A stretch of 43,800 nt of DNA from Phycisphaerae bacterium. GTDB lineage: Bacteria > Planctomycetota > Phycisphaerae > UBA1845. Shown here piece after piece: positions 1 through 43,800 of this stretch. The stretch covers positions 1-43,800 of the forward strand of contig JAUIEW010000009.1 in the NCBI GenBank assembly GCA_030429365.1. Reading direction: 5' to 3'. A program made the translations under genes and the position numbers. Under the pieces are notes generated by a model. That model searched no databases and was not told the DNA's origin. It saw nothing but the letters and a program-made list of their open reading frames with translations. Each line of letters opens with the position of its first letter. The stretch's first letter is position 1.

Positions 1-361
1 AGGACGCAACCGCCGCCGCATCAACACAGACGGCTTGATCAAATGGATCGCTGGATTCCGCAAGGTACAGACTGCTGCTGACCCTCTCGGAGAAACCCGC
101 CGCATCATCGAGGGCAGCGGCGGCGTGCGCTTCAGTTGGCGCACACGCGATACTCCAGATCGTGCCAACAACCAATACCGCCCCGACCGCGATCGCCGCG
201 ACCAGTAACCATGGCATCTGCCAACCGGACAACCGGGCAGCCAACACAAACACGGCAAAACCGGCAGCCCCCCACGTCGCAACGCGCGCGGTCGTCGAGA
301 ACCAGAGATTCATCCACAACCGCGATCGGGCACGGGCAACTTGTCGCTTGACGTCAGACAT
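1..361 (-). CDS. Membrane protein, N-terminal part, cut by the window edge
   Basis: Reading the minus strand from an ATG at 361-359 gives an uninterrupted frame of 120 codons that runs off the left edge. It starts MSDVKRQVARARSRLW and has two hydrophobic segments, roughly residues 26-43 (ATWGAAGFAVFVLAA) and 49-72 (MPWLLVAAIAVGAVLVVGTIW). These are followed by AALDDAAGFSERVSSSLYLA. Basic N-terminus, two membrane spans and an 'ALD..AGF.ERVSS.L' segment is a layout I know from large planctomycete membrane proteins of unknown role, loosely like DUF4175 proteins. That family link is an impression only. GGGAG about 11 nt before the ATG is an acceptable ribosome binding site. The C-terminal bulk of the protein is outside the window. 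Confidence 0.75.
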   Translation of the reverse strand, partial: MSDVKRQVARARSRLWMNLWFSTTARVATWGAAGFAVFVLAARLSGWQMPWLLVAAIAVGAVLVVGTIWSIACAPTEAHAAAALDDAAGFSERVSSSLYLAESSDPFDQAVCVDAAAVAS

Positions 362-750
362 TTTCAGTGAGTCTCCCAATCCTGCGACTTGAAATCGAAC
401 GAGCGAAGCGCCGTCCGCCGATTCGACACGTGTTGGTCAAACGCATCCCAATTTTCCGGACAAACAGCCAACTATGATTCTACGTCGCGGTACCTTACCG
501 GGCAACCGAAATGACCTCGCCTCAGCGATGAGAGGCCACCAAGCTATACCGCCACCCATGCGCCGCGCACCGACATCAGCCCCTACATATAAGTACGTCA
601 AATCGATCTATATGTCGCAGACCAACTCTGTGTGTTTGTGTATACCCCAGATATAGTCATTGGATACGCGATTATCGGTGGCTGGGGTGATCCCCAACTC
701 TGTTTTTTCGACTTCGCAACCACTCCGATACGGTTACAATCAAAACCATC
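362..750. other. Intergenic region between divergent genes, AT-richer
   Basis: No convincing gene lies here. The genes on either side point outward, so promoters for both should lie inside. The stretch at about 590-665 is noticeably AT-rich compared with its surroundings. A short hairpin, TGGGG-tgat-CCCCA at 683-696, is followed by a run of six T at 702-707. It has no gene upstream on the plus strand, so I do not call it a terminator. Confidence 0.5.
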
Positions 751-2643
751 ATGCCAACAATCACCCGGACAATATGGATGGGCGTCGCCACGATGATGCC
801 ATTGCTCTGTGCTGCCGACCCAACGCCAACCGATACGCCAAACGAACCCAAGGCGACTCCGCCGCCATTGTTCGTTCTTGTTGAAGGCCAGATCTACAAC
901 TTCAGCGGCGGCGGCATAGAGGACGCAACGGTCACGCTGAAACTGAAATCAAACCCGTCTACCATCGCCGAAACCAAAACGACCACATACGGCGACTTTC
1001 AACTCAAATCCGAAAAGCGTCTTTCGGGCGAAGCAACGGTTACGATCACTAAGCAGCATTACGTCAATGCCAGCATCGACGTCACACTCAATGCCGATGG
1101 CGATCCGCCCTTTGTCGATCATCAGTTGGAAGGCGCGATCAACTTGGAAGGCAGCGTCCTGGACAAGGCCTCGCAGAAACCAATCGAAGGCGCCAAGATC
1201 ATCGCCAAGTCGGGCTACAAGGACTACGAAACCGAATCTGACGCCCAGGGCGCTTTCAAGCTGGAAGGCATATTACCCGGCGGACTGTCGGTAAAGGTCA
1301 CATCCAAAGGCTATGCCGACCACGAGGACCGTATTCGCGAAGCCGAAAACGCCGGCTTGCAAAACATCCAGCTCTCACCCGAACGCATCGTCAAGCTGAC
1401 GGTCGTTGATGAGAAGAAAGCTCCGGTCCCCCGCGTGGTGGTCGAGGTCATCGATTCGCCCTACCGCAAGTATCGACAGACAACCACCGACGCGAAGGGG
1501 CAAGCGCGAATCGAAGGCCTCGATTTCGATTGTGACGCCCTCACGCTCCGTTTAACCCACGCCACCATGGTCTCCGATGTCGAATTCGAACGTAAGATTG
1601 AGCTACCTGCCGGCGTCACCGAATCCGAGCACGAACTGGTGATGGCTGCCGCGGGCATCGTCACTGGAAAAATCACTTCCGTTTCGCCCGAATACACGAC
1701 GCGCGAACCGGTCCCAGCCAACGGCGCCCGCATCTCGATCGGAACGACGGCGCAGGAAGGTTCCCCAAGATCGTGGTCAGACTTCGAAGGTCTCTATGAA
1801 ATCCTGGGCGTACCCGGCGGATCAACGGTGGTCACCGCCCATCTCGCGGGGCATGCACCCGAATTGCGCACCGTGGAAGTCAAAGCCAACGAGAAGACCA
1901 CCGTCAATTTCCAGCTCAAACCCGGCCGCTCAATCTCCGGCGTCGTCAAGGATGCGGATGGCAAAGGCATACCTGGAACTTATATCAACGCCACCGGATG
2001 GCGCGGGCATGCCACGCTTGGGTTGGCCGCAATGAGCAACGCGAACGGCGCATTTGAAATCCTCGACGCGCCGCTCGATGCGTTTTCCGTCTCGGTTTAT
2101 GCGGATGGTTACACGCCCCTACTCGACCAGGTTATCACAGGCGACAATTCGAATTACGCTTTTGAACTGAAAGTCGATCCGCGGGCGAGCGCGTCCGAGA
2201 TGACAGCGGCGATCAAAGCCGGCGACGCCGCCCCTGACTTCTCAGTGACCACCATCGATGGCACATCATTCAAACTCGCCGACCTGCGGGGCAAGGTCGT
2301 CGTGCTCGATTTCTGGGCCACCTGGTGCGGACCGTGCATCGGTGAGATTCCGGGCATGATCGACATCCAGAAGACGTTTTCAGACCGCAAGGACCTCCTC
2401 ATCATCAGCGTCAGCCTGGACGCCAACGAAAACGCACTCAAGTCCTTCGTCAAAGAGCGAAAAATGAAATGGCACCACGTCTTTGGCGATGCAGGCGGCG
2501 CCAGCCCGACCGCCGACGCCTACGGGGTGGTGGCCATCCCCTCTATCTTCGTCATCGACCAGGACGGGAAGGTTGTGGTGTCTGAGGGTTCGACCGCGGC
2601 GGTCAAGAGCGTCGTGACAAAACTGCTCAATTCTGACGGTTGA
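751..2643 (+). CDS. Secreted TlpA-like thioredoxin with carboxypeptidase-regulatory-like repeats
   Basis: 630 residues. Residues 1-22 (ITRTIWMGVATMMPLLCAA) look like an export signal. Residues about 40-480 are a string of beta-sandwich units of the carboxypeptidase-regulatory-like type: INLEGSVLDKASQKPIEGAKI, ISGVVKDADGKGIPGTYI, repeated phrases such as 'G.F.L.G...G', and YADGYTP at the end of a unit. Residues 491-628 form a TlpA/AhpC-TSA thioredoxin domain: GDAAPDFSV, the linker LADLRGKVVVLDFWATW, the redox motif WCGPC at 525-529, and the cis-Pro region VAIPSIFVID. It is probably an extracytoplasmic thiol-disulfide protein held on a stalk of sugar- or protein-binding sandwich domains. The start ATG has no strong ribosome binding site. 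The gene stands alone, 207 bp from the next. The redox domain is certain; the partner is unknown. Confidence 0.85.
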   Translation: MPTITRTIWMGVATMMPLLCAADPTPTDTPNEPKATPPPLFVLVEGQIYNFSGGGIEDATVTLKLKSNPSTIAETKTTTYGDFQLKSEKRLSGEATVTITKQHYVNASIDVTLNADGDPPFVDHQLEGAINLEGSVLDKASQKPIEGAKIIAKSGYKDYETESDAQGAFKLEGILPGGLSVKVTSKGYADHEDRIREAENAGLQNIQLSPERIVKLTVVDEKKAPVPRVVVEVIDSPYRKYRQTTTDAKGQARIEGLDFDCDALTLRLTHATMVSDVEFERKIELPAGVTESEHELVMAAAGIVTGKITSVSPEYTTREPVPANGARISIGTTAQEGSPRSWSDFEGLYEILGVPGGSTVVTAHLAGHAPELRTVEVKANEKTTVNFQLKPGRSISGVVKDADGKGIPGTYINATGWRGHATLGLAAMSNANGAFEILDAPLDAFSVSVYADGYTPLLDQVITGDNSNYAFELKVDPRASASEMTAAIKAGDAAPDFSVTTIDGTSFKLADLRGKVVVLDFWATWCGPCIGEIPGMIDIQKTFSDRKDLLIISVSLDANENALKSFVKERKMKWHHVFGDAGGASPTADAYGVVAIPSIFVIDQDGKVVVSEGSTAAVKSVVTKLLNSDG

Positions 2644-2850
2644 CACAGCACACCGCTTCAAGGATGTTTAACCCCAAGTGCATGCCGAAAACGGGGCCTC
2701 AGGACTCAAACGCCCCCATCACCGGCTGCATTGGGGTATCATTGGACTTGTCTAAACCGTGCCAGCGCTGACCGAGAAACCGGCCTGCAGGCGTACGCCG
2801 AGGCGGGCTGCGGCGCGGCATTGATTTGATAACAGGATCGGTGCATCAAC

Positions 2851-3471
2851 ATGGAACAATGGGAAGTGGCTCGTTGCACCAGCGTGTGCAGCGCGACGGG
2901 CCGGGAACTGGCTGAAAATGAACCCATCTTCGCCGTGCTCTACGACGAGGGTGACACGTTTCGTCGCGAAGATTTTTCGGTGGACGGTTGGCCCGGACCG
3001 CCGGCCGACTGCTACTGCTTCTTCAAGACAGCCGTCCCCGCGCGCGAGAAGAAAAAACGCCTCCTGCTCGATGACGAAGTGCTGGTCAGTTTCTTCACCC
3101 GCCTCGCCGACGAAACGCTCGACGAACGCATCCGTTTTCGATTCGTCCTGGCGCTGATCCTGATGCGCAAGCGCATCCTCAAGTACGAACAGACCACCAA
3201 GGTCGACGGCAACGAAGTCTGGCACATGCGCCTTGTCCGCGAACAGTCGATACACAAAGTTGTCAACCCGCAACTCGATGACACCCAGATCGACAGCGTC
3301 AGCCGCCAACTCGGCGCGATCCTGCACGGCGACATGGGCGATTTTGACGAAATCGACGCAGCCGAAGCGGAGGCCGCTGACATCGAACCGCAAGATGCCA
3401 CCGATGCCGAAGCTGAATCGCAGCCAGTCGCCGAAATTTCCGAACCTGAAACGGTACAGGATTCAAAATGA
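2851..3471 (+). CDS. Conserved planctomycete-type protein of unknown function
   Basis: 206 residues, no signal peptide, so probably cytosolic. The N-terminus has a Cys pair and a TGR motif (CTSVCSATGRELAENEP, from residue 9), followed by FRREDFS, WPGPP and a CYCFFKTAVP segment. The middle is helical and charged (LLDDEVLVSFFTRLADETLDERIRFRFVLALILMRKRILKYEQT), and the C-terminal 50 residues are acidic and disordered. I recognise the pattern 'C..TGREL....E....L...G..F.R.DFS...W.GPP' from planctomycete genomes, without any known function. Its stop overlaps the first possible ATG of the next gene (ATGA at 3468), so it probably heads a translationally coupled unit with the lipoprotein and the RDD gene. 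Confidence 0.8.
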   Translation: MEQWEVARCTSVCSATGRELAENEPIFAVLYDEGDTFRREDFSVDGWPGPPADCYCFFKTAVPAREKKKRLLLDDEVLVSFFTRLADETLDERIRFRFVLALILMRKRILKYEQTTKVDGNEVWHMRLVREQSIHKVVNPQLDDTQIDSVSRQLGAILHGDMGDFDEIDAAEAEAADIEPQDATDAEAESQPVAEISEPETVQDSK

Positions 3472-3503
3472 CGACCAACCCTCGACCGGCATGGAGAGAG
3501 ACA

Positions 3504-4547
3504 ATGCCCACTGCAAGACCACAGCCAACACTGTCAGCAATGCTCATCGTCTGCGGCGGTTTGTTGCTGTCGGCCACGGGTTGCCCAGACGATCGCATGG
3601 GGTTGGAGATCGAACCGTTTCCGGTCATGCCGATGCGCAATGCGGTCGGTATCGTCAACGACAACAACCGTGGGTTGCAGTTGACCATCAAATCCAAGGG
3701 AGGTTTCGCCCGCTGCCGTTTCACCGATCAGGATGGTTCCAAGCGCCGCTTCGATGTCGATGCCAACCTGATTGTGCACTGCCCGCGCAACATGCGCCTG
3801 GATATGAGCGTATTGGGCAAGTCGTATTTCGTCTTCGGGTCCAACGAAGAACGCTACTGGGTCGAACAGCCCGACGCCCGCGCCCTCACGTGGGGACGCC
3901 ACGATCGCGACATCGAACCGAACGCCCGCGACTTGATCATTCGTCCGGAACTCATCGTCGAAGCACTGGGCATCTCGCTTATCCCGGAAGGGAACAGCGC
4001 CCCTATGACGCAGCGAATCACAGACACGCACCAGCAACTCGTATTCTTCGACCAGGGCAACAATCAATCCGGTCGAATCAGCAAGGAATTCTGGCTTACG
4101 CGATTCGAACCGCAACTCATCGACCGGGTCATCTTCCGCGATCCGATGGGTCAGTTGGTCATGGATGCCAAGCTCGATAAGTACAAACCAGTTGTCCCCG
4201 GCGGACCGCTGATCCCCCACCGCTTCGAGGTGAGTTGGCCGGCAACCGAAGGGTTCATGCTCCTGACCGTCGCTGGCTGGAAGCTGCTGCCGAAAGTAAC
4301 CGTGGACCATCCGGCATTTCAGTTTCCGCTCGATCGCGGCGCTGAATTCGACCGCATCGTCGATCTTGATGTTGAGTTGGACCACCTCTACAACCCCATC
4401 AAAGCCAGCGACCTGATCCGCATGCAGTTGGAGGAACAGGGACAACTGGACGGCGATGGATACCCGATCGAAGACGATGTCCCGTTCACCGATGAGCCAA
4501 ACGCCAGCGAAGCAACCGACCAGTCGAACGAACCCGATGATGGTTAA
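3504..4547 (+). CDS. Lipoprotein of unknown function
   Basis: From ATG 3504 the product is 347 residues, with a lipoprotein signal MPTARPQPTLSAML...LLLSATGC (lipid-acceptor Cys27). GGAGAG lies 5 nt upstream of this ATG and the n-region is of normal length, so I prefer it. An earlier in-frame ATG at 3468 overlaps the stop of the preceding gene (ATGA) and would add 12 residues. The mature part has no motif I recognise. It is rich in beta-type segments (LQLTIKSKGGFARCRFTD, FRDPMGQLVMDAKLDKY, RFEVSWPATEGFMLLTVAGW), suggesting an envelope beta-sandwich protein, and ends in an acidic tail. The stop TAA at 4545-4547 overlaps the ATGATG that begins the next gene, so the two are coupled. Confidence 0.8.
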   Translation: MPTARPQPTLSAMLIVCGGLLLSATGCPDDRMGLEIEPFPVMPMRNAVGIVNDNNRGLQLTIKSKGGFARCRFTDQDGSKRRFDVDANLIVHCPRNMRLDMSVLGKSYFVFGSNEERYWVEQPDARALTWGRHDRDIEPNARDLIIRPELIVEALGISLIPEGNSAPMTQRITDTHQQLVFFDQGNNQSGRISKEFWLTRFEPQLIDRVIFRDPMGQLVMDAKLDKYKPVVPGGPLIPHRFEVSWPATEGFMLLTVAGWKLLPKVTVDHPAFQFPLDRGAEFDRIVDLDVELDHLYNPIKASDLIRMQLEEQGQLDGDGYPIEDDVPFTDEPNASEATDQSNEPDDG

Positions 4548-4703
4548 ATCCAACGGCGGTCAACAATTCGCAAGTCGCACGCGCCTGGCCGTGGCATGCA
4601 TCGCATTACTGTGGTGCGCGGTCAGCACATTCGCAGAAGACCGCGTAACGCCTCTCAGCGTCATCGGTAACAATGAACACGTCTGGGTTTTCCGAAGACG
4701 GGG
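4537..4703 (+). other. Signal-peptide 5' part of the RDD gene, out of frame with the rest
   Basis: The frame opened by ATGATG at 4537/4540 overlaps the end of the lipoprotein gene and encodes MVKSNGGQQFASRTRLAV...LLWCAVSTFA-EDR, a clear export signal, then VTPLSVIGNNEHVWVF. In this frame the sequence soon degenerates and stops at 4833. The continuation RFRVFRGEPFGG lies in the frame used from about 4704. Adding one base in the GGGG run at 4700-4703 would join them as HVWVFRRRGLRFRVFRGEPFGG. I therefore read 4537-6233 as one gene with a one-base deletion or a sequencing error. Confidence 0.6.
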
Positions 4704-6233
4704 TTGCGGTTTCGGGTCTTTCGGGGTGAACCGTTTGGCGGCAGCATCGCGGCATACGCCGTCCGTGGCGAAAACCTTCATGTGTTTTATCGCGACGGCT
4801 CGCATTATCGCTTGCGTTTCGTCGAGCGGCTGATGTCCGAACCGCCAGGCGACGAAGATGCACCAGAGATAACCGCCCCCGGGGACGTCGTTCCGAAAGC
4901 GGTGTACGGCGATGTCGAAGACGACAGCGTTTACGCCCTCGTATCGACCGACTCGGCGATCAAGTTGCCCCTGCACGTACAGCCGAAAAGAGCAGTGACC
5001 AGTGACGCCTCCACCAACGGCGCCGGCGACGATGACAAGCAACCGCCACCCGTGACAGGCGAATCCTTGATCGACGAAAGCGGCTCCCATTCAAAGACGT
5101 CGTTGGTGCGCTACCATCGAGGCGAATGGCAGTTTGTCGCGATCTGTCCTGAAGCGGTCGATACGGCGAAAGAGGTTTGGCTGGCGACCATACGCGGCGA
5201 TGTCGCAATTCTCTATTCGAACACCTCAAACAATCTCATGCTCGCCCTCGGTAATACCACCGGATGGCAGGCACTGTCGGCCGGCCCAAAACTCAACCCC
5301 GATGGCGTGCTCAGTTTCTTCACCGATCAAAATGTATTCACCCTGCTGGCCAACGAAAGCACCGAGGCGGCCACGACTCCTGACGTCAAGACATACCGCT
5401 GGCTTGACGGCGTGTGGAAGCCGGGCGAGCGATTGGAAATCAAAGCGGACCCATCGCTCAAAGTCGGCGACGAAGTGGCCGCTGGAATGTTCGGTAAAGG
5501 CGTGGTGCTCGCCTACGAATTGAAATCAGAAGGCGCATCCAGCATTTGGGCGGGGGTCTGGCCGATGAGCGGCGGATCGCCGCTGATGGAACCAACCGAA
5601 GTGCTTCCGCTCAATCAGAACTTCCAGTCCTCGACCTCGACCGACATGGCGTCGATCGCCATCGCGATCATACTCAGCGTGCTCTTGTTCATCGTGTTCG
5701 TCAGGCGGACACCGAGCTTATTCGTGGAAATGGAAGTTCCGAAGGGCTACATGCTCGCCGGCGCGGGCAAGCGAACGCTGGCATTTGTGATCGATCTCTT
5801 CGCGCTATCGCTGATCGCATTCCCCTTGTTCATCACCCCATGGATGACAGCCAACCTCACCCCCGGCGAGGACATTCAACAAGAGTTCAACTACCTGCTC
5901 GAATTCGACCGCAACGTCGCTTTCGGCCCGTGGATCAAATGCCTCCTGCTGTTTGTGGTCTATGCGACCGTGATGGAACTTTTCTGCCGCGCGACGATTG
6001 GCAAACTCGTTCTGGGACTTCGGGTGTGTTCGACTTCGGGAGGACGCGGATCGTCGCTGGCGATCATCGTGCGAAACTGCCTGCGGTTCGAACTGTACTA
6101 CAAGCTGTCGTTTCTACCGTTGGCCATGCTCGTGATCCTGACCCGCAACCACCAGCGTCTCGGCGACCTTGTCGCCAACACGATGGTCATCGAAGCCATC
6201 AAACAAGCACCAAACCAACCAACCCAAACGTAG
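4704..6233 (+). CDS. RDD-family membrane protein with extracytoplasmic propeller-like N-terminus (frameshifted at the 5' end)
   Basis: The open frame begins at a TTG at 4704 because an in-frame TGA at 4674 blocks anything earlier. 509 residues are visible here. Residues 1-310 look like a repetitive beta protein (RGENLHVFYRDGSHYRLRF, KTSLVRYHRGEWQFVAI, VKTYRWLDGVWKPGERL). A membrane span lies near residue 320 (MASIAIAIILSVLLFIVFV). An RDD domain follows, about 345-500: GAGKRTLAFVIDLFAL with the R..A..ID signature, then TIGKLVLGLRV and NHQRLGDLVANTMVIE, spanning the membrane about three times. The TTG is unlikely to be the true start, since a signal peptide lies just upstream in another frame. 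Last gene of the coupled unit 2851-6233. Its TAG stop is the first part of an inverted repeat. Confidence 0.75.
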   Translation: MRFRVFRGEPFGGSIAAYAVRGENLHVFYRDGSHYRLRFVERLMSEPPGDEDAPEITAPGDVVPKAVYGDVEDDSVYALVSTDSAIKLPLHVQPKRAVTSDASTNGAGDDDKQPPPVTGESLIDESGSHSKTSLVRYHRGEWQFVAICPEAVDTAKEVWLATIRGDVAILYSNTSNNLMLALGNTTGWQALSAGPKLNPDGVLSFFTDQNVFTLLANESTEAATTPDVKTYRWLDGVWKPGERLEIKADPSLKVGDEVAAGMFGKGVVLAYELKSEGASSIWAGVWPMSGGSPLMEPTEVLPLNQNFQSSTSTDMASIAIAIILSVLLFIVFVRRTPSLFVEMEVPKGYMLAGAGKRTLAFVIDLFALSLIAFPLFITPWMTANLTPGEDIQQEFNYLLEFDRNVAFGPWIKCLLLFVVYATVMELFCRATIGKLVLGLRVCSTSGGRGSSLAIIVRNCLRFELYYKLSFLPLAMLVILTRNHQRLGDLVANTMVIEAIKQAPNQPTQT

Positions 6234-6295
6234 GGTGGGCCGTGCCCACCATGTCGTAGCGAATTCAAACGGCGGTGGGCACGGCCCACCCTACG
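6229..6295. repeat. Long inverted repeat, copy 1, supplying the stop codon of the RDD gene
   Basis: Perfect arms of 22 bases at 6229-6250 and 6274-6295. The left arm begins CGTAGGGTGGGCCGTGCCC, and the loop has 23 nt and contains GAATTCAAACGGC. The second copy is at 22492-22556. The TAG of the RDD gene (6231-6233) lies within the left arm. The folded RNA could act as a transcript end or a 3' stabiliser. No transposase is linked, so the element resembles a REP or MITE-type repeat. Confidence 0.9.
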
Positions 6296-6356
6296 CATAC
6301 GTCCTCTATCAAGACCTGCGGGATAGCGGGCATCCTCGAATTGTTGATTCTGAAAA

Positions 6357-7952
6357 CTAAACCGCGACTTGTTCTTTGAACTTCTTGCGGGCTTCACCAA
6401 CGATGTAAAATGAACCGGTGATGCAGATCAGATCGTCGCGTGAAACCGCCCTCTCGGCGATGCTCAACGCGTCTTCAAGATTCTCTGCAACCTGGGCCAT
6501 CTTGGTGCACGATTCCTGGAACGTTTGGAGCAGATCGTGCGGGTCAGCCGACCGCTTGGTGCGAGCTGAGGTGAAGATAATTTTGTCAGCGCCCAGCTGC
6601 ACATGCTGCAACATACCGGCGATGTCTTTGTCGCGCTGACACGCGAAGATGACGATCATCGAATCGTACGGAACCGTCTGGCCAATCGCACGCATCAGGG
6701 CTTCAACACTCGCCGCATTGTGCGCACCATCGATGAGCGTACGCGGCTCGTCGCGAACCATTTCCATCCGTCCGCGGATTTTCACGTTGCCCAAGCCTTC
6801 GATGGCTTTTTGATCGTCGATCTTGAACCCACGCGACTTGAGGGCATCCATCATCGAGAGCGCGACGCTGCAATTGATTGCCTGATGTTCACCCGGAAGC
6901 GGGACCGGCAGATGCTCGAAACGACTTCGCGATGTGGTCAGTGAAAGACGCGTATGTGGGCCCAACAACCGCGTGGCTTCAAATCGATAGCTGAATTCGT
7001 TGTCGTCACCCGGTACGCAGAACGTCGAACCCATTTCCTCTGCGGCTTTTTTCAACACGCCCATGACTTCCGGCTCTTGGGGGGCACTCACGACGGGCAC
7101 GCCCTTTTTGAAGATGCCGGCTTTCTCTTCGGCGATGTCGGTAAGTTTGGGCCCCAAAAGGGCTGTGTGATCGTAGCTGATGTTGGTGATACCGCAGACT
7201 TCCGGCTTGATGATGTTGGTCGAGTCCAATCGACCGCCCAACCCCGTCTCGATCACTGCAAAGTCGACTTCGGACTCCGCAAACCAGACGAAGGAAGCCG
7301 CCGTGAGCAACTCAAAATAGGTCGCATCCTCGTCCTTGCCGAGCGCCTTGGTGGCTTCCGTGGCAACCCTGGCGAGCAACTTCGTGAATTCCTGCTCGGT
7401 GGGCATGACGCCGTCGATTGTCATGCGCTCGCGCACTGTGGTCAGATGCGGCGAGGTGTAAAGTCCGACCTTGTATCCGCAGCCCTGCAACATGCACGCC
7501 ACCATTGCGGACGTACATCCCTTGCCTTTGGTACCGGCGACATGGATTGATTTGAATTCTTTTTCCGGGTTCCCCAATGCCGATAAGAGCTTTTTCATGC
7601 GGTCGAGTTTGAACGTCCGCTTGTTGTAGGCGACTGGGGGCGCACTTTCGTAGTTGCTGACCGATCGGAGAAAATTCAGCACGGAGCGATAGGTCCGCAG
7701 CGAAGTCGATTTGCGCCGGGTTGCCCGACCGTTTGCACGACCGTTACCATTGGGGGACGCTTTTCCGTTGGTCCCTGAGGCGCCGTTGGCGGAGGAGGCA
7801 CGCTTGGAAGTTGTGCGACTTGCGCCGCCCGATTTGCTCTTGGCCACCCCATTGCGTTTTGCCGCCCCGGCCCCGGAACTGGTGCGTTTGGTCTTGGTGG
7901 CGGTGGAGGCTTTCGTCTTGGATTTGGATCGAGTCGCGGTTGCGCGTGCCAT
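6357..7952 (-). CDS. folC: Bifunctional folylpolyglutamate synthase/dihydrofolate synthase with H1-like N-terminal extension
   Basis: The enzyme adds glutamate to folates and makes dihydrofolate from dihydropteroate, using ATP, in the cytosol. From ATG 7952 the product is 531 residues. The Mur-ligase core shows the P-loop GTKGKGCT (140-147), TSPHLTTVRERMTIDG, ETGLGGRLDSTN, ITNISYDHTALLG, IAEEKAGIFKKGVPVVS and, in the C-terminal domain, GRMEMVRDEPRTLIDGAHN. Residues 2-86 are very unusual: almost only K, R, A, S, T, G and N (ATRSKSKTKASTATKTKRTSS and similar), like a histone H1 or AlgP tail, giving about 85 residues beyond the normal FolC start. The frame stays open upstream to 8057, but that part reads as non-coding. 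The gene is single and diverges from aroB across 386 bp. Confidence 0.93.
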   Translation of the reverse strand: MARATATRSKSKTKASTATKTKRTSSGAGAAKRNGVAKSKSGGASRTTSKRASSANGASGTNGKASPNGNGRANGRATRRKSTSLRTYRSVLNFLRSVSNYESAPPVAYNKRTFKLDRMKKLLSALGNPEKEFKSIHVAGTKGKGCTSAMVACMLQGCGYKVGLYTSPHLTTVRERMTIDGVMPTEQEFTKLLARVATEATKALGKDEDATYFELLTAASFVWFAESEVDFAVIETGLGGRLDSTNIIKPEVCGITNISYDHTALLGPKLTDIAEEKAGIFKKGVPVVSAPQEPEVMGVLKKAAEEMGSTFCVPGDDNEFSYRFEATRLLGPHTRLSLTTSRSRFEHLPVPLPGEHQAINCSVALSMMDALKSRGFKIDDQKAIEGLGNVKIRGRMEMVRDEPRTLIDGAHNAASVEALMRAIGQTVPYDSMIVIFACQRDKDIAGMLQHVQLGADKIIFTSARTKRSADPHDLLQTFQESCTKMAQVAENLEDALSIAERAVSRDDLICITGSFYIVGEARKKFKEQVAV

Positions 7953-8338
7953 CGTGATAAATTGCCCCGGTATTGTGATGCTCTGGACGAGTGTTGCGCC
8001 GCGCCGTTGGCGGCTCGGTTTCGTCCAAATGGGAAACCTGCCTGGTCGGCCTTGCACGGGAATCCTTTTCCCCGCAGGATGCCGAACGATAGTCGAACGC
8101 CTTTAGTACCGCCGCGCCGACGGCAGATGTACATTCGCCCGACGTGTTATACGCCACGGCTCGTACGGCGTTCGCACGGATCCATCCGTGTACAGGTGAA
8201 AATAATTCTCAAGTGGTTATGATACATGAAATTACGCGATTTTCAAGCTTACCGGACGTTGTAAGTTGTACCCTGGCGAAACTCACAGAGGATGCGCGCT
8301 GACACCACCAATCGTAACTTCAATGTAGAAAATCGCTT
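7953..8338. other. Divergent intergenic region folC / aroB
   Basis: No gene is supported here. The region must carry the promoters of both divergent genes. A palindrome CACGGAT-cc-ATCCGTG at 8175-8190 could be an operator or a small hairpin. The 120 bp before aroB are AT-richer, but no -35/-10 pair is clear enough to call. Confidence 0.4.
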
Positions 8339-9436
8339 ATGACAAGACACGAGCCAAACTTCACACTTCGTTCAGATTCTGCAAAAACCCATGTTTTTGT
8401 CGAGCCAGACGCCCTGGACTACATTGGAAAGTGGGTTTCACGCGACAGAACACCACCTGTTGTAGTGGTCCTGTCGGACACAACGGTCGCGGATCTCTAC
8501 GGCGAGCAAATGCTGAAGTCGCTGGCCTCTCATTGCCCCAATTCCGAGCTCATCACCGTCCCTCCAGGCGATCAATCCAAGTCACTCTCACACCTGGATG
8601 ACATCTATGGCAAATTGGGCAGACTGCGCGTCCCCCGCGATGGCATGCTCCTGGCCCTGGGTGGCGGGGTCATCACTGACCTCACCGGGTTTGCAGCCGC
8701 CACCTGGATGCGTGGAATCGATTACGCCAACTGCCCCACCACGCTCGAAGCCGACGTCGACGCCTCACTCGGCGGAAAGACCGGCATCAACCACGCCTCG
8801 GGCAAGAACATGGTCGGAGCGTTTCACCACCCGCGCTTCGTCGCCGTCGATACGACTTGCCTCAAGACGCTGCCCGCGCGCGACATTGCTGCTGGGTTGG
8901 CCGAGTCGATCAAACATGCCCTCATCAGCGACGCGTCGTTTCTCGATTGGCATCAGCAGAACGCGTCGGCCATCCGCGCAGTTGAAACGGACGTCATGTC
9001 CGAACTCGTCACCAAGAATCTTCGCATCAAAGCCAGCGTGGTCGAACAGGACGAGAAGGAATCGGGCATCCGCGCGTGTTTGAACTTCGGTCACACGATT
9101 GGACACGCGGTCGAGAAACTGTCCAACTACGCGCTTCGACATGGAGAAGCCGTCGCGGTCGGAATGGTTGCAGCCGCCCACTTGTCGATGCAGAAAGGCT
9201 TGCTCGATTCGAAAGCCATCGCGCGCATTCGCAGTGTCCTCGAATCATTCGACCTGCCGACGATCGCCGAAAATCTCAAGCCAGCAGCCATCATCGAAAC
9301 AACACTCGGCGACAAGAAGGTCAAAGCCGGAAAGCGCCAGTGGGTGCTGCTCAATGGAATTGGGGCGTTCACCATCACGGATGATGTATCCGATTCCATG
9401 ATTGAGTCAGCCGTTCAGGAAATCTGTCCAACCTGA
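8339..9436 (+). CDS. aroB: 3-dehydroquinate synthase
   Basis: Second step of the shikimate pathway: DAHP to 3-dehydroquinate, with NAD and a divalent metal, in the cytosol. 365 residues, the usual length. Visible motifs are PPGDQSKSL (75-83), the NAD-binding GGGVITDLTGF (108-118), CPTTLEADVDASLGGKTGIN (132-151), GKN (155-157), LPARDIAAGLAESIKHALI with metal ligand E189, and LNFGHTIGHAVE with H252, then RHGEAVAVGM with H268, the other expected metal ligands. One point differs from most AroB: the loop reads TTLEADVDAS where TTLLAQVDSS is usual, an acidic change beside the active site. A related sugar-phosphate cyclase is possible, but the metal and NAD residues and the length favour AroB. No other shikimate gene is in the window. 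The start ATG follows AT-rich sequence without a strong ribosome binding site. Confidence 0.9.
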   Translation: MTRHEPNFTLRSDSAKTHVFVEPDALDYIGKWVSRDRTPPVVVVLSDTTVADLYGEQMLKSLASHCPNSELITVPPGDQSKSLSHLDDIYGKLGRLRVPRDGMLLALGGGVITDLTGFAAATWMRGIDYANCPTTLEADVDASLGGKTGINHASGKNMVGAFHHPRFVAVDTTCLKTLPARDIAAGLAESIKHALISDASFLDWHQQNASAIRAVETDVMSELVTKNLRIKASVVEQDEKESGIRACLNFGHTIGHAVEKLSNYALRHGEAVAVGMVAAAHLSMQKGLLDSKAIARIRSVLESFDLPTIAENLKPAAIIETTLGDKKVKAGKRQWVLLNGIGAFTITDDVSDSMIESAVQEICPT

Positions 9437-9769
9437 CATCCGCCAGATCCAACAAGTTTGCCGGCCCTCCACAGGTGACCAGACCGCCTCCTTCTGACGC
9501 CGCCATTGCGGCCGGCTGGTGCGAGTCGTGGCTCACGGCGCCGGACGCACGAATCATGCGAAGATCGGCCAATCGCCGCAAAATTGCAGTCGTTTTCTGA
9601 ATTCGATTCAAATCTCCCAAAAAGTTGGCTATCCAAAGTAGTCAACCCCCGATTGTGAAGTTGGGGGCCGACGTGATTTCAGCTTCAGGGGAAAGCAGTC
9701 AATCCGGCGACGCGTCATCTCCCCCGCGCTTTTTCTGCGAATGGTCGCGCCGCCCCTTGGGAGTGCAAT
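9437..9769. other. Intergenic region upstream of the MopE-like gene
   Basis: No gene is supported. A small hairpin (CCCCCGA...TTGGGGG, about 9646-9667) lies about 100 nt before the next start. GGGAG 7 nt before the ATG at 9770 is a good ribosome binding site. I see no recognisable riboswitch or promoter. Confidence 0.4.
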
Positions 9770-10888
9770 ATGAATTCGTCTTTTCTGCGATGTGGTGTAG
9801 CCGGCTTGCTTCTGTTGATGGGTGCGGAAGCACGCGCGATCTGTAACGACAACGATAGTGACGGGTATGGCAGTCCGGGTGATGTGACATGCCCAAACGG
9901 ACCAGCCACCGACTGCAACGATGCCAATTCCAGTATTCATCCCGGTGCGACGGAGATTCTATGCAACAACGTCGATGACAATTGCAATGGTCTGACTGAT
10001 GACGACCTCGACGGTGACGGCGATGGCATTAGCTTCTGCAGTGGCGATTGCAATGACAATAATTCCAATCAATACCCGGGCAACACCGAAATCCTATGCA
10101 ACGGCTTCGATGAAAACTGCAACGGCAATGGCGATGATGACCGCAACATCGACGGTGATCCCGTCACATTGTGCAACGGCGATTGCGATGACAATGATTC
10201 CAGCCGATACCCAGGAAACACTGAAATCTTATGCACCGGAGTTGACGAGAATTGCAATGGCAACGCGGATGATGACAAGAATTCCGACGGCGATCCGGTC
10301 TCGTTTTGTAACGGCGATTGCAACGACAATGTTGGTTCGATCTATCCGGGCGCAACGGAGATTCTGTGTACCGGCGTGGATGAGAACTGCAACGGTTTGG
10401 GTGACGATGACCTGAACAACGACGGCGACCCGGTCACTTTTTGCAGCGGCGACTGCGACGACAACAACGACACGATCTACCCGGGCGCCACGGAAATCCC
10501 CTGCAATCTGATCGACGAAAACTGCAACGGCGGCGGCGATGACGACTCTGACAACGACGGTGACGGTTGGACATCCTGTTTCGGCGATTGCAACGATAAC
10601 GTTTTCATCATCAATCCAGATCAGAACGAAAATTGTGGTGATTCAATCGATAACGATTGCGACGGGGACATAGACTGCGCCGACAGCGATTGCTTCACGC
10701 ACCCAACATGCATCACGGTGGACAGCGACGGCGATGGCGTTCCCGATTCAAGCGACGCGTGCCCCGACACGCCTCCGGGCACCCTTGTCGATTCAACAGG
10801 CCGCCCCATCGGCGACTTCGATTTTGATTGCGACACCGACCTCGTCGACTACGAGGCGTTCATCAGCGGCTTCACCGGACCGATGTAA
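9770..10888 (+). CDS. Secreted MopE-like repeat protein with dockerin-like end
   Basis: 372 residues with a signal peptide (cut near ARA-IC, residue 23). The body is five direct 45-residue repeats (residues 48-272) plus a degenerate sixth, each of the form DC(N/D)DN....YPG.TEI.C...D.NCNG..DDD..DGD. This is the MopE-type putative metal-binding motif, Asp- and Cys-rich, where each unit probably binds Ca and forms a disulfide. Residues about 318-345 carry a thrombospondin type-3-like Ca motif (DSDGDGVPDSSDACPDTP). The C-terminus GDFDFDCDTDLVDYEAF is half of a dockerin-like EF-hand tail. The protein is likely extracellular or on the surface, stabilised by Ca. MopE of methanotrophs binds copper through other residues, so copper binding is not implied. 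The gene stands alone, convergent with the epimerase gene. Confidence 0.85.
   Translation: MNSSFLRCGVAGLLLLMGAEARAICNDNDSDGYGSPGDVTCPNGPATDCNDANSSIHPGATEILCNNVDDNCNGLTDDDLDGDGDGISFCSGDCNDNNSNQYPGNTEILCNGFDENCNGNGDDDRNIDGDPVTLCNGDCDDNDSSRYPGNTEILCTGVDENCNGNADDDKNSDGDPVSFCNGDCNDNVGSIYPGATEILCTGVDENCNGLGDDDLNNDGDPVTFCSGDCDDNNDTIYPGATEIPCNLIDENCNGGGDDDSDNDGDGWTSCFGDCNDNVFIINPDQNENCGDSIDNDCDGDIDCADSDCFTHPTCITVDSDGDGVPDSSDACPDTPPGTLVDSTGRPIGDFDFDCDTDLVDYEAFISGFTGPM
9911..10585 (+). repeat. Five tandem 135-bp coding repeats
   Basis: Five in-frame 135-bp units code for the 45-residue MopE-type motif. Units 2 to 4 are the most alike (YPGNTEILC or YPGATEILC, ENCNGN, DGDPV), which suggests recent unit duplication or gene conversion. 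Unit 1 and unit 5 are more diverged. Confidence 0.85.
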
Positions 10889-10971
10889 GAAGTTTCAGCT
10901 GCTTATGTGAACGCAATGGAACACGGTGGTGGCTATCGATTGGGCGTTTGACCCGCGCCCAGTCGATACGC

Positions 10972-11910
10972 CTATATTAAATCGCGGGCGGCTTCTTGCC
11001 AATCGGGATGGTTAAACGCAAATCCGGCATCGATAAGCCGCGTAGGAATCACGCGGCGACTCTTTAGGATCAACTCGGTTTCGGTCCGCATCAGCATCGC
11101 CCCGATCGCAAGCATCCAGCGCGTTGCCGGCAAACCGATGCGCCTCCCCCACGCCTGCCGGATCGCCCGCATGAAGTCGGCATTACTCAAGGGATTTGGC
11201 GAAGCGATGTTGATCACACCATCGAGATCTGACCGCGCAATGAGAAACTTGATCGCACCCTCGAAATCATCGTGGTGAACCCACGACATGAACTGCCGAC
11301 CATCCCCCGACCGACCGCCAAGCCCCCATCGCACCAGTCCGAGCAGCACATCAAAGATGCCACCACGATCCGGACTCATCACCATCGCCGAACGCAGTTT
11401 CACCTTGCGCGTGTGCGGAACGTCAGCCGCATCGAACGTTCGCTCCCATCCCCGGGCCACGTCGATGCTGAACTTCCAGGTTTCCGGAACGCCTTTCTCA
11501 TCACCGCCAATGGCACCGTTCGCCTCGTCGTTGGCGGGGCCAAACGTATGCGCGTAAATCGTCGCGGTGCTGGCCTGCAACCAGACAGCTGGCGGGCGCG
11601 ACACCGACCGAATCGCCTCGCCCACCACCCGCGTTGAATCGACGCGCGAATTCATGATGCGATCGCGATTGCGTTGGTGATAACGACAGTTGACCGTGTA
11701 ACCAGCTAGATTGATCACCGCGTCGGCTCCGTCCAACTCCTTCGCCCATGGGCCAAGCGTTTTCCCATCCCAGCCAACAACTCGGCTGCCTTTGCACCGG
11801 GCGCGGTTCGATCGGCGGCTGAGGACTAAAACGTCGTGACCATCCGCACAAAACGCCCGTTCGAGAACCGCGCCTACCTGTCCGCTTCCACCCGGGATGA
11901 CAATCTTCAT
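10972..11910 (-). CDS. TIGR01777/SDR39U1-type epimerase (YfcH-like)
   Basis: 312 residues. An NAD(P)-binding Rossmann start GGSGQVGAVLERAF (from residue 7, GGSGxVG), then AVINLAGYTVNCRY, NSRVDSTRVVGEAI, ASTATIYAH, LRSAMVMSPDRGGIFDVL and MSWVHHDDFEGAIKFLI. The C-terminal DUF1731-like part ends in LKSRRVIPTRLIDAGF.F.HPDW..A. These are the marks of the SDR39U1/YfcH family, an atypical short-chain dehydrogenase whose substrate is unknown. It is the last gene of the minus-strand cluster that begins with the GbsR-like regulator. The gap to the preceding membrane-protein gene is only 4 bp, so it is surely cotranscribed. In this context it may act on a lipid-linked substrate, which is inference. Confidence 0.88.
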   Translation of the reverse strand: MKIVIPGGSGQVGAVLERAFCADGHDVLVLSRRSNRARCKGSRVVGWDGKTLGPWAKELDGADAVINLAGYTVNCRYHQRNRDRIMNSRVDSTRVVGEAIRSVSRPPAVWLQASTATIYAHTFGPANDEANGAIGGDEKGVPETWKFSIDVARGWERTFDAADVPHTRKVKLRSAMVMSPDRGGIFDVLLGLVRWGLGGRSGDGRQFMSWVHHDDFEGAIKFLIARSDLDGVINIASPNPLSNADFMRAIRQAWGRRIGLPATRWMLAIGAMLMRTETELILKSRRVIPTRLIDAGFAFNHPDWQEAARDLI

Positions 11911-11914
11911 CGCC

Positions 11915-12400
11915 CTACTCTCCCAAATTCTCGTTGCGATCGATGTCCTTCACCGCCTCAGCCAGGTCCGCACTGCCGGCCGATGCAGGAGTGGCTGGTG
12001 GGTTCGTGTATTCGTAGATGTCCATCCACTGGTGTTTCTTCTTTCCATTGGACAGTCCGCGTTTGCGCGCTTTCGAGAAGATAAAAAGGTTGAGAAAATG
12101 CATCACACCGAGGACGAGGAGCACCATGCCGACTTTCGTGCTGGTGTATTCGATGGCTTCAACCAGATCGGTCGGTTTCCTTCCGTAACGAAGCACCGTC
12201 GTCACGTAACCGATGTTGAGCAGATAAAACCCGACGACCAGAAGGTGATTCACCGAGTCGGCCAACTCCGCGTTCCCGCCAAATGCATCGACCAGAAAAA
12301 TGCGTCCGTTGCGAAACAAAGTCCGAGCCACCCAAACGGTAATCGCCACGCTGATCACAAGGTAAACGCCATACGTCACTGATGGATAAGTTGCATACAT
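11915..12400 (-). CDS. Small integral membrane protein of unknown function
   Basis: 161 residues with three likely membrane spans: about 9-29 (TYGVYLVISVAITVWVARTLF), 50-70 (VNHLLVVGFYLLNIGYVTTVL) and 89-109 (VGMVLLVLGVMHFLNLFIF). These are followed by a positively charged stretch KARKRG and a soluble, partly acidic tail. The segment ARTLFRNGRIFLVDAF and the NHLLVVGFYLLNIGYV helix look conserved in type, but I cannot name a family. Good ribosome binding signal: GGAG (CAAAGGAGAACAAGC, minus strand) lies about 7 nt before the ATG. Fourth gene of the cluster, 4 bp from the epimerase gene and 34 bp from the gene before. Confidence 0.75.
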   Translation of the reverse strand: MYATYPSVTYGVYLVISVAITVWVARTLFRNGRIFLVDAFGGNAELADSVNHLLVVGFYLLNIGYVTTVLRYGRKPTDLVEAIEYTSTKVGMVLLVLGVMHFLNLFIFSKARKRGLSNGKKKHQWMDIYEYTNPPATPASAGSADLAEAVKDIDRNENLGE

Positions 12401-12434
12401 GCTTGTTCTCCTTTGCTGGAGGTTCTCAAGAAAA

Positions 12435-12851
12435 CTAGAAGTACAAACGCAAAGCTGCCGCCCCGTAAATCGCTGTCATCGTGACGAATGCAGCCGTCAA
12501 CATGTGGTAGCCAGTCCGCACCCAACGCGGGAAATTCAGCTCGCGGATGTCGAACACGAAGCACTGAATGAAAAGTCGAAACGCCCAGAAGACCGAAACG
12601 AGTGCGCAGAAGTCGCGGGCCAACGGTCCACCGGCTGCCAGGAACTCTGCATTACGCACCGAAACAACTCCGAACCCGACGATGACCAAGATGATGAACA
12701 CGCCGTAAATCCAGAACAGTCGACGCAAGAAGGGCCGCAGCGAACTGAGTTCGCTCTTCCAATCCAGAACAAACGGCACGCAAACGCTGGCCGACAGAAT
12801 TGAGAAGTGAATCAAGCCGCCCGCGAAAATCAGGTCTCTTGTGCTGATCAT
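12435..12851 (-). CDS. Small integral membrane protein of unknown function
   Basis: From ATG 12851 the product is 138 residues. GGAGG lies 8 nt upstream on the minus strand, which decides for this start over the longer frame to 12890. Four hydrophobic segments are visible: DLIFAGGLIHFSILSASVCV, LFWIYGVFIILVIVGFGVV, FCALVSVFWAFRLFIQCFV and MLTAAFVTMTAIYGAAALR. The conserved-looking polar residues in the helices (H in GGLIHF, W and R in FWAFRL) could mark a substrate or cofactor site. Third gene of the cluster, 62 bp after the DCC-wax synthase gene. I do not recognise the family. A role together with the acyltransferase is suggested only by position. Confidence 0.75.
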   Translation of the reverse strand: MISTRDLIFAGGLIHFSILSASVCVPFVLDWKSELSSLRPFLRRLFWIYGVFIILVIVGFGVVSVRNAEFLAAGGPLARDFCALVSVFWAFRLFIQCFVFDIRELNFPRWVRTGYHMLTAAFVTMTAIYGAAALRLYF

Positions 12852-12913
12852 GATTGCCACCTCCGTTTCGTAATTTCGTTGCCAATTCACTTGGCGTTAC
12901 TTCCTTAAGGTGT

Positions 12914-14164
12914 TCACCACGCTGCGATCCACGACATAACCGGCAGTACGACCCTGACGATAAAAGGCGATGTAAACAGGAGGCTGACCGGCGCAATCAC
13001 GATCGCCATCGTGTAGGCCCATCCAACCGGTCCACGGTGAAGACCCACGGCTTTCGCGACGGCAGTGCGTTGAACAAATACGCCGAGCGCCTGAATCAGA
13101 AAGTAGAGTGTGGGTTGGCAAAACCCCGCGCCGGCAGGGAGGGAAATCACGAGATCGTGCACAAGGCCGGAGGCAACGAATGATGCAACCGTTGCAGCCT
13201 GCGGATTAACCCGTCGCGACAAAGGCAAGAATACATGCTGACGAAGCAATTCGCTGAATGCGGTGTTCCAGCGCCGTCCCCAGAATTCACCCAACGTCGT
13301 CGAACAGAAAGGCCGGCACATGATCGGCGCGGCTTGGCTACCTCGCTTCTGGAAGAAGTGCGCGAGAATCTCAAACAAACCGAAATGAAGCAACAGCCCG
13401 AGTCCGACAATCGCGATCATCCCCGAAGCGAATGCATCAAGACCTTCGAAACGAGAAGCCACGAAAAGCAATCCACATCCGATTGCCACCTTGAAAATCG
13501 ACCAAGTCCATTGTCGAGCCGTCACCCGAACCTTTGATGCGGATGAATTCAAAAACCGCGTCGCATCCATCCCGGGCCAGCAAAGCAGATACTGCACATA
13601 ACGTCCGCATCGGGAATAGCAGCCGCTGGACGCCTGATACCAAGTCAACCACTTACACCCGGCATAAATCGAAAACGCCAGCAACCACATGAAGACCCAA
13701 GGCGATACAAGTTGCCCGATCGCGATGGCAACCGCAGGCATCAGAACCAAAGGCCCCCAAGCGATCGGCTTTGATCGTCTGACATAGCAAGCGTTCGAAA
13801 TGCAGTGACGATTCGCAGCGAAGCGTCGATAGAGAGCGCGCAGAATGAACATGGCACCGGGAATGCGTGTGAGCGCAACGAACGGCCAAGCCCACCACAC
13901 GCTCTTCGCAACAAACACGATCGCATCAGCCCCACCAACAACCTGCCCCGAAGGCGAAAGCACGCGCAACTCGGTCAGCGGCTCACCAACCTTCAACCCA
14001 AGCCGCTCGCGAACCCAAGGCGTCTGCTGCGGCGCGACGCCATACCCAATGCGTTCAAACACACCAGCCAACCGACCAGCAAGCCCAACGCACATCGGAC
14101 AATCGCCATCAATCAGCACCCAACCGCCGCCATTTCCATCTGTTGTTTTCGTTATTTCTGTCAT
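12914..14164 (-). CDS. DCC (DUF393) thiol-disulfide domain fused to a wax-synthase-like MBOAT
   Basis: 416 residues. Residues about 15-125 are a DCC/DUF393 domain with DGDCPMC at 19-25 (Cys22, Cys25), the thioredoxin-fold signature of this family. The rest is a polytopic membrane protein with about seven spans. Residues 294-300, FWGRRWN, and SGLVHDLVI (333-341) with His336 are the signature of the MBOAT_2/wax-synthase type of membrane O-acyltransferase, which esterifies an alcohol with an acyl-CoA. This would be a redox-domain-acyltransferase fusion at the cytoplasmic membrane. The acyl acceptor cannot be read from the sequence. Second gene of a five-gene cluster. A 16-bp palindrome, the same as in the promoter of the regulator gene, overlaps its start codon, so it is probably repressed by that regulator. 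The ribosome binding site is weak. Confidence 0.85.
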   Translation of the reverse strand: MTEITKTTDGNGGGWVLIDGDCPMCVGLAGRLAGVFERIGYGVAPQQTPWVRERLGLKVGEPLTELRVLSPSGQVVGGADAIVFVAKSVWWAWPFVALTRIPGAMFILRALYRRFAANRHCISNACYVRRSKPIAWGPLVLMPAVAIAIGQLVSPWVFMWLLAFSIYAGCKWLTWYQASSGCYSRCGRYVQYLLCWPGMDATRFLNSSASKVRVTARQWTWSIFKVAIGCGLLFVASRFEGLDAFASGMIAIVGLGLLLHFGLFEILAHFFQKRGSQAAPIMCRPFCSTTLGEFWGRRWNTAFSELLRQHVFLPLSRRVNPQAATVASFVASGLVHDLVISLPAGAGFCQPTLYFLIQALGVFVQRTAVAKAVGLHRGPVGWAYTMAIVIAPVSLLFTSPFIVRVVLPVMSWIAAW

Positions 14165-14172
14165 AACAGAAA
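14155..14172. promoter_or_regulatory. Palindromic operator over the start codon of the DCC-MBOAT gene
   Basis: TTTCTGT-CATA-ACAGAAA, an 18-bp palindrome whose core TTCTGT-N4-ACAGAA is identical to that at 14841-14856. The ATG (14164-14162) lies in its centre, so a bound regulator would block initiation or read-through into the gene. Confidence 0.7.
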
Positions 14173-14227
14173 CGCATTCTCAAAAAAAAGGAGAAACAAG
14201 AAACAAATTCAAGGTCAGGCACAAAGG

Positions 14228-14267
14228 CACTTCGTCACTTCGTCACTTCGTCACTTCGTTACTTCGT
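14228..14267. repeat. Tandem repeat, five 8-bp units between regulator and DCC-MBOAT genes
   Basis: Four exact CACTTCGT units followed by TACTTCGT, bounded by GG and GCC so that GGCAC and GTGCC can pair. The repeat lies in the 115-bp gap between the two first genes of the cluster, about 60 bp upstream of the DCC-MBOAT start. Its length could vary between strains and change coupling of the two genes. Confidence 0.85.
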
Positions 14268-14279
14268 GCCTCTCCCCCC

Positions 14280-14813
14280 TCACTTCCCACCCCCAGGGAT
14301 CAACTTAAGCACCTTATCCCCCAACTTCATAAACCGAACCAGCGCCCCTTTCGGCAGGCGGCGCATCTGCCCATACCAGGTCGTCATCGATTCGAAGAAC
14401 TCCAGCATGTCGCCAAGCCGCTGCTGCGTGTATTCATTCTTGGCTTTGCCTTTCGCACCGCTGGTCAGTTCGCGAAGGACAGCCAACGTCGGATCGGTCT
14501 CGCGTTTTTTGCGTTCGTCGAGAATGATCTGAAACATCTCCCAAACGTCTTTCATCGATTCGTAGTGATCGCGGCGATCGCCCATGACATGCACGACCTT
14601 GACGATCCCCCACCCCTGCAACTCGCGCAGGCTGTTGCTGACGTTCGAACGGGCGACGGATAACGTCTCGGCGATCTCCTCGGCATTGAGTGGTTCGGGG
14701 GAGAGAAACAGCAGCGCGTGGATCTGAGCCACGGTGCGATTCACGCCCCACTTCGTCCCCATCTCGCCCCAGTGCAGGATGAAACTTTCGTTTGTCGGGG
14801 TCATATCAAACAC
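14280..14813 (-). CDS. GbsR/MarR-type transcriptional regulator
   Basis: 177 residues from a GTG at 14813. GGAGG lies 6 nt upstream, which decides for this start; the ATG at codon 4 is the alternative. A winged helix spans about residues 20-90: WGVNRTVAQIHALLFLSPEPLNAEEIAETLSVARSNVSNSLRELQGWGIVKVV, with wing VMGDRRDHYES. The C-terminal half is helical and positively charged, as in GbsR-type proteins, which often sense small ligands or membrane stress. The gene heads the minus-strand cluster. A TTGACA-N17-TATGTT promoter lies upstream with a 16-bp palindrome starting in the -10 box, and the same palindrome covers the start of the next gene. Autorepression plus control of the cluster is the simplest reading. 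The effector is unknown. Confidence 0.88.
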   Translation of the reverse strand: MFDMTPTNESFILHWGEMGTKWGVNRTVAQIHALLFLSPEPLNAEEIAETLSVARSNVSNSLRELQGWGIVKVVHVMGDRRDHYESMKDVWEMFQIILDERKKRETDPTLAVLRELTSGAKGKAKNEYTQQRLGDMLEFFESMTTWYGQMRRLPKGALVRFMKLGDKVLKLIPGGGK

Positions 14814-14840
14814 AACACACCTCCGATGGAATTCATTGAT

Positions 14841-14856
14841 TTCTGTCTATACAGAA
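14841..14856. promoter_or_regulatory. Palindromic operator in the promoter of the GbsR-like gene
   Basis: TTCTGT-CTAT-ACAGAA, overlapping the last two bases of the -10 box and lying 28 nt before the GTG start. Binding here would block RNA polymerase, as in classic autorepression. The core is shared with 14155-14172. Confidence 0.75.
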
Positions 14857-14883
14857 CATACCGCACAAAACGCCTCCTGTCAA
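14855..14883 (-). promoter_or_regulatory. Sigma70-type promoter of the GbsR-like gene
   Basis: On the minus strand TTGACA (14883-14878), a spacer of exactly 17 nt, then TATGTT (14860-14855). This is the best -35/-10 pair in the window. Expected transcript start is near 14848, inside the operator. Confidence 0.75.
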
Positions 14884-14962
14884 TCGATTACACAAAAATC
14901 CCGCCCCATTCGACCGTTGGAGGCCCCTGCAACAGCCCTTTTCGCTACTTGGTCCCATGAAA

Positions 14963-15003
14963 AATGCCGCCAAGTCAGCATGGTTTGCTGACCTGACGGC
15001 ATT
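14963..15003 (-). terminator. Rho-independent terminator of the GGDN lipoprotein gene
   Basis: On the minus strand AATGCCG...GTCAGCA-loop-TGCTGAC...CGGCATT followed directly by TTTTTC. Outer arms 14963-14969 and 14997-15003, inner arms 14974-14980 and 14986-14992, loop 5 nt. It lies 56 nt past the stop of the lipoprotein gene. Confidence 0.85.
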
Positions 15004-15058
15004 GGGTGTTGCTCTTAATGACCGCACGCAATCCGCGCGCGATCAACGCATATCGGCT

Positions 15059-16459
15059 TTACTGCGGGATCGCCGAATACGCGACGCCCGATGCGGACAA
15101 GAATCCGACGAATTCATTCGACGCGTCTACTTCGCTGGCTTTCAAACCAAATCCGAAGAAGTCCTCATCGAGTTCGTCAGGTACCAACTCGAATTCGCTG
15201 CCGTTGCGGCTGAACTGGAAGTACTCACCGTTGGCCAGCGTCACGCCGCACCCTGCGATGAACGCCCATTCGCCACTCGGGGTGACCGCGACGCTGCAGC
15301 CGTACCCACGATTGCCATCATCCGGATCGTCGCCCAGGGGATCGGGTGACGACGGAACGACGGTGAACTCCGGACCGTTCGCGCCAACCTCACCGACAAC
15401 GGCGCGGGCGGTTCCGTTGACACCTTCGTCCGAATCCTGCTCGATCACAAAGTAACCGAACGTACCGCCCGCAAAGTCGAACTCTTCGTTGTTGCCCGGG
15501 TTGCGGGCGAGTTGAACCGATGAACCGTCGCTCAGGTCGGCCAACCGATAAATTTCGTTTCCGTTCCCAGCTTTGTCGAACGCCTGGTAGAGCACGTGGC
15601 CGTTGTCGAGTCGGAAGTTAAATGCATTCGAGATGCCGCCGTCGGCAGAGAGATCGAACACCTGCGGATCGGCGCCGGGGTTATTGATGTCGTACACCGC
15701 GAGGAAGTTCGTGACCTGCGCGACCATTTGACCGTTCGCAACATCGAGCCCCAAAAGCGTAATTTCATTTTCGCGGGTCACCACAGGCGTGATGCCGGGG
15801 TCTGCAAAGGTAGTAACCACAGGCGGGGTCTGGTTGAGGTCGATCATCTTGAAGGTCTGCTGGGTTTCGGCGACGGTGACGACGATGCCGTCTTCGGCCC
15901 AGAATTCCTGCAGACCGGGAAGCGTGATGCCACTCGGCTTTTTCAAGTCGGCTTCGCTGATGACGGTACCGGTTTCGGTTTCCGTATCAAAGACCGTGAC
16001 GTTTCCATTGAAGTTTCGAACGATGATCCACTTGCCGGTTACAGCAAAGCCAGCTCTTTCGAAGATATCGAAATTCTGGTTGGAGACGTTTCGTGGATTG
16101 GTCTCACCGTTTGCGGCATTGACGTACTGCACGCCATTTTCGGCGCCGGAACCGACTGCGATGATCTCTTCACCGACAACGATGTCGCCGGATGCATCGG
16201 GGGCCATGCTGGTAAACACGAAGTTGAACTCGCTGGGATCGGCGCCGACATCACCGCCGCCGTTGTCTCCGCCTCCGTTGTCACCACCATTGTCGCCGCC
16301 GTTATCACCTCCGTTGTCGCCACCATTATCACCGCCATTGTCGCCGCCGTTATCTCCACCGCCACCAGGCGCGGAGGGCATGCAACCGGTTGAGACCGAC
16401 ATTGCCAAGATGAGCAACGCACAACTGCTCCAATGCATCAATGAATACCTGGACTTCAT
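15059..16459 (-). CDS. Lipoprotein with GGDN repeat and propeller-like body
   Basis: 466 residues with a lipoprotein signal MKSRYSLMHWSSCALLILAM-SVSTGC (Cys26). AGGA about 8 nt before the ATG supports this start. Residues about 32-70 are a low-complexity spacer of eight GGDN-type units plus GGGDV, which probably lifts the folded part from the membrane. The rest is repetitive beta structure (GKWIIVRNFNGNVTVFDTET, NFLAVYDINN, GHVLYQAFDK, GEWAFIAGCG), most likely a beta-propeller of a type I cannot name. Conserved phrases such as FNFRLDNGHVLYQAFD suggest binding or display of values rather than catalysis. Single gene with its own terminator and a possible promoter upstream. Confidence 0.8.
   Translation of the reverse strand: MKSRYSLMHWSSCALLILAMSVSTGCMPSAPGGGGDNGGDNGGDNGGDNGGDNGGDNGGDNGGGDNGGGDVGADPSEFNFVFTSMAPDASGDIVVGEEIIAVGSGAENGVQYVNAANGETNPRNVSNQNFDIFERAGFAVTGKWIIVRNFNGNVTVFDTETETGTVISEADLKKPSGITLPGLQEFWAEDGIVVTVAETQQTFKMIDLNQTPPVVTTFADPGITPVVTRENEITLLGLDVANGQMVAQVTNFLAVYDINNPGADPQVFDLSADGGISNAFNFRLDNGHVLYQAFDKAGNGNEIYRLADLSDGSSVQLARNPGNNEEFDFAGGTFGYFVIEQDSDEGVNGTARAVVGEVGANGPEFTVVPSSPDPLGDDPDDGNRGYGCSVAVTPSGEWAFIAGCGVTLANGEYFQFSRNGSEFELVPDELDEDFFGFGLKASEVDASNEFVGFLSASGVAYSAIPQ
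16250..16366 (-). repeat. Coding minisatellite for GGDN units
   Basis: About nine 12-15 bp units coding Gly-Gly-Asp-Asn in the spacer behind the lipidated Cys. Unit number can change without shifting the frame, so spacer length can vary between strains. Confidence 0.85.
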
Positions 16460-16551
16460 TCGCGCTATCCTTTCTGAATTTTCGACCTACTTCGATTGAT
16501 GGGTATGTGTTGCCCACACTCATACGCCTTGGACCCGATGGAAAGCGGAGT

Positions 16552-16579
16552 AGTGTACGGTTCACGAGCCAAGTCGCAA
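16552..16579 (-). promoter_or_regulatory. Possible promoter of the GGDN lipoprotein gene
   Basis: On the minus strand TTGCGA (16579-16574), 16 nt, TACACT (16557-16552), about 92 nt before the start codon. It is a moderate match only. Confidence 0.35.
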
Positions 16580-16652
16580 CCATTGGGTTGGTAATTTGGC
16601 GACACGGTTTGTCAGGGAAATGGCCGGAAATGACCGGATGTAACAGTTGCGA

Positions 16653-17681
16653 TCAGTAGCTTTCGCGGGCGAGATGGACTTTGCCGCGAAACGTCCAGTA
16701 CACCACACCGGAGTAGGTGATCACAAATGGCAGGCCGATGACCGCGATTAGTAGCATGATGCGCAGCGTGGCTTCGCTGGATCGGGCGTTGTAGACGGTC
16801 ATGTGCCACGATTCGTTCAGCGATGAGGGCACGAGGTTGGGAAAAATCGCGGTGGCAAAAAGCGTGGCGAATGCGGCGATCGTGGCACACGAACTGACGA
16901 AGGCGTACACCGGTTTTTTGAGAAACATCGCACGCGGAATGTTGGCGACGGCTAACACGTTGAGCGCGGGGACTGCCCAAAGCCACTTGTTGTCGTGGAA
17001 GTTCTTGAACGCACGCGGAATCTCAACGAGCGTGACCATCGTCGTAAAGATGTACGCGATCAAAAAGAAACCAAACGTCCGCCAGATCCAGCGTTCGATC
17101 AACTTTTGCAATTCGCCTTCGGTTTTGAGGTAGAGAAAGATCGCACCATGCATGCTGAAGAGCGCCACGGTCAACACACCGACCAACAGTGGGTAGAACG
17201 TCAGCTGCTCCCAGACGCTCTGATGGATAATCATGTCTTCGTTGACCGGCATGCCCTGCATCACGTTGCCAGCCGCCACGCCAAACAAAAACGCCGCGAG
17301 CAAACTCGAGCCGAAGAAACCATAGTCCCATGCAGTTCGCCAACGCGCGTGTTCTGCCTTCGAGCGAAACTCGATACTGACAGCCCGAAAGATCAGCGCG
17401 AATAGCAGCAACATAAACGCCACATAAAATCCGCTGAACACCGTCGCGTACGCTTCAGGAAATGCTGCAAACAACGCCCCGCCGAACGTCACCAGCCAAA
17501 CCTCATTCCCGTCCCAGAGCGGTCCGATCGAATTGAGAATGATCCGACGGTCGCGATCGCTTTTGGCAATCGGATGCAAAATGCCCACGCCGAAATCAAA
17601 TCCGTCGAGGATCGCGTAGCCGACGAGCAGAAACCCGAGCAGGGCAAACCAGATCAGCGATAAGGTGTCGTGTTCAAACAT
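16653..17681 (-). CDS. cydB: Cytochrome bd ubiquinol oxidase subunit II
   Basis: 342 residues from ATG 17681, which shares one base with the stop of cydA (TGATG). The frame is open further upstream, but only as antisense or shadow of cydA. Polytopic protein with about eight or nine spans. The N-terminus has the typical CydB segment FALLGFLLVGYAILDGFDFGVG, then LWDGNEVWLVTFGGALFAAFPEAYA, and the C-terminal helix pair LRIMLLIAVIGLPFVITYSG. It pairs with CydA in the cytoplasmic membrane to form the terminal oxidase, which reduces O2 with quinol at high affinity. No CydX-like small protein follows, and no cydDC exporter is seen here. Confidence 0.95.
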   Translation of the reverse strand: MFEHDTLSLIWFALLGFLLVGYAILDGFDFGVGILHPIAKSDRDRRIILNSIGPLWDGNEVWLVTFGGALFAAFPEAYATVFSGFYVAFMLLLFALIFRAVSIEFRSKAEHARWRTAWDYGFFGSSLLAAFLFGVAAGNVMQGMPVNEDMIIHQSVWEQLTFYPLLVGVLTVALFSMHGAIFLYLKTEGELQKLIERWIWRTFGFFLIAYIFTTMVTLVEIPRAFKNFHDNKWLWAVPALNVLAVANIPRAMFLKKPVYAFVSSCATIAAFATLFATAIFPNLVPSSLNESWHMTVYNARSSEATLRIMLLIAVIGLPFVITYSGVVYWTFRGKVHLARESY

Positions 17682-19156
17682 CACGATTGCTCGGATTTCC
17701 TGGACTCGGATTCGTTGTATTCCGTCAGCGAGCGCTGATGGCCCGACATCGCGGCGGCGGTTTTGAAGAACGACCGTTCGCTTGGGTCGGACGTTGGTTC
17801 GGGTTCGTCGGGACCGTGCTGAATCTTGTTGTTGAGGACGAAGATCCAAACGAAGAACAGCATCAGGTAGATCAACCCGAACATCACGATCGACCATAGC
17901 ACCTGTTCGGAGGTGACGGCTTCGCTGAGTCCGTCGGACGTGCGCAATCCGCGCATGCTCACGCCGTCGTGCTCGCCGGGATAGACTATCCAAGGTTGCC
18001 GCCCCACCTCGGCTGCGATCCAACCGGCTTGGTTTGCAACCATCGGACCGAACACCGCAAACACATGAATCCAAAGGAGCCAGCGCATCTTGAAAACGCG
18101 CCCACCCCGCAGCAGCGGCAGCGTACCCAACGTCAACACGATGAAACCGAACCCCAGCCCCACCATCAAATGGTACATCTGAAATGGCAGCCAAACTGGC
18201 GGACGTTCATCTTCGGGGAATTCGTTGAGGCCGGTGATCGGGCTCTTGGAATCGCCGGTGATCAGGTAGCTGAGCATGCCGGGGATCGCCAGGCCGAACC
18301 GCACCTTGCCAGTCGAGGCTTCAGGCGAGCCGAACAAATACAAGTCGCCCGGGCCGGTTTCGAAATGCCCTTCAAAGGCGGCCATCTTCGCGGGCTGCGT
18401 TTCGGAAACCTGCTTGGCCTGGTCGTGTCCGGTGATGGCAGCCAACAAGCTGAAGATCGCCGCGATGACCAGTCCGATTGTAAAGCAGCGGCGGGCGAAA
18501 AGTTCGTGACGCTTTTTGAGCAGGTAGTACGAACTGACGGACGTGACCAAAAATCCGCCCAAGATCAACGCACCGATCAGCGTGTGCGTCAACCGATCGA
18601 CACTCGATGGATTGAACACCATCGCCCAGAAGTCGGTGATCTCGGCGCGGTAGCGGGTGTGATCGCCGACCACCTTTTCAACGATGTGATACCCAGCCGG
18701 CGTCTGCTGCCACGAGTTTGCGACGACGATCCACACCGCGCTGAACATGCTGCCCAGCCAGACCATCATGCTGGAAAAGAAATGCATCTTCGGTCCGACG
18801 CGATCCCAACCAAACACCAGAACCGCGAGGAAACCGGACTCGAGAAAGAATGCAAAGATTCCCTCTGCCGCCAGCGCCGAACCGAACACGTCGCCGACGA
18901 AGCGGCTATATGCCGCCCAGTTCGTCCCAAACTCAAACTCCATCACGAGCCCGGTGGCGACGCCCAAGCCGAAATTAACCGCGAAGATGCGCGTCCAGAA
19001 ACGGGCCGCGTCTTTCCAGGATTGATCGCCGGTCTTGAGCCAGATTCCCTCAAGCACCACCATCACCAATCCGAGCCCAATGGTGAGAGGCGGGAACAGG
19101 TAATGAAACATCACCGTTCCGGCAAACTGCAAACGGGATAAGGTGAGGACGTCCAT
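17681..19156 (-). CDS. cydA: Cytochrome bd ubiquinol oxidase subunit I
   Basis: 491 residues, somewhat shorter than long-Q-loop forms, so probably a short-Q-loop (CIO-like) enzyme. Visible features: [21 protein letters not shown] with heme ligand His18, [56 protein letters not shown] with the second conserved His, [18 protein letters not shown] with the Met ligand region, and [16 protein letters not shown] with the invariant GRQPW. It binds the three hemes and oxidises quinol. First gene of the cydAB pair, overlapping cydB by one base. No strong ribosome binding site is visible before the ATG. Confidence 0.96.
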
Positions 19157-19270
19157 GAAACGATTTACAACTGCGCCCGCGCCATGCGGTCAATCGTTTG
19201 GATTACTGCACTGCTCCGACGAGGATACGTATATCGATCCAGGTCACTATGCAGATTAAAGCACGGTCGC

Positions 19271-20947
19271 TCAGTTTGTCCAACCCGGACCGCGAACAAA
19301 TTTTCCGGGCGTCGCGCCGGTGTGCTTGCCGTCTTTGATCACGTGCCCGCCGTTGACGAAGACGTGCTTCATTCCGGTGGCGTATTGGTGCGGTTCGCTG
19401 AACGTGGCCTTGTCGCCAAACGTATTCGGATCAAACACGACCACATCGGCGAAGTAGCCGTCCGCCAGGCGGCCTCGCGACTTGAGGCCCAGGTTCTCAG
19501 CCGGCAGCGAAGACATCCGCCTGACCGCATCCTCGACGCGCACCAGCCCTTCGTCCCGCGCATACTTACCAATGAACCGAGCGAACGATCCATACGCCCG
19601 CGGGTGTGGATTCCGCTTGAGGAAAACTCCCTCGGTCGCGTACGAACCGGAATCCGAGCAGATGCTGATGTACGGCTGCTGAATCTTTGTGCGGACGTTG
19701 TCTTCCGACATCGTAAAGAAAATCGTTCCGACATCGCTGTGGTCTTCGATGACCAGATCCATCGCGGTGTCTTCGGGCGACGTTCCCCGCAGTTTCGCGA
19801 CCTCAGCCAGCGTCTTGCCCGTGTACTTTTTCAGATCGTCGTTGCGGAACCCAACCAGCAGAATATTGTCAGGCGAGCCGGCAGAGAGGTACCCGTTGTC
19901 CCACTCGGTGGTGGGCGTGTTCATTTCCTCCTTGACCTTCGCGCGGATGGCCGGATCTTTCAGGCGATTCTCCCAGGCTTCGCGTCCGCCCTCCTGCACC
20001 CATGGAGGCATGACCGCGTCGAGGCCGGTCGAACTGGCGCGATAGGTGTACATGTCGGCGGTGATCTTAAGGCCTTGGGCGCGGGCGGCTTCGATGCGAC
20101 CCAACAGCGCGGGAAGCTTGCTCCAATTCGCCCGACCCGACGCCTTGATGTGATAGACCTCAGCCGGGATGTTGGCGCTCTTGGCGATGAGCAGGAATTC
20201 GTCGAACGCTTCGAGCAGATTGTCGGCTTCGTTGCGCATGTGCGAGGTGTAAATACCGCCATGCTTTGCAGCGACCTTGGCGAGCGCGATGATCTCGTCG
20301 GTCTTGGCGTAAAATGCCGGCGCATAAATCAGCGACGTGGACAGTCCGACGGCCCCCTCTTTCATCGCCTGATCGACGAGCGCCTTCATCCGCTCCAATT
20401 CGTCAGCCGTCGGTTCGCGATCGTCGTAACCGATTTCATGAATCCGCACGGTCGTCGCACCAACAAACGACGCAACGTTGACCGACACACCGCGCTTCTC
20501 CAGATGCGACAGGTATTCGCCCAACGTCGTCCACTTGACGTCGAACTTGATGTCGCCCTGCTCTTCCGCCATCTCCTTTTTCATCGCATCGTTGAGCGGC
20601 CCCATCGAGCGCCCTTCGCCCATCACTTCGAGCGTGACGCCTTGCAGGATGTCGCTCATCGCCCGGTTGTCTTCAAACAAAGACTCGCCAGCCCAACTCA
20701 GCATGTTGATGAACCCGGGCGCGACCACCAACCCGGTGGCGTCGATGTCAACATCGCCTTCGCCTTCGACTTTCGGACCGCCGGAAACAATCCGCTCACC
20801 GCGAACCGCCACGTCGCCCACGTATCCGTCAGCCCCCGAGCCATCCATGATCGTCGCGTTGCGAATGACCACGTCGAAGTCCTTCGAGGACGAACACCCC
20901 GCCCCCGCCAACAACATCCCGATCGCCAACATCATCCCGCGTTTCAA
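19271..20947 (-). CDS. D-aminoacylase-like amidohydrolase, lipoprotein, lacking the HxH metal motif
   Basis: 558 residues from a TTG at 20947 with GGAGG 8 nt upstream. This start gives a clean lipoprotein signal MKRGMMLAIGMLLAGAGC (Cys18). A GTG at 20962 is possible but overlaps the ribosome binding site. The rest is an amidohydrolase of the N-acyl-D-amino-acid deacylase type: DFDVVIRNATIMDGSG, ATGLVVAPGFINMLSWAGES, VGLSTSLIYAPAFYA, YTSHMRNEADNLLEAFDEF, AEVYHIKASG, ISICSDSGSYATEGV, and the closing LADGYFADVVVFDPNTF and KHVFVNGGHVIKDGK. Normal members read GFID.H.H.D; here the place is GFINMLSWA (78-86), so two metal ligands are missing. I believe this variant recurs in envelope-bound relatives. 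Substrate unknown, perhaps D-amino-acid or peptidoglycan-derived material. Confidence 0.85.
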   Translation of the reverse strand: MKRGMMLAIGMLLAGAGCSSSKDFDVVIRNATIMDGSGADGYVGDVAVRGERIVSGGPKVEGEGDVDIDATGLVVAPGFINMLSWAGESLFEDNRAMSDILQGVTLEVMGEGRSMGPLNDAMKKEMAEEQGDIKFDVKWTTLGEYLSHLEKRGVSVNVASFVGATTVRIHEIGYDDREPTADELERMKALVDQAMKEGAVGLSTSLIYAPAFYAKTDEIIALAKVAAKHGGIYTSHMRNEADNLLEAFDEFLLIAKSANIPAEVYHIKASGRANWSKLPALLGRIEAARAQGLKITADMYTYRASSTGLDAVMPPWVQEGGREAWENRLKDPAIRAKVKEEMNTPTTEWDNGYLSAGSPDNILLVGFRNDDLKKYTGKTLAEVAKLRGTSPEDTAMDLVIEDHSDVGTIFFTMSEDNVRTKIQQPYISICSDSGSYATEGVFLKRNPHPRAYGSFARFIGKYARDEGLVRVEDAVRRMSSLPAENLGLKSRGRLADGYFADVVVFDPNTFGDKATFSEPHQYATGMKHVFVNGGHVIKDGKHTGATPGKFVRGPGWTN

Positions 20948-21100
20948 GTGACCAACCTCCACTCTGTCGTGCCATCCAACTCGAATTCAAAGCGCACCGG
21001 ATTCCGCGCACGCCTTCGCGAAAGCCTATCACATCCGCGGCACACCTCCAATCTCAATCGGAATCCACATTCGGAAACCCTCAGCCAGCCGAGTGACGCT

Positions 21101-22495
21101 ATGCAGCCCTTGCAATCATCTTCGAGTCATTGGATCATGCCGAATTCAAGCTACGGATTTGACTTTGACGCCCCCGGGGCAACGCCCGATGGCGATCTGG
21201 AAACACAATTGATGGATGCCTTCGAATTCACAAACGGCTCGCTGTGTTGCGACTCGCACAGCCTCTCCGACATCGCCGATCAATTTGGCACGCCGGTTTA
21301 TGTTTACTCTGCCCGGGCGTTTCGTGAACACTATGCGGCTCTTCGCGATGCGTTTGCGGCGATCGAACCGCGACTTTGCTTTTCGATCAAGAGTTGCCAC
21401 AACGTTCACATCCTGCGGACGCTTCTCGAATGCGGCTCCTCGTTTGACGCGGTGAGTATCGGCGAAGTGCGGCGGGCGCTGGAAGCCGGCGCGAAGGCCT
21501 CGGACATTGTGTTCGCCGGGGTTGGCAAGACGCCTGCAGAAATCGAAGCCGCGGTCGACCTCGGGGTCGGCACGTTCAACGCAGAATCGGCGGCAGAACT
21601 CGATGTCATCGCAGCCGTCGCGAACAAAGCCCGCAAGAATGTCCGTGCGGCGCTTCGGATCAACCCCGACGTCGACGCCAAGACCCACCCGCACACCACC
21701 ACCGGTAAGGACGAAAACAAATTCGGTATCGAGATCGGCAGCTCGCCGGCACTCTTTCAAAAGCACAAAGACGATCCGTTTCTTTCGCTCGTCGGGATTC
21801 ATCTGCACATCGGCTCACCGGTCAACACGGTCGCGCCCTATGTAGAGATGGTGACCAAAGCCCTCGAACTCGTCGCCCAACTTAAAACAGACGGCGTCAG
21901 CATCGACTCGATCAACATCGGCGGTGGATACGGTGCGGAGTATGGCCACCAAGCCTCCGCGACCCCGCGCGAATACGCCGACGCCATCGTCCCCCTGCTC
22001 AAAGACAGCGGGTTGAAGGTTTCGCTCGAACCCGGCCGATCAATCTCAGCCAATGCCGGTATCCTGATCACGCGGGTGGTTTACCTGAAAGAATCGCGAA
22101 CCAAACAATTCGTCATCGTCGACGGATCGATGACCGACCTGATCCGACCGGCGCTTTATGACGCCTACCATTTCATTTGGCCCGTCGCCCCAGCTGGCGG
22201 TGCTGCACCGACCGACCGATCGCCTGCATATCGCGTCGAAGGAGCGAGGCCGGTGGACATCGTCGGGCCCGTTTGCGAAAGCAGCGACTACCTTGGTAGG
22301 AATCGGTTCATCCCGGCCGTCAAGCAAGGCGATTTGCTCGCGGTCTTCTCGGCTGGTGCGTACGGCGCGGTGATGGGCAGCCAATACAACACGCGATGCC
22401 GCGCCGCAGAAGTGCTGGTCGACAGCGACGGTCCCCGCCTCATCCGCCGCCGCGAAACCTTCGACGACATCATGGCCTGCGAACGCGACGTGTAG
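21101..22495 (+). CDS. lysA: Diaminopimelate decarboxylase
   Basis: Makes L-lysine from meso-diaminopimelate with PLP in the cytosol. 464 residues from ATG 21101. ATGs at 21137 and 21212 are alternatives, and the last gives 427 residues, closer to the family norm. The 37 N-terminal extra residues look disordered, and none of the starts has a good ribosome binding site. Motifs: FGTPVYVYS, LCFSIKSCHN with the PLP Lys97, DAVSIGEVRRALEAGA, ENKFGIEI, GIHLHIGSPV, INIGGGYGAEY, SLEPGRSISANAGIL and GPVCESSDYLG. The frame stays open upstream to 19184, but that part is antisense to the aminoacylase gene. The stop TAG at 22493 is supplied by copy 2 of the inverted repeat. Confidence 0.93.
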   Translation: MQPLQSSSSHWIMPNSSYGFDFDAPGATPDGDLETQLMDAFEFTNGSLCCDSHSLSDIADQFGTPVYVYSARAFREHYAALRDAFAAIEPRLCFSIKSCHNVHILRTLLECGSSFDAVSIGEVRRALEAGAKASDIVFAGVGKTPAEIEAAVDLGVGTFNAESAAELDVIAAVANKARKNVRAALRINPDVDAKTHPHTTTGKDENKFGIEIGSSPALFQKHKDDPFLSLVGIHLHIGSPVNTVAPYVEMVTKALELVAQLKTDGVSIDSINIGGGYGAEYGHQASATPREYADAIVPLLKDSGLKVSLEPGRSISANAGILITRVVYLKESRTKQFVIVDGSMTDLIRPALYDAYHFIWPVAPAGGAAPTDRSPAYRVEGARPVDIVGPVCESSDYLGRNRFIPAVKQGDLLAVFSAGAYGAVMGSQYNTRCRAAEVLVDSDGPRLIRRRETFDDIMACERDV

Positions 22496-22556
22496 GGTGG
22501 GCCGTGCCCACCATGTTGTTGTGAATTCAAACGGCGGTGGGCACGGCCCACCCTAC
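22492..22556. repeat. Long inverted repeat, copy 2, supplying the stop codon of lysA
   Basis: Perfect 21-base arms at 22492-22512 and 22536-22556, identical to copy 1 at 6229-6295. The loop of 23 nt is also alike, sharing GAATTCAAACGGC. The TAG stop of lysA (22493-22495) lies in the left arm. Confidence 0.9.
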
Positions 22557-22645
22557 GATTTGCGCGTTTGGATTCTCACGTCGGCCCGGTTACGCTATCG
22601 GGGTTACGCCGTTGGCCATGGCCGCATGGATTGGAGAGATCGATC

Positions 22646-23833
22646 GTGGAAAATCAGACAGGACCACTCGAATTGAATTCGACAGATACCAATCGTAGGT
22701 GGCGATTGCTTGGCGTGTCTGCGCTTTTGATCGCGTGCATCGTCGGCGCATGCAGCCACGTCACCGAGCCGATCACAACAACCGACCAATCCACAACTGA
22801 CGCTACAGCAACCGAGGACGCATCGGATCCGATGCTTTCCGTGAATACGCTCCTACCCGCGCCGGCTGATTTCGCATTGAACCGCATCGGTTCTGACGAT
22901 TTTCCGATTCCCCCGCATGCCAAGTATCTCGAAGGCGTGCGCATCTGCATCGATCCCGGTCACGGCGGCGACGCCCATAAGCATGGTTACAAACGCGGTC
23001 CAACCGGCGTCCGCGAAGCCGAAATGAACTTAAGGGTGGCTCAATACCTGCGCGATTTGCTCGTCCACGTCGGTGCGGAAGTCAAACTGACCCGCGAAGA
23101 CGACAACGATTTAAGCCTGGCCGACCGGGCGAAAGTGGCTGACGATTGGGACGCCGATCTGTTTATCAGTTGCCACCACAACGCCACCAGCAACGCCGAA
23201 GCCAACCGCACGACGGTGTGGTATCACGGGACGGTGGACGATCGGCCCGACAATCTCGACCTTGCAAGGCACCTGTGCGAAGGTTTGTTCGACTCGCTGC
23301 AATTACCGCAATTGACGGGCATTCCGCTCAAGAGCGATCAGTTGATGTACGAGTCTGGTTTCGGCGTGCTGCGGGCGGCCAACAAAACCTCGGCGCTCTG
23401 CGAAACGTCGTTCTACACCAACCCCGAAGAAGAGCAGCGTCTGCGTGATCCGGAATACAACCTGCGGGAAGCGTACGGAATGTTCATGGGGCTGGCGCGA
23501 TACGCAGCCGGCGGACTGCCGACGGTGAGCATCATGCATATCAGCGCGGAATCATCATCGGACGTCGCCGAGCGCACCATCGTCTTTCAACTGGATGACG
23601 GCCTGCGCTCACGCAAGGCGTGGGGTAGCGATCGATCAATGATTTTGCGGGATTCCATCGCCGTCCGGATTGACGGCGAGCGCGTGGACCACGAATTTCT
23701 TCCGAACACCTACGTGTTGAAGGTCAACATTCCTGACGAGGTTGCAAGCGGAACGCACGACGTGTCGGTTCAATTCCAGAACATGTTCAAACACGCCAAC
23801 ACCACGCCGAACTTTGCGATCATCCTCGACTGA
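22646..23833 (+). CDS. N-acetylmuramoyl-L-alanine amidase, lipoprotein
   Basis: Amidase_3 fold, cutting the bond between muramic acid and the stem peptide of peptidoglycan. From GTG 22646 the product is 395 residues. GGAGAG about 8 nt upstream selects this start over a TTG at 22568. Lipoprotein signal ALLIACIVGAC with Cys36. Catalytic region: ICIDPGHGGDA (His106), GVREAEMNLRVAQYL with Glu124, VKLTREDDNDLSLADRAKVAD, and LFISCHHNA (His177/178), then ALCETSFYTNPEEE with the catalytic Glu. The last 90 residues are an added beta domain (VFQLDDGLRSRKAW ... GTHDVSVQFQN). It lies next to lysA, the enzyme that consumes diaminopimelate, but the inverted repeat separates the two genes. Confidence 0.9.
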   Translation: MENQTGPLELNSTDTNRRWRLLGVSALLIACIVGACSHVTEPITTTDQSTTDATATEDASDPMLSVNTLLPAPADFALNRIGSDDFPIPPHAKYLEGVRICIDPGHGGDAHKHGYKRGPTGVREAEMNLRVAQYLRDLLVHVGAEVKLTREDDNDLSLADRAKVADDWDADLFISCHHNATSNAEANRTTVWYHGTVDDRPDNLDLARHLCEGLFDSLQLPQLTGIPLKSDQLMYESGFGVLRAANKTSALCETSFYTNPEEEQRLRDPEYNLREAYGMFMGLARYAAGGLPTVSIMHISAESSSDVAERTIVFQLDDGLRSRKAWGSDRSMILRDSIAVRIDGERVDHEFLPNTYVLKVNIPDEVASGTHDVSVQFQNMFKHANTTPNFAIILD

Positions 23834-23842
23834 TTCGCGCGA

Positions 23843-26524
23843 TTACATGCCCAATCGCCATTGCAACTGGCCGAAGTCTTCGGCGTCGACGTCGTCGTCT
23901 TCGTCCAGATCAAATGCGGCGCACGATGGATCAACGGGTCCGGCATCAGGTCCGGTCATGCAATCGCCGTATGCTTCAAAGTCTGTCAGATCCGCAACGT
24001 TGTCACCGTTGTAATCGCCCGGTACGCAAATTTGCTCGATGGAATCGATGTAGAGCGTGTGCGGACCGGCCCCACCCGTCGAGGCAATCGCGATGTGTTC
24101 CAGTGTCCCCATACCGGTCGCGCTCGACAACGCGCTGTCACCCGTCATTGCCAGCACCGGATCAATCTGCGGTTCAAATGTCAGCGTTTGCCACTGGCCC
24201 GGCGACGCATTCACCAGCACACCCTGCGGCGAACCGGAAACCGTGTTGGCCGCTCCGACCCATTCAATGGTCCCCGACGTTCCGCCATCCGAACCGATCG
24301 GACCGCTGGCCGAGGTTTCTCGCAGACCAACGCAAATCCGAACAGCCCCACTATCCAGCCGCACGCGGAGTCGAATTGGCCGAGCAAAATCAACCGTCGG
24401 GTTCGGCAGCGTCGCCACGTTCGACGTGGTCAAGCGCAACCACCGCTGGAGGTCGTTATCCACCCATTGCCATTCAACGCGGGAGACATTGCTACCCTCG
24501 AACGCAGTGACATCGGCTGTCACTTCAGCTTCGTTGGGCGAGGTCAGCAGATCGCTGCTCGTTGAGCCCGAGTACGTCGGCGGGCGGAACATCACGTCTG
24601 CCCCCGTGTTTGTCGGATAACCTTCAAACCCGGTGAGCAAAACCTTCTGGCAACCGCTGGGCCCTTCACCCAGCGCGACGTCGGTCATGTTCACCTCTCC
24701 CGCATTAACGGTAAGGCTGCCCACCACCACCGGTTCAAACCCGCTCTTGGTCACGGTGATCGAATACTGCCCCGGGGTGAGTTTCAAAAATGCATAGAAA
24801 CCGGTCCCATCCGACAACACCGATCGCGTTTCCGGTCCGGTCAGATCGATCGTGGCTTGATAGATGCGGTTGCCATAGATCGGATCGTTGGGCAGCGATG
24901 CGTCGGTGATCGTTCCCGCGAGGATGCCTTGCGTCGGTGTTTCCTTCCAGGGCATCAGCGGCGTGGATGCCGGCGCGGGATAGGCCTGCGCCTTCATCGA
25001 CGAGAAGAACGCCGCGTCGGTTGAACTACCGTCGTTCGTGGACTGATATTGGTATTGGCAGTGACCGTCGGCTCCCATCGACCGCACATCGAGGATCTGC
25101 GTCAGCGTGTTGGCCACCGTGTTGACGTAGCAACCTTGCCCGATGTACGCGTGCCGATCGCCCTTGTGCTCAATCGCGTACTGCGCCCAGTCGCGATACT
25201 GATCGGCGTGCGTGTTTTCGTTCTTGTAGTTCATCGGAAGCAGCGCATCGACGATGCCCTCTTCCATCCAGCCGCGCCAGTCCTGGAAGACATAGTTGTA
25301 CGTATCGCTGCCGGTGAAATTGTTGAGATTTCCCCAGGTAATACCATCCCCGGTCAGAACGACATGCGGCTTGGTGGCTTGGATGTGAACGTAAATCTTA
25401 CGGACGAGGTCGGTCACCTGATTGCGTCGCCACTGCCCCCACGCGCTCCACAACGGCGAAGCGGATGACGTCGGTGGAAGTTCTCCAAACTCATCGAAGA
25501 AGCGCTGCTCGCTGATCGGGTTGTAACCCCACTCCGATCCTTGATAGCGGATGTAGTCGAGATTGAAGCCATCGACGTCGTAGTTGTCGATGATGTCCAT
25601 CGCGACGGAAAGCACGTAATCCTGAACGGCAGGAATGCCCGGATCGAGATAGTAATTGTTGCCTTCCAGAACCGCGCCGGTGTTGTCAGTCATCAGCCAA
25701 TCGGGATGTTGCGCAAAAATGTGCGAACTCGGCGGTGATGGAAACAGCACGCTCCAGATGCGGTAGGTCACGATCCATGGATGCACTTCAATGTTGGCCG
25801 CGTGCGCCTTGGTGATCATGTCGGCCAGTGCGTCGTAGCCCGATGCGACGTTGGTCGCCTGCGGTTCATACGCCGAATCGTAGTAAGCATCGCCGGCTTT
25901 TCGCACCTCCGGAATGATGACGTTGTAGTTGTTGGCCGCGAGCGTGTTGATCATGTTCGTCGTTTGAGTGGGATTAAGGAAACCACTTCCCCACGAGTAC
26001 GCCCACATCGCCCGCCACTCACCCGCACCGCGAAACGACATCGCGTCCGCAACGATGATCTTGCCGGGCTCTGCCGCACTGGTCAGCGTGACCGATCCGC
26101 TCGTTCCTGCATCGAAAGTGAACGTGCCCAACACAAACCAGGTCGAACCGTTGATCTGTTGATTGACGACGACGTTGGTCGAACCGCCCGCATGACTGAC
26201 CGTGTACGTCGCATCGCTGGGACGCGACGTTCCGGTCGAGCGATACCACACCGCAACTTCGTAACTGCCCGTAGCCGGAATCTGCGGGCGCCATTCAGCC
26301 GTCGCCGGCGTCGCGTCGTCCGTACTCTTGTGGCGATAGTCGGTCAGCCACTGCCCCGTGGCATCGAACGTACTCCATGTGCCCGAAGGAATGCTGAATC
26401 CGTCGTGGGAGTTGTCGACGATGATGGTCTGAGCCTGTGCAGGCCCGCTGATCGCCATCACGGATGCCAAGAATAGGGCACACAACACCCAACGCGATCG
26501 ATCATGATTTAAGTGAGATTGCAA
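23843..26524 (-). CDS. GHL10-type glycoside hydrolase with golvesin-like and dockerin-like domains
   Basis: 893 residues from a TTG at 26524. Signal peptide cut after AQA (31). Residues about 33-165 are a golvesin C-terminal-like domain (IIVDNSHDGFSIPSGTW ... TATYTVSHAGGSTNVVVNQQ ... KIIVADAMSFRG). Residues about 170-500 are the GHL10/DUF187 barrel: MWAYSWGSGFLNPTQT, VIIPEVRKAGDAYYDS, IEVHPWIVTYRIW, VDGFNLDYIRYQGSEWG and VDALLPMNYKNENTH, where Asp and Glu of NLDYIRY and IPEVR are likely catalytic or close to it. Residues about 535-620 are a carboxypeptidase-regulatory-like fold (ILAGTITDASLPNDPIYG). The C-terminus, about 835-893, is a dockerin-like EF-hand pair (GDYNGDNVADLTDFEAYGDC, DLDEDDDVDAEDFGQLQ). 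The protein is secreted. Polysaccharide substrate unknown. Convergent with the amidase gene, 9 bp apart. Confidence 0.88.
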   Translation of the reverse strand: MQSHLNHDRSRWVLCALFLASVMAISGPAQAQTIIVDNSHDGFSIPSGTWSTFDATGQWLTDYRHKSTDDATPATAEWRPQIPATGSYEVAVWYRSTGTSRPSDATYTVSHAGGSTNVVVNQQINGSTWFVLGTFTFDAGTSGSVTLTSAAEPGKIIVADAMSFRGAGEWRAMWAYSWGSGFLNPTQTTNMINTLAANNYNVIIPEVRKAGDAYYDSAYEPQATNVASGYDALADMITKAHAANIEVHPWIVTYRIWSVLFPSPPSSHIFAQHPDWLMTDNTGAVLEGNNYYLDPGIPAVQDYVLSVAMDIIDNYDVDGFNLDYIRYQGSEWGYNPISEQRFFDEFGELPPTSSASPLWSAWGQWRRNQVTDLVRKIYVHIQATKPHVVLTGDGITWGNLNNFTGSDTYNYVFQDWRGWMEEGIVDALLPMNYKNENTHADQYRDWAQYAIEHKGDRHAYIGQGCYVNTVANTLTQILDVRSMGADGHCQYQYQSTNDGSSTDAAFFSSMKAQAYPAPASTPLMPWKETPTQGILAGTITDASLPNDPIYGNRIYQATIDLTGPETRSVLSDGTGFYAFLKLTPGQYSITVTKSGFEPVVVGSLTVNAGEVNMTDVALGEGPSGCQKVLLTGFEGYPTNTGADVMFRPPTYSGSTSSDLLTSPNEAEVTADVTAFEGSNVSRVEWQWVDNDLQRWLRLTTSNVATLPNPTVDFARPIRLRVRLDSGAVRICVGLRETSASGPIGSDGGTSGTIEWVGAANTVSGSPQGVLVNASPGQWQTLTFEPQIDPVLAMTGDSALSSATGMGTLEHIAIASTGGAGPHTLYIDSIEQICVPGDYNGDNVADLTDFEAYGDCMTGPDAGPVDPSCAAFDLDEDDDVDAEDFGQLQWRLGM

Positions 26525-26708
26525 CGGTCCCGCCCCCGCAGTTGTGGTTGATTGAAGAATCGGCTTCGACGTCGAAGCAAGCCGTCAACGCATTATACCG
26601 CTGTTAATTCGCAATTCCGAATCAAATCGCAGATTTGTGGCCGATGTCGCAAGCGACGATTCAGCCCGCGATCTGCGTTGGGGACCTATAACGGGTTTCG
26701 TGTGGATG
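26525..26708. other. Intergenic region, with a possible hairpin
   Basis: CGCAGAT (26628-26634) pairs with ATCTGCG (26671-26677), with an inner GTCGC-aa-GCGAC stem. It lies past the end of the sulfatase-like gene on its strand and may end that transcript. There is no T run, so I do not call it Rho-independent. Confidence 0.4.
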
Positions 26709-28601
26709 CTACGGCGACTCCCGCGAAGAGAGTTTCCGGGCATGTTGCAGGCTGTCCATGACCGAGTCGGCCAATCGATCGGGATCGATTTCAATGGCTT
26801 TTTCATACGCTGCGACGGCTTCGGCATATTTGTATTGGGCCATCAAGAGATCACCGCGTAGCGCCGGGATCGCCCCAAATCCGGGGTCGAGTCTCTCAGC
26901 CAGGTCGAGTCTTTCAGCGCATTCTTCGAATCGATGGGCGGCCATCAGCGCATGCGACAGATAGTAGAGCATTTCTGCAGTGGGGTTCCGTTTGCAGTAC
27001 GCTTCGAGCACATCGACGCGTTCGTTTTGACGGTCCATTCGCATCAGCGCTTCGGCGGCCATCAACGTCGGTGTGGTCCAGTCGCCGGCATCAACAATCA
27101 TTTCGTTCGCCAGTGCAAGTGCATCCTCGAATTGCTCGTCGGTCAGCAGGCGGACCACTTCCCCCATCGCGTTGACCTGGGCAATTCGCTCTTTGGGATC
27201 GGGCAACCAACCGCTCGTTGACGTCGCACTCCCACTTAAGTATCCCAGCGCTGTAAGTCGTCTGCGATCTTCAGGTGACAGTGGCGCGATGTTGGCGATC
27301 GCGACGTTGTCATCCGGCCAGCGTTCGATAAATCCTGCCAATTCATCTTGCAGCGCTTTAAGATTGCTCCCCCCTGCTCCGAAGAGATTGTTCAATTCAT
27401 CCGGGTCCTTCCGCAAATCGTAGAACTCCGCCTGAGGGGCGAGAATGAATTTGGCTTCGTGTGACCGGACGCCGCGCAGCGGGCTACAACCCAGGTTGAG
27501 CGGATACGCCGTCTCAATATAGATCACTCTGTTCGGAGTCTCGTCGACAACCAGTAGACTCCCTCCATCAATACCTTTCGGTCCTTCAAGACCAAGCAGG
27601 TCGCACATGGTGGGTAGAAAATCCACCGTACCAACCACGCGATCATCAACGCGAAATGAGCTTGAAAACAACTGCGGATTCGACAGGACAAATGCGGATC
27701 GAATGGTTGATTCGTAGATGAAGATGCCGTGCTGCTCTTCGTCGTGTTCCCCCAGCCCCTCACCGTGATCTGAGATGACGGCAATCAGCGTTTTGTCGCG
27801 ATCGCCTTGCGTGTCGATGGCTTTCAACAACCGACCGAACTCGCGATCCATGAATGCAATCTCAGCCGCGTATGGGCTCAGTTGCTTGGTACCGGTCGAA
27901 CGGAGCGGCGAATCGTACGGCGCGTGTGGGTCAAAGTAATGCACCCATAAAAAGTACGGCGACTTCTCCCCATCCTTTGAACGTTCGCGAAGCCAGTGTA
28001 CCGCAGACGCAGTGACATCATTGGCCCGTCGTTCATGCTCGAGCGAGGCGGGCCCCCGCTGCATGCGCCGGTCCGTCTCAAAGTCATACGTATCAAATCC
28101 CTGGTCGAGACCGAATCGGCGGTCCAGAACAAAACTCGATACGAACGCGCCGGTATCGTACCCCTTGTTTTTCAACGTTTCCGCCAAGGTGACGAACTTC
28201 GGCGCGAGTTTGTAACTGCCGTTGTCGCGCACCCCGGATGTCGGCGGATAGAGTCCAGTCATCATCGTCGTGTGCGACGCCAGCGTGGTTGATGCGCTGG
28301 TCACGGCGTCGTCGAATCGAACACCATGATCGAGAAGTGAATCGAGGTTTGGCGTCTGGGCATTGTCGCGCCCGTAAAGTCCGAGGTGATCGGGTCGCGT
28401 GGTATCCAGCGTAACCAAAACGACGTTGAATCCTGCCGCGTCACCCGATTTGACCACATTCCCAAGCGCGATCGGCTTGGTCGCGTCGTTGCTGCTTGAT
28501 CGTGATGTCCAAAGAACCGCACCTGCCGCAATGATGAGTACCGGTACAATCCAACCCCAAGGCGAACGCTTGTCATTGCGATGGGTCGATTCTTCGGTCA
28601 T
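26709..28601 (-). CDS. Sulfatase-fold protein with Thr nucleophile and C-terminal TPR repeats
   Basis: 630 residues from ATG 28601 with AGGA upstream; the longer frame to 28760 crosses a terminator and is not coding. One N-terminal membrane span (WGWIVPVLIIAAGAVLW, about 15-31) anchors the protein, with the catalytic part outside. Sulfatase/alkaline-phosphatase fold: VVLVTLDTTRPDHLGLYG, TPNLDSLLDHGVRFDDAV, TGLYPPTSGVRDNG, WVHYFDPHAPYD, AVISDHGEGLGEHDEEQHG. In sulfatases the nucleophile motif is C/S-x-P-x-R, where Cys becomes formylglycine. Here the spot is STTLASH with Thr106, so it is more likely a Thr-type hydrolase or transferase than a true sulfatase. Residues about 505-620 carry TPR repeats (PALRGDLLMAQYKYAEAVAAYEKAIEIDP), probably a protein-binding part. 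Confidence 0.88.
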   Translation of the reverse strand: MTEESTHRNDKRSPWGWIVPVLIIAAGAVLWTSRSSSNDATKPIALGNVVKSGDAAGFNVVLVTLDTTRPDHLGLYGRDNAQTPNLDSLLDHGVRFDDAVTSASTTLASHTTMMTGLYPPTSGVRDNGSYKLAPKFVTLAETLKNKGYDTGAFVSSFVLDRRFGLDQGFDTYDFETDRRMQRGPASLEHERRANDVTASAVHWLRERSKDGEKSPYFLWVHYFDPHAPYDSPLRSTGTKQLSPYAAEIAFMDREFGRLLKAIDTQGDRDKTLIAVISDHGEGLGEHDEEQHGIFIYESTIRSAFVLSNPQLFSSSFRVDDRVVGTVDFLPTMCDLLGLEGPKGIDGGSLLVVDETPNRVIYIETAYPLNLGCSPLRGVRSHEAKFILAPQAEFYDLRKDPDELNNLFGAGGSNLKALQDELAGFIERWPDDNVAIANIAPLSPEDRRRLTALGYLSGSATSTSGWLPDPKERIAQVNAMGEVVRLLTDEQFEDALALANEMIVDAGDWTTPTLMAAEALMRMDRQNERVDVLEAYCKRNPTAEMLYYLSHALMAAHRFEECAERLDLAERLDPGFGAIPALRGDLLMAQYKYAEAVAAYEKAIEIDPDRLADSVMDSLQHARKLSSRESP

Positions 28602-28706
28602 CGGGGATCCTGTCGAAAATTTCAGTTCATTGTTCTTACCACGCGACTGCGGATGTGCCAAGCGCGTGCTCGTCGGTTGGGCATCGTCAGCAATGCGACT
28701 GCAATA

Positions 28707-28740
28707 AAAAAAGGAGGCCGCCACTTGGGCGACCTCCTCT
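28707..28740 (-). terminator. Rho-independent terminator of the first PEP-CTERM gene
   Basis: On the minus strand AGGAGG-t-CGCC-CAAGT-GGCG-g-CCTCCT followed by seven T. It lies 50 nt past the stop of the PEP-CTERM gene, upstream of the sulfatase-like gene. Confidence 0.88.
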
Positions 28741-28789
28741 AGTTTTGAAACATGTGACAACGAGTGTCACCTGTCAATGCCAAGGCGAC

Positions 28790-29725
28790 TTAGCGATAAC
28801 GACGACGCACCAACATGATGCCGCCCAATGCGAGGAGGCCAAGGCTGGCCGGCTCGGGGACGTCGGTGACGACGATGTTATCGAAGTAAGCGGCTGCCCA
28901 CTGACCGGCGACGGAACCATAACGGTCGTAGTGGAACAACGAAATCGCACCGCTGAGCGGAACCGGGCTGCCGACATTCGTGTCGAGCGTTCCCAACCAC
29001 AGACCGTCGAGCTCGATGCGGATCGTACCGGCGGCTTCGTTGACGATCATGTCAACATGAGTCCAGTTCCAACCCGGAACGCCATCGCCCGTCAAACCGG
29101 TTGCGCCGGTCTGGGGTGGATCGAATGATGCCATATCAACTGAAGGCGAAATGCCCTGAAGAAGTGGATCGGCGTCGGTATTTGAGGTCAACGCGGGGTT
29201 GTACTGTCCGCTGGCGAGGAACTGCTCACCGGCATCTTTGTACATGCGGTAGTCGCGCGACGAACTTCCATCACCGACCAGCAGCAGGTGACCGCCCGAA
29301 CCTGTGCCCAGATCGCCCTGCTGGGTTACTCCGTCGTAGCCAACACCACCACCAGCATACTCGGTTGAACCGCCCGTGGTGCTGTCCCACTGAATCCACA
29401 CGTCATACGACAGCGTGTAGATGCCTGAGAAAGACTGGCCGGTGGCTGTCACCGTGACGCCACCTTCCACACCATCTACCGTGTTGGCGTCAAGTCGCAA
29501 ACCAACGGTGTCGCTTCCAGCGGTCGGAGCTGCCGGAATACCCGCAAGCGCGCCGTAGTCATAACCAAACGTGGCAGTATCGTCAGCGCTGAAGGCGTTG
29601 ACCGTCCATGCTGCGCCGCTGCTCATGTCGTCTGAAAACAGAACCGCGGCTGATGCTGGCGCTGCAACCATACCTGCGAACAGGCCAGCCGCCATCATCG
29701 CCCGTAACTTTGAACCGTTACCCAT
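28790..29725 (-). CDS. PEP-CTERM surface protein (lectin-like body)
   Basis: 311 residues from ATG 29725. GGAGGA lies 5 nt before it, so the frame open to 29848 is not used. Signal peptide MGNGSKLRAMMAAGLFAGMVAAPASA. The body is beta-rich (FSDDMSSGAAWTVNAFSADDTATFGYDY, GQSFSGIYTLSYDVWIQWD, VDMIVNEAAGTIRIELDGLWLGT, YFDNIVVTD), like a jelly-roll lectin or LamG fold. The C-terminal tail VPEPASLGLLALGG ... RRRYR is the PEP-CTERM signal: motif, membrane span and Arg cluster, recognised by an exosortase that cuts and hands the protein on to the surface. No exosortase gene is in the window. It is related in layout to the gene at 30144-31088 and shares that gene's promoter and leader. It may be a matrix or biofilm protein. 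Confidence 0.9.
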   Translation of the reverse strand: MGNGSKLRAMMAAGLFAGMVAAPASAAVLFSDDMSSGAAWTVNAFSADDTATFGYDYGALAGIPAAPTAGSDTVGLRLDANTVDGVEGGVTVTATGQSFSGIYTLSYDVWIQWDSTTGGSTEYAGGGVGYDGVTQQGDLGTGSGGHLLLVGDGSSSRDYRMYKDAGEQFLASGQYNPALTSNTDADPLLQGISPSVDMASFDPPQTGATGLTGDGVPGWNWTHVDMIVNEAAGTIRIELDGLWLGTLDTNVGSPVPLSGAISLFHYDRYGSVAGQWAAAYFDNIVVTDVPEPASLGLLALGGIMLVRRRYR

Positions 29726-29947
29726 TGTTCTCCTCCTAATCGTGAAGATCTTATGCTCCGAGAGCTGTTGCCTTGCATGAAAGACGTTTAGGAAATCATC
29801 AACAAACGAGCAGCGCAGCTTTCGCGCGCTCGATACGTTCAAACCCAATCTCGTCTCTCTCTCGTCGCATCGGGCAACGTTTCAGGTGCTCAAACCCAAA
29901 ACGACCCGCCAGCCGAGGATCGGCTGACACTTCTTCCCTGACATGCT
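29726..29947 (-). ncRNA. Putative structured 5'-UTR leader, copy A
   Basis: A leader of about 222 nt from the predicted transcript start to the ATG of the PEP-CTERM gene. Elements shared with copy B at 31089-31315: GACCCGCC (plus strand 29903-29910) next to a 7-bp stem (29910-29926); a long-range helix ATGC-NN-CGAGAG (29870-29859) with CTCTCG-NN-GCAT (29764-29753) closing a loop of 94 nt; and TTAGGAGGAGAA before the start. Coding density is absent, and I do not recognise a known riboswitch. Whether it senses something or only protects the mRNA is open. Confidence 0.6.
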
Positions 29948-29953
29948 CTGTCC

Positions 29954-29983
29954 AGTTTACGCGAATCAAATCAGCGAATTCAA
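29954..29983 (-). promoter_or_regulatory. Promoter of the first PEP-CTERM gene
   Basis: Minus strand TTGAAT (29983-29978), 18-nt spacer, TAAACT (29959-29954). The paralogous gene has the same boxes and the same spacing at 31351-31322, which makes the call much stronger than either alone. Confidence 0.7.
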
Positions 29984-30052
29984 GGAATATTGTTCTCGGA
30001 TCCGAATTTAACGCCCAATAATTCGTTCCGCCCCGCTGACACCACCAAAAAA

Positions 30053-30082
30053 GGCCACTTCCTCCATTTGAAGGAAGTGGCC
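30053..30082 (-). terminator. Rho-independent terminator of the second PEP-CTERM gene
   Basis: Perfect 10-bp arms GGCCACTTCC and GGAAGTGGCC (30053-30062 and 30073-30082), followed on the minus strand by six T. It lies 61 nt past the stop at 30144. Confidence 0.92.
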
Positions 30083-30143
30083 TGGGGAGACTTGCTTGAA
30101 ATTGCGGCTTGCAAATACCGCTAACGTGTTCTCCTACAACGCT

Positions 30144-31088
30144 TTAGCGACGACGACGCAGCATGGTCACGCCACCGAGGGCGAGAAGCGCCAAGCTTGC
30201 TGGCTCGGGCGTGACGACGATGTTGTCGATCAAGGTCACGTTGAGCAGGCTGTCGTTCGGGTCTGACGACGAGCTGTTGTTCGTGTCGTGGTGCCCGAAA
30301 AGGATGTTGCTTCCACCAAGGGTCACCGTACCCGTATCGACCGTGGCAATCACCAAGCCGTCGATTGACCAGGTTGCGATACCACCCGAAACGTCGATAA
30401 CCACGTCACGCCAGGCAAAAGCAATCTCGCCAGCGTCGGTCACACCAGTCTGACCGGGGAACGCCGTCACCTGGTCGCCAGGGGCCGAGTCGCCACCGAA
30501 ACCGGCGTAGTATGAATGGCTGCCGTTGCGGTTTCCGGTGCCTGCCGCTGCAAAAATCGGGTCGCCATCGACATAACCAGTGGTCGCCGCTGACGAATAA
30601 ACGCGATAGTCGACCGATGAGCCACCATCGAGCGTCACGCCGAACATCAGGCTGTCGTTGGGATTGCCCGGGACGACCGGAACATTGCCAGCCGTACCGA
30701 TACCCATCATCGAAAGCTGGGTCGTACCGCTTCCACCTGCCCCCAAAGGACCAACGTAGTTCTGCCACATCTGGAACGACACCGTGTAGTCGCCCGTGAA
30801 GCTTTGGCCATTCGGTGAAACGCTGAATCCGCCGAAGACGCCGTCCACGTTATTGGCGGTCATCTTCAGACCAGTGGTTGTGCCGCCACCTGCTGACGGA
30901 ACTCCGATCGCCGAATAGTCATAAAAGAAGTCGGCGAGGATGTCGGTGGTGCCACCGTCGTTGACGGTCCAGTTGGCCGTGTTATCGACGTCGAAGTTTT
31001 CTTCGTACAGGGCGCCAAAAGCAGTCGGTGCTGCCAACGCCATCACACCAGCGGCGAACAGCGACCGCGATTTTGAAACCTTACCCAT
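30144..31088 (-). CDS. PEP-CTERM surface protein (lectin-like body), paralog
   Basis: 314 residues from ATG 31088. GGAGG lies 6-7 nt upstream, so the earlier in-frame ATG at 31124 is not preferred. Signal peptide MGKVSKSRSLFAAGVMALAAPTAFG. Body: YEENFDVDNTANWTVNDGGTT, ADFFYDYSAIGVPSAGGGTTT, PNGQSFTGDYTVSFQMWQNYVG, DVVIDVSGGIATWSIDGLVIATVD, LIDNIVVTPEPASLALLALGG and RRRR at the end. The body closely resembles residues about 1245-1510 of the large protein at 33863-38629 (DNFDTDTSANWNI, GQSFGGDYVMRFDMWMNSVG). PEP-CTERM tail as in the neighbour. It is exported and then processed by an exosortase. It has the same promoter and leader as the gene at 28790-29725. Confidence 0.9.
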   Translation of the reverse strand: MGKVSKSRSLFAAGVMALAAPTAFGALYEENFDVDNTANWTVNDGGTTDILADFFYDYSAIGVPSAGGGTTTGLKMTANNVDGVFGGFSVSPNGQSFTGDYTVSFQMWQNYVGPLGAGGSGTTQLSMMGIGTAGNVPVVPGNPNDSLMFGVTLDGGSSVDYRVYSSAATTGYVDGDPIFAAAGTGNRNGSHSYYAGFGGDSAPGDQVTAFPGQTGVTDAGEIAFAWRDVVIDVSGGIATWSIDGLVIATVDTGTVTLGGSNILFGHHDTNNSSSSDPNDSLLNVTLIDNIVVTPEPASLALLALGGVTMLRRRR

Positions 31089-31315
31089 GATTCTCCTCCT
31101 AAAGTGATTGAATCTCGAATGCATCGAGAGCTAATGACCGTCCAAACAGACGCTTGAGCATAAACACAAATACAAGTGCAAAACGCAGCGCGTCTGCACT
31201 TGCCGATACCAACTCAACTCGTCTCTCTCTCGCTGCATCGGGTGGGTTTCAACGTGCGTCACACGTGCCCGACCCGCCAACCTCAAATCGGTTGGCAATT
31301 CTTCCTTGGGATGCA
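31089..31315 (-). ncRNA. Putative structured 5'-UTR leader, copy B
   Basis: A leader of about 227 nt. GACCCGCC (31271-31278) is shared with copy A. The stem next to it, GCCAACC/GGTTGGC (31276-31296), has other bases than in copy A but keeps seven pairs, a sign of compensatory change. The long-range helix ATGC-AG-CGAGAG (31238-31227) with CTCTCG-AT-GCAT (31130-31119) closes 96 nt, nearly the same distance as in A. Inside lies an extra hairpin, AAGTGCA...TGCACTT. The ribosome binding site TAGGAGGAGAA is also shared. Confidence 0.6.
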
Positions 31316-31321
31316 CTCAAC

Positions 31322-31351
31322 AGTCTATGCATTTGGATTTGGCCGATTCAA
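31322..31351 (-). promoter_or_regulatory. Promoter of the second PEP-CTERM gene
   Basis: Minus strand TTGAAT (31351-31346), 18-nt spacer, TAGACT (31327-31322). Same boxes and spacing as at 29983-29954. Confidence 0.7.
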
Positions 31352-31428
31352 GAGTTATTGTTCGGAAATCTGAATTTATTAGGACGCAGAAACCAGCACG
31401 GATTTTCCTGCCGAACCGATTCCCATTC

Positions 31429-33195
31429 CTACTGGTCAAATTCGGACTGAAAGGCAGAAAAATCGGTGAGATCGACGTCACTGTCCGAATCGGCGTCAAA
31501 AGCCTGCGCACACGCCGTATCGCAGTATCCGGACGTCGGATTCACCGGTTGCGAAGGACCGGCATAGCAATCGACAAACGACTGTAGGTCACCGGAAGCC
31601 ACCAGCCCATCGCCATCGAAATCGCCCAGTCGCGGGAAGTGGATGCTGGTGTACTGGTCGACGGCCACATCGCAATATTCGCGCTCCGCGCCGCTGGGCC
31701 AAACGATCCGAAGGCGATCGATTGAAGTCGCTGCCCCCAATCCGAAGTGGACCGGCAAGTCGCTTTGATTGAATGTCCCCGCGTTGGTGTTTGCTTCACG
31801 GCGAATCGTGCGCTCTGAGGGCGTCCCGGATTCAATCGTGGCATAAACGGCGGCCCCGATCGCAGTGGTGTTTGATGCGGTTCCTATCAATCGAACACCA
31901 AACCAATGGTTGCCATTGGTCGCAGCGCCATTCAGAAACACGCGTTCAATCCAAGCCGAGTCCGTCGTCGCAATCAAATCCATGTCGCCGTCGTTGTCGA
32001 TGTCGCCCCAAGGGCTGTCATACGAACCGCGATTGACCTGTTCCAATCCTTCTGCCGCAGTCACGTCGGTGAACTCCCAGTTGCCATCGTTGCGGTAGAG
32101 TTTTCGAGACGTGTCGGATCCGTTGCGGGCGTCGTGATCGTGCAAGAAAAGGTCTAAATCGCCGTCATTGTCGTAGTCGACGGCCCGACCACCGTTCAAA
32201 TCGCCCGCAACATCAGTCAACAGCGTATGCCCGGTGAGCGTGTCCACATCGGTGAACATGTTTCCGCCATCATTGCGCCAGATTTTGCTGGGTTCGCTGT
32301 CCGCGCCGACCATGAACAAATCGAGGTCGCCATCGTCGTCAAAGTCGTAGAATTCTGCGCCATAACTGTTTGTCATGAATTGCGTGCCGTTGCTGTCGGC
32401 GATGTCGATGAAACCCAGCGAACCGCTTTCAATCAACTGGTTTTCGTAGAAATTATTGCGGATGTTGTTGTCACCGCGACACGTCGAGATGTAAATGTCG
32501 AGATCACCATCACCATCCGTGTCACCGATGGCCATCCCGTACGCCTTGACGCCGACCGCTTGCTGGAATCCGACTGCAGCCCCCACGGGCGTGAAAACCG
32601 AGCCCGGTCCTTGCAGATATATCTCGTGCTTCTCGATCGGTCCTTCCATCGCGATGATCAGATCGAGATCCTCGTCACCATCGATGTCTGCCCACGCCAC
32701 GTTCTGATGGAACCCCGGGTCATCGAGTCCCGTTGCGACGCTGGCGTTGGTGAACACACCTGTCCCGTCGTTGAGCAGCACATCGCCAGCCGCCCCGCCG
32801 GCCGTGTTGGACTGGCCCACGAAGACGTCGACAAACCCATCCCCGTTGTAATCCCCCCAACACGCGCTCCATGATGGGCCGATTCCCGACGGCAGATTTC
32901 CCAGAATCTCGGTAAACGTAAGCGTCCCCAGACCGATGAGGTTGTTGCGGAGAAGCCGCTGCGAGCCTGATGCCCCTTGGTAGAAAAGATCGAGGTCACC
33001 GTCGTTATCGATGTCCGCGAGCGATGCGCTGCGGGCGTCCACGTTATAGCTCGCCGGCAAAACACTCGCGCTGACGTCCGAAAACAGAGGGGGCAATACC
33101 CCCCGGCTGCCAGAAAAATCGTCCGCTGCCGCAATTCCACTGACACTGCAAACGACGGTCGTGCCGACCACAAGACCCGTTCTAACTCTCCGCAT
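31429..33195 (-). CDS. Secreted VCBS/FG-GAP repeat protein with UnbV domain and dockerin-like tail
   Basis: 588 residues from ATG 33195. GGAG 8 nt upstream favours this start over the longer frame to 33279. Signal peptide MRRVRTGLVVGTTVVCSVSGIAAA. Residues about 45-420 hold repeated VCBS/FG-GAP blades with Ca loops of the type D.DNDGDLDLF (ASLADIDNDGDLDLFYQG, WGDYNGDGFVDVFVGQ, IGDTDGDGDLDIYIST, AVDYDNDGDLDLFLHDHD), forming a beta-propeller. Residues about 430-505 are the ASPIC/UnbV domain (NGNHWFGVRLIGTASNTTAIGA, LPVHFGLGAATSIDRLRIVWPSG). The C-terminal 60 residues are a dockerin-like pair of EF-hands (LGDFDGDGLVASGDLQSFVDC, FDADSDSDVDLTDFSAFQ). Likely a Ca-stabilised surface or matrix protein. 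Confidence 0.9.
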   Translation of the reverse strand: MRRVRTGLVVGTTVVCSVSGIAAADDFSGSRGVLPPLFSDVSASVLPASYNVDARSASLADIDNDGDLDLFYQGASGSQRLLRNNLIGLGTLTFTEILGNLPSGIGPSWSACWGDYNGDGFVDVFVGQSNTAGGAAGDVLLNDGTGVFTNASVATGLDDPGFHQNVAWADIDGDEDLDLIIAMEGPIEKHEIYLQGPGSVFTPVGAAVGFQQAVGVKAYGMAIGDTDGDGDLDIYISTCRGDNNIRNNFYENQLIESGSLGFIDIADSNGTQFMTNSYGAEFYDFDDDGDLDLFMVGADSEPSKIWRNDGGNMFTDVDTLTGHTLLTDVAGDLNGGRAVDYDNDGDLDLFLHDHDARNGSDTSRKLYRNDGNWEFTDVTAAEGLEQVNRGSYDSPWGDIDNDGDMDLIATTDSAWIERVFLNGAATNGNHWFGVRLIGTASNTTAIGAAVYATIESGTPSERTIRREANTNAGTFNQSDLPVHFGLGAATSIDRLRIVWPSGAEREYCDVAVDQYTSIHFPRLGDFDGDGLVASGDLQSFVDCYAGPSQPVNPTSGYCDTACAQAFDADSDSDVDLTDFSAFQSEFDQ

Positions 33196-33862
33196 CGCAA
33201 TTGCTCCGGCCCCCTCCAAATTGGCTCTAGGGGCGATAAAATTCATAATTGAGAACAAAACTAAATCACAGCCGCCCATGGAGATGCCTGTATGGGCGTC
33301 CGCCGTTTTCTAATCCTAGCGATTGGCCATGGCGTACAGCAAGCCTGAACTGCCGCGGCGGTATTTCACATGAGGGAGCCTGCTTGGCTTGTCCCGATAA
33401 CAGCGGCTCCACCAACCATGGCAAGTCAGCCGAGGGCGGCGACGTACAGATTTTTCGCAAGCAATAGCTTGTATCAGGCCCCCCAATCCACGCATAATGG
33501 AGGTGAGGTGAAAGAAGTGGACTGAGGGGAGCCAGGCATTTCTTCAGCCACGCATCCGTATTGAAGAAGCGATAGCTCAAACTTGGGCATGCCACCACGG
33601 CGAAGCCCATGCAGCGTGGATCAAGAGTGAGCCATCAATGGTCGGACATGCACACAAAGGCAAGTGCCGACTCTTCTATTAATTCGGTTTTCGACTGAAA
33701 TCATTTTCCGCATGGTGAATCGATCAGTTGCGTTCGTTTCCCATCGGGATGTCTTGAACAGAAAAACGTCATGGGATCACACAGTCTTTCCCTTCAGGGA
33801 ACTTAAGGAATCGAATGAATTCGGCAGCATTCAAAACTCATATCAGTTTAGGAGAGCGGCTC
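33196..33862. other. Long region without a clear gene
   Basis: 667 bp between two outward-facing genes. A 114-codon minus-strand frame (33610-33266) and a 72-codon plus-strand frame (33249-33467) are open, but neither has a ribosome binding site, a signal or a pattern I know. The first is oddly rich in Cys, Pro and Trp. A stem TTCTTCA...TGAAGAA lies at about 33539-33567. The stretch could be decayed mobile DNA or a non-coding RNA. Promoters for both flanking genes must lie inside, but none is clear. Confidence 0.4.
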
Positions 33863-36800
33863 ATGCTCACACGCAAGACATTGGCACGATTGGTATTGGT
33901 GGTTGGAGTGGTCGGGGTAACCGCTACCTCGTTCATTTCGCCAGCGATGGGACAAACATCGTATTGTCTTTCCAAATTTCAACAGCAGGAAGAGTTCGAT
34001 TGCGGAAGCCGGGGCGCATCGGTTTGCGATCCGTTTACCGGTGTCGGCGCCGAAGTCATCTGGCGTCAGCCTGACTTCTCGGGTTCGACGGATGGAATCA
34101 TTCCCGGATCCACGAATACCCTGCCTTCTATTCCGATCAACTACGCGCAGCGCGTTCCCAATACCGGCGACTTCACCGGTATTGCGTCGCCTTGCTACGA
34201 ATTGACCATTGCGTGGGGAGATCCAACGGATGCCACCACCACCGGTGCTCGCCTCACGACTGCCGGCGCCACCAACCTCGCCAGTCCGTCAATTCACCTT
34301 GACGGTGTTGTTCGGTTCAAGATGGCGGTGACGGCATTCAAGTTCAATCCGGTCACCAATTACTTCGGTGCGCAGGTTCCGCTCGAGGTCTCCGGGGACG
34401 CAGCGATCTTGATGTGCATGGCCGTTCGCGAGACCGGTACCAATGCATCGCTCGGTTCAACCGATACCGGTACGGGCGACTTGGAATACGTTTACCTGCC
34501 TGGCTCGGAAGTCATCCCGGCACCGACGAATGGCTTCATGGGCGAATTCCCCCCAGGCGGAAAGCGCTTCATGGCCAGCAACGAATTCTGGCCTCCCGAC
34601 GCCAGCGAATTCACGACTGTTGAATTCGATCTCAGCACGCTGGACTCAAGCCGCGTTCGTGGATTTGCCAACGATAGCGATGGCGTAAACACCGCCGGTG
34701 ATGGCGTCCTCGACGCAACGAGCAACGGCGACGGCGTGAACCGCGGCACCATTGAATCGCTCATCTTCTCGGCGGACACAGCCAATTCAGATGGCGAATA
34801 CTTCTTTATCTACATCGACGATGTCGAACTTGAATCACCGGTCGACGACGAGACGCTTGCCGCCCCGCGTGTTCAGGGACCAATCTTCTCAACCGATACG
34901 ACCGCAACCGTCGCTTCGAAATTCAACCTTTGCGACATGTCGGACGTCACTGAGGTTGAACTCTTCATCAACGGCGTTTCGGCGGTTGGTGGTGTGGACG
35001 TGACGGCCAACCCGGTTGCACCGGTCAACGGTGTGGCCACGTTTACGGGCTTGTCGCTCATCGCTGGCGACGTCATCACCGCAACCCAGACCGACACGCA
35101 AGGTTCGGGCGATGTGACGAGCCCGCTTTCCAAGCCAGTCGAAGTGTTCGGCCCAGGCGTTATCCTCGCCGACAACTTTGACAACTACTCAAGTCAATTG
35201 GAACTCAACGAATTCTGGAGCGATTCGATTGGTTCACCAAATCCAGCCGATGCCAAGTTGTTGCTGACCGCTGGCGGTGGCGCGAGTTGCCCGAACTATC
35301 TCCAGGAAGACAACCCCGCCGGCGCCAATGCCGCGCGTTTGTATCGTTCGATCGGATCGGCCAATGGTTCAGATGACGATCCGATGTTCGTCACCTGGAA
35401 CTTCAAATACACAGACGCCAATACGCTCAATGGCCGGACCCGCTTCGAATTGGCGAGGTTTGCCAGCGGTACTTTCTCGACCGGCGCACGCAGTGAAGGA
35501 ACGGCTGGCATCACGATGTTCAACCAGATCGCTGGTGGCCTGCTGACCGATTACAACCTGACGCTTCGCGTCACGGACAACTCAGAGGTGGCTGGGGACC
35601 TGACTTCAAATGGATGGACCCTCGCTTCCGAAAACTACCGCATCGCCAGTGGCGTGCCCCGCACGATTGACACCTGGCACAAGATGCAGATTGAGGTCCG
35701 CTCGGATGTGATCAACTACTACATCGACGACGTGAACGTGAACCCGGCCGGTTATGAAGATGGCGTTCCGCGCCCGAACGCGCTGCCGTATACGCACGTG
35801 ATCGTCGGCGAAGGATTCAGCACCAACGATCCGGTCATGTACTTCGATAACGTATCGGTGACCATCGGTTCCAATGGTCTGACGCACCCGTTCGCTGATC
35901 CGCTTCCGGATCCGCCGACCATCCAAGAGCCGATTTTCCCGGGCGACACCGTCGTCACGTTGACGGACATCAGCACGAATGCGACTGAAGTCCGAGTCAT
36001 TCTTGATGGAACGACGACAATCGCGACGGTCTCGACGACTGGATTTGAAACGACCACGATTGACGTGACGGTTCCGGCACTTGCGTTTGAAGATTCGCTT
36101 ACGGCCGAACAGACGGTTGGTGGCCTGTCCAGTTGCGAATCCGCAGCGGCAGTTGCTTTGATTCCGACGGTAACAATTCTCGACGACGTATTGGAACCGG
36201 ATGGAACGGTTGTCAATGTTGGCGGCGTTGAGGAAGGTGACGCTGACGAAATCCGCGTCTACGCCGACGGCACAACCTTGATCGGTACTTTGGTTTCGCC
36301 CGCGACGGATGCGGTTGCTGTTACCGTGTCACCGCTGGTTGAAGGCGAATTGATCACTGCAACTCAGGTTATCGGTGGGCTCGAAAGTGAGCATTCACCA
36401 GCCGTTCTCGTACGCTTCCGTCCGCCGCTCAGTCTGACCGTCACCGTTGCAATCGACGAAGACGGCGTCAGCAGTGACGGCAACGCGGACTTTGAGTTCG
36501 TCGGTGCTGCACAGCGGATTGGTTCTGCACCGGTTGGAAAGGCGCTCGAACCGCAGACGGGCGTGTGGCAGCGATTCGAGTACTCATTGACGGGCGGCGA
36601 CCCTGTCATCCAGTTCCTGGATAACATTGGAACGCCGAACCAGCTTGATGCCGGAGGCGGCAACTACAGCATCGATTCGATCTTCTTCAGCATCAACTCG
36701 AATGGTCCTGTGAGTGCTGGTCCGTACACCGTGTACATCGACCACACGTTCTACATCGATTCGGGTGGACAGGAAGTTCTCATTGCTGACGCAGAGATTG

Positions 36801-38629
36801 CCAACCCATATCCGCTCTTCCGCGGACAGAGTTCTGGTATCCTCGCAAGCAACTCGAGCACGCTTACCGGTGAAACCAGCATGGACGGTTCGAACGCCAC
36901 CAAGGTTGACTGGGAATGGCCCGATGAAGACGCGGGTAACGTGACGTCGGTGTACCGTCCAGGTGTTGCGTTCCCGGATGACGCCTTGGCCGTTGGTTTC
37001 TACGTGTTGTTCAACGACTTCACGACGAATGCGGTCGCGGCTCCGACACTGCTTGAGCCCAACGTCGGCGACATTCCGTTTGTCCGCCTCAATGACGTGG
37101 ACCCGGCTGCAACGTCGGTTGAGTTGTTCCGCAACGGCGAATTCTTTGCCTCGGCTGTTCCGGGAGGCACGTCTGTCGACATCAACGTCACCACCAATAG
37201 CGTTGTCCTTGACCAGTACGTGGCACGCCAGACCACTCCGGACGGTACGAGCGAACTCGGATTCCCGCGTGGAATCACGCTGCCGCCGGCGCCGACGATT
37301 GTGTCGCCTGTCTTTGAAGGCAGCACGTCAATTGACGTCAATGACATCCTTCTGGTTGCGAATGCGACAACCACGCAGGTGCAGGTCTCTCGCAATGGTG
37401 CTGTGATCGGTACGGTTAACACCACCGGTTTCGAGAGCGCTTCAGTGACTGTTTCGCCTGTACCGAGCGTGAATGAAGGAGACATCTTGACGGTCACGCA
37501 GACGGTCAACGGTTTGGTCAGTCCCGATTCCGAACTTGCAATCGTTGAAGGTTCTGCGACGCCTTGTGGCATCGCCTTCTCTGATAACTTCGATACCGAC
37601 ACATCCGCAAACTGGAACATCAATGCCAGTTCTGCTGACACGTCAGCGATATTCGCCTTTGACTACAATGCGGGCGGTCTGCTGATTCCGCCGTCACCAA
37701 ATGGTGGAGGCACCACACTCGGATTGCGACTGGCTGCCAACATCAGTGCGCCGAACTCGGTGGAGGCCATCACGCTTTCGCCAGTCGGTCAGAGCTTTGG
37801 TGGCGACTATGTCATGCGGTTTGATATGTGGATGAACTCCGTTGGACCGTTCCCAGGCGGAGGCGCCGGATCGACTGAATTTGTCACCGCAGGTGTGGGT
37901 TATGACAACACAACTGTCAACGCCGCGTTTGGTAACGGTGCAGGTGGTTGGTTTGCTGTCAGCGGCGAAGGCGGTTCGGGTAGCGACTACCACGCTTACA
38001 AGAACTCGGCGCTGCAGGACGTTGGTTCGTTCTTTGCCGGCTCGCGTAACGCATCTGCGATCTACTACAGCGGCATTGGCGGAGTTGACGTTGGTTCGCT
38101 TGGTCAGAATGCTGCATTCCCGACCACGCAGACTGGTATCCTGCAGTCAGGTGCTGCGGGCTTCAGGTGGCATGAGATGACGATCTACCGCAGCGGCAGC
38201 AAAGTGCGTTGGGTCCTCGATGATCTCCCGATCGCCGAAATCGACGCGAGCGTCGGTGCGACGTTCCCGCTTGCTGGAAATATCAGCATCGGCTACAGCG
38301 ATCCGTTCACGTCGTTGGCGACCGAACCAGACCTGATCTTCGGTCTGATCGACAACCTGGTTGTCGAAGGATTCGGTGGTGGCGACTGCAACGCCAACCT
38401 CGTCGGTGACGACTGTGAATCGCTTGGCAGCTTCGACTGGAATGCCGACGGCAATGTCGATGACGGTGACGTTGCAGGTTTGGCCGACTGCCTCGCCGGA
38501 CCGGGCACGTCACCTGCTCCGAGCGTGTCAGGTTGCGAATCAACGTGCCTGAATGTGTTCGACAGCGATGCCGACAACGACGTTGACCTTGTCGACTTCG
38601 CAGAATTCCAGGACACGGTCACACCGTAA
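33863..38629 (+). CDS. Very large secreted multidomain protein with Ig-like repeats, lectin-like domains and dockerin-like tail
   Basis: 1588 residues from ATG 33863, with AGGAG 8 nt upstream; ATG 33815 would add 16 residues. Signal peptide LVLVVGVVGVTATSFISPAMGQ. Five Ig-like units of about 80 residues alternate with jelly-roll domains. Each starts APT/PPT..P.F.G and ends GD..TATQ...G (APRVQGPIFSTDTTAT, PPTIQEPIFPGDTVVTL, IPTVTILDDVLEPD, APTLLEPNVGDIPFV, APTIVSPVFEGSTSIDV). The jelly-roll domains include GVILADNFDNYSSQLEL and, near residue 1245, DNFDTDTSANWNI, which is related to the PEP-CTERM proteins at 28790-31088. The last 70 residues are dockerin-like EF-hands (DWNADGNVDDGDVAGLADC, FDSDADNDVDLVDFAEFQ). 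Probably an adhesin or matrix protein binding glycans. It is followed by a strong terminator. Confidence 0.88.
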   Translation: MLTRKTLARLVLVVGVVGVTATSFISPAMGQTSYCLSKFQQQEEFDCGSRGASVCDPFTGVGAEVIWRQPDFSGSTDGIIPGSTNTLPSIPINYAQRVPNTGDFTGIASPCYELTIAWGDPTDATTTGARLTTAGATNLASPSIHLDGVVRFKMAVTAFKFNPVTNYFGAQVPLEVSGDAAILMCMAVRETGTNASLGSTDTGTGDLEYVYLPGSEVIPAPTNGFMGEFPPGGKRFMASNEFWPPDASEFTTVEFDLSTLDSSRVRGFANDSDGVNTAGDGVLDATSNGDGVNRGTIESLIFSADTANSDGEYFFIYIDDVELESPVDDETLAAPRVQGPIFSTDTTATVASKFNLCDMSDVTEVELFINGVSAVGGVDVTANPVAPVNGVATFTGLSLIAGDVITATQTDTQGSGDVTSPLSKPVEVFGPGVILADNFDNYSSQLELNEFWSDSIGSPNPADAKLLLTAGGGASCPNYLQEDNPAGANAARLYRSIGSANGSDDDPMFVTWNFKYTDANTLNGRTRFELARFASGTFSTGARSEGTAGITMFNQIAGGLLTDYNLTLRVTDNSEVAGDLTSNGWTLASENYRIASGVPRTIDTWHKMQIEVRSDVINYYIDDVNVNPAGYEDGVPRPNALPYTHVIVGEGFSTNDPVMYFDNVSVTIGSNGLTHPFADPLPDPPTIQEPIFPGDTVVTLTDISTNATEVRVILDGTTTIATVSTTGFETTTIDVTVPALAFEDSLTAEQTVGGLSSCESAAAVALIPTVTILDDVLEPDGTVVNVGGVEEGDADEIRVYADGTTLIGTLVSPATDAVAVTVSPLVEGELITATQVIGGLESEHSPAVLVRFRPPLSLTVTVAIDEDGVSSDGNADFEFVGAAQRIGSAPVGKALEPQTGVWQRFEYSLTGGDPVIQFLDNIGTPNQLDAGGGNYSIDSIFFSINSNGPVSAGPYTVYIDHTFYIDSGGQEVLIADAEIANPYPLFRGQSSGILASNSSTLTGETSMDGSNATKVDWEWPDEDAGNVTSVYRPGVAFPDDALAVGFYVLFNDFTTNAVAAPTLLEPNVGDIPFVRLNDVDPAATSVELFRNGEFFASAVPGGTSVDINVTTNSVVLDQYVARQTTPDGTSELGFPRGITLPPAPTIVSPVFEGSTSIDVNDILLVANATTTQVQVSRNGAVIGTVNTTGFESASVTVSPVPSVNEGDILTVTQTVNGLVSPDSELAIVEGSATPCGIAFSDNFDTDTSANWNINASSADTSAIFAFDYNAGGLLIPPSPNGGGTTLGLRLAANISAPNSVEAITLSPVGQSFGGDYVMRFDMWMNSVGPFPGGGAGSTEFVTAGVGYDNTTVNAAFGNGAGGWFAVSGEGGSGSDYHAYKNSALQDVGSFFAGSRNASAIYYSGIGGVDVGSLGQNAAFPTTQTGILQSGAAGFRWHEMTIYRSGSKVRWVLDDLPIAEIDASVGATFPLAGNISIGYSDPFTSLATEPDLIFGLIDNLVVEGFGGGDCNANLVGDDCESLGSFDWNADGNVDDGDVAGLADCLAGPGTSPAPSVSGCESTCLNVFDSDADNDVDLVDFAEFQDTVTP

Positions 38630-38667
38630 GGAAGGTGTCAGTCCGATGATTTGATTGACCGTTTGAT

Positions 38668-38701
38668 AGCGGGCCATCCGCCAAGGGTGGCCCGCTTTTT
38701 T
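38668..38701 (+). terminator. Rho-independent terminator of the large surface protein gene
   Basis: AGCGGGCCA (38668-38676) pairs with TGGCCCGCT (38688-38696), further extended inside by TCC/GGG, and is followed by TTTTT. It starts 39 nt after the stop codon. Confidence 0.92.
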
Positions 38702-38824
38702 GTGACGCGAATTCTCACTCATGTTTTCTGAGAAAGCGTCCATCTTGTGAACCTAAGATTAATATGCAGCCTTCCATATGGCTGCCAAAAGCCAACTGGA
38801 TTTCACGGTGGAGAGAAGATTTTC

Positions 38825-41800
38825 ATGAGACGTTATCGAAGCAGCACAGCGACCGTCTGTTTTGACAATAATCGTTTCCAACATCATTTCGCCCGATTGT
38901 CCGCGATGGCGTGTTTGCTGCTTTTCGCTTCCGCTACTTCGGGACAGACCCAAGGCCCAGATGAATCGGAAAGCCTGTCGATCCCACAGCAAACAGATCT
39001 CATCACCGGGCTCAACGCTCGTTTGACGGCATTGGACAAGGACGGCGAGTTTTCTTTTCTGTCCGGCGCTCGGGTGGATCAATCGGATTGGGTTGGCAAC
39101 GTCTGTCACTTGAAGCTGACCATTCCGGCCTTCGCCAGTGCATCACCCGACATCGATGAGGTGCAGGAGCTCAGCGAAACGCTCACGAGTTCCATCCGAA
39201 GCGATCTTGACTTCGGCGGCGTCATTGTTCGGGTGCGGGCTGATGAGTTTGACACCTATCGATTGCTCGAAGACTTCGTCCCGGTGGTCGGACCGGGAAC
39301 GTATCCCCCGCTTCGTGAAGACGCCGCGATTCGTCCCGGTGAAAACGCCGCGACGCCGGATGAAATCGAGGCAATGCGCACGCTGGGTGGCCCCAGCGCC
39401 AACGCAGGAAATCAACCGACCGGCGCGCTGTCGGGCGTCGTCGTGTTTACAACTGCTGGACATGGATGGACGGCCAACACGAGTTCTTGGGGATTGCAAC
39501 GACCACTCCTTCTCGACATGGTCGAAGACTACGGCAACCTCGATCAGTTGAATTACTTTGTGAACTACTTGTTCAATGCGGGTGCGACTGTGGTCGCGTT
39601 TCGACCCGTTGGATACCAAGATGAAGAGGTGGTCCTCGATCAGGACGATCCCGGCGTGACGTATACCGGCTCATGGATCAACAGCGGATCGAGTCCCTAT
39701 TACGAAAACGGAACAACGAGCAGCGGTATCAACTATCGCTTCGCGGTGGTCAATGTGACGGAAACCGCAACCGCCCGCTACACCCCTAATCTTCCGACAT
39801 CCGACTACTACCCGGTCTACACTTGGGTGCTCGACTCGAACAATCGGACCCCTCAACTCTACCGAATCGCACACAGCGGAGGAACGACCGAGGTCCGGGT
39901 TGATCATCGCGTGGTTGGACGCGGCTGGGTCTACCTTGGTTCTTATTATTTCGAAGCCGGAACTGAAGGCTACGTCGAAATCAGCAACCAATCGACGGAG
40001 GGCGGAAACGTCATTGCCGACGCGATTCGCTTCGGTAACGGGATTGGTGATGTTGTCGGCGCCGGCCCTGGAACCATCAGTGGTTATCCGCGAGATGAAG
40101 AAGCCCAGCGATACTGGGCGGAAAGCGAAGCCGGGATCAATGCGGTCGGTATGCCCAGCACCATCTACAACTGCTGCAGCAGTGACAACAGCGACAATAT
40201 TTCGACAGCCGCCCGCTGGGCTCGCGAAATGAACAATACGACGTTCAACATCGATCGCTGGCGACGCATTTACCTCGAGTTCCACAGCAATGCGTCGAGC
40301 GGTGGCGCACGGGGTACGGTGGCACTCGTGACGGGAAACAACACCACCAATCAGACACAACTCGCCACGATTCTTGGTGACGAAGTCGAGCAGGACATGC
40401 TCATTCTCGACTCGGATTTCGAATTCTCCTGGGCAGCGCGGAGCAACCCGGCCAACGGTTCGTTCGGGGCAATCAGCACCACCGCCAACAGCAACGAATT
40501 CGACGCAACGATTCTTGAAGTTGCTTTCCATGACAACGCAACCGATGCGGCGCTACTGCTCGATCCCAAGGTTCGCGACGGCGTGGCTCGCTCCAGCGTT
40601 CATGGCCTCATCAAGTTCCTCAATGTCCAGCCGGGAAGCACGGTTCCGCTGGCGTTTGCGCCGACTCAACCGCGCAACCCGCGTGCGATTCACGATGGCA
40701 ACGGCGGCATCACCTTGTCCTGGGACACGCCTCTGGTCGGTGAAGCCCATGGTGACGCCCCCACCGGATACCGGGTCTACCGCTCAAGCAACGGTTATGG
40801 ATTTGATTCCGGAACCGATGTCGGTTTGACCAACTCGGTGACGCTCAATGATGTGCCGCCCTACACCACGACGTACTTTAGAATCGCGGCGTACAACGCG
40901 GGTGGGGAGTCTCTGCCGTCGATCACGATCGGTGCACGCGCCCGCCTCAATGGTCCGGCGAAGTACCTCATCGTCAACGGTTTTGATCGCGTATCACGCT
41001 CACAGAATCCGCGACAAGTCCTGGGCGGACTGGGCACGCAGCGTCGTCCCATTCTTCGCCACGTGAATTCATTCGACTACGTTGTTCAACATGGCGATGC
41101 GCTGGCCGAAGCCGGTGTCGATTTCGATTCGTGCCAGAATGAAAACATCATCAGCGGTGCGGTTGATCTGACCGACTACCAAGCTGTCCTGTGGATCTGC
41201 GGTGAAGAGTCTTCAGCCGACGATACCTTCAATGCAACCGAGCAAGCCCTCGTGACGACGTATCTCAATGGCGGCGGCAAGCTTTTCGTCAGTGGCGCCG
41301 AAATCGCCTGGGATCTCGACAACCTCGGCAACGGTGTGGCGTTCTACAACAACGCATTGAAAGCCGACTACGTCGGCGATGACGCCGGCACCTACAACGT
41401 GGGCGTGGTGGGCGGTTCCATCTTTGACGGGATCGGGTCATTTGCGTTTGACGATGGCTCGATTTTCTACGACTCGGAGTTTCCGGATCGACTTGGACCG
41501 GTCGGGGGCAGCACGGCAGCTCTGACTTATGTCGGTGGCACTGGTGGTACGGCGGCTGTCGTGTTCGACGGCGCATCGCAGGTGGTGAATCTGGGTTTCC
41601 CATTTGAAACGATCACATCGGAGTCGAGCCGGTTTGAGATCATGGAGGCGGTTGTCGATTTCTTCGACGTCGGAATCGATCTATTCGATCACGCGTCGTT
41701 TGTCGAATGCATGAACGGTCCTGACACAGGTACTACCCTGCCCGATTGCGGTCCCTTTGACTATGGCGCCGACAGTGATGTCGATCTCGATGACGAGCAA

Positions 41801-41827
41801 GTATTCCAGCAATTGTTTGCAAACTGA
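38825..41827 (+). CDS. Amidase-like protein split by a golvesin domain, with FN3, GATase-like and dockerin-like domains
   Basis: 1000 residues from ATG 38825. GGAGAG 9 nt upstream selects it over a GTG at 38747. Signal peptide ARLSAMACLLLFASATSGQ, with a long n-region. Residues about 204-265 and 405-590 look like the two halves of an Amidase_3 fold: VVVFTTAGHGWTAN (His213), the IYLEFHSNASSG strand, and ATILEVAFHDN. Between them lies a golvesin C-terminal-like domain, about 270-405 (TARYTPNLPTSDYYPVYTWV, YRIAHSGGTTEVRVDHR, GNVIADAIRFGNG). Then follow FN3 (about 640-730: ITLSWDTPL, YRVYRSSNGYGF), a class I glutamine amidotransferase-like domain, about 735-925 (KYLIVNGFDRVSR, YLNGGGKLFVSGAEIAWDL), and the tail DYGADSDVDLDDEQ. 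It is secreted and possibly a peptidoglycan or glycan hydrolase. Confidence 0.85.
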   Translation: MRRYRSSTATVCFDNNRFQHHFARLSAMACLLLFASATSGQTQGPDESESLSIPQQTDLITGLNARLTALDKDGEFSFLSGARVDQSDWVGNVCHLKLTIPAFASASPDIDEVQELSETLTSSIRSDLDFGGVIVRVRADEFDTYRLLEDFVPVVGPGTYPPLREDAAIRPGENAATPDEIEAMRTLGGPSANAGNQPTGALSGVVVFTTAGHGWTANTSSWGLQRPLLLDMVEDYGNLDQLNYFVNYLFNAGATVVAFRPVGYQDEEVVLDQDDPGVTYTGSWINSGSSPYYENGTTSSGINYRFAVVNVTETATARYTPNLPTSDYYPVYTWVLDSNNRTPQLYRIAHSGGTTEVRVDHRVVGRGWVYLGSYYFEAGTEGYVEISNQSTEGGNVIADAIRFGNGIGDVVGAGPGTISGYPRDEEAQRYWAESEAGINAVGMPSTIYNCCSSDNSDNISTAARWAREMNNTTFNIDRWRRIYLEFHSNASSGGARGTVALVTGNNTTNQTQLATILGDEVEQDMLILDSDFEFSWAARSNPANGSFGAISTTANSNEFDATILEVAFHDNATDAALLLDPKVRDGVARSSVHGLIKFLNVQPGSTVPLAFAPTQPRNPRAIHDGNGGITLSWDTPLVGEAHGDAPTGYRVYRSSNGYGFDSGTDVGLTNSVTLNDVPPYTTTYFRIAAYNAGGESLPSITIGARARLNGPAKYLIVNGFDRVSRSQNPRQVLGGLGTQRRPILRHVNSFDYVVQHGDALAEAGVDFDSCQNENIISGAVDLTDYQAVLWICGEESSADDTFNATEQALVTTYLNGGGKLFVSGAEIAWDLDNLGNGVAFYNNALKADYVGDDAGTYNVGVVGGSIFDGIGSFAFDDGSIFYDSEFPDRLGPVGGSTAALTYVGGTGGTAAVVFDGASQVVNLGFPFETITSESSRFEIMEAVVDFFDVGIDLFDHASFVECMNGPDTGTTLPDCGPFDYGADSDVDLDDEQVFQQLFAN

Positions 41828-41872
41828 TTGGGAGAAATAGGGGCAAACCCTGTCACCCAAAAGAATAGAACA

Positions 41873-41895
41873 GCGGGAGGGCGCGCCCTGCCCGC
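41873..41895. repeat. Tight GC-rich hairpin between two surface-protein genes
   Basis: GCGGG-AGGGCGCGCCCT-g-CCCGC, an inner perfect palindrome with outer paired arms. It has no T run. It lies 45 nt past the amidase-like gene and 53 nt before the next start, and may stabilise or attenuate the transcript. Confidence 0.55.
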
Positions 41896-41948
41896 AACGA
41901 ATTCAACTTATGCCGGCTGGCAAAATTTGAAGGAGAAAGAAAGAAGCC

Positions 41949-43652
41949 ATGAGCAAACTCCGCACAGTGATTCTGGTTTCAATCATGGGGATCAGTCCCG
42001 CACTGGCTGCCCCTGTCGTGCGTTTGTCCGATGATTCGGGAACGATTTTTGAAGGCGCGATCGCCGACCGGGACTGGGGACGTCCGGTTGCCTCGGGCGA
42101 TCTTGATGGCGACGGCTGGGATGAGATCATCGTTTCAGCGTCCGAGGATTTTGGCGATGTGATGAGTTTCGTCTATGTGATGCGCGGTGGTCCCGATGCC
42201 ACCCAGCAGGGCATTGTCCAACTCATGCACGTCGGTGCCGACCTGACCATCAGCGGTGCCGCGCTGAATGACAACCTGGGTTCTTCAGTCACCACAGGCG
42301 ATGTCAATGGCGACGGTTACGAAGACCTCCTGATTTGCGCCTCGGGCGCTGATGCAGGGCCGCGTTTGCGCGCTGGTGTGGCGTATCTTCTCTATGGTGG
42401 GCCATCGTTCTTCGCCAGCAGCACGCGCGACATGGCGGTGGCATCCGACTGGGACGTGAAGATCGAAGGACCAGTCACGGGCGGCGACATGGGCGCAAGC
42501 CTGTTCTTCGGTGGCGGTGACTCTGAAGCGGCTGCGATCGGAAAGCTCAACCTAGACTCGTTCGGCGACATCGTTCTCGGTGTTCACCTGGCCAACGGAG
42601 CCGCCAGCGGCGCCGGTCGGGTGTATGTCATTCTGGGTGAAGCCTTCGCTTCTGGCACCACCCTTTCGCTGGCCAACGCCGCCCATTACGACACGCTGAT
42701 TCTGGGCAAGGGTTCGCTCGACGAACTCGGCGATGTCGTCAAGACCGGCGACCTCACCGGGGACGGCCTCGACGAGTTGATCATTCCCAACCGCAACTAC
42801 AGCCAGGCATCGTTGGCGGCAGAGGGGGCGGTTCTCATCATTCGCGGTCGCGCGGTTTGGCCCGCTTCGATTAACTTTGGCGGTACGCCAGCTGACATCA
42901 CTCTGCTCGGTATTAATCCTTACGACAATCTCGGCGAAGACGCCGCCCTCGGCGACTTCAACGGCGACGGGATTCTTGACTTGGCATCATCGGCGCCGGG
43001 CGTGAATCCGGGTACGCCTGACATCAACATCAACGACGGCGTCATCTACGGACTCTACGGATCCAACTCACTGCAGATCGGAACCATCACCATCGATTAC
43101 GCTAGCGCCATTCCGGCGTTTCTGATTCGCGGCGAATCCAATGAAAGCATGGGCGCACAGATTGCGGCCGGTGATTTCAATGGCGACGGTTACGACGACA
43201 TCGCGGCTGGTCAGCGTTTTGGCGGACCAAGCATCAACGGCACAATCGACATCGTCTTTGGACGAAACTTCACTGCCGGCCAAACTTTTGATGTCAACGT
43301 GAACACCGACGTTCGCATTGTGGGTAATCCGTCTGACCGGATTGGTTTCTCGATGGGCGTCGCCGATATGGACAGCAATGGCGCTGAAGAAATTGTCTTC
43401 GGCACGCCGTTCAATAACGGCTCGTTCCCGAACATTGCCGGTACTGCCTATGTTTTTTCCATCATCGATGGCGACTTTGACGCCAACGGTGTTGTGGATC
43501 TTGAGGACTTCGCGGTTTACCAGCAGTGTGCATCGTCACCAAGTATCGCCGTCCCCCCAGCCGATCCGTGCTACGTCTTCGACTTTATGGTCGATCAGAA
43601 TGTGGATGCGGGCGACATGGAAGGTTTTGTGGGTCAATTGGACGGACCGTAA
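41949..43652 (+). CDS. Secreted FG-GAP (integrin-alpha-like) repeat protein with dockerin-like tail
   Basis: 567 residues. Signal peptide MSKLRTVILVSIMGISPALA. Five or more FG-GAP blades form an integrin-alpha-type propeller with Ca loops D.DGDG.DE: VASGDLDGDGWDEIIVSA, VTTGDVNGDGYEDLLICA, VKTGDLTGDGLDELIIP, AALGDFNGDGILDLASSA, IAAGDFNGDGYDDIAAGQ and GVADMDSNGAEEIVFGTP. Residues about 510-567 are dockerin-like EF-hands (IDGDFDANGVVDLEDFAVYQQC, DFMVDQNVDAGDMEGFVGQ). GGAG lies about 14 nt before the ATG, rather far. It lies 121 bp behind the amidase-like gene on the same strand and may be cotranscribed. Function probably adhesion or scaffold. Confidence 0.9.
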   Translation: MSKLRTVILVSIMGISPALAAPVVRLSDDSGTIFEGAIADRDWGRPVASGDLDGDGWDEIIVSASEDFGDVMSFVYVMRGGPDATQQGIVQLMHVGADLTISGAALNDNLGSSVTTGDVNGDGYEDLLICASGADAGPRLRAGVAYLLYGGPSFFASSTRDMAVASDWDVKIEGPVTGGDMGASLFFGGGDSEAAAIGKLNLDSFGDIVLGVHLANGAASGAGRVYVILGEAFASGTTLSLANAAHYDTLILGKGSLDELGDVVKTGDLTGDGLDELIIPNRNYSQASLAAEGAVLIIRGRAVWPASINFGGTPADITLLGINPYDNLGEDAALGDFNGDGILDLASSAPGVNPGTPDININDGVIYGLYGSNSLQIGTITIDYASAIPAFLIRGESNESMGAQIAAGDFNGDGYDDIAAGQRFGGPSINGTIDIVFGRNFTAGQTFDVNVNTDVRIVGNPSDRIGFSMGVADMDSNGAEEIVFGTPFNNGSFPNIAGTAYVFSIIDGDFDANGVVDLEDFAVYQQCASSPSIAVPPADPCYVFDFMVDQNVDAGDMEGFVGQLDGP

Positions 43653-43681
43653 ATCGATCGTAATCACCCCATCGTAATCTC

Positions 43682-43729
43682 GGGCGCGGGGTGCACTGGC
43701 AGTTTGTCGACCAGTGCACCCGATCGCCC
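43682..43729. terminator. Hairpin downstream of the FG-GAP gene
   Basis: GGGTGCACTGG (43689-43699) pairs with CCAGTGCACCC (43711-43721) without mismatch, extended outside by GGGCG/CGCCC. The loop has 11 nt. There is no clear T run on either side, so it may be a 3' stabiliser or a bidirectional end rather than a classic terminator. Beyond it, to the window end, I see no gene. Confidence 0.6.
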
Positions 43730-43800
43730 ATCTTTGATGCCAATCTCAATACAACCCACGCGGAATTGTCATGCGAATTGACTCGCACTGAAATCAATTC

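Follow-up and report, generated by a model that had tools for sequence, protein, structure and literature searches.

The protein encoded near the end of the analysed window, a 43,800-nucleotide stretch of contig JAUIEW010000009.1 from a Phycisphaerae bacterium, has an amidase fold interrupted by a golvesin insert, as confirmed by a predicted structure and by profile comparison. We favour, with moderate confidence, an explanation in which the protein acts as a secreted zinc amidase with the Amidase_3 fold and would cut peptidoglycan, with the golvesin insert holding wall glycan and the FN3 and GATase1-like domains acting in spacing or assembly.

Architecture of the split amidase

The open reading frame, its coordinates and its strand were confirmed, and an in-frame GTG 78 bases upstream is a possible alternative start. 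The domain layout and two further genes of the window are as follows:

22568..23833, plus strand: ordinary, uninterrupted Amidase_3 protein (119.3 bits, profile 1–167 of 174)
23843..26524, minus strand: GHL10 protein with an N-terminal Golvesin_C domain, adjoining the ordinary amidase gene (GHL10 161.5 bits, Golvesin_C 112.9 bits)
38825..41827, plus strand: nested amidase gene, 1000 aa
38825..38944, plus strand: probable signal peptide, about residues 1–40, judged by eye (LSAMACLLLFASATSG)
39422..39622, plus strand: first half of Amidase_3, residues 200–266 (hhalign against the ordinary amidase of the same window; model)
39629..40036, plus strand: Golvesin_C, residues 269–404, inserted after beta-2 (Pfam E 8.9e-29; genome match on identical bases; 6f2p Z 19.8)
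40046..40660, plus strand: post-insert helix and second half of Amidase_3, residues 408–612 (Pfam 481–596; hhalign 86.6%; model)
40667..40921, plus strand: FN3, residues 615–699 (Pfam E 5.4e-7)
40937..41659, plus strand: GATase1-like domain without the nucleophile Cys, residues 705–945 (predicted model; structure matches)
41666..41824, plus strand: Asp-rich dockerin-like C-terminal tail, residues 948–1000 (end matched at 16 other places in the genome)

The motifs quoted in the earlier note are exact (AGHGW from residue 211, EFHSNA from 485, ILEVAFHDN from 563), and Pfam agrees with its placement of a golvesin domain between the amidase halves and of FN3 downstream of the amidase. NCBIfam gave no match on the whole protein. 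Pfam detected only the second half of Amidase_3 (residues 481–596, 24.4 bits, cut-off 27) and gave no match on the N-terminal half alone. The Amidase_3 score varied with the stretch given (24.4, 26.7 and 27.7 bits, and 27.9 bits without the insert), and removal of the insert still left an alignment of just profile 69–173; this position around the cut-off counts against the explanation that we favour. Across alignment A1, 30 of the 37 rows matched Amidase_3 at E 0.01. In a distant relative (L066), the match covered profile 68–173 (55.8 bits) with the insert and became one continuous match over profile 1–173 (61.7 bits) without it.

An hhalign comparison of the family profile with the ordinary Amidase_3 protein of the window matched both halves separately and in order, with probabilities of 90.4% for the N-terminal half, 86.6% for the C-terminal half and 96.3% for the two together, as against controls of 0.4% (golvesin segment) and 0.2% (each of three column-shuffled N-terminal halves). 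The structure prediction proposed in the earlier note was run: AlphaFold modelled the halves as a single amidase domain (amidase plus insert, pLDDT 91, pTM 0.92). The top structure match of the model was 4rn7 (Z 22.4, 1.8 Å, 180 of 186 residues aligned, range 4..406 across the insert), followed by 7rag (Z 21.9), 9a7d (21.7), 5emi (21.1) and 1jwq (20.7).

The likeness to the Amidase_3/NALAA-3 amidases (4rn7, CwlV 1jwq, CwlD 7rag, AmiA 8c2o, AmiC 4bin) thus lies in the fold (Z 19–22) and in the positions of the H, E, H and E residues, whereas the nested family differs by a golvesin-bearing segment of 135–182 residues after beta-2, by an extra post-insert helix preceded by an invariant E426, and by H569. 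The known regulatory helix of AmiB and AmiC is presumably an insertion at another site than the golvesin insert.

For the C-terminal domain, a sequence search against the PDB gave chance-level matches only (E 0.59 or worse), so its fold required a model (pLDDT 88, pTM 0.87), which resembles GH42, ThuA and GATase1 structures (Z 13–16.5). The earlier description of this part as GATase-like holds as a fold but not by Pfam, where ThuA matched 1 and DUF4960 2 of the 42 rows. At the presumed elbow position, the GATase1 nucleophile Cys was found in none of 42 rows. FN3 and this domain, presumably catalytically dead, would serve as spacer and assembly modules.

Catalytic positions and spread of the family

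Conservation was read from an alignment of 97 rows, of which 87 are left after collapsing those at least 90% alike and not all of which are independent (L112 and L038 represent one gene); those taken from the Bacteroidota run had to cover that run's query from position 25 or earlier to 425 or later. The 65-row alignment holds 36 relatives from the related-locus search and 28 from the genome search, kept only if they spanned query residues from 5 or earlier to 395 or later of 413, with fragments and golvesin-only matches dropped. The positions of interest in the 97-row alignment are:

39461..39463, plus strand: H213, putative zinc ligand 1 (97/97 rows)
39500..39502, plus strand: R226, invariant in the nested family (97/97 rows)
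39524..39529, plus strand: E234, putative zinc ligand 2, and D235 (97/97 rows each)
40091..40102, plus strand: R423 to E426, directly before the extra post-insert helix (E426 97/97; residue 423 is R in 79, K in 16 and S in 2 of 97)
40283..40285, plus strand: H487, putative zinc ligand 3 (97/97 rows)
40517..40519, plus strand: E565, putative catalytic Glu (97/97 rows)
40529..40531, plus strand: H569, invariant in the nested family (97/97 rows)

The putative zinc ligands, whose absence would have told against the reading of the earlier note, are present as conserved residues, and the H, E, H, E order is in line with the ordinary amidase of the window, in which the H569 motif reads CETSFYTN. The zinc-binding roles of H213, E234 and H487 and the catalytic role of E565 are presumed from the Amidase_3 motif and chemistry. 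Amidases of the Amidase_3 family are zinc-dependent, according to one report (PMC6403190). Under the favoured explanation, the exported enzyme would cut the N-acetylmuramic acid–L-alanine bond in peptidoglycan in a zinc-dependent manner. A catalytically dead amidase fold serving as a lectin would recall the Bacteroides proteins Cbeg4 and Cbeg5, described in one study as lectins that lack an enzymatic domain (PMC9166713), but we consider this very improbable: in a dead domain, one or more of H213, E234, H487 and E565 should have been lost, and all four are unchanged in 97 of 97 rows. The invariance of R226, D235, E426 and H569, specific to the family, suggests a groove unlike that of ordinary amidases, a point against the favoured explanation.

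The core of the nested amidase is 87–92% identical among three loci. When the C-terminal half alone was used as a probe on 392 Planctomycetota genomes, within the reach of a single sequence at E 0.001, all 40 places found coincided with nested copies (same contig, within 1 kb), and no uninterrupted member of the subfamily was found among these genomes. Going by the labels of the metagenome-assembled genomes or records, nested copies are also present in Verrucomicrobiota, Sumerlaeota, Myxococcota, Acidobacteriota and Bacteroidota. A match in L050, labelled Lachnospiraceae, spans 38 residues only and was not counted as nested. The nested architecture is fixed across phyla and is no oddity. A chance juxtaposition of unrelated halves or an assembly error, which the detection of the C-terminal half alone by Pfam might suggest, was rejected as having a negligible probability, given the identical order in relatives from several phyla, the 40 of 40 nested places and the confident single fold.

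The golvesin insert and its partners

Golvesin_C (PF25275) matched the window protein with 100.7 bits over profile 1–131 of 132 (cut-off 31.6 bits), and the golvesin part of the model (65..207) matched 6f2p with Z 19.8 and 31% identity over 135 residues. The insert is thus like the C-terminal module of xanthan lyase in both sequence and fold, and the match of the window protein to 6f2p is confined to that module; there, however, the module lies at the C-terminus of a xanthan enzyme (chain 904–1036 of 1040), whereas here it is nested in an amidase. That the closest solved golvesin relative comes from a xanthan enzyme and not from a wall enzyme counts against the favoured explanation. The next solved relative is 7ehg (MiXBM), presumably the same as MiCBMx.

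In the topology of the domain, the chain departs from the sheet into the insert after beta-2, and the other strands carry H213, H487 and E565 at their ends. From this topology we infer that the insert, of golvesin type (CBM35- or xanthan-module-like), would sit beside the substrate groove, close to the sheet's catalytic edge, where it could keep the enzyme on the glycan strand or on sugar bared by peptide removal. The suggestion of the earlier note that a glycan-binding module could lie over the active site would rest on the same topology, and its interpretation as a whole is supported in part. Glycan binding is plausible by family and by likeness to 6f2p. Four golvesin residues (D399, G372, G404 and G406) do not vary across the 97 rows and could be structural, as expected if the insert were a structural or protein-contact module without sugar binding in an otherwise normal amidase. 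This reading is improbable in our judgement: xanthan recognition is reported for the modules MiCBMx and PspCBM84 (PMC10049358), the latter a possible relative of golvesin, and the IPR033803 domains of Cbeg4 and Cbeg5 bound array glycans, as another paper reports (PMC9166713).

All eight golvesin matches of the genome fall in proteins with Amidase_3 (two), GHL10 (three), NAGPA (two) or S13 carboxypeptidase (one) domains. The GHL10 protein of the window carries its golvesin domain at the N-terminus (residues 34–164, GHL10 at 171–456), as the earlier note had it. In a non-random sample of 40 ORFs, drawn from the 30 genomes with the best scores (one locus per genome) and from the genome of the window itself, and including some ORFs cut at locus ends, the golvesin partners were Amidase_3 (15), Amidase_2 (8), GHL10 (7), NAGPA (2), PSCyt/PSD1 (2), S13 (1) and FAD oxidoreductase (1). 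Since the sampled partners are mostly peptidoglycan enzymes, the insert probably binds wall glycan.

An active zinc amidase could also act on a substrate other than peptidoglycan, such as a glycopeptide or an extracellular polysaccharide bearing amide substituents, with the insert targeting that exopolysaccharide in the manner of its xanthan relatives. The origin of 6f2p and then 7ehg, and the family-specific invariants listed above, would fit this alternative; the fold and the four catalytic positions, however, are those of wall amidases, and golvesin is also present on Amidase_2 and S13 wall enzymes, which makes it unlikely, if worth keeping in view.

For the favoured wall-amidase explanation, a functional parallel may be drawn from E. 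coli, in which the GHL10 model matches; we take DigH to be a GHL10 protein. The SPOR fold is unrelated to golvesin, and the comparison with SPOR-domain proteins is an analogy only, as a proposed wall-glycan module. In one report, the SPOR domain is said to bind denuded wall glycan, and E. coli DigH to break down the denuded glycans left by amidases (PMC12288456). Denuded or intact wall glycan is accordingly a testable candidate ligand for the golvesin domain.

Bacteroidota copies and the xanthan lyase label

Among the Bacteroidota copies (31 of 32, with L112 excluded), Pfam matched Golvesin_C in all 31 and fn3 in 20, while only 3 of 31 reached about the Amidase_3 cut-off. Two Bacteroidales copies, WP_154395863 and WP_195399325, are annotated as "xanthan lyase". 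In both, the nested amidase aligns with 96% of the core query, and the catalytic residues and the C-terminal domain are those of the window protein, but the two are only ~26% identical to it and have SHQ in place of its FHD motif. Pfam found no polysaccharide-lyase family in the window protein or in two Bacteroidales copies. In our reading, the name was taken from the relatives of the golvesin module and not from the enzyme fold, probably as a result of the enzyme being masked by the split.

Full-text searches, covering golvesin, xanthan lyase/CBM84, IPR033803, Cbeg4/5, Amidase_3 insertions, PF01520 in Bacteroides and peptidoglycan amidases of Planctomycetes, and judged mainly from titles and the starts of abstracts outside subscription journals, found no link between a golvesin domain and an amidase. 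The Cbeg4/5 study describes a signal peptide, Fn3 and a CBM6-CBM35-CBM36_like_2 domain (IPR033803), a Cbeg5 construct of residues 21–957, an action of the Cbeg5 lectin on myeloid immune cells, and an architecture specific to commensal Bacteroides (PMC9166713). Compared through this description, the visible architecture of the Bacteroidota copies is similar, and Cbeg4/5 may be unrecognised amidases; the nested family is wider than commensal Bacteroides, however, so that the match in architecture is no exact proof, which counts against the link.

A broader proposal, tentative and somewhat short of an even chance, is that a large family of proteins from environmental bacteria and gut Bacteroidales, now labelled "xanthan lyases" or lectins and probably with Cbeg4 and the immune-active Cbeg5 among its members, consists of peptidoglycan amidases that escape profile searches on account of the nested golvesin domain, and that Golvesin_C is a wall-glycan reader, a functional counterpart of SPOR, common to Amidase_2, S13 and GHL10 (DigH-like) enzymes. 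In the boldest form of this proposal, the insert and the R423/E426 helix would form a lid, opened only when golvesin grips a glycan strand.

The family illustrates a blind spot of annotation, in which an enzyme split by a module drops under profile cut-offs and is then seemingly named after the insert. If the proposal is true, the "xanthan lyase" proteins of gut commensals would be wall amidases, possibly Cbeg5 too, and part of the immune effect of Cbeg5 could stem from enzyme activity on peptidoglycan.

An amidase domain interrupted by a golvesin insert

The anatomy proposed in an earlier note, an amidase domain interrupted by a golvesin-type domain, proved correct for this protein, and the sequence motifs quoted for the two amidase halves were present where it had placed them. 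The features are as follows:

38825-41827, + strand: nested amidase gene, 1000 residues encoded
Residues 269-404 of the window protein: Golvesin_C (Pfam, E 8.9e-29)
Residues 481-596 of the window protein: Amidase_3, second half only (Pfam, 24.4 bits; cut-off 27)
Residues 615-699 of the window protein: fn3 (Pfam)

The insert segment measured 135-182 residues (a median of 149) across the aligned family rows. Profile alignment against the ordinary, uninterrupted amidase of the window (22568-23833) gave a probability of 90.4% for the N-half of the family profile, 86.6% for the C-half and 96.3% for both jointly, compared with 0.4% for the golvesin segment and 0.2% for each of three shuffled N-halves. 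Excising the insert from a distant planctomycete relative (L066) lengthened its Amidase_3 match from profile positions 68-173 (55.8 bits) to the full 1-173 (61.7 bits); the window protein treated likewise scored 27.9 bits, its match not lengthened.

An AlphaFold model of residues 200-612, built with an input of 37 sequences, had a mean pLDDT of 91 and a pTM of 0.92. VIA-align superposed it across the insert on 4rn7 (Z 22.4, 1.8 Å, 180/186 residues aligned) and on other Amidase_3 structures (7rag, Z 21.9; 9a7d, 21.7; 5emi, 21.1; 1jwq, 20.7). The earlier note had asked whether the halves fold together; as far as a predicted model allows, they form one Amidase_3 fold. The N-half and C-half do belong together as one amidase domain. 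The golvesin part matched 6f2p (Z 19.8, 2.1 Å, 135 residues, 31% identity) and, more distantly, CBM35 modules and MiXBM (7ehg) at Z 10-12.

H213, E234, H487 and E565 are the putative zinc ligands and general base, assigned by analogy with Amidase_3 chemistry. All four were unvarying in the 65-row alignment and in 97 rows, the latter including 32 rows from the Bacteroidota searches (87 rows after collapsing those at least 90% alike). R226, D235, E426 and H569 were likewise identical in 97/97 rows, with E426 located past the insert, directly ahead of a helix seen in the AlphaFold model (model residues 229-239). Zinc dependence is stated for the Amidase_3 family in a review (PMC6403190).

Distribution and annotation of the family

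Rather than the single curiosity that the earlier note had suggested, the nested amidase represents a conserved family found in several phyla. A related-locus search found 42 loci, and those in the tree were labelled, as given in the sequence records, Planctomycetota, Verrucomicrobiota, Sumerlaeota, Lentisphaerota, Kiritimatiellota, Saprospiraceae, Myxococcota and Acidobacteriota (Thermoanaerobaculia); Pseudomonadota labels belonged to one Lysobacterales MAG and the suspect Alphaproteobacteria bin IP29b_bin.190. Among 392 sampled Planctomycetota genomes, 107 matched: the places that start in the amidase N-half numbered 45, spread over 40 genomes and including the window's own, and the remaining 67 genomes gave partial, golvesin-type matches. 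A golvesin-free C-half probe of the same 392 genomes hit 40 places in 35 genomes; because 40/40 coincide with nested copies, no uninterrupted member of the nested subfamily was found there. Sampling of 296 genomes of Bacteroidota, the phylum of a Saprospiraceae MAG, yielded 42 matches, with the nested core in 28 and golvesin only in 14 (a hand count of rows).

On the 42-row tree, four Bacteroidales copies formed a single clade, and Saprospiraceae clustered apart from them with Myxococcota and Acidobacteriota copies. Within a Phycisphaerae-dominated clade, the window gene fell on one branch and a paralog from its own genome (contig C147; 50% identity across residues 26-664) on another. The source assembly comprises 5.23 Mb in 455 contigs. 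The three closest loci (core identity 87-92%) were labelled Phycisphaerae/Phycisphaerales (two) and Alphaproteobacteria (one). Loci L009 and L020, both contigs of IP29b_bin.190, fell among Phycisphaerae copies despite the bin's Alphaproteobacteria label, one adjoining the window gene (87% identical) and the other its paralog; the bin is probably mislabelled or mixed.

Four Bacteroidales records gave near-full matches; both annotated ones (Bacteroides finegoldii, Parabacteroides distasonis) read "xanthan lyase", and the other two carry no annotation there. At E 5e-6, approximately Pfam's Amidase_3 cut-off, 31 Bacteroidota copies showed Golvesin_C in 31/31, fn3 in 20/31 and Amidase_3 in 3/31. 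Loci L081-L084 are Bacteroidales "plasmid" records with a nested amidase gene (NC_022111 measures 1.77 Mb) and may be chromosome pieces.

In a 2022 paper, the gut "lectins" Cbeg4 and Cbeg5 are said to be restricted to commensal Bacteroides and to comprise a signal peptide, Fn3 and IPR033803, with no enzymatic domain; the Cbeg5 construct spanned residues 21-957, and isolated IPR033803 domains of both bound a glycan motif (PMC9166713). Compared by description, this architecture resembles the nested family as Pfam sees it, and both proteins may belong to it, although the family is wider than their reported range.

C-terminal domain and golvesin partners

The C-terminal domain (705-945) was present, in some cases only partly, in 60/64 relatives of the first alignment and 31/32 rows of the Bacteroidota run; L002, one of the four relatives lacking it, is truncated by a contig end. 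Its model (pLDDT 88, pTM 0.87) adopts a GATase1-like fold, nearest to GH42/related glycosidase domains and ThuA-like proteins (Z 13-16.5), and the Cys at the nucleophile elbow was absent in 42/42 rows. The source genome also fuses this domain to a golvesin-bearing S13 D-Ala-D-Ala carboxypeptidase (L004:274-3105, contig C59), which by eye ends in a dockerin-like tail. The window protein itself ends in an Asp-rich, dockerin-like stretch of ~50 residues (41666-41824), matched at 16 further genome places; the neighbours at 33815-38629 and 41949-43652 end similarly by eye. This tail may serve in sorting or anchoring the proteins. Two adjacent PEP-CTERM proteins (28790-29848 and 30144-31124, - strand) lie beside a sulfatase gene (26709-28760).

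A golvesin search of the source genome (E 0.001) gave eight hits: nested Amidase_3 (2), GHL10 (3), NAGPA phosphodiester glycosidases (2) and S13 (1). Partners in 40 golvesin ORFs were Amidase_3 (15), Amidase_2 (8), GHL10 (7), NAGPA (2), S13 (1), PSCyt/PSD1 (2) and FAD oxidoreductase (1), tallied without an ORF-by-ORF overlap check. These ORFs came from 37 loci: the 30 top-scoring genomes in a search of 199 (source genome included) contributed one locus apiece, and the rest were other own-genome loci, a sample biased to high-scoring golvesins with some ORFs cut at locus ends. Three proteins (L133:745-2658, L134:889-2835, L151:406-1884) carry Amidase_2 followed by an un-nested golvesin, two of them also with fn3, placing the same module on an amidase fold unrelated to Amidase_3. 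In planctomycete cytochrome proteins L154:346-3282 and L158:85-3087, golvesin lies between PSCyt2 and PSD1, another example of its setting between parts of one protein.

Since golvesin is common to two unrelated amidase folds acting on the same bond and to the GHL10 family, we argue that the module probably reads wall glycan. The ordinary amidase gene (22568-23833, +) adjoins a golvesin-GHL10 gene (23843-26524, -), and the nested amidase's C-terminal domain recurs at one end of contig C345 in a fragment (query 693-999) that is possibly the remainder of the C147 paralog and is convergent with another golvesin-GHL10 gene. The GHL10 model matches in E. coli, consistent with DigH, which we take to be a GHL10 protein. 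Amidases of E. coli leave denuded glycans that are bound by SPOR domains and that the glycosyl hydrolase DigH helps degrade (PMC12288456). Wall-binding partners tabulated for Amidase_3-type amidases include LysM, AMIN, PGB1, SPOR, SH3 and others, with golvesin not among them in the table passage of the review (PMC6403190).

Proposed action of the nested enzyme

In the model, the insert exits the sheet after beta-2 (strands 7-12, 56-59, 282-288 and 361-367), and the other three strands carry H213, H487 and E565 at their ends. If these strands are parallel, as in the Amidase_3 fold, the insert would sit on the catalytic edge of the sheet. The enzyme is most likely exported, its golvesin part most likely holding a glycan strand while the adjacent zinc centre would strip stem peptides from it, perhaps processively, since binder and cutter form one body. 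The kind of enzyme is already known; the surprise is that nesting concealed this family.
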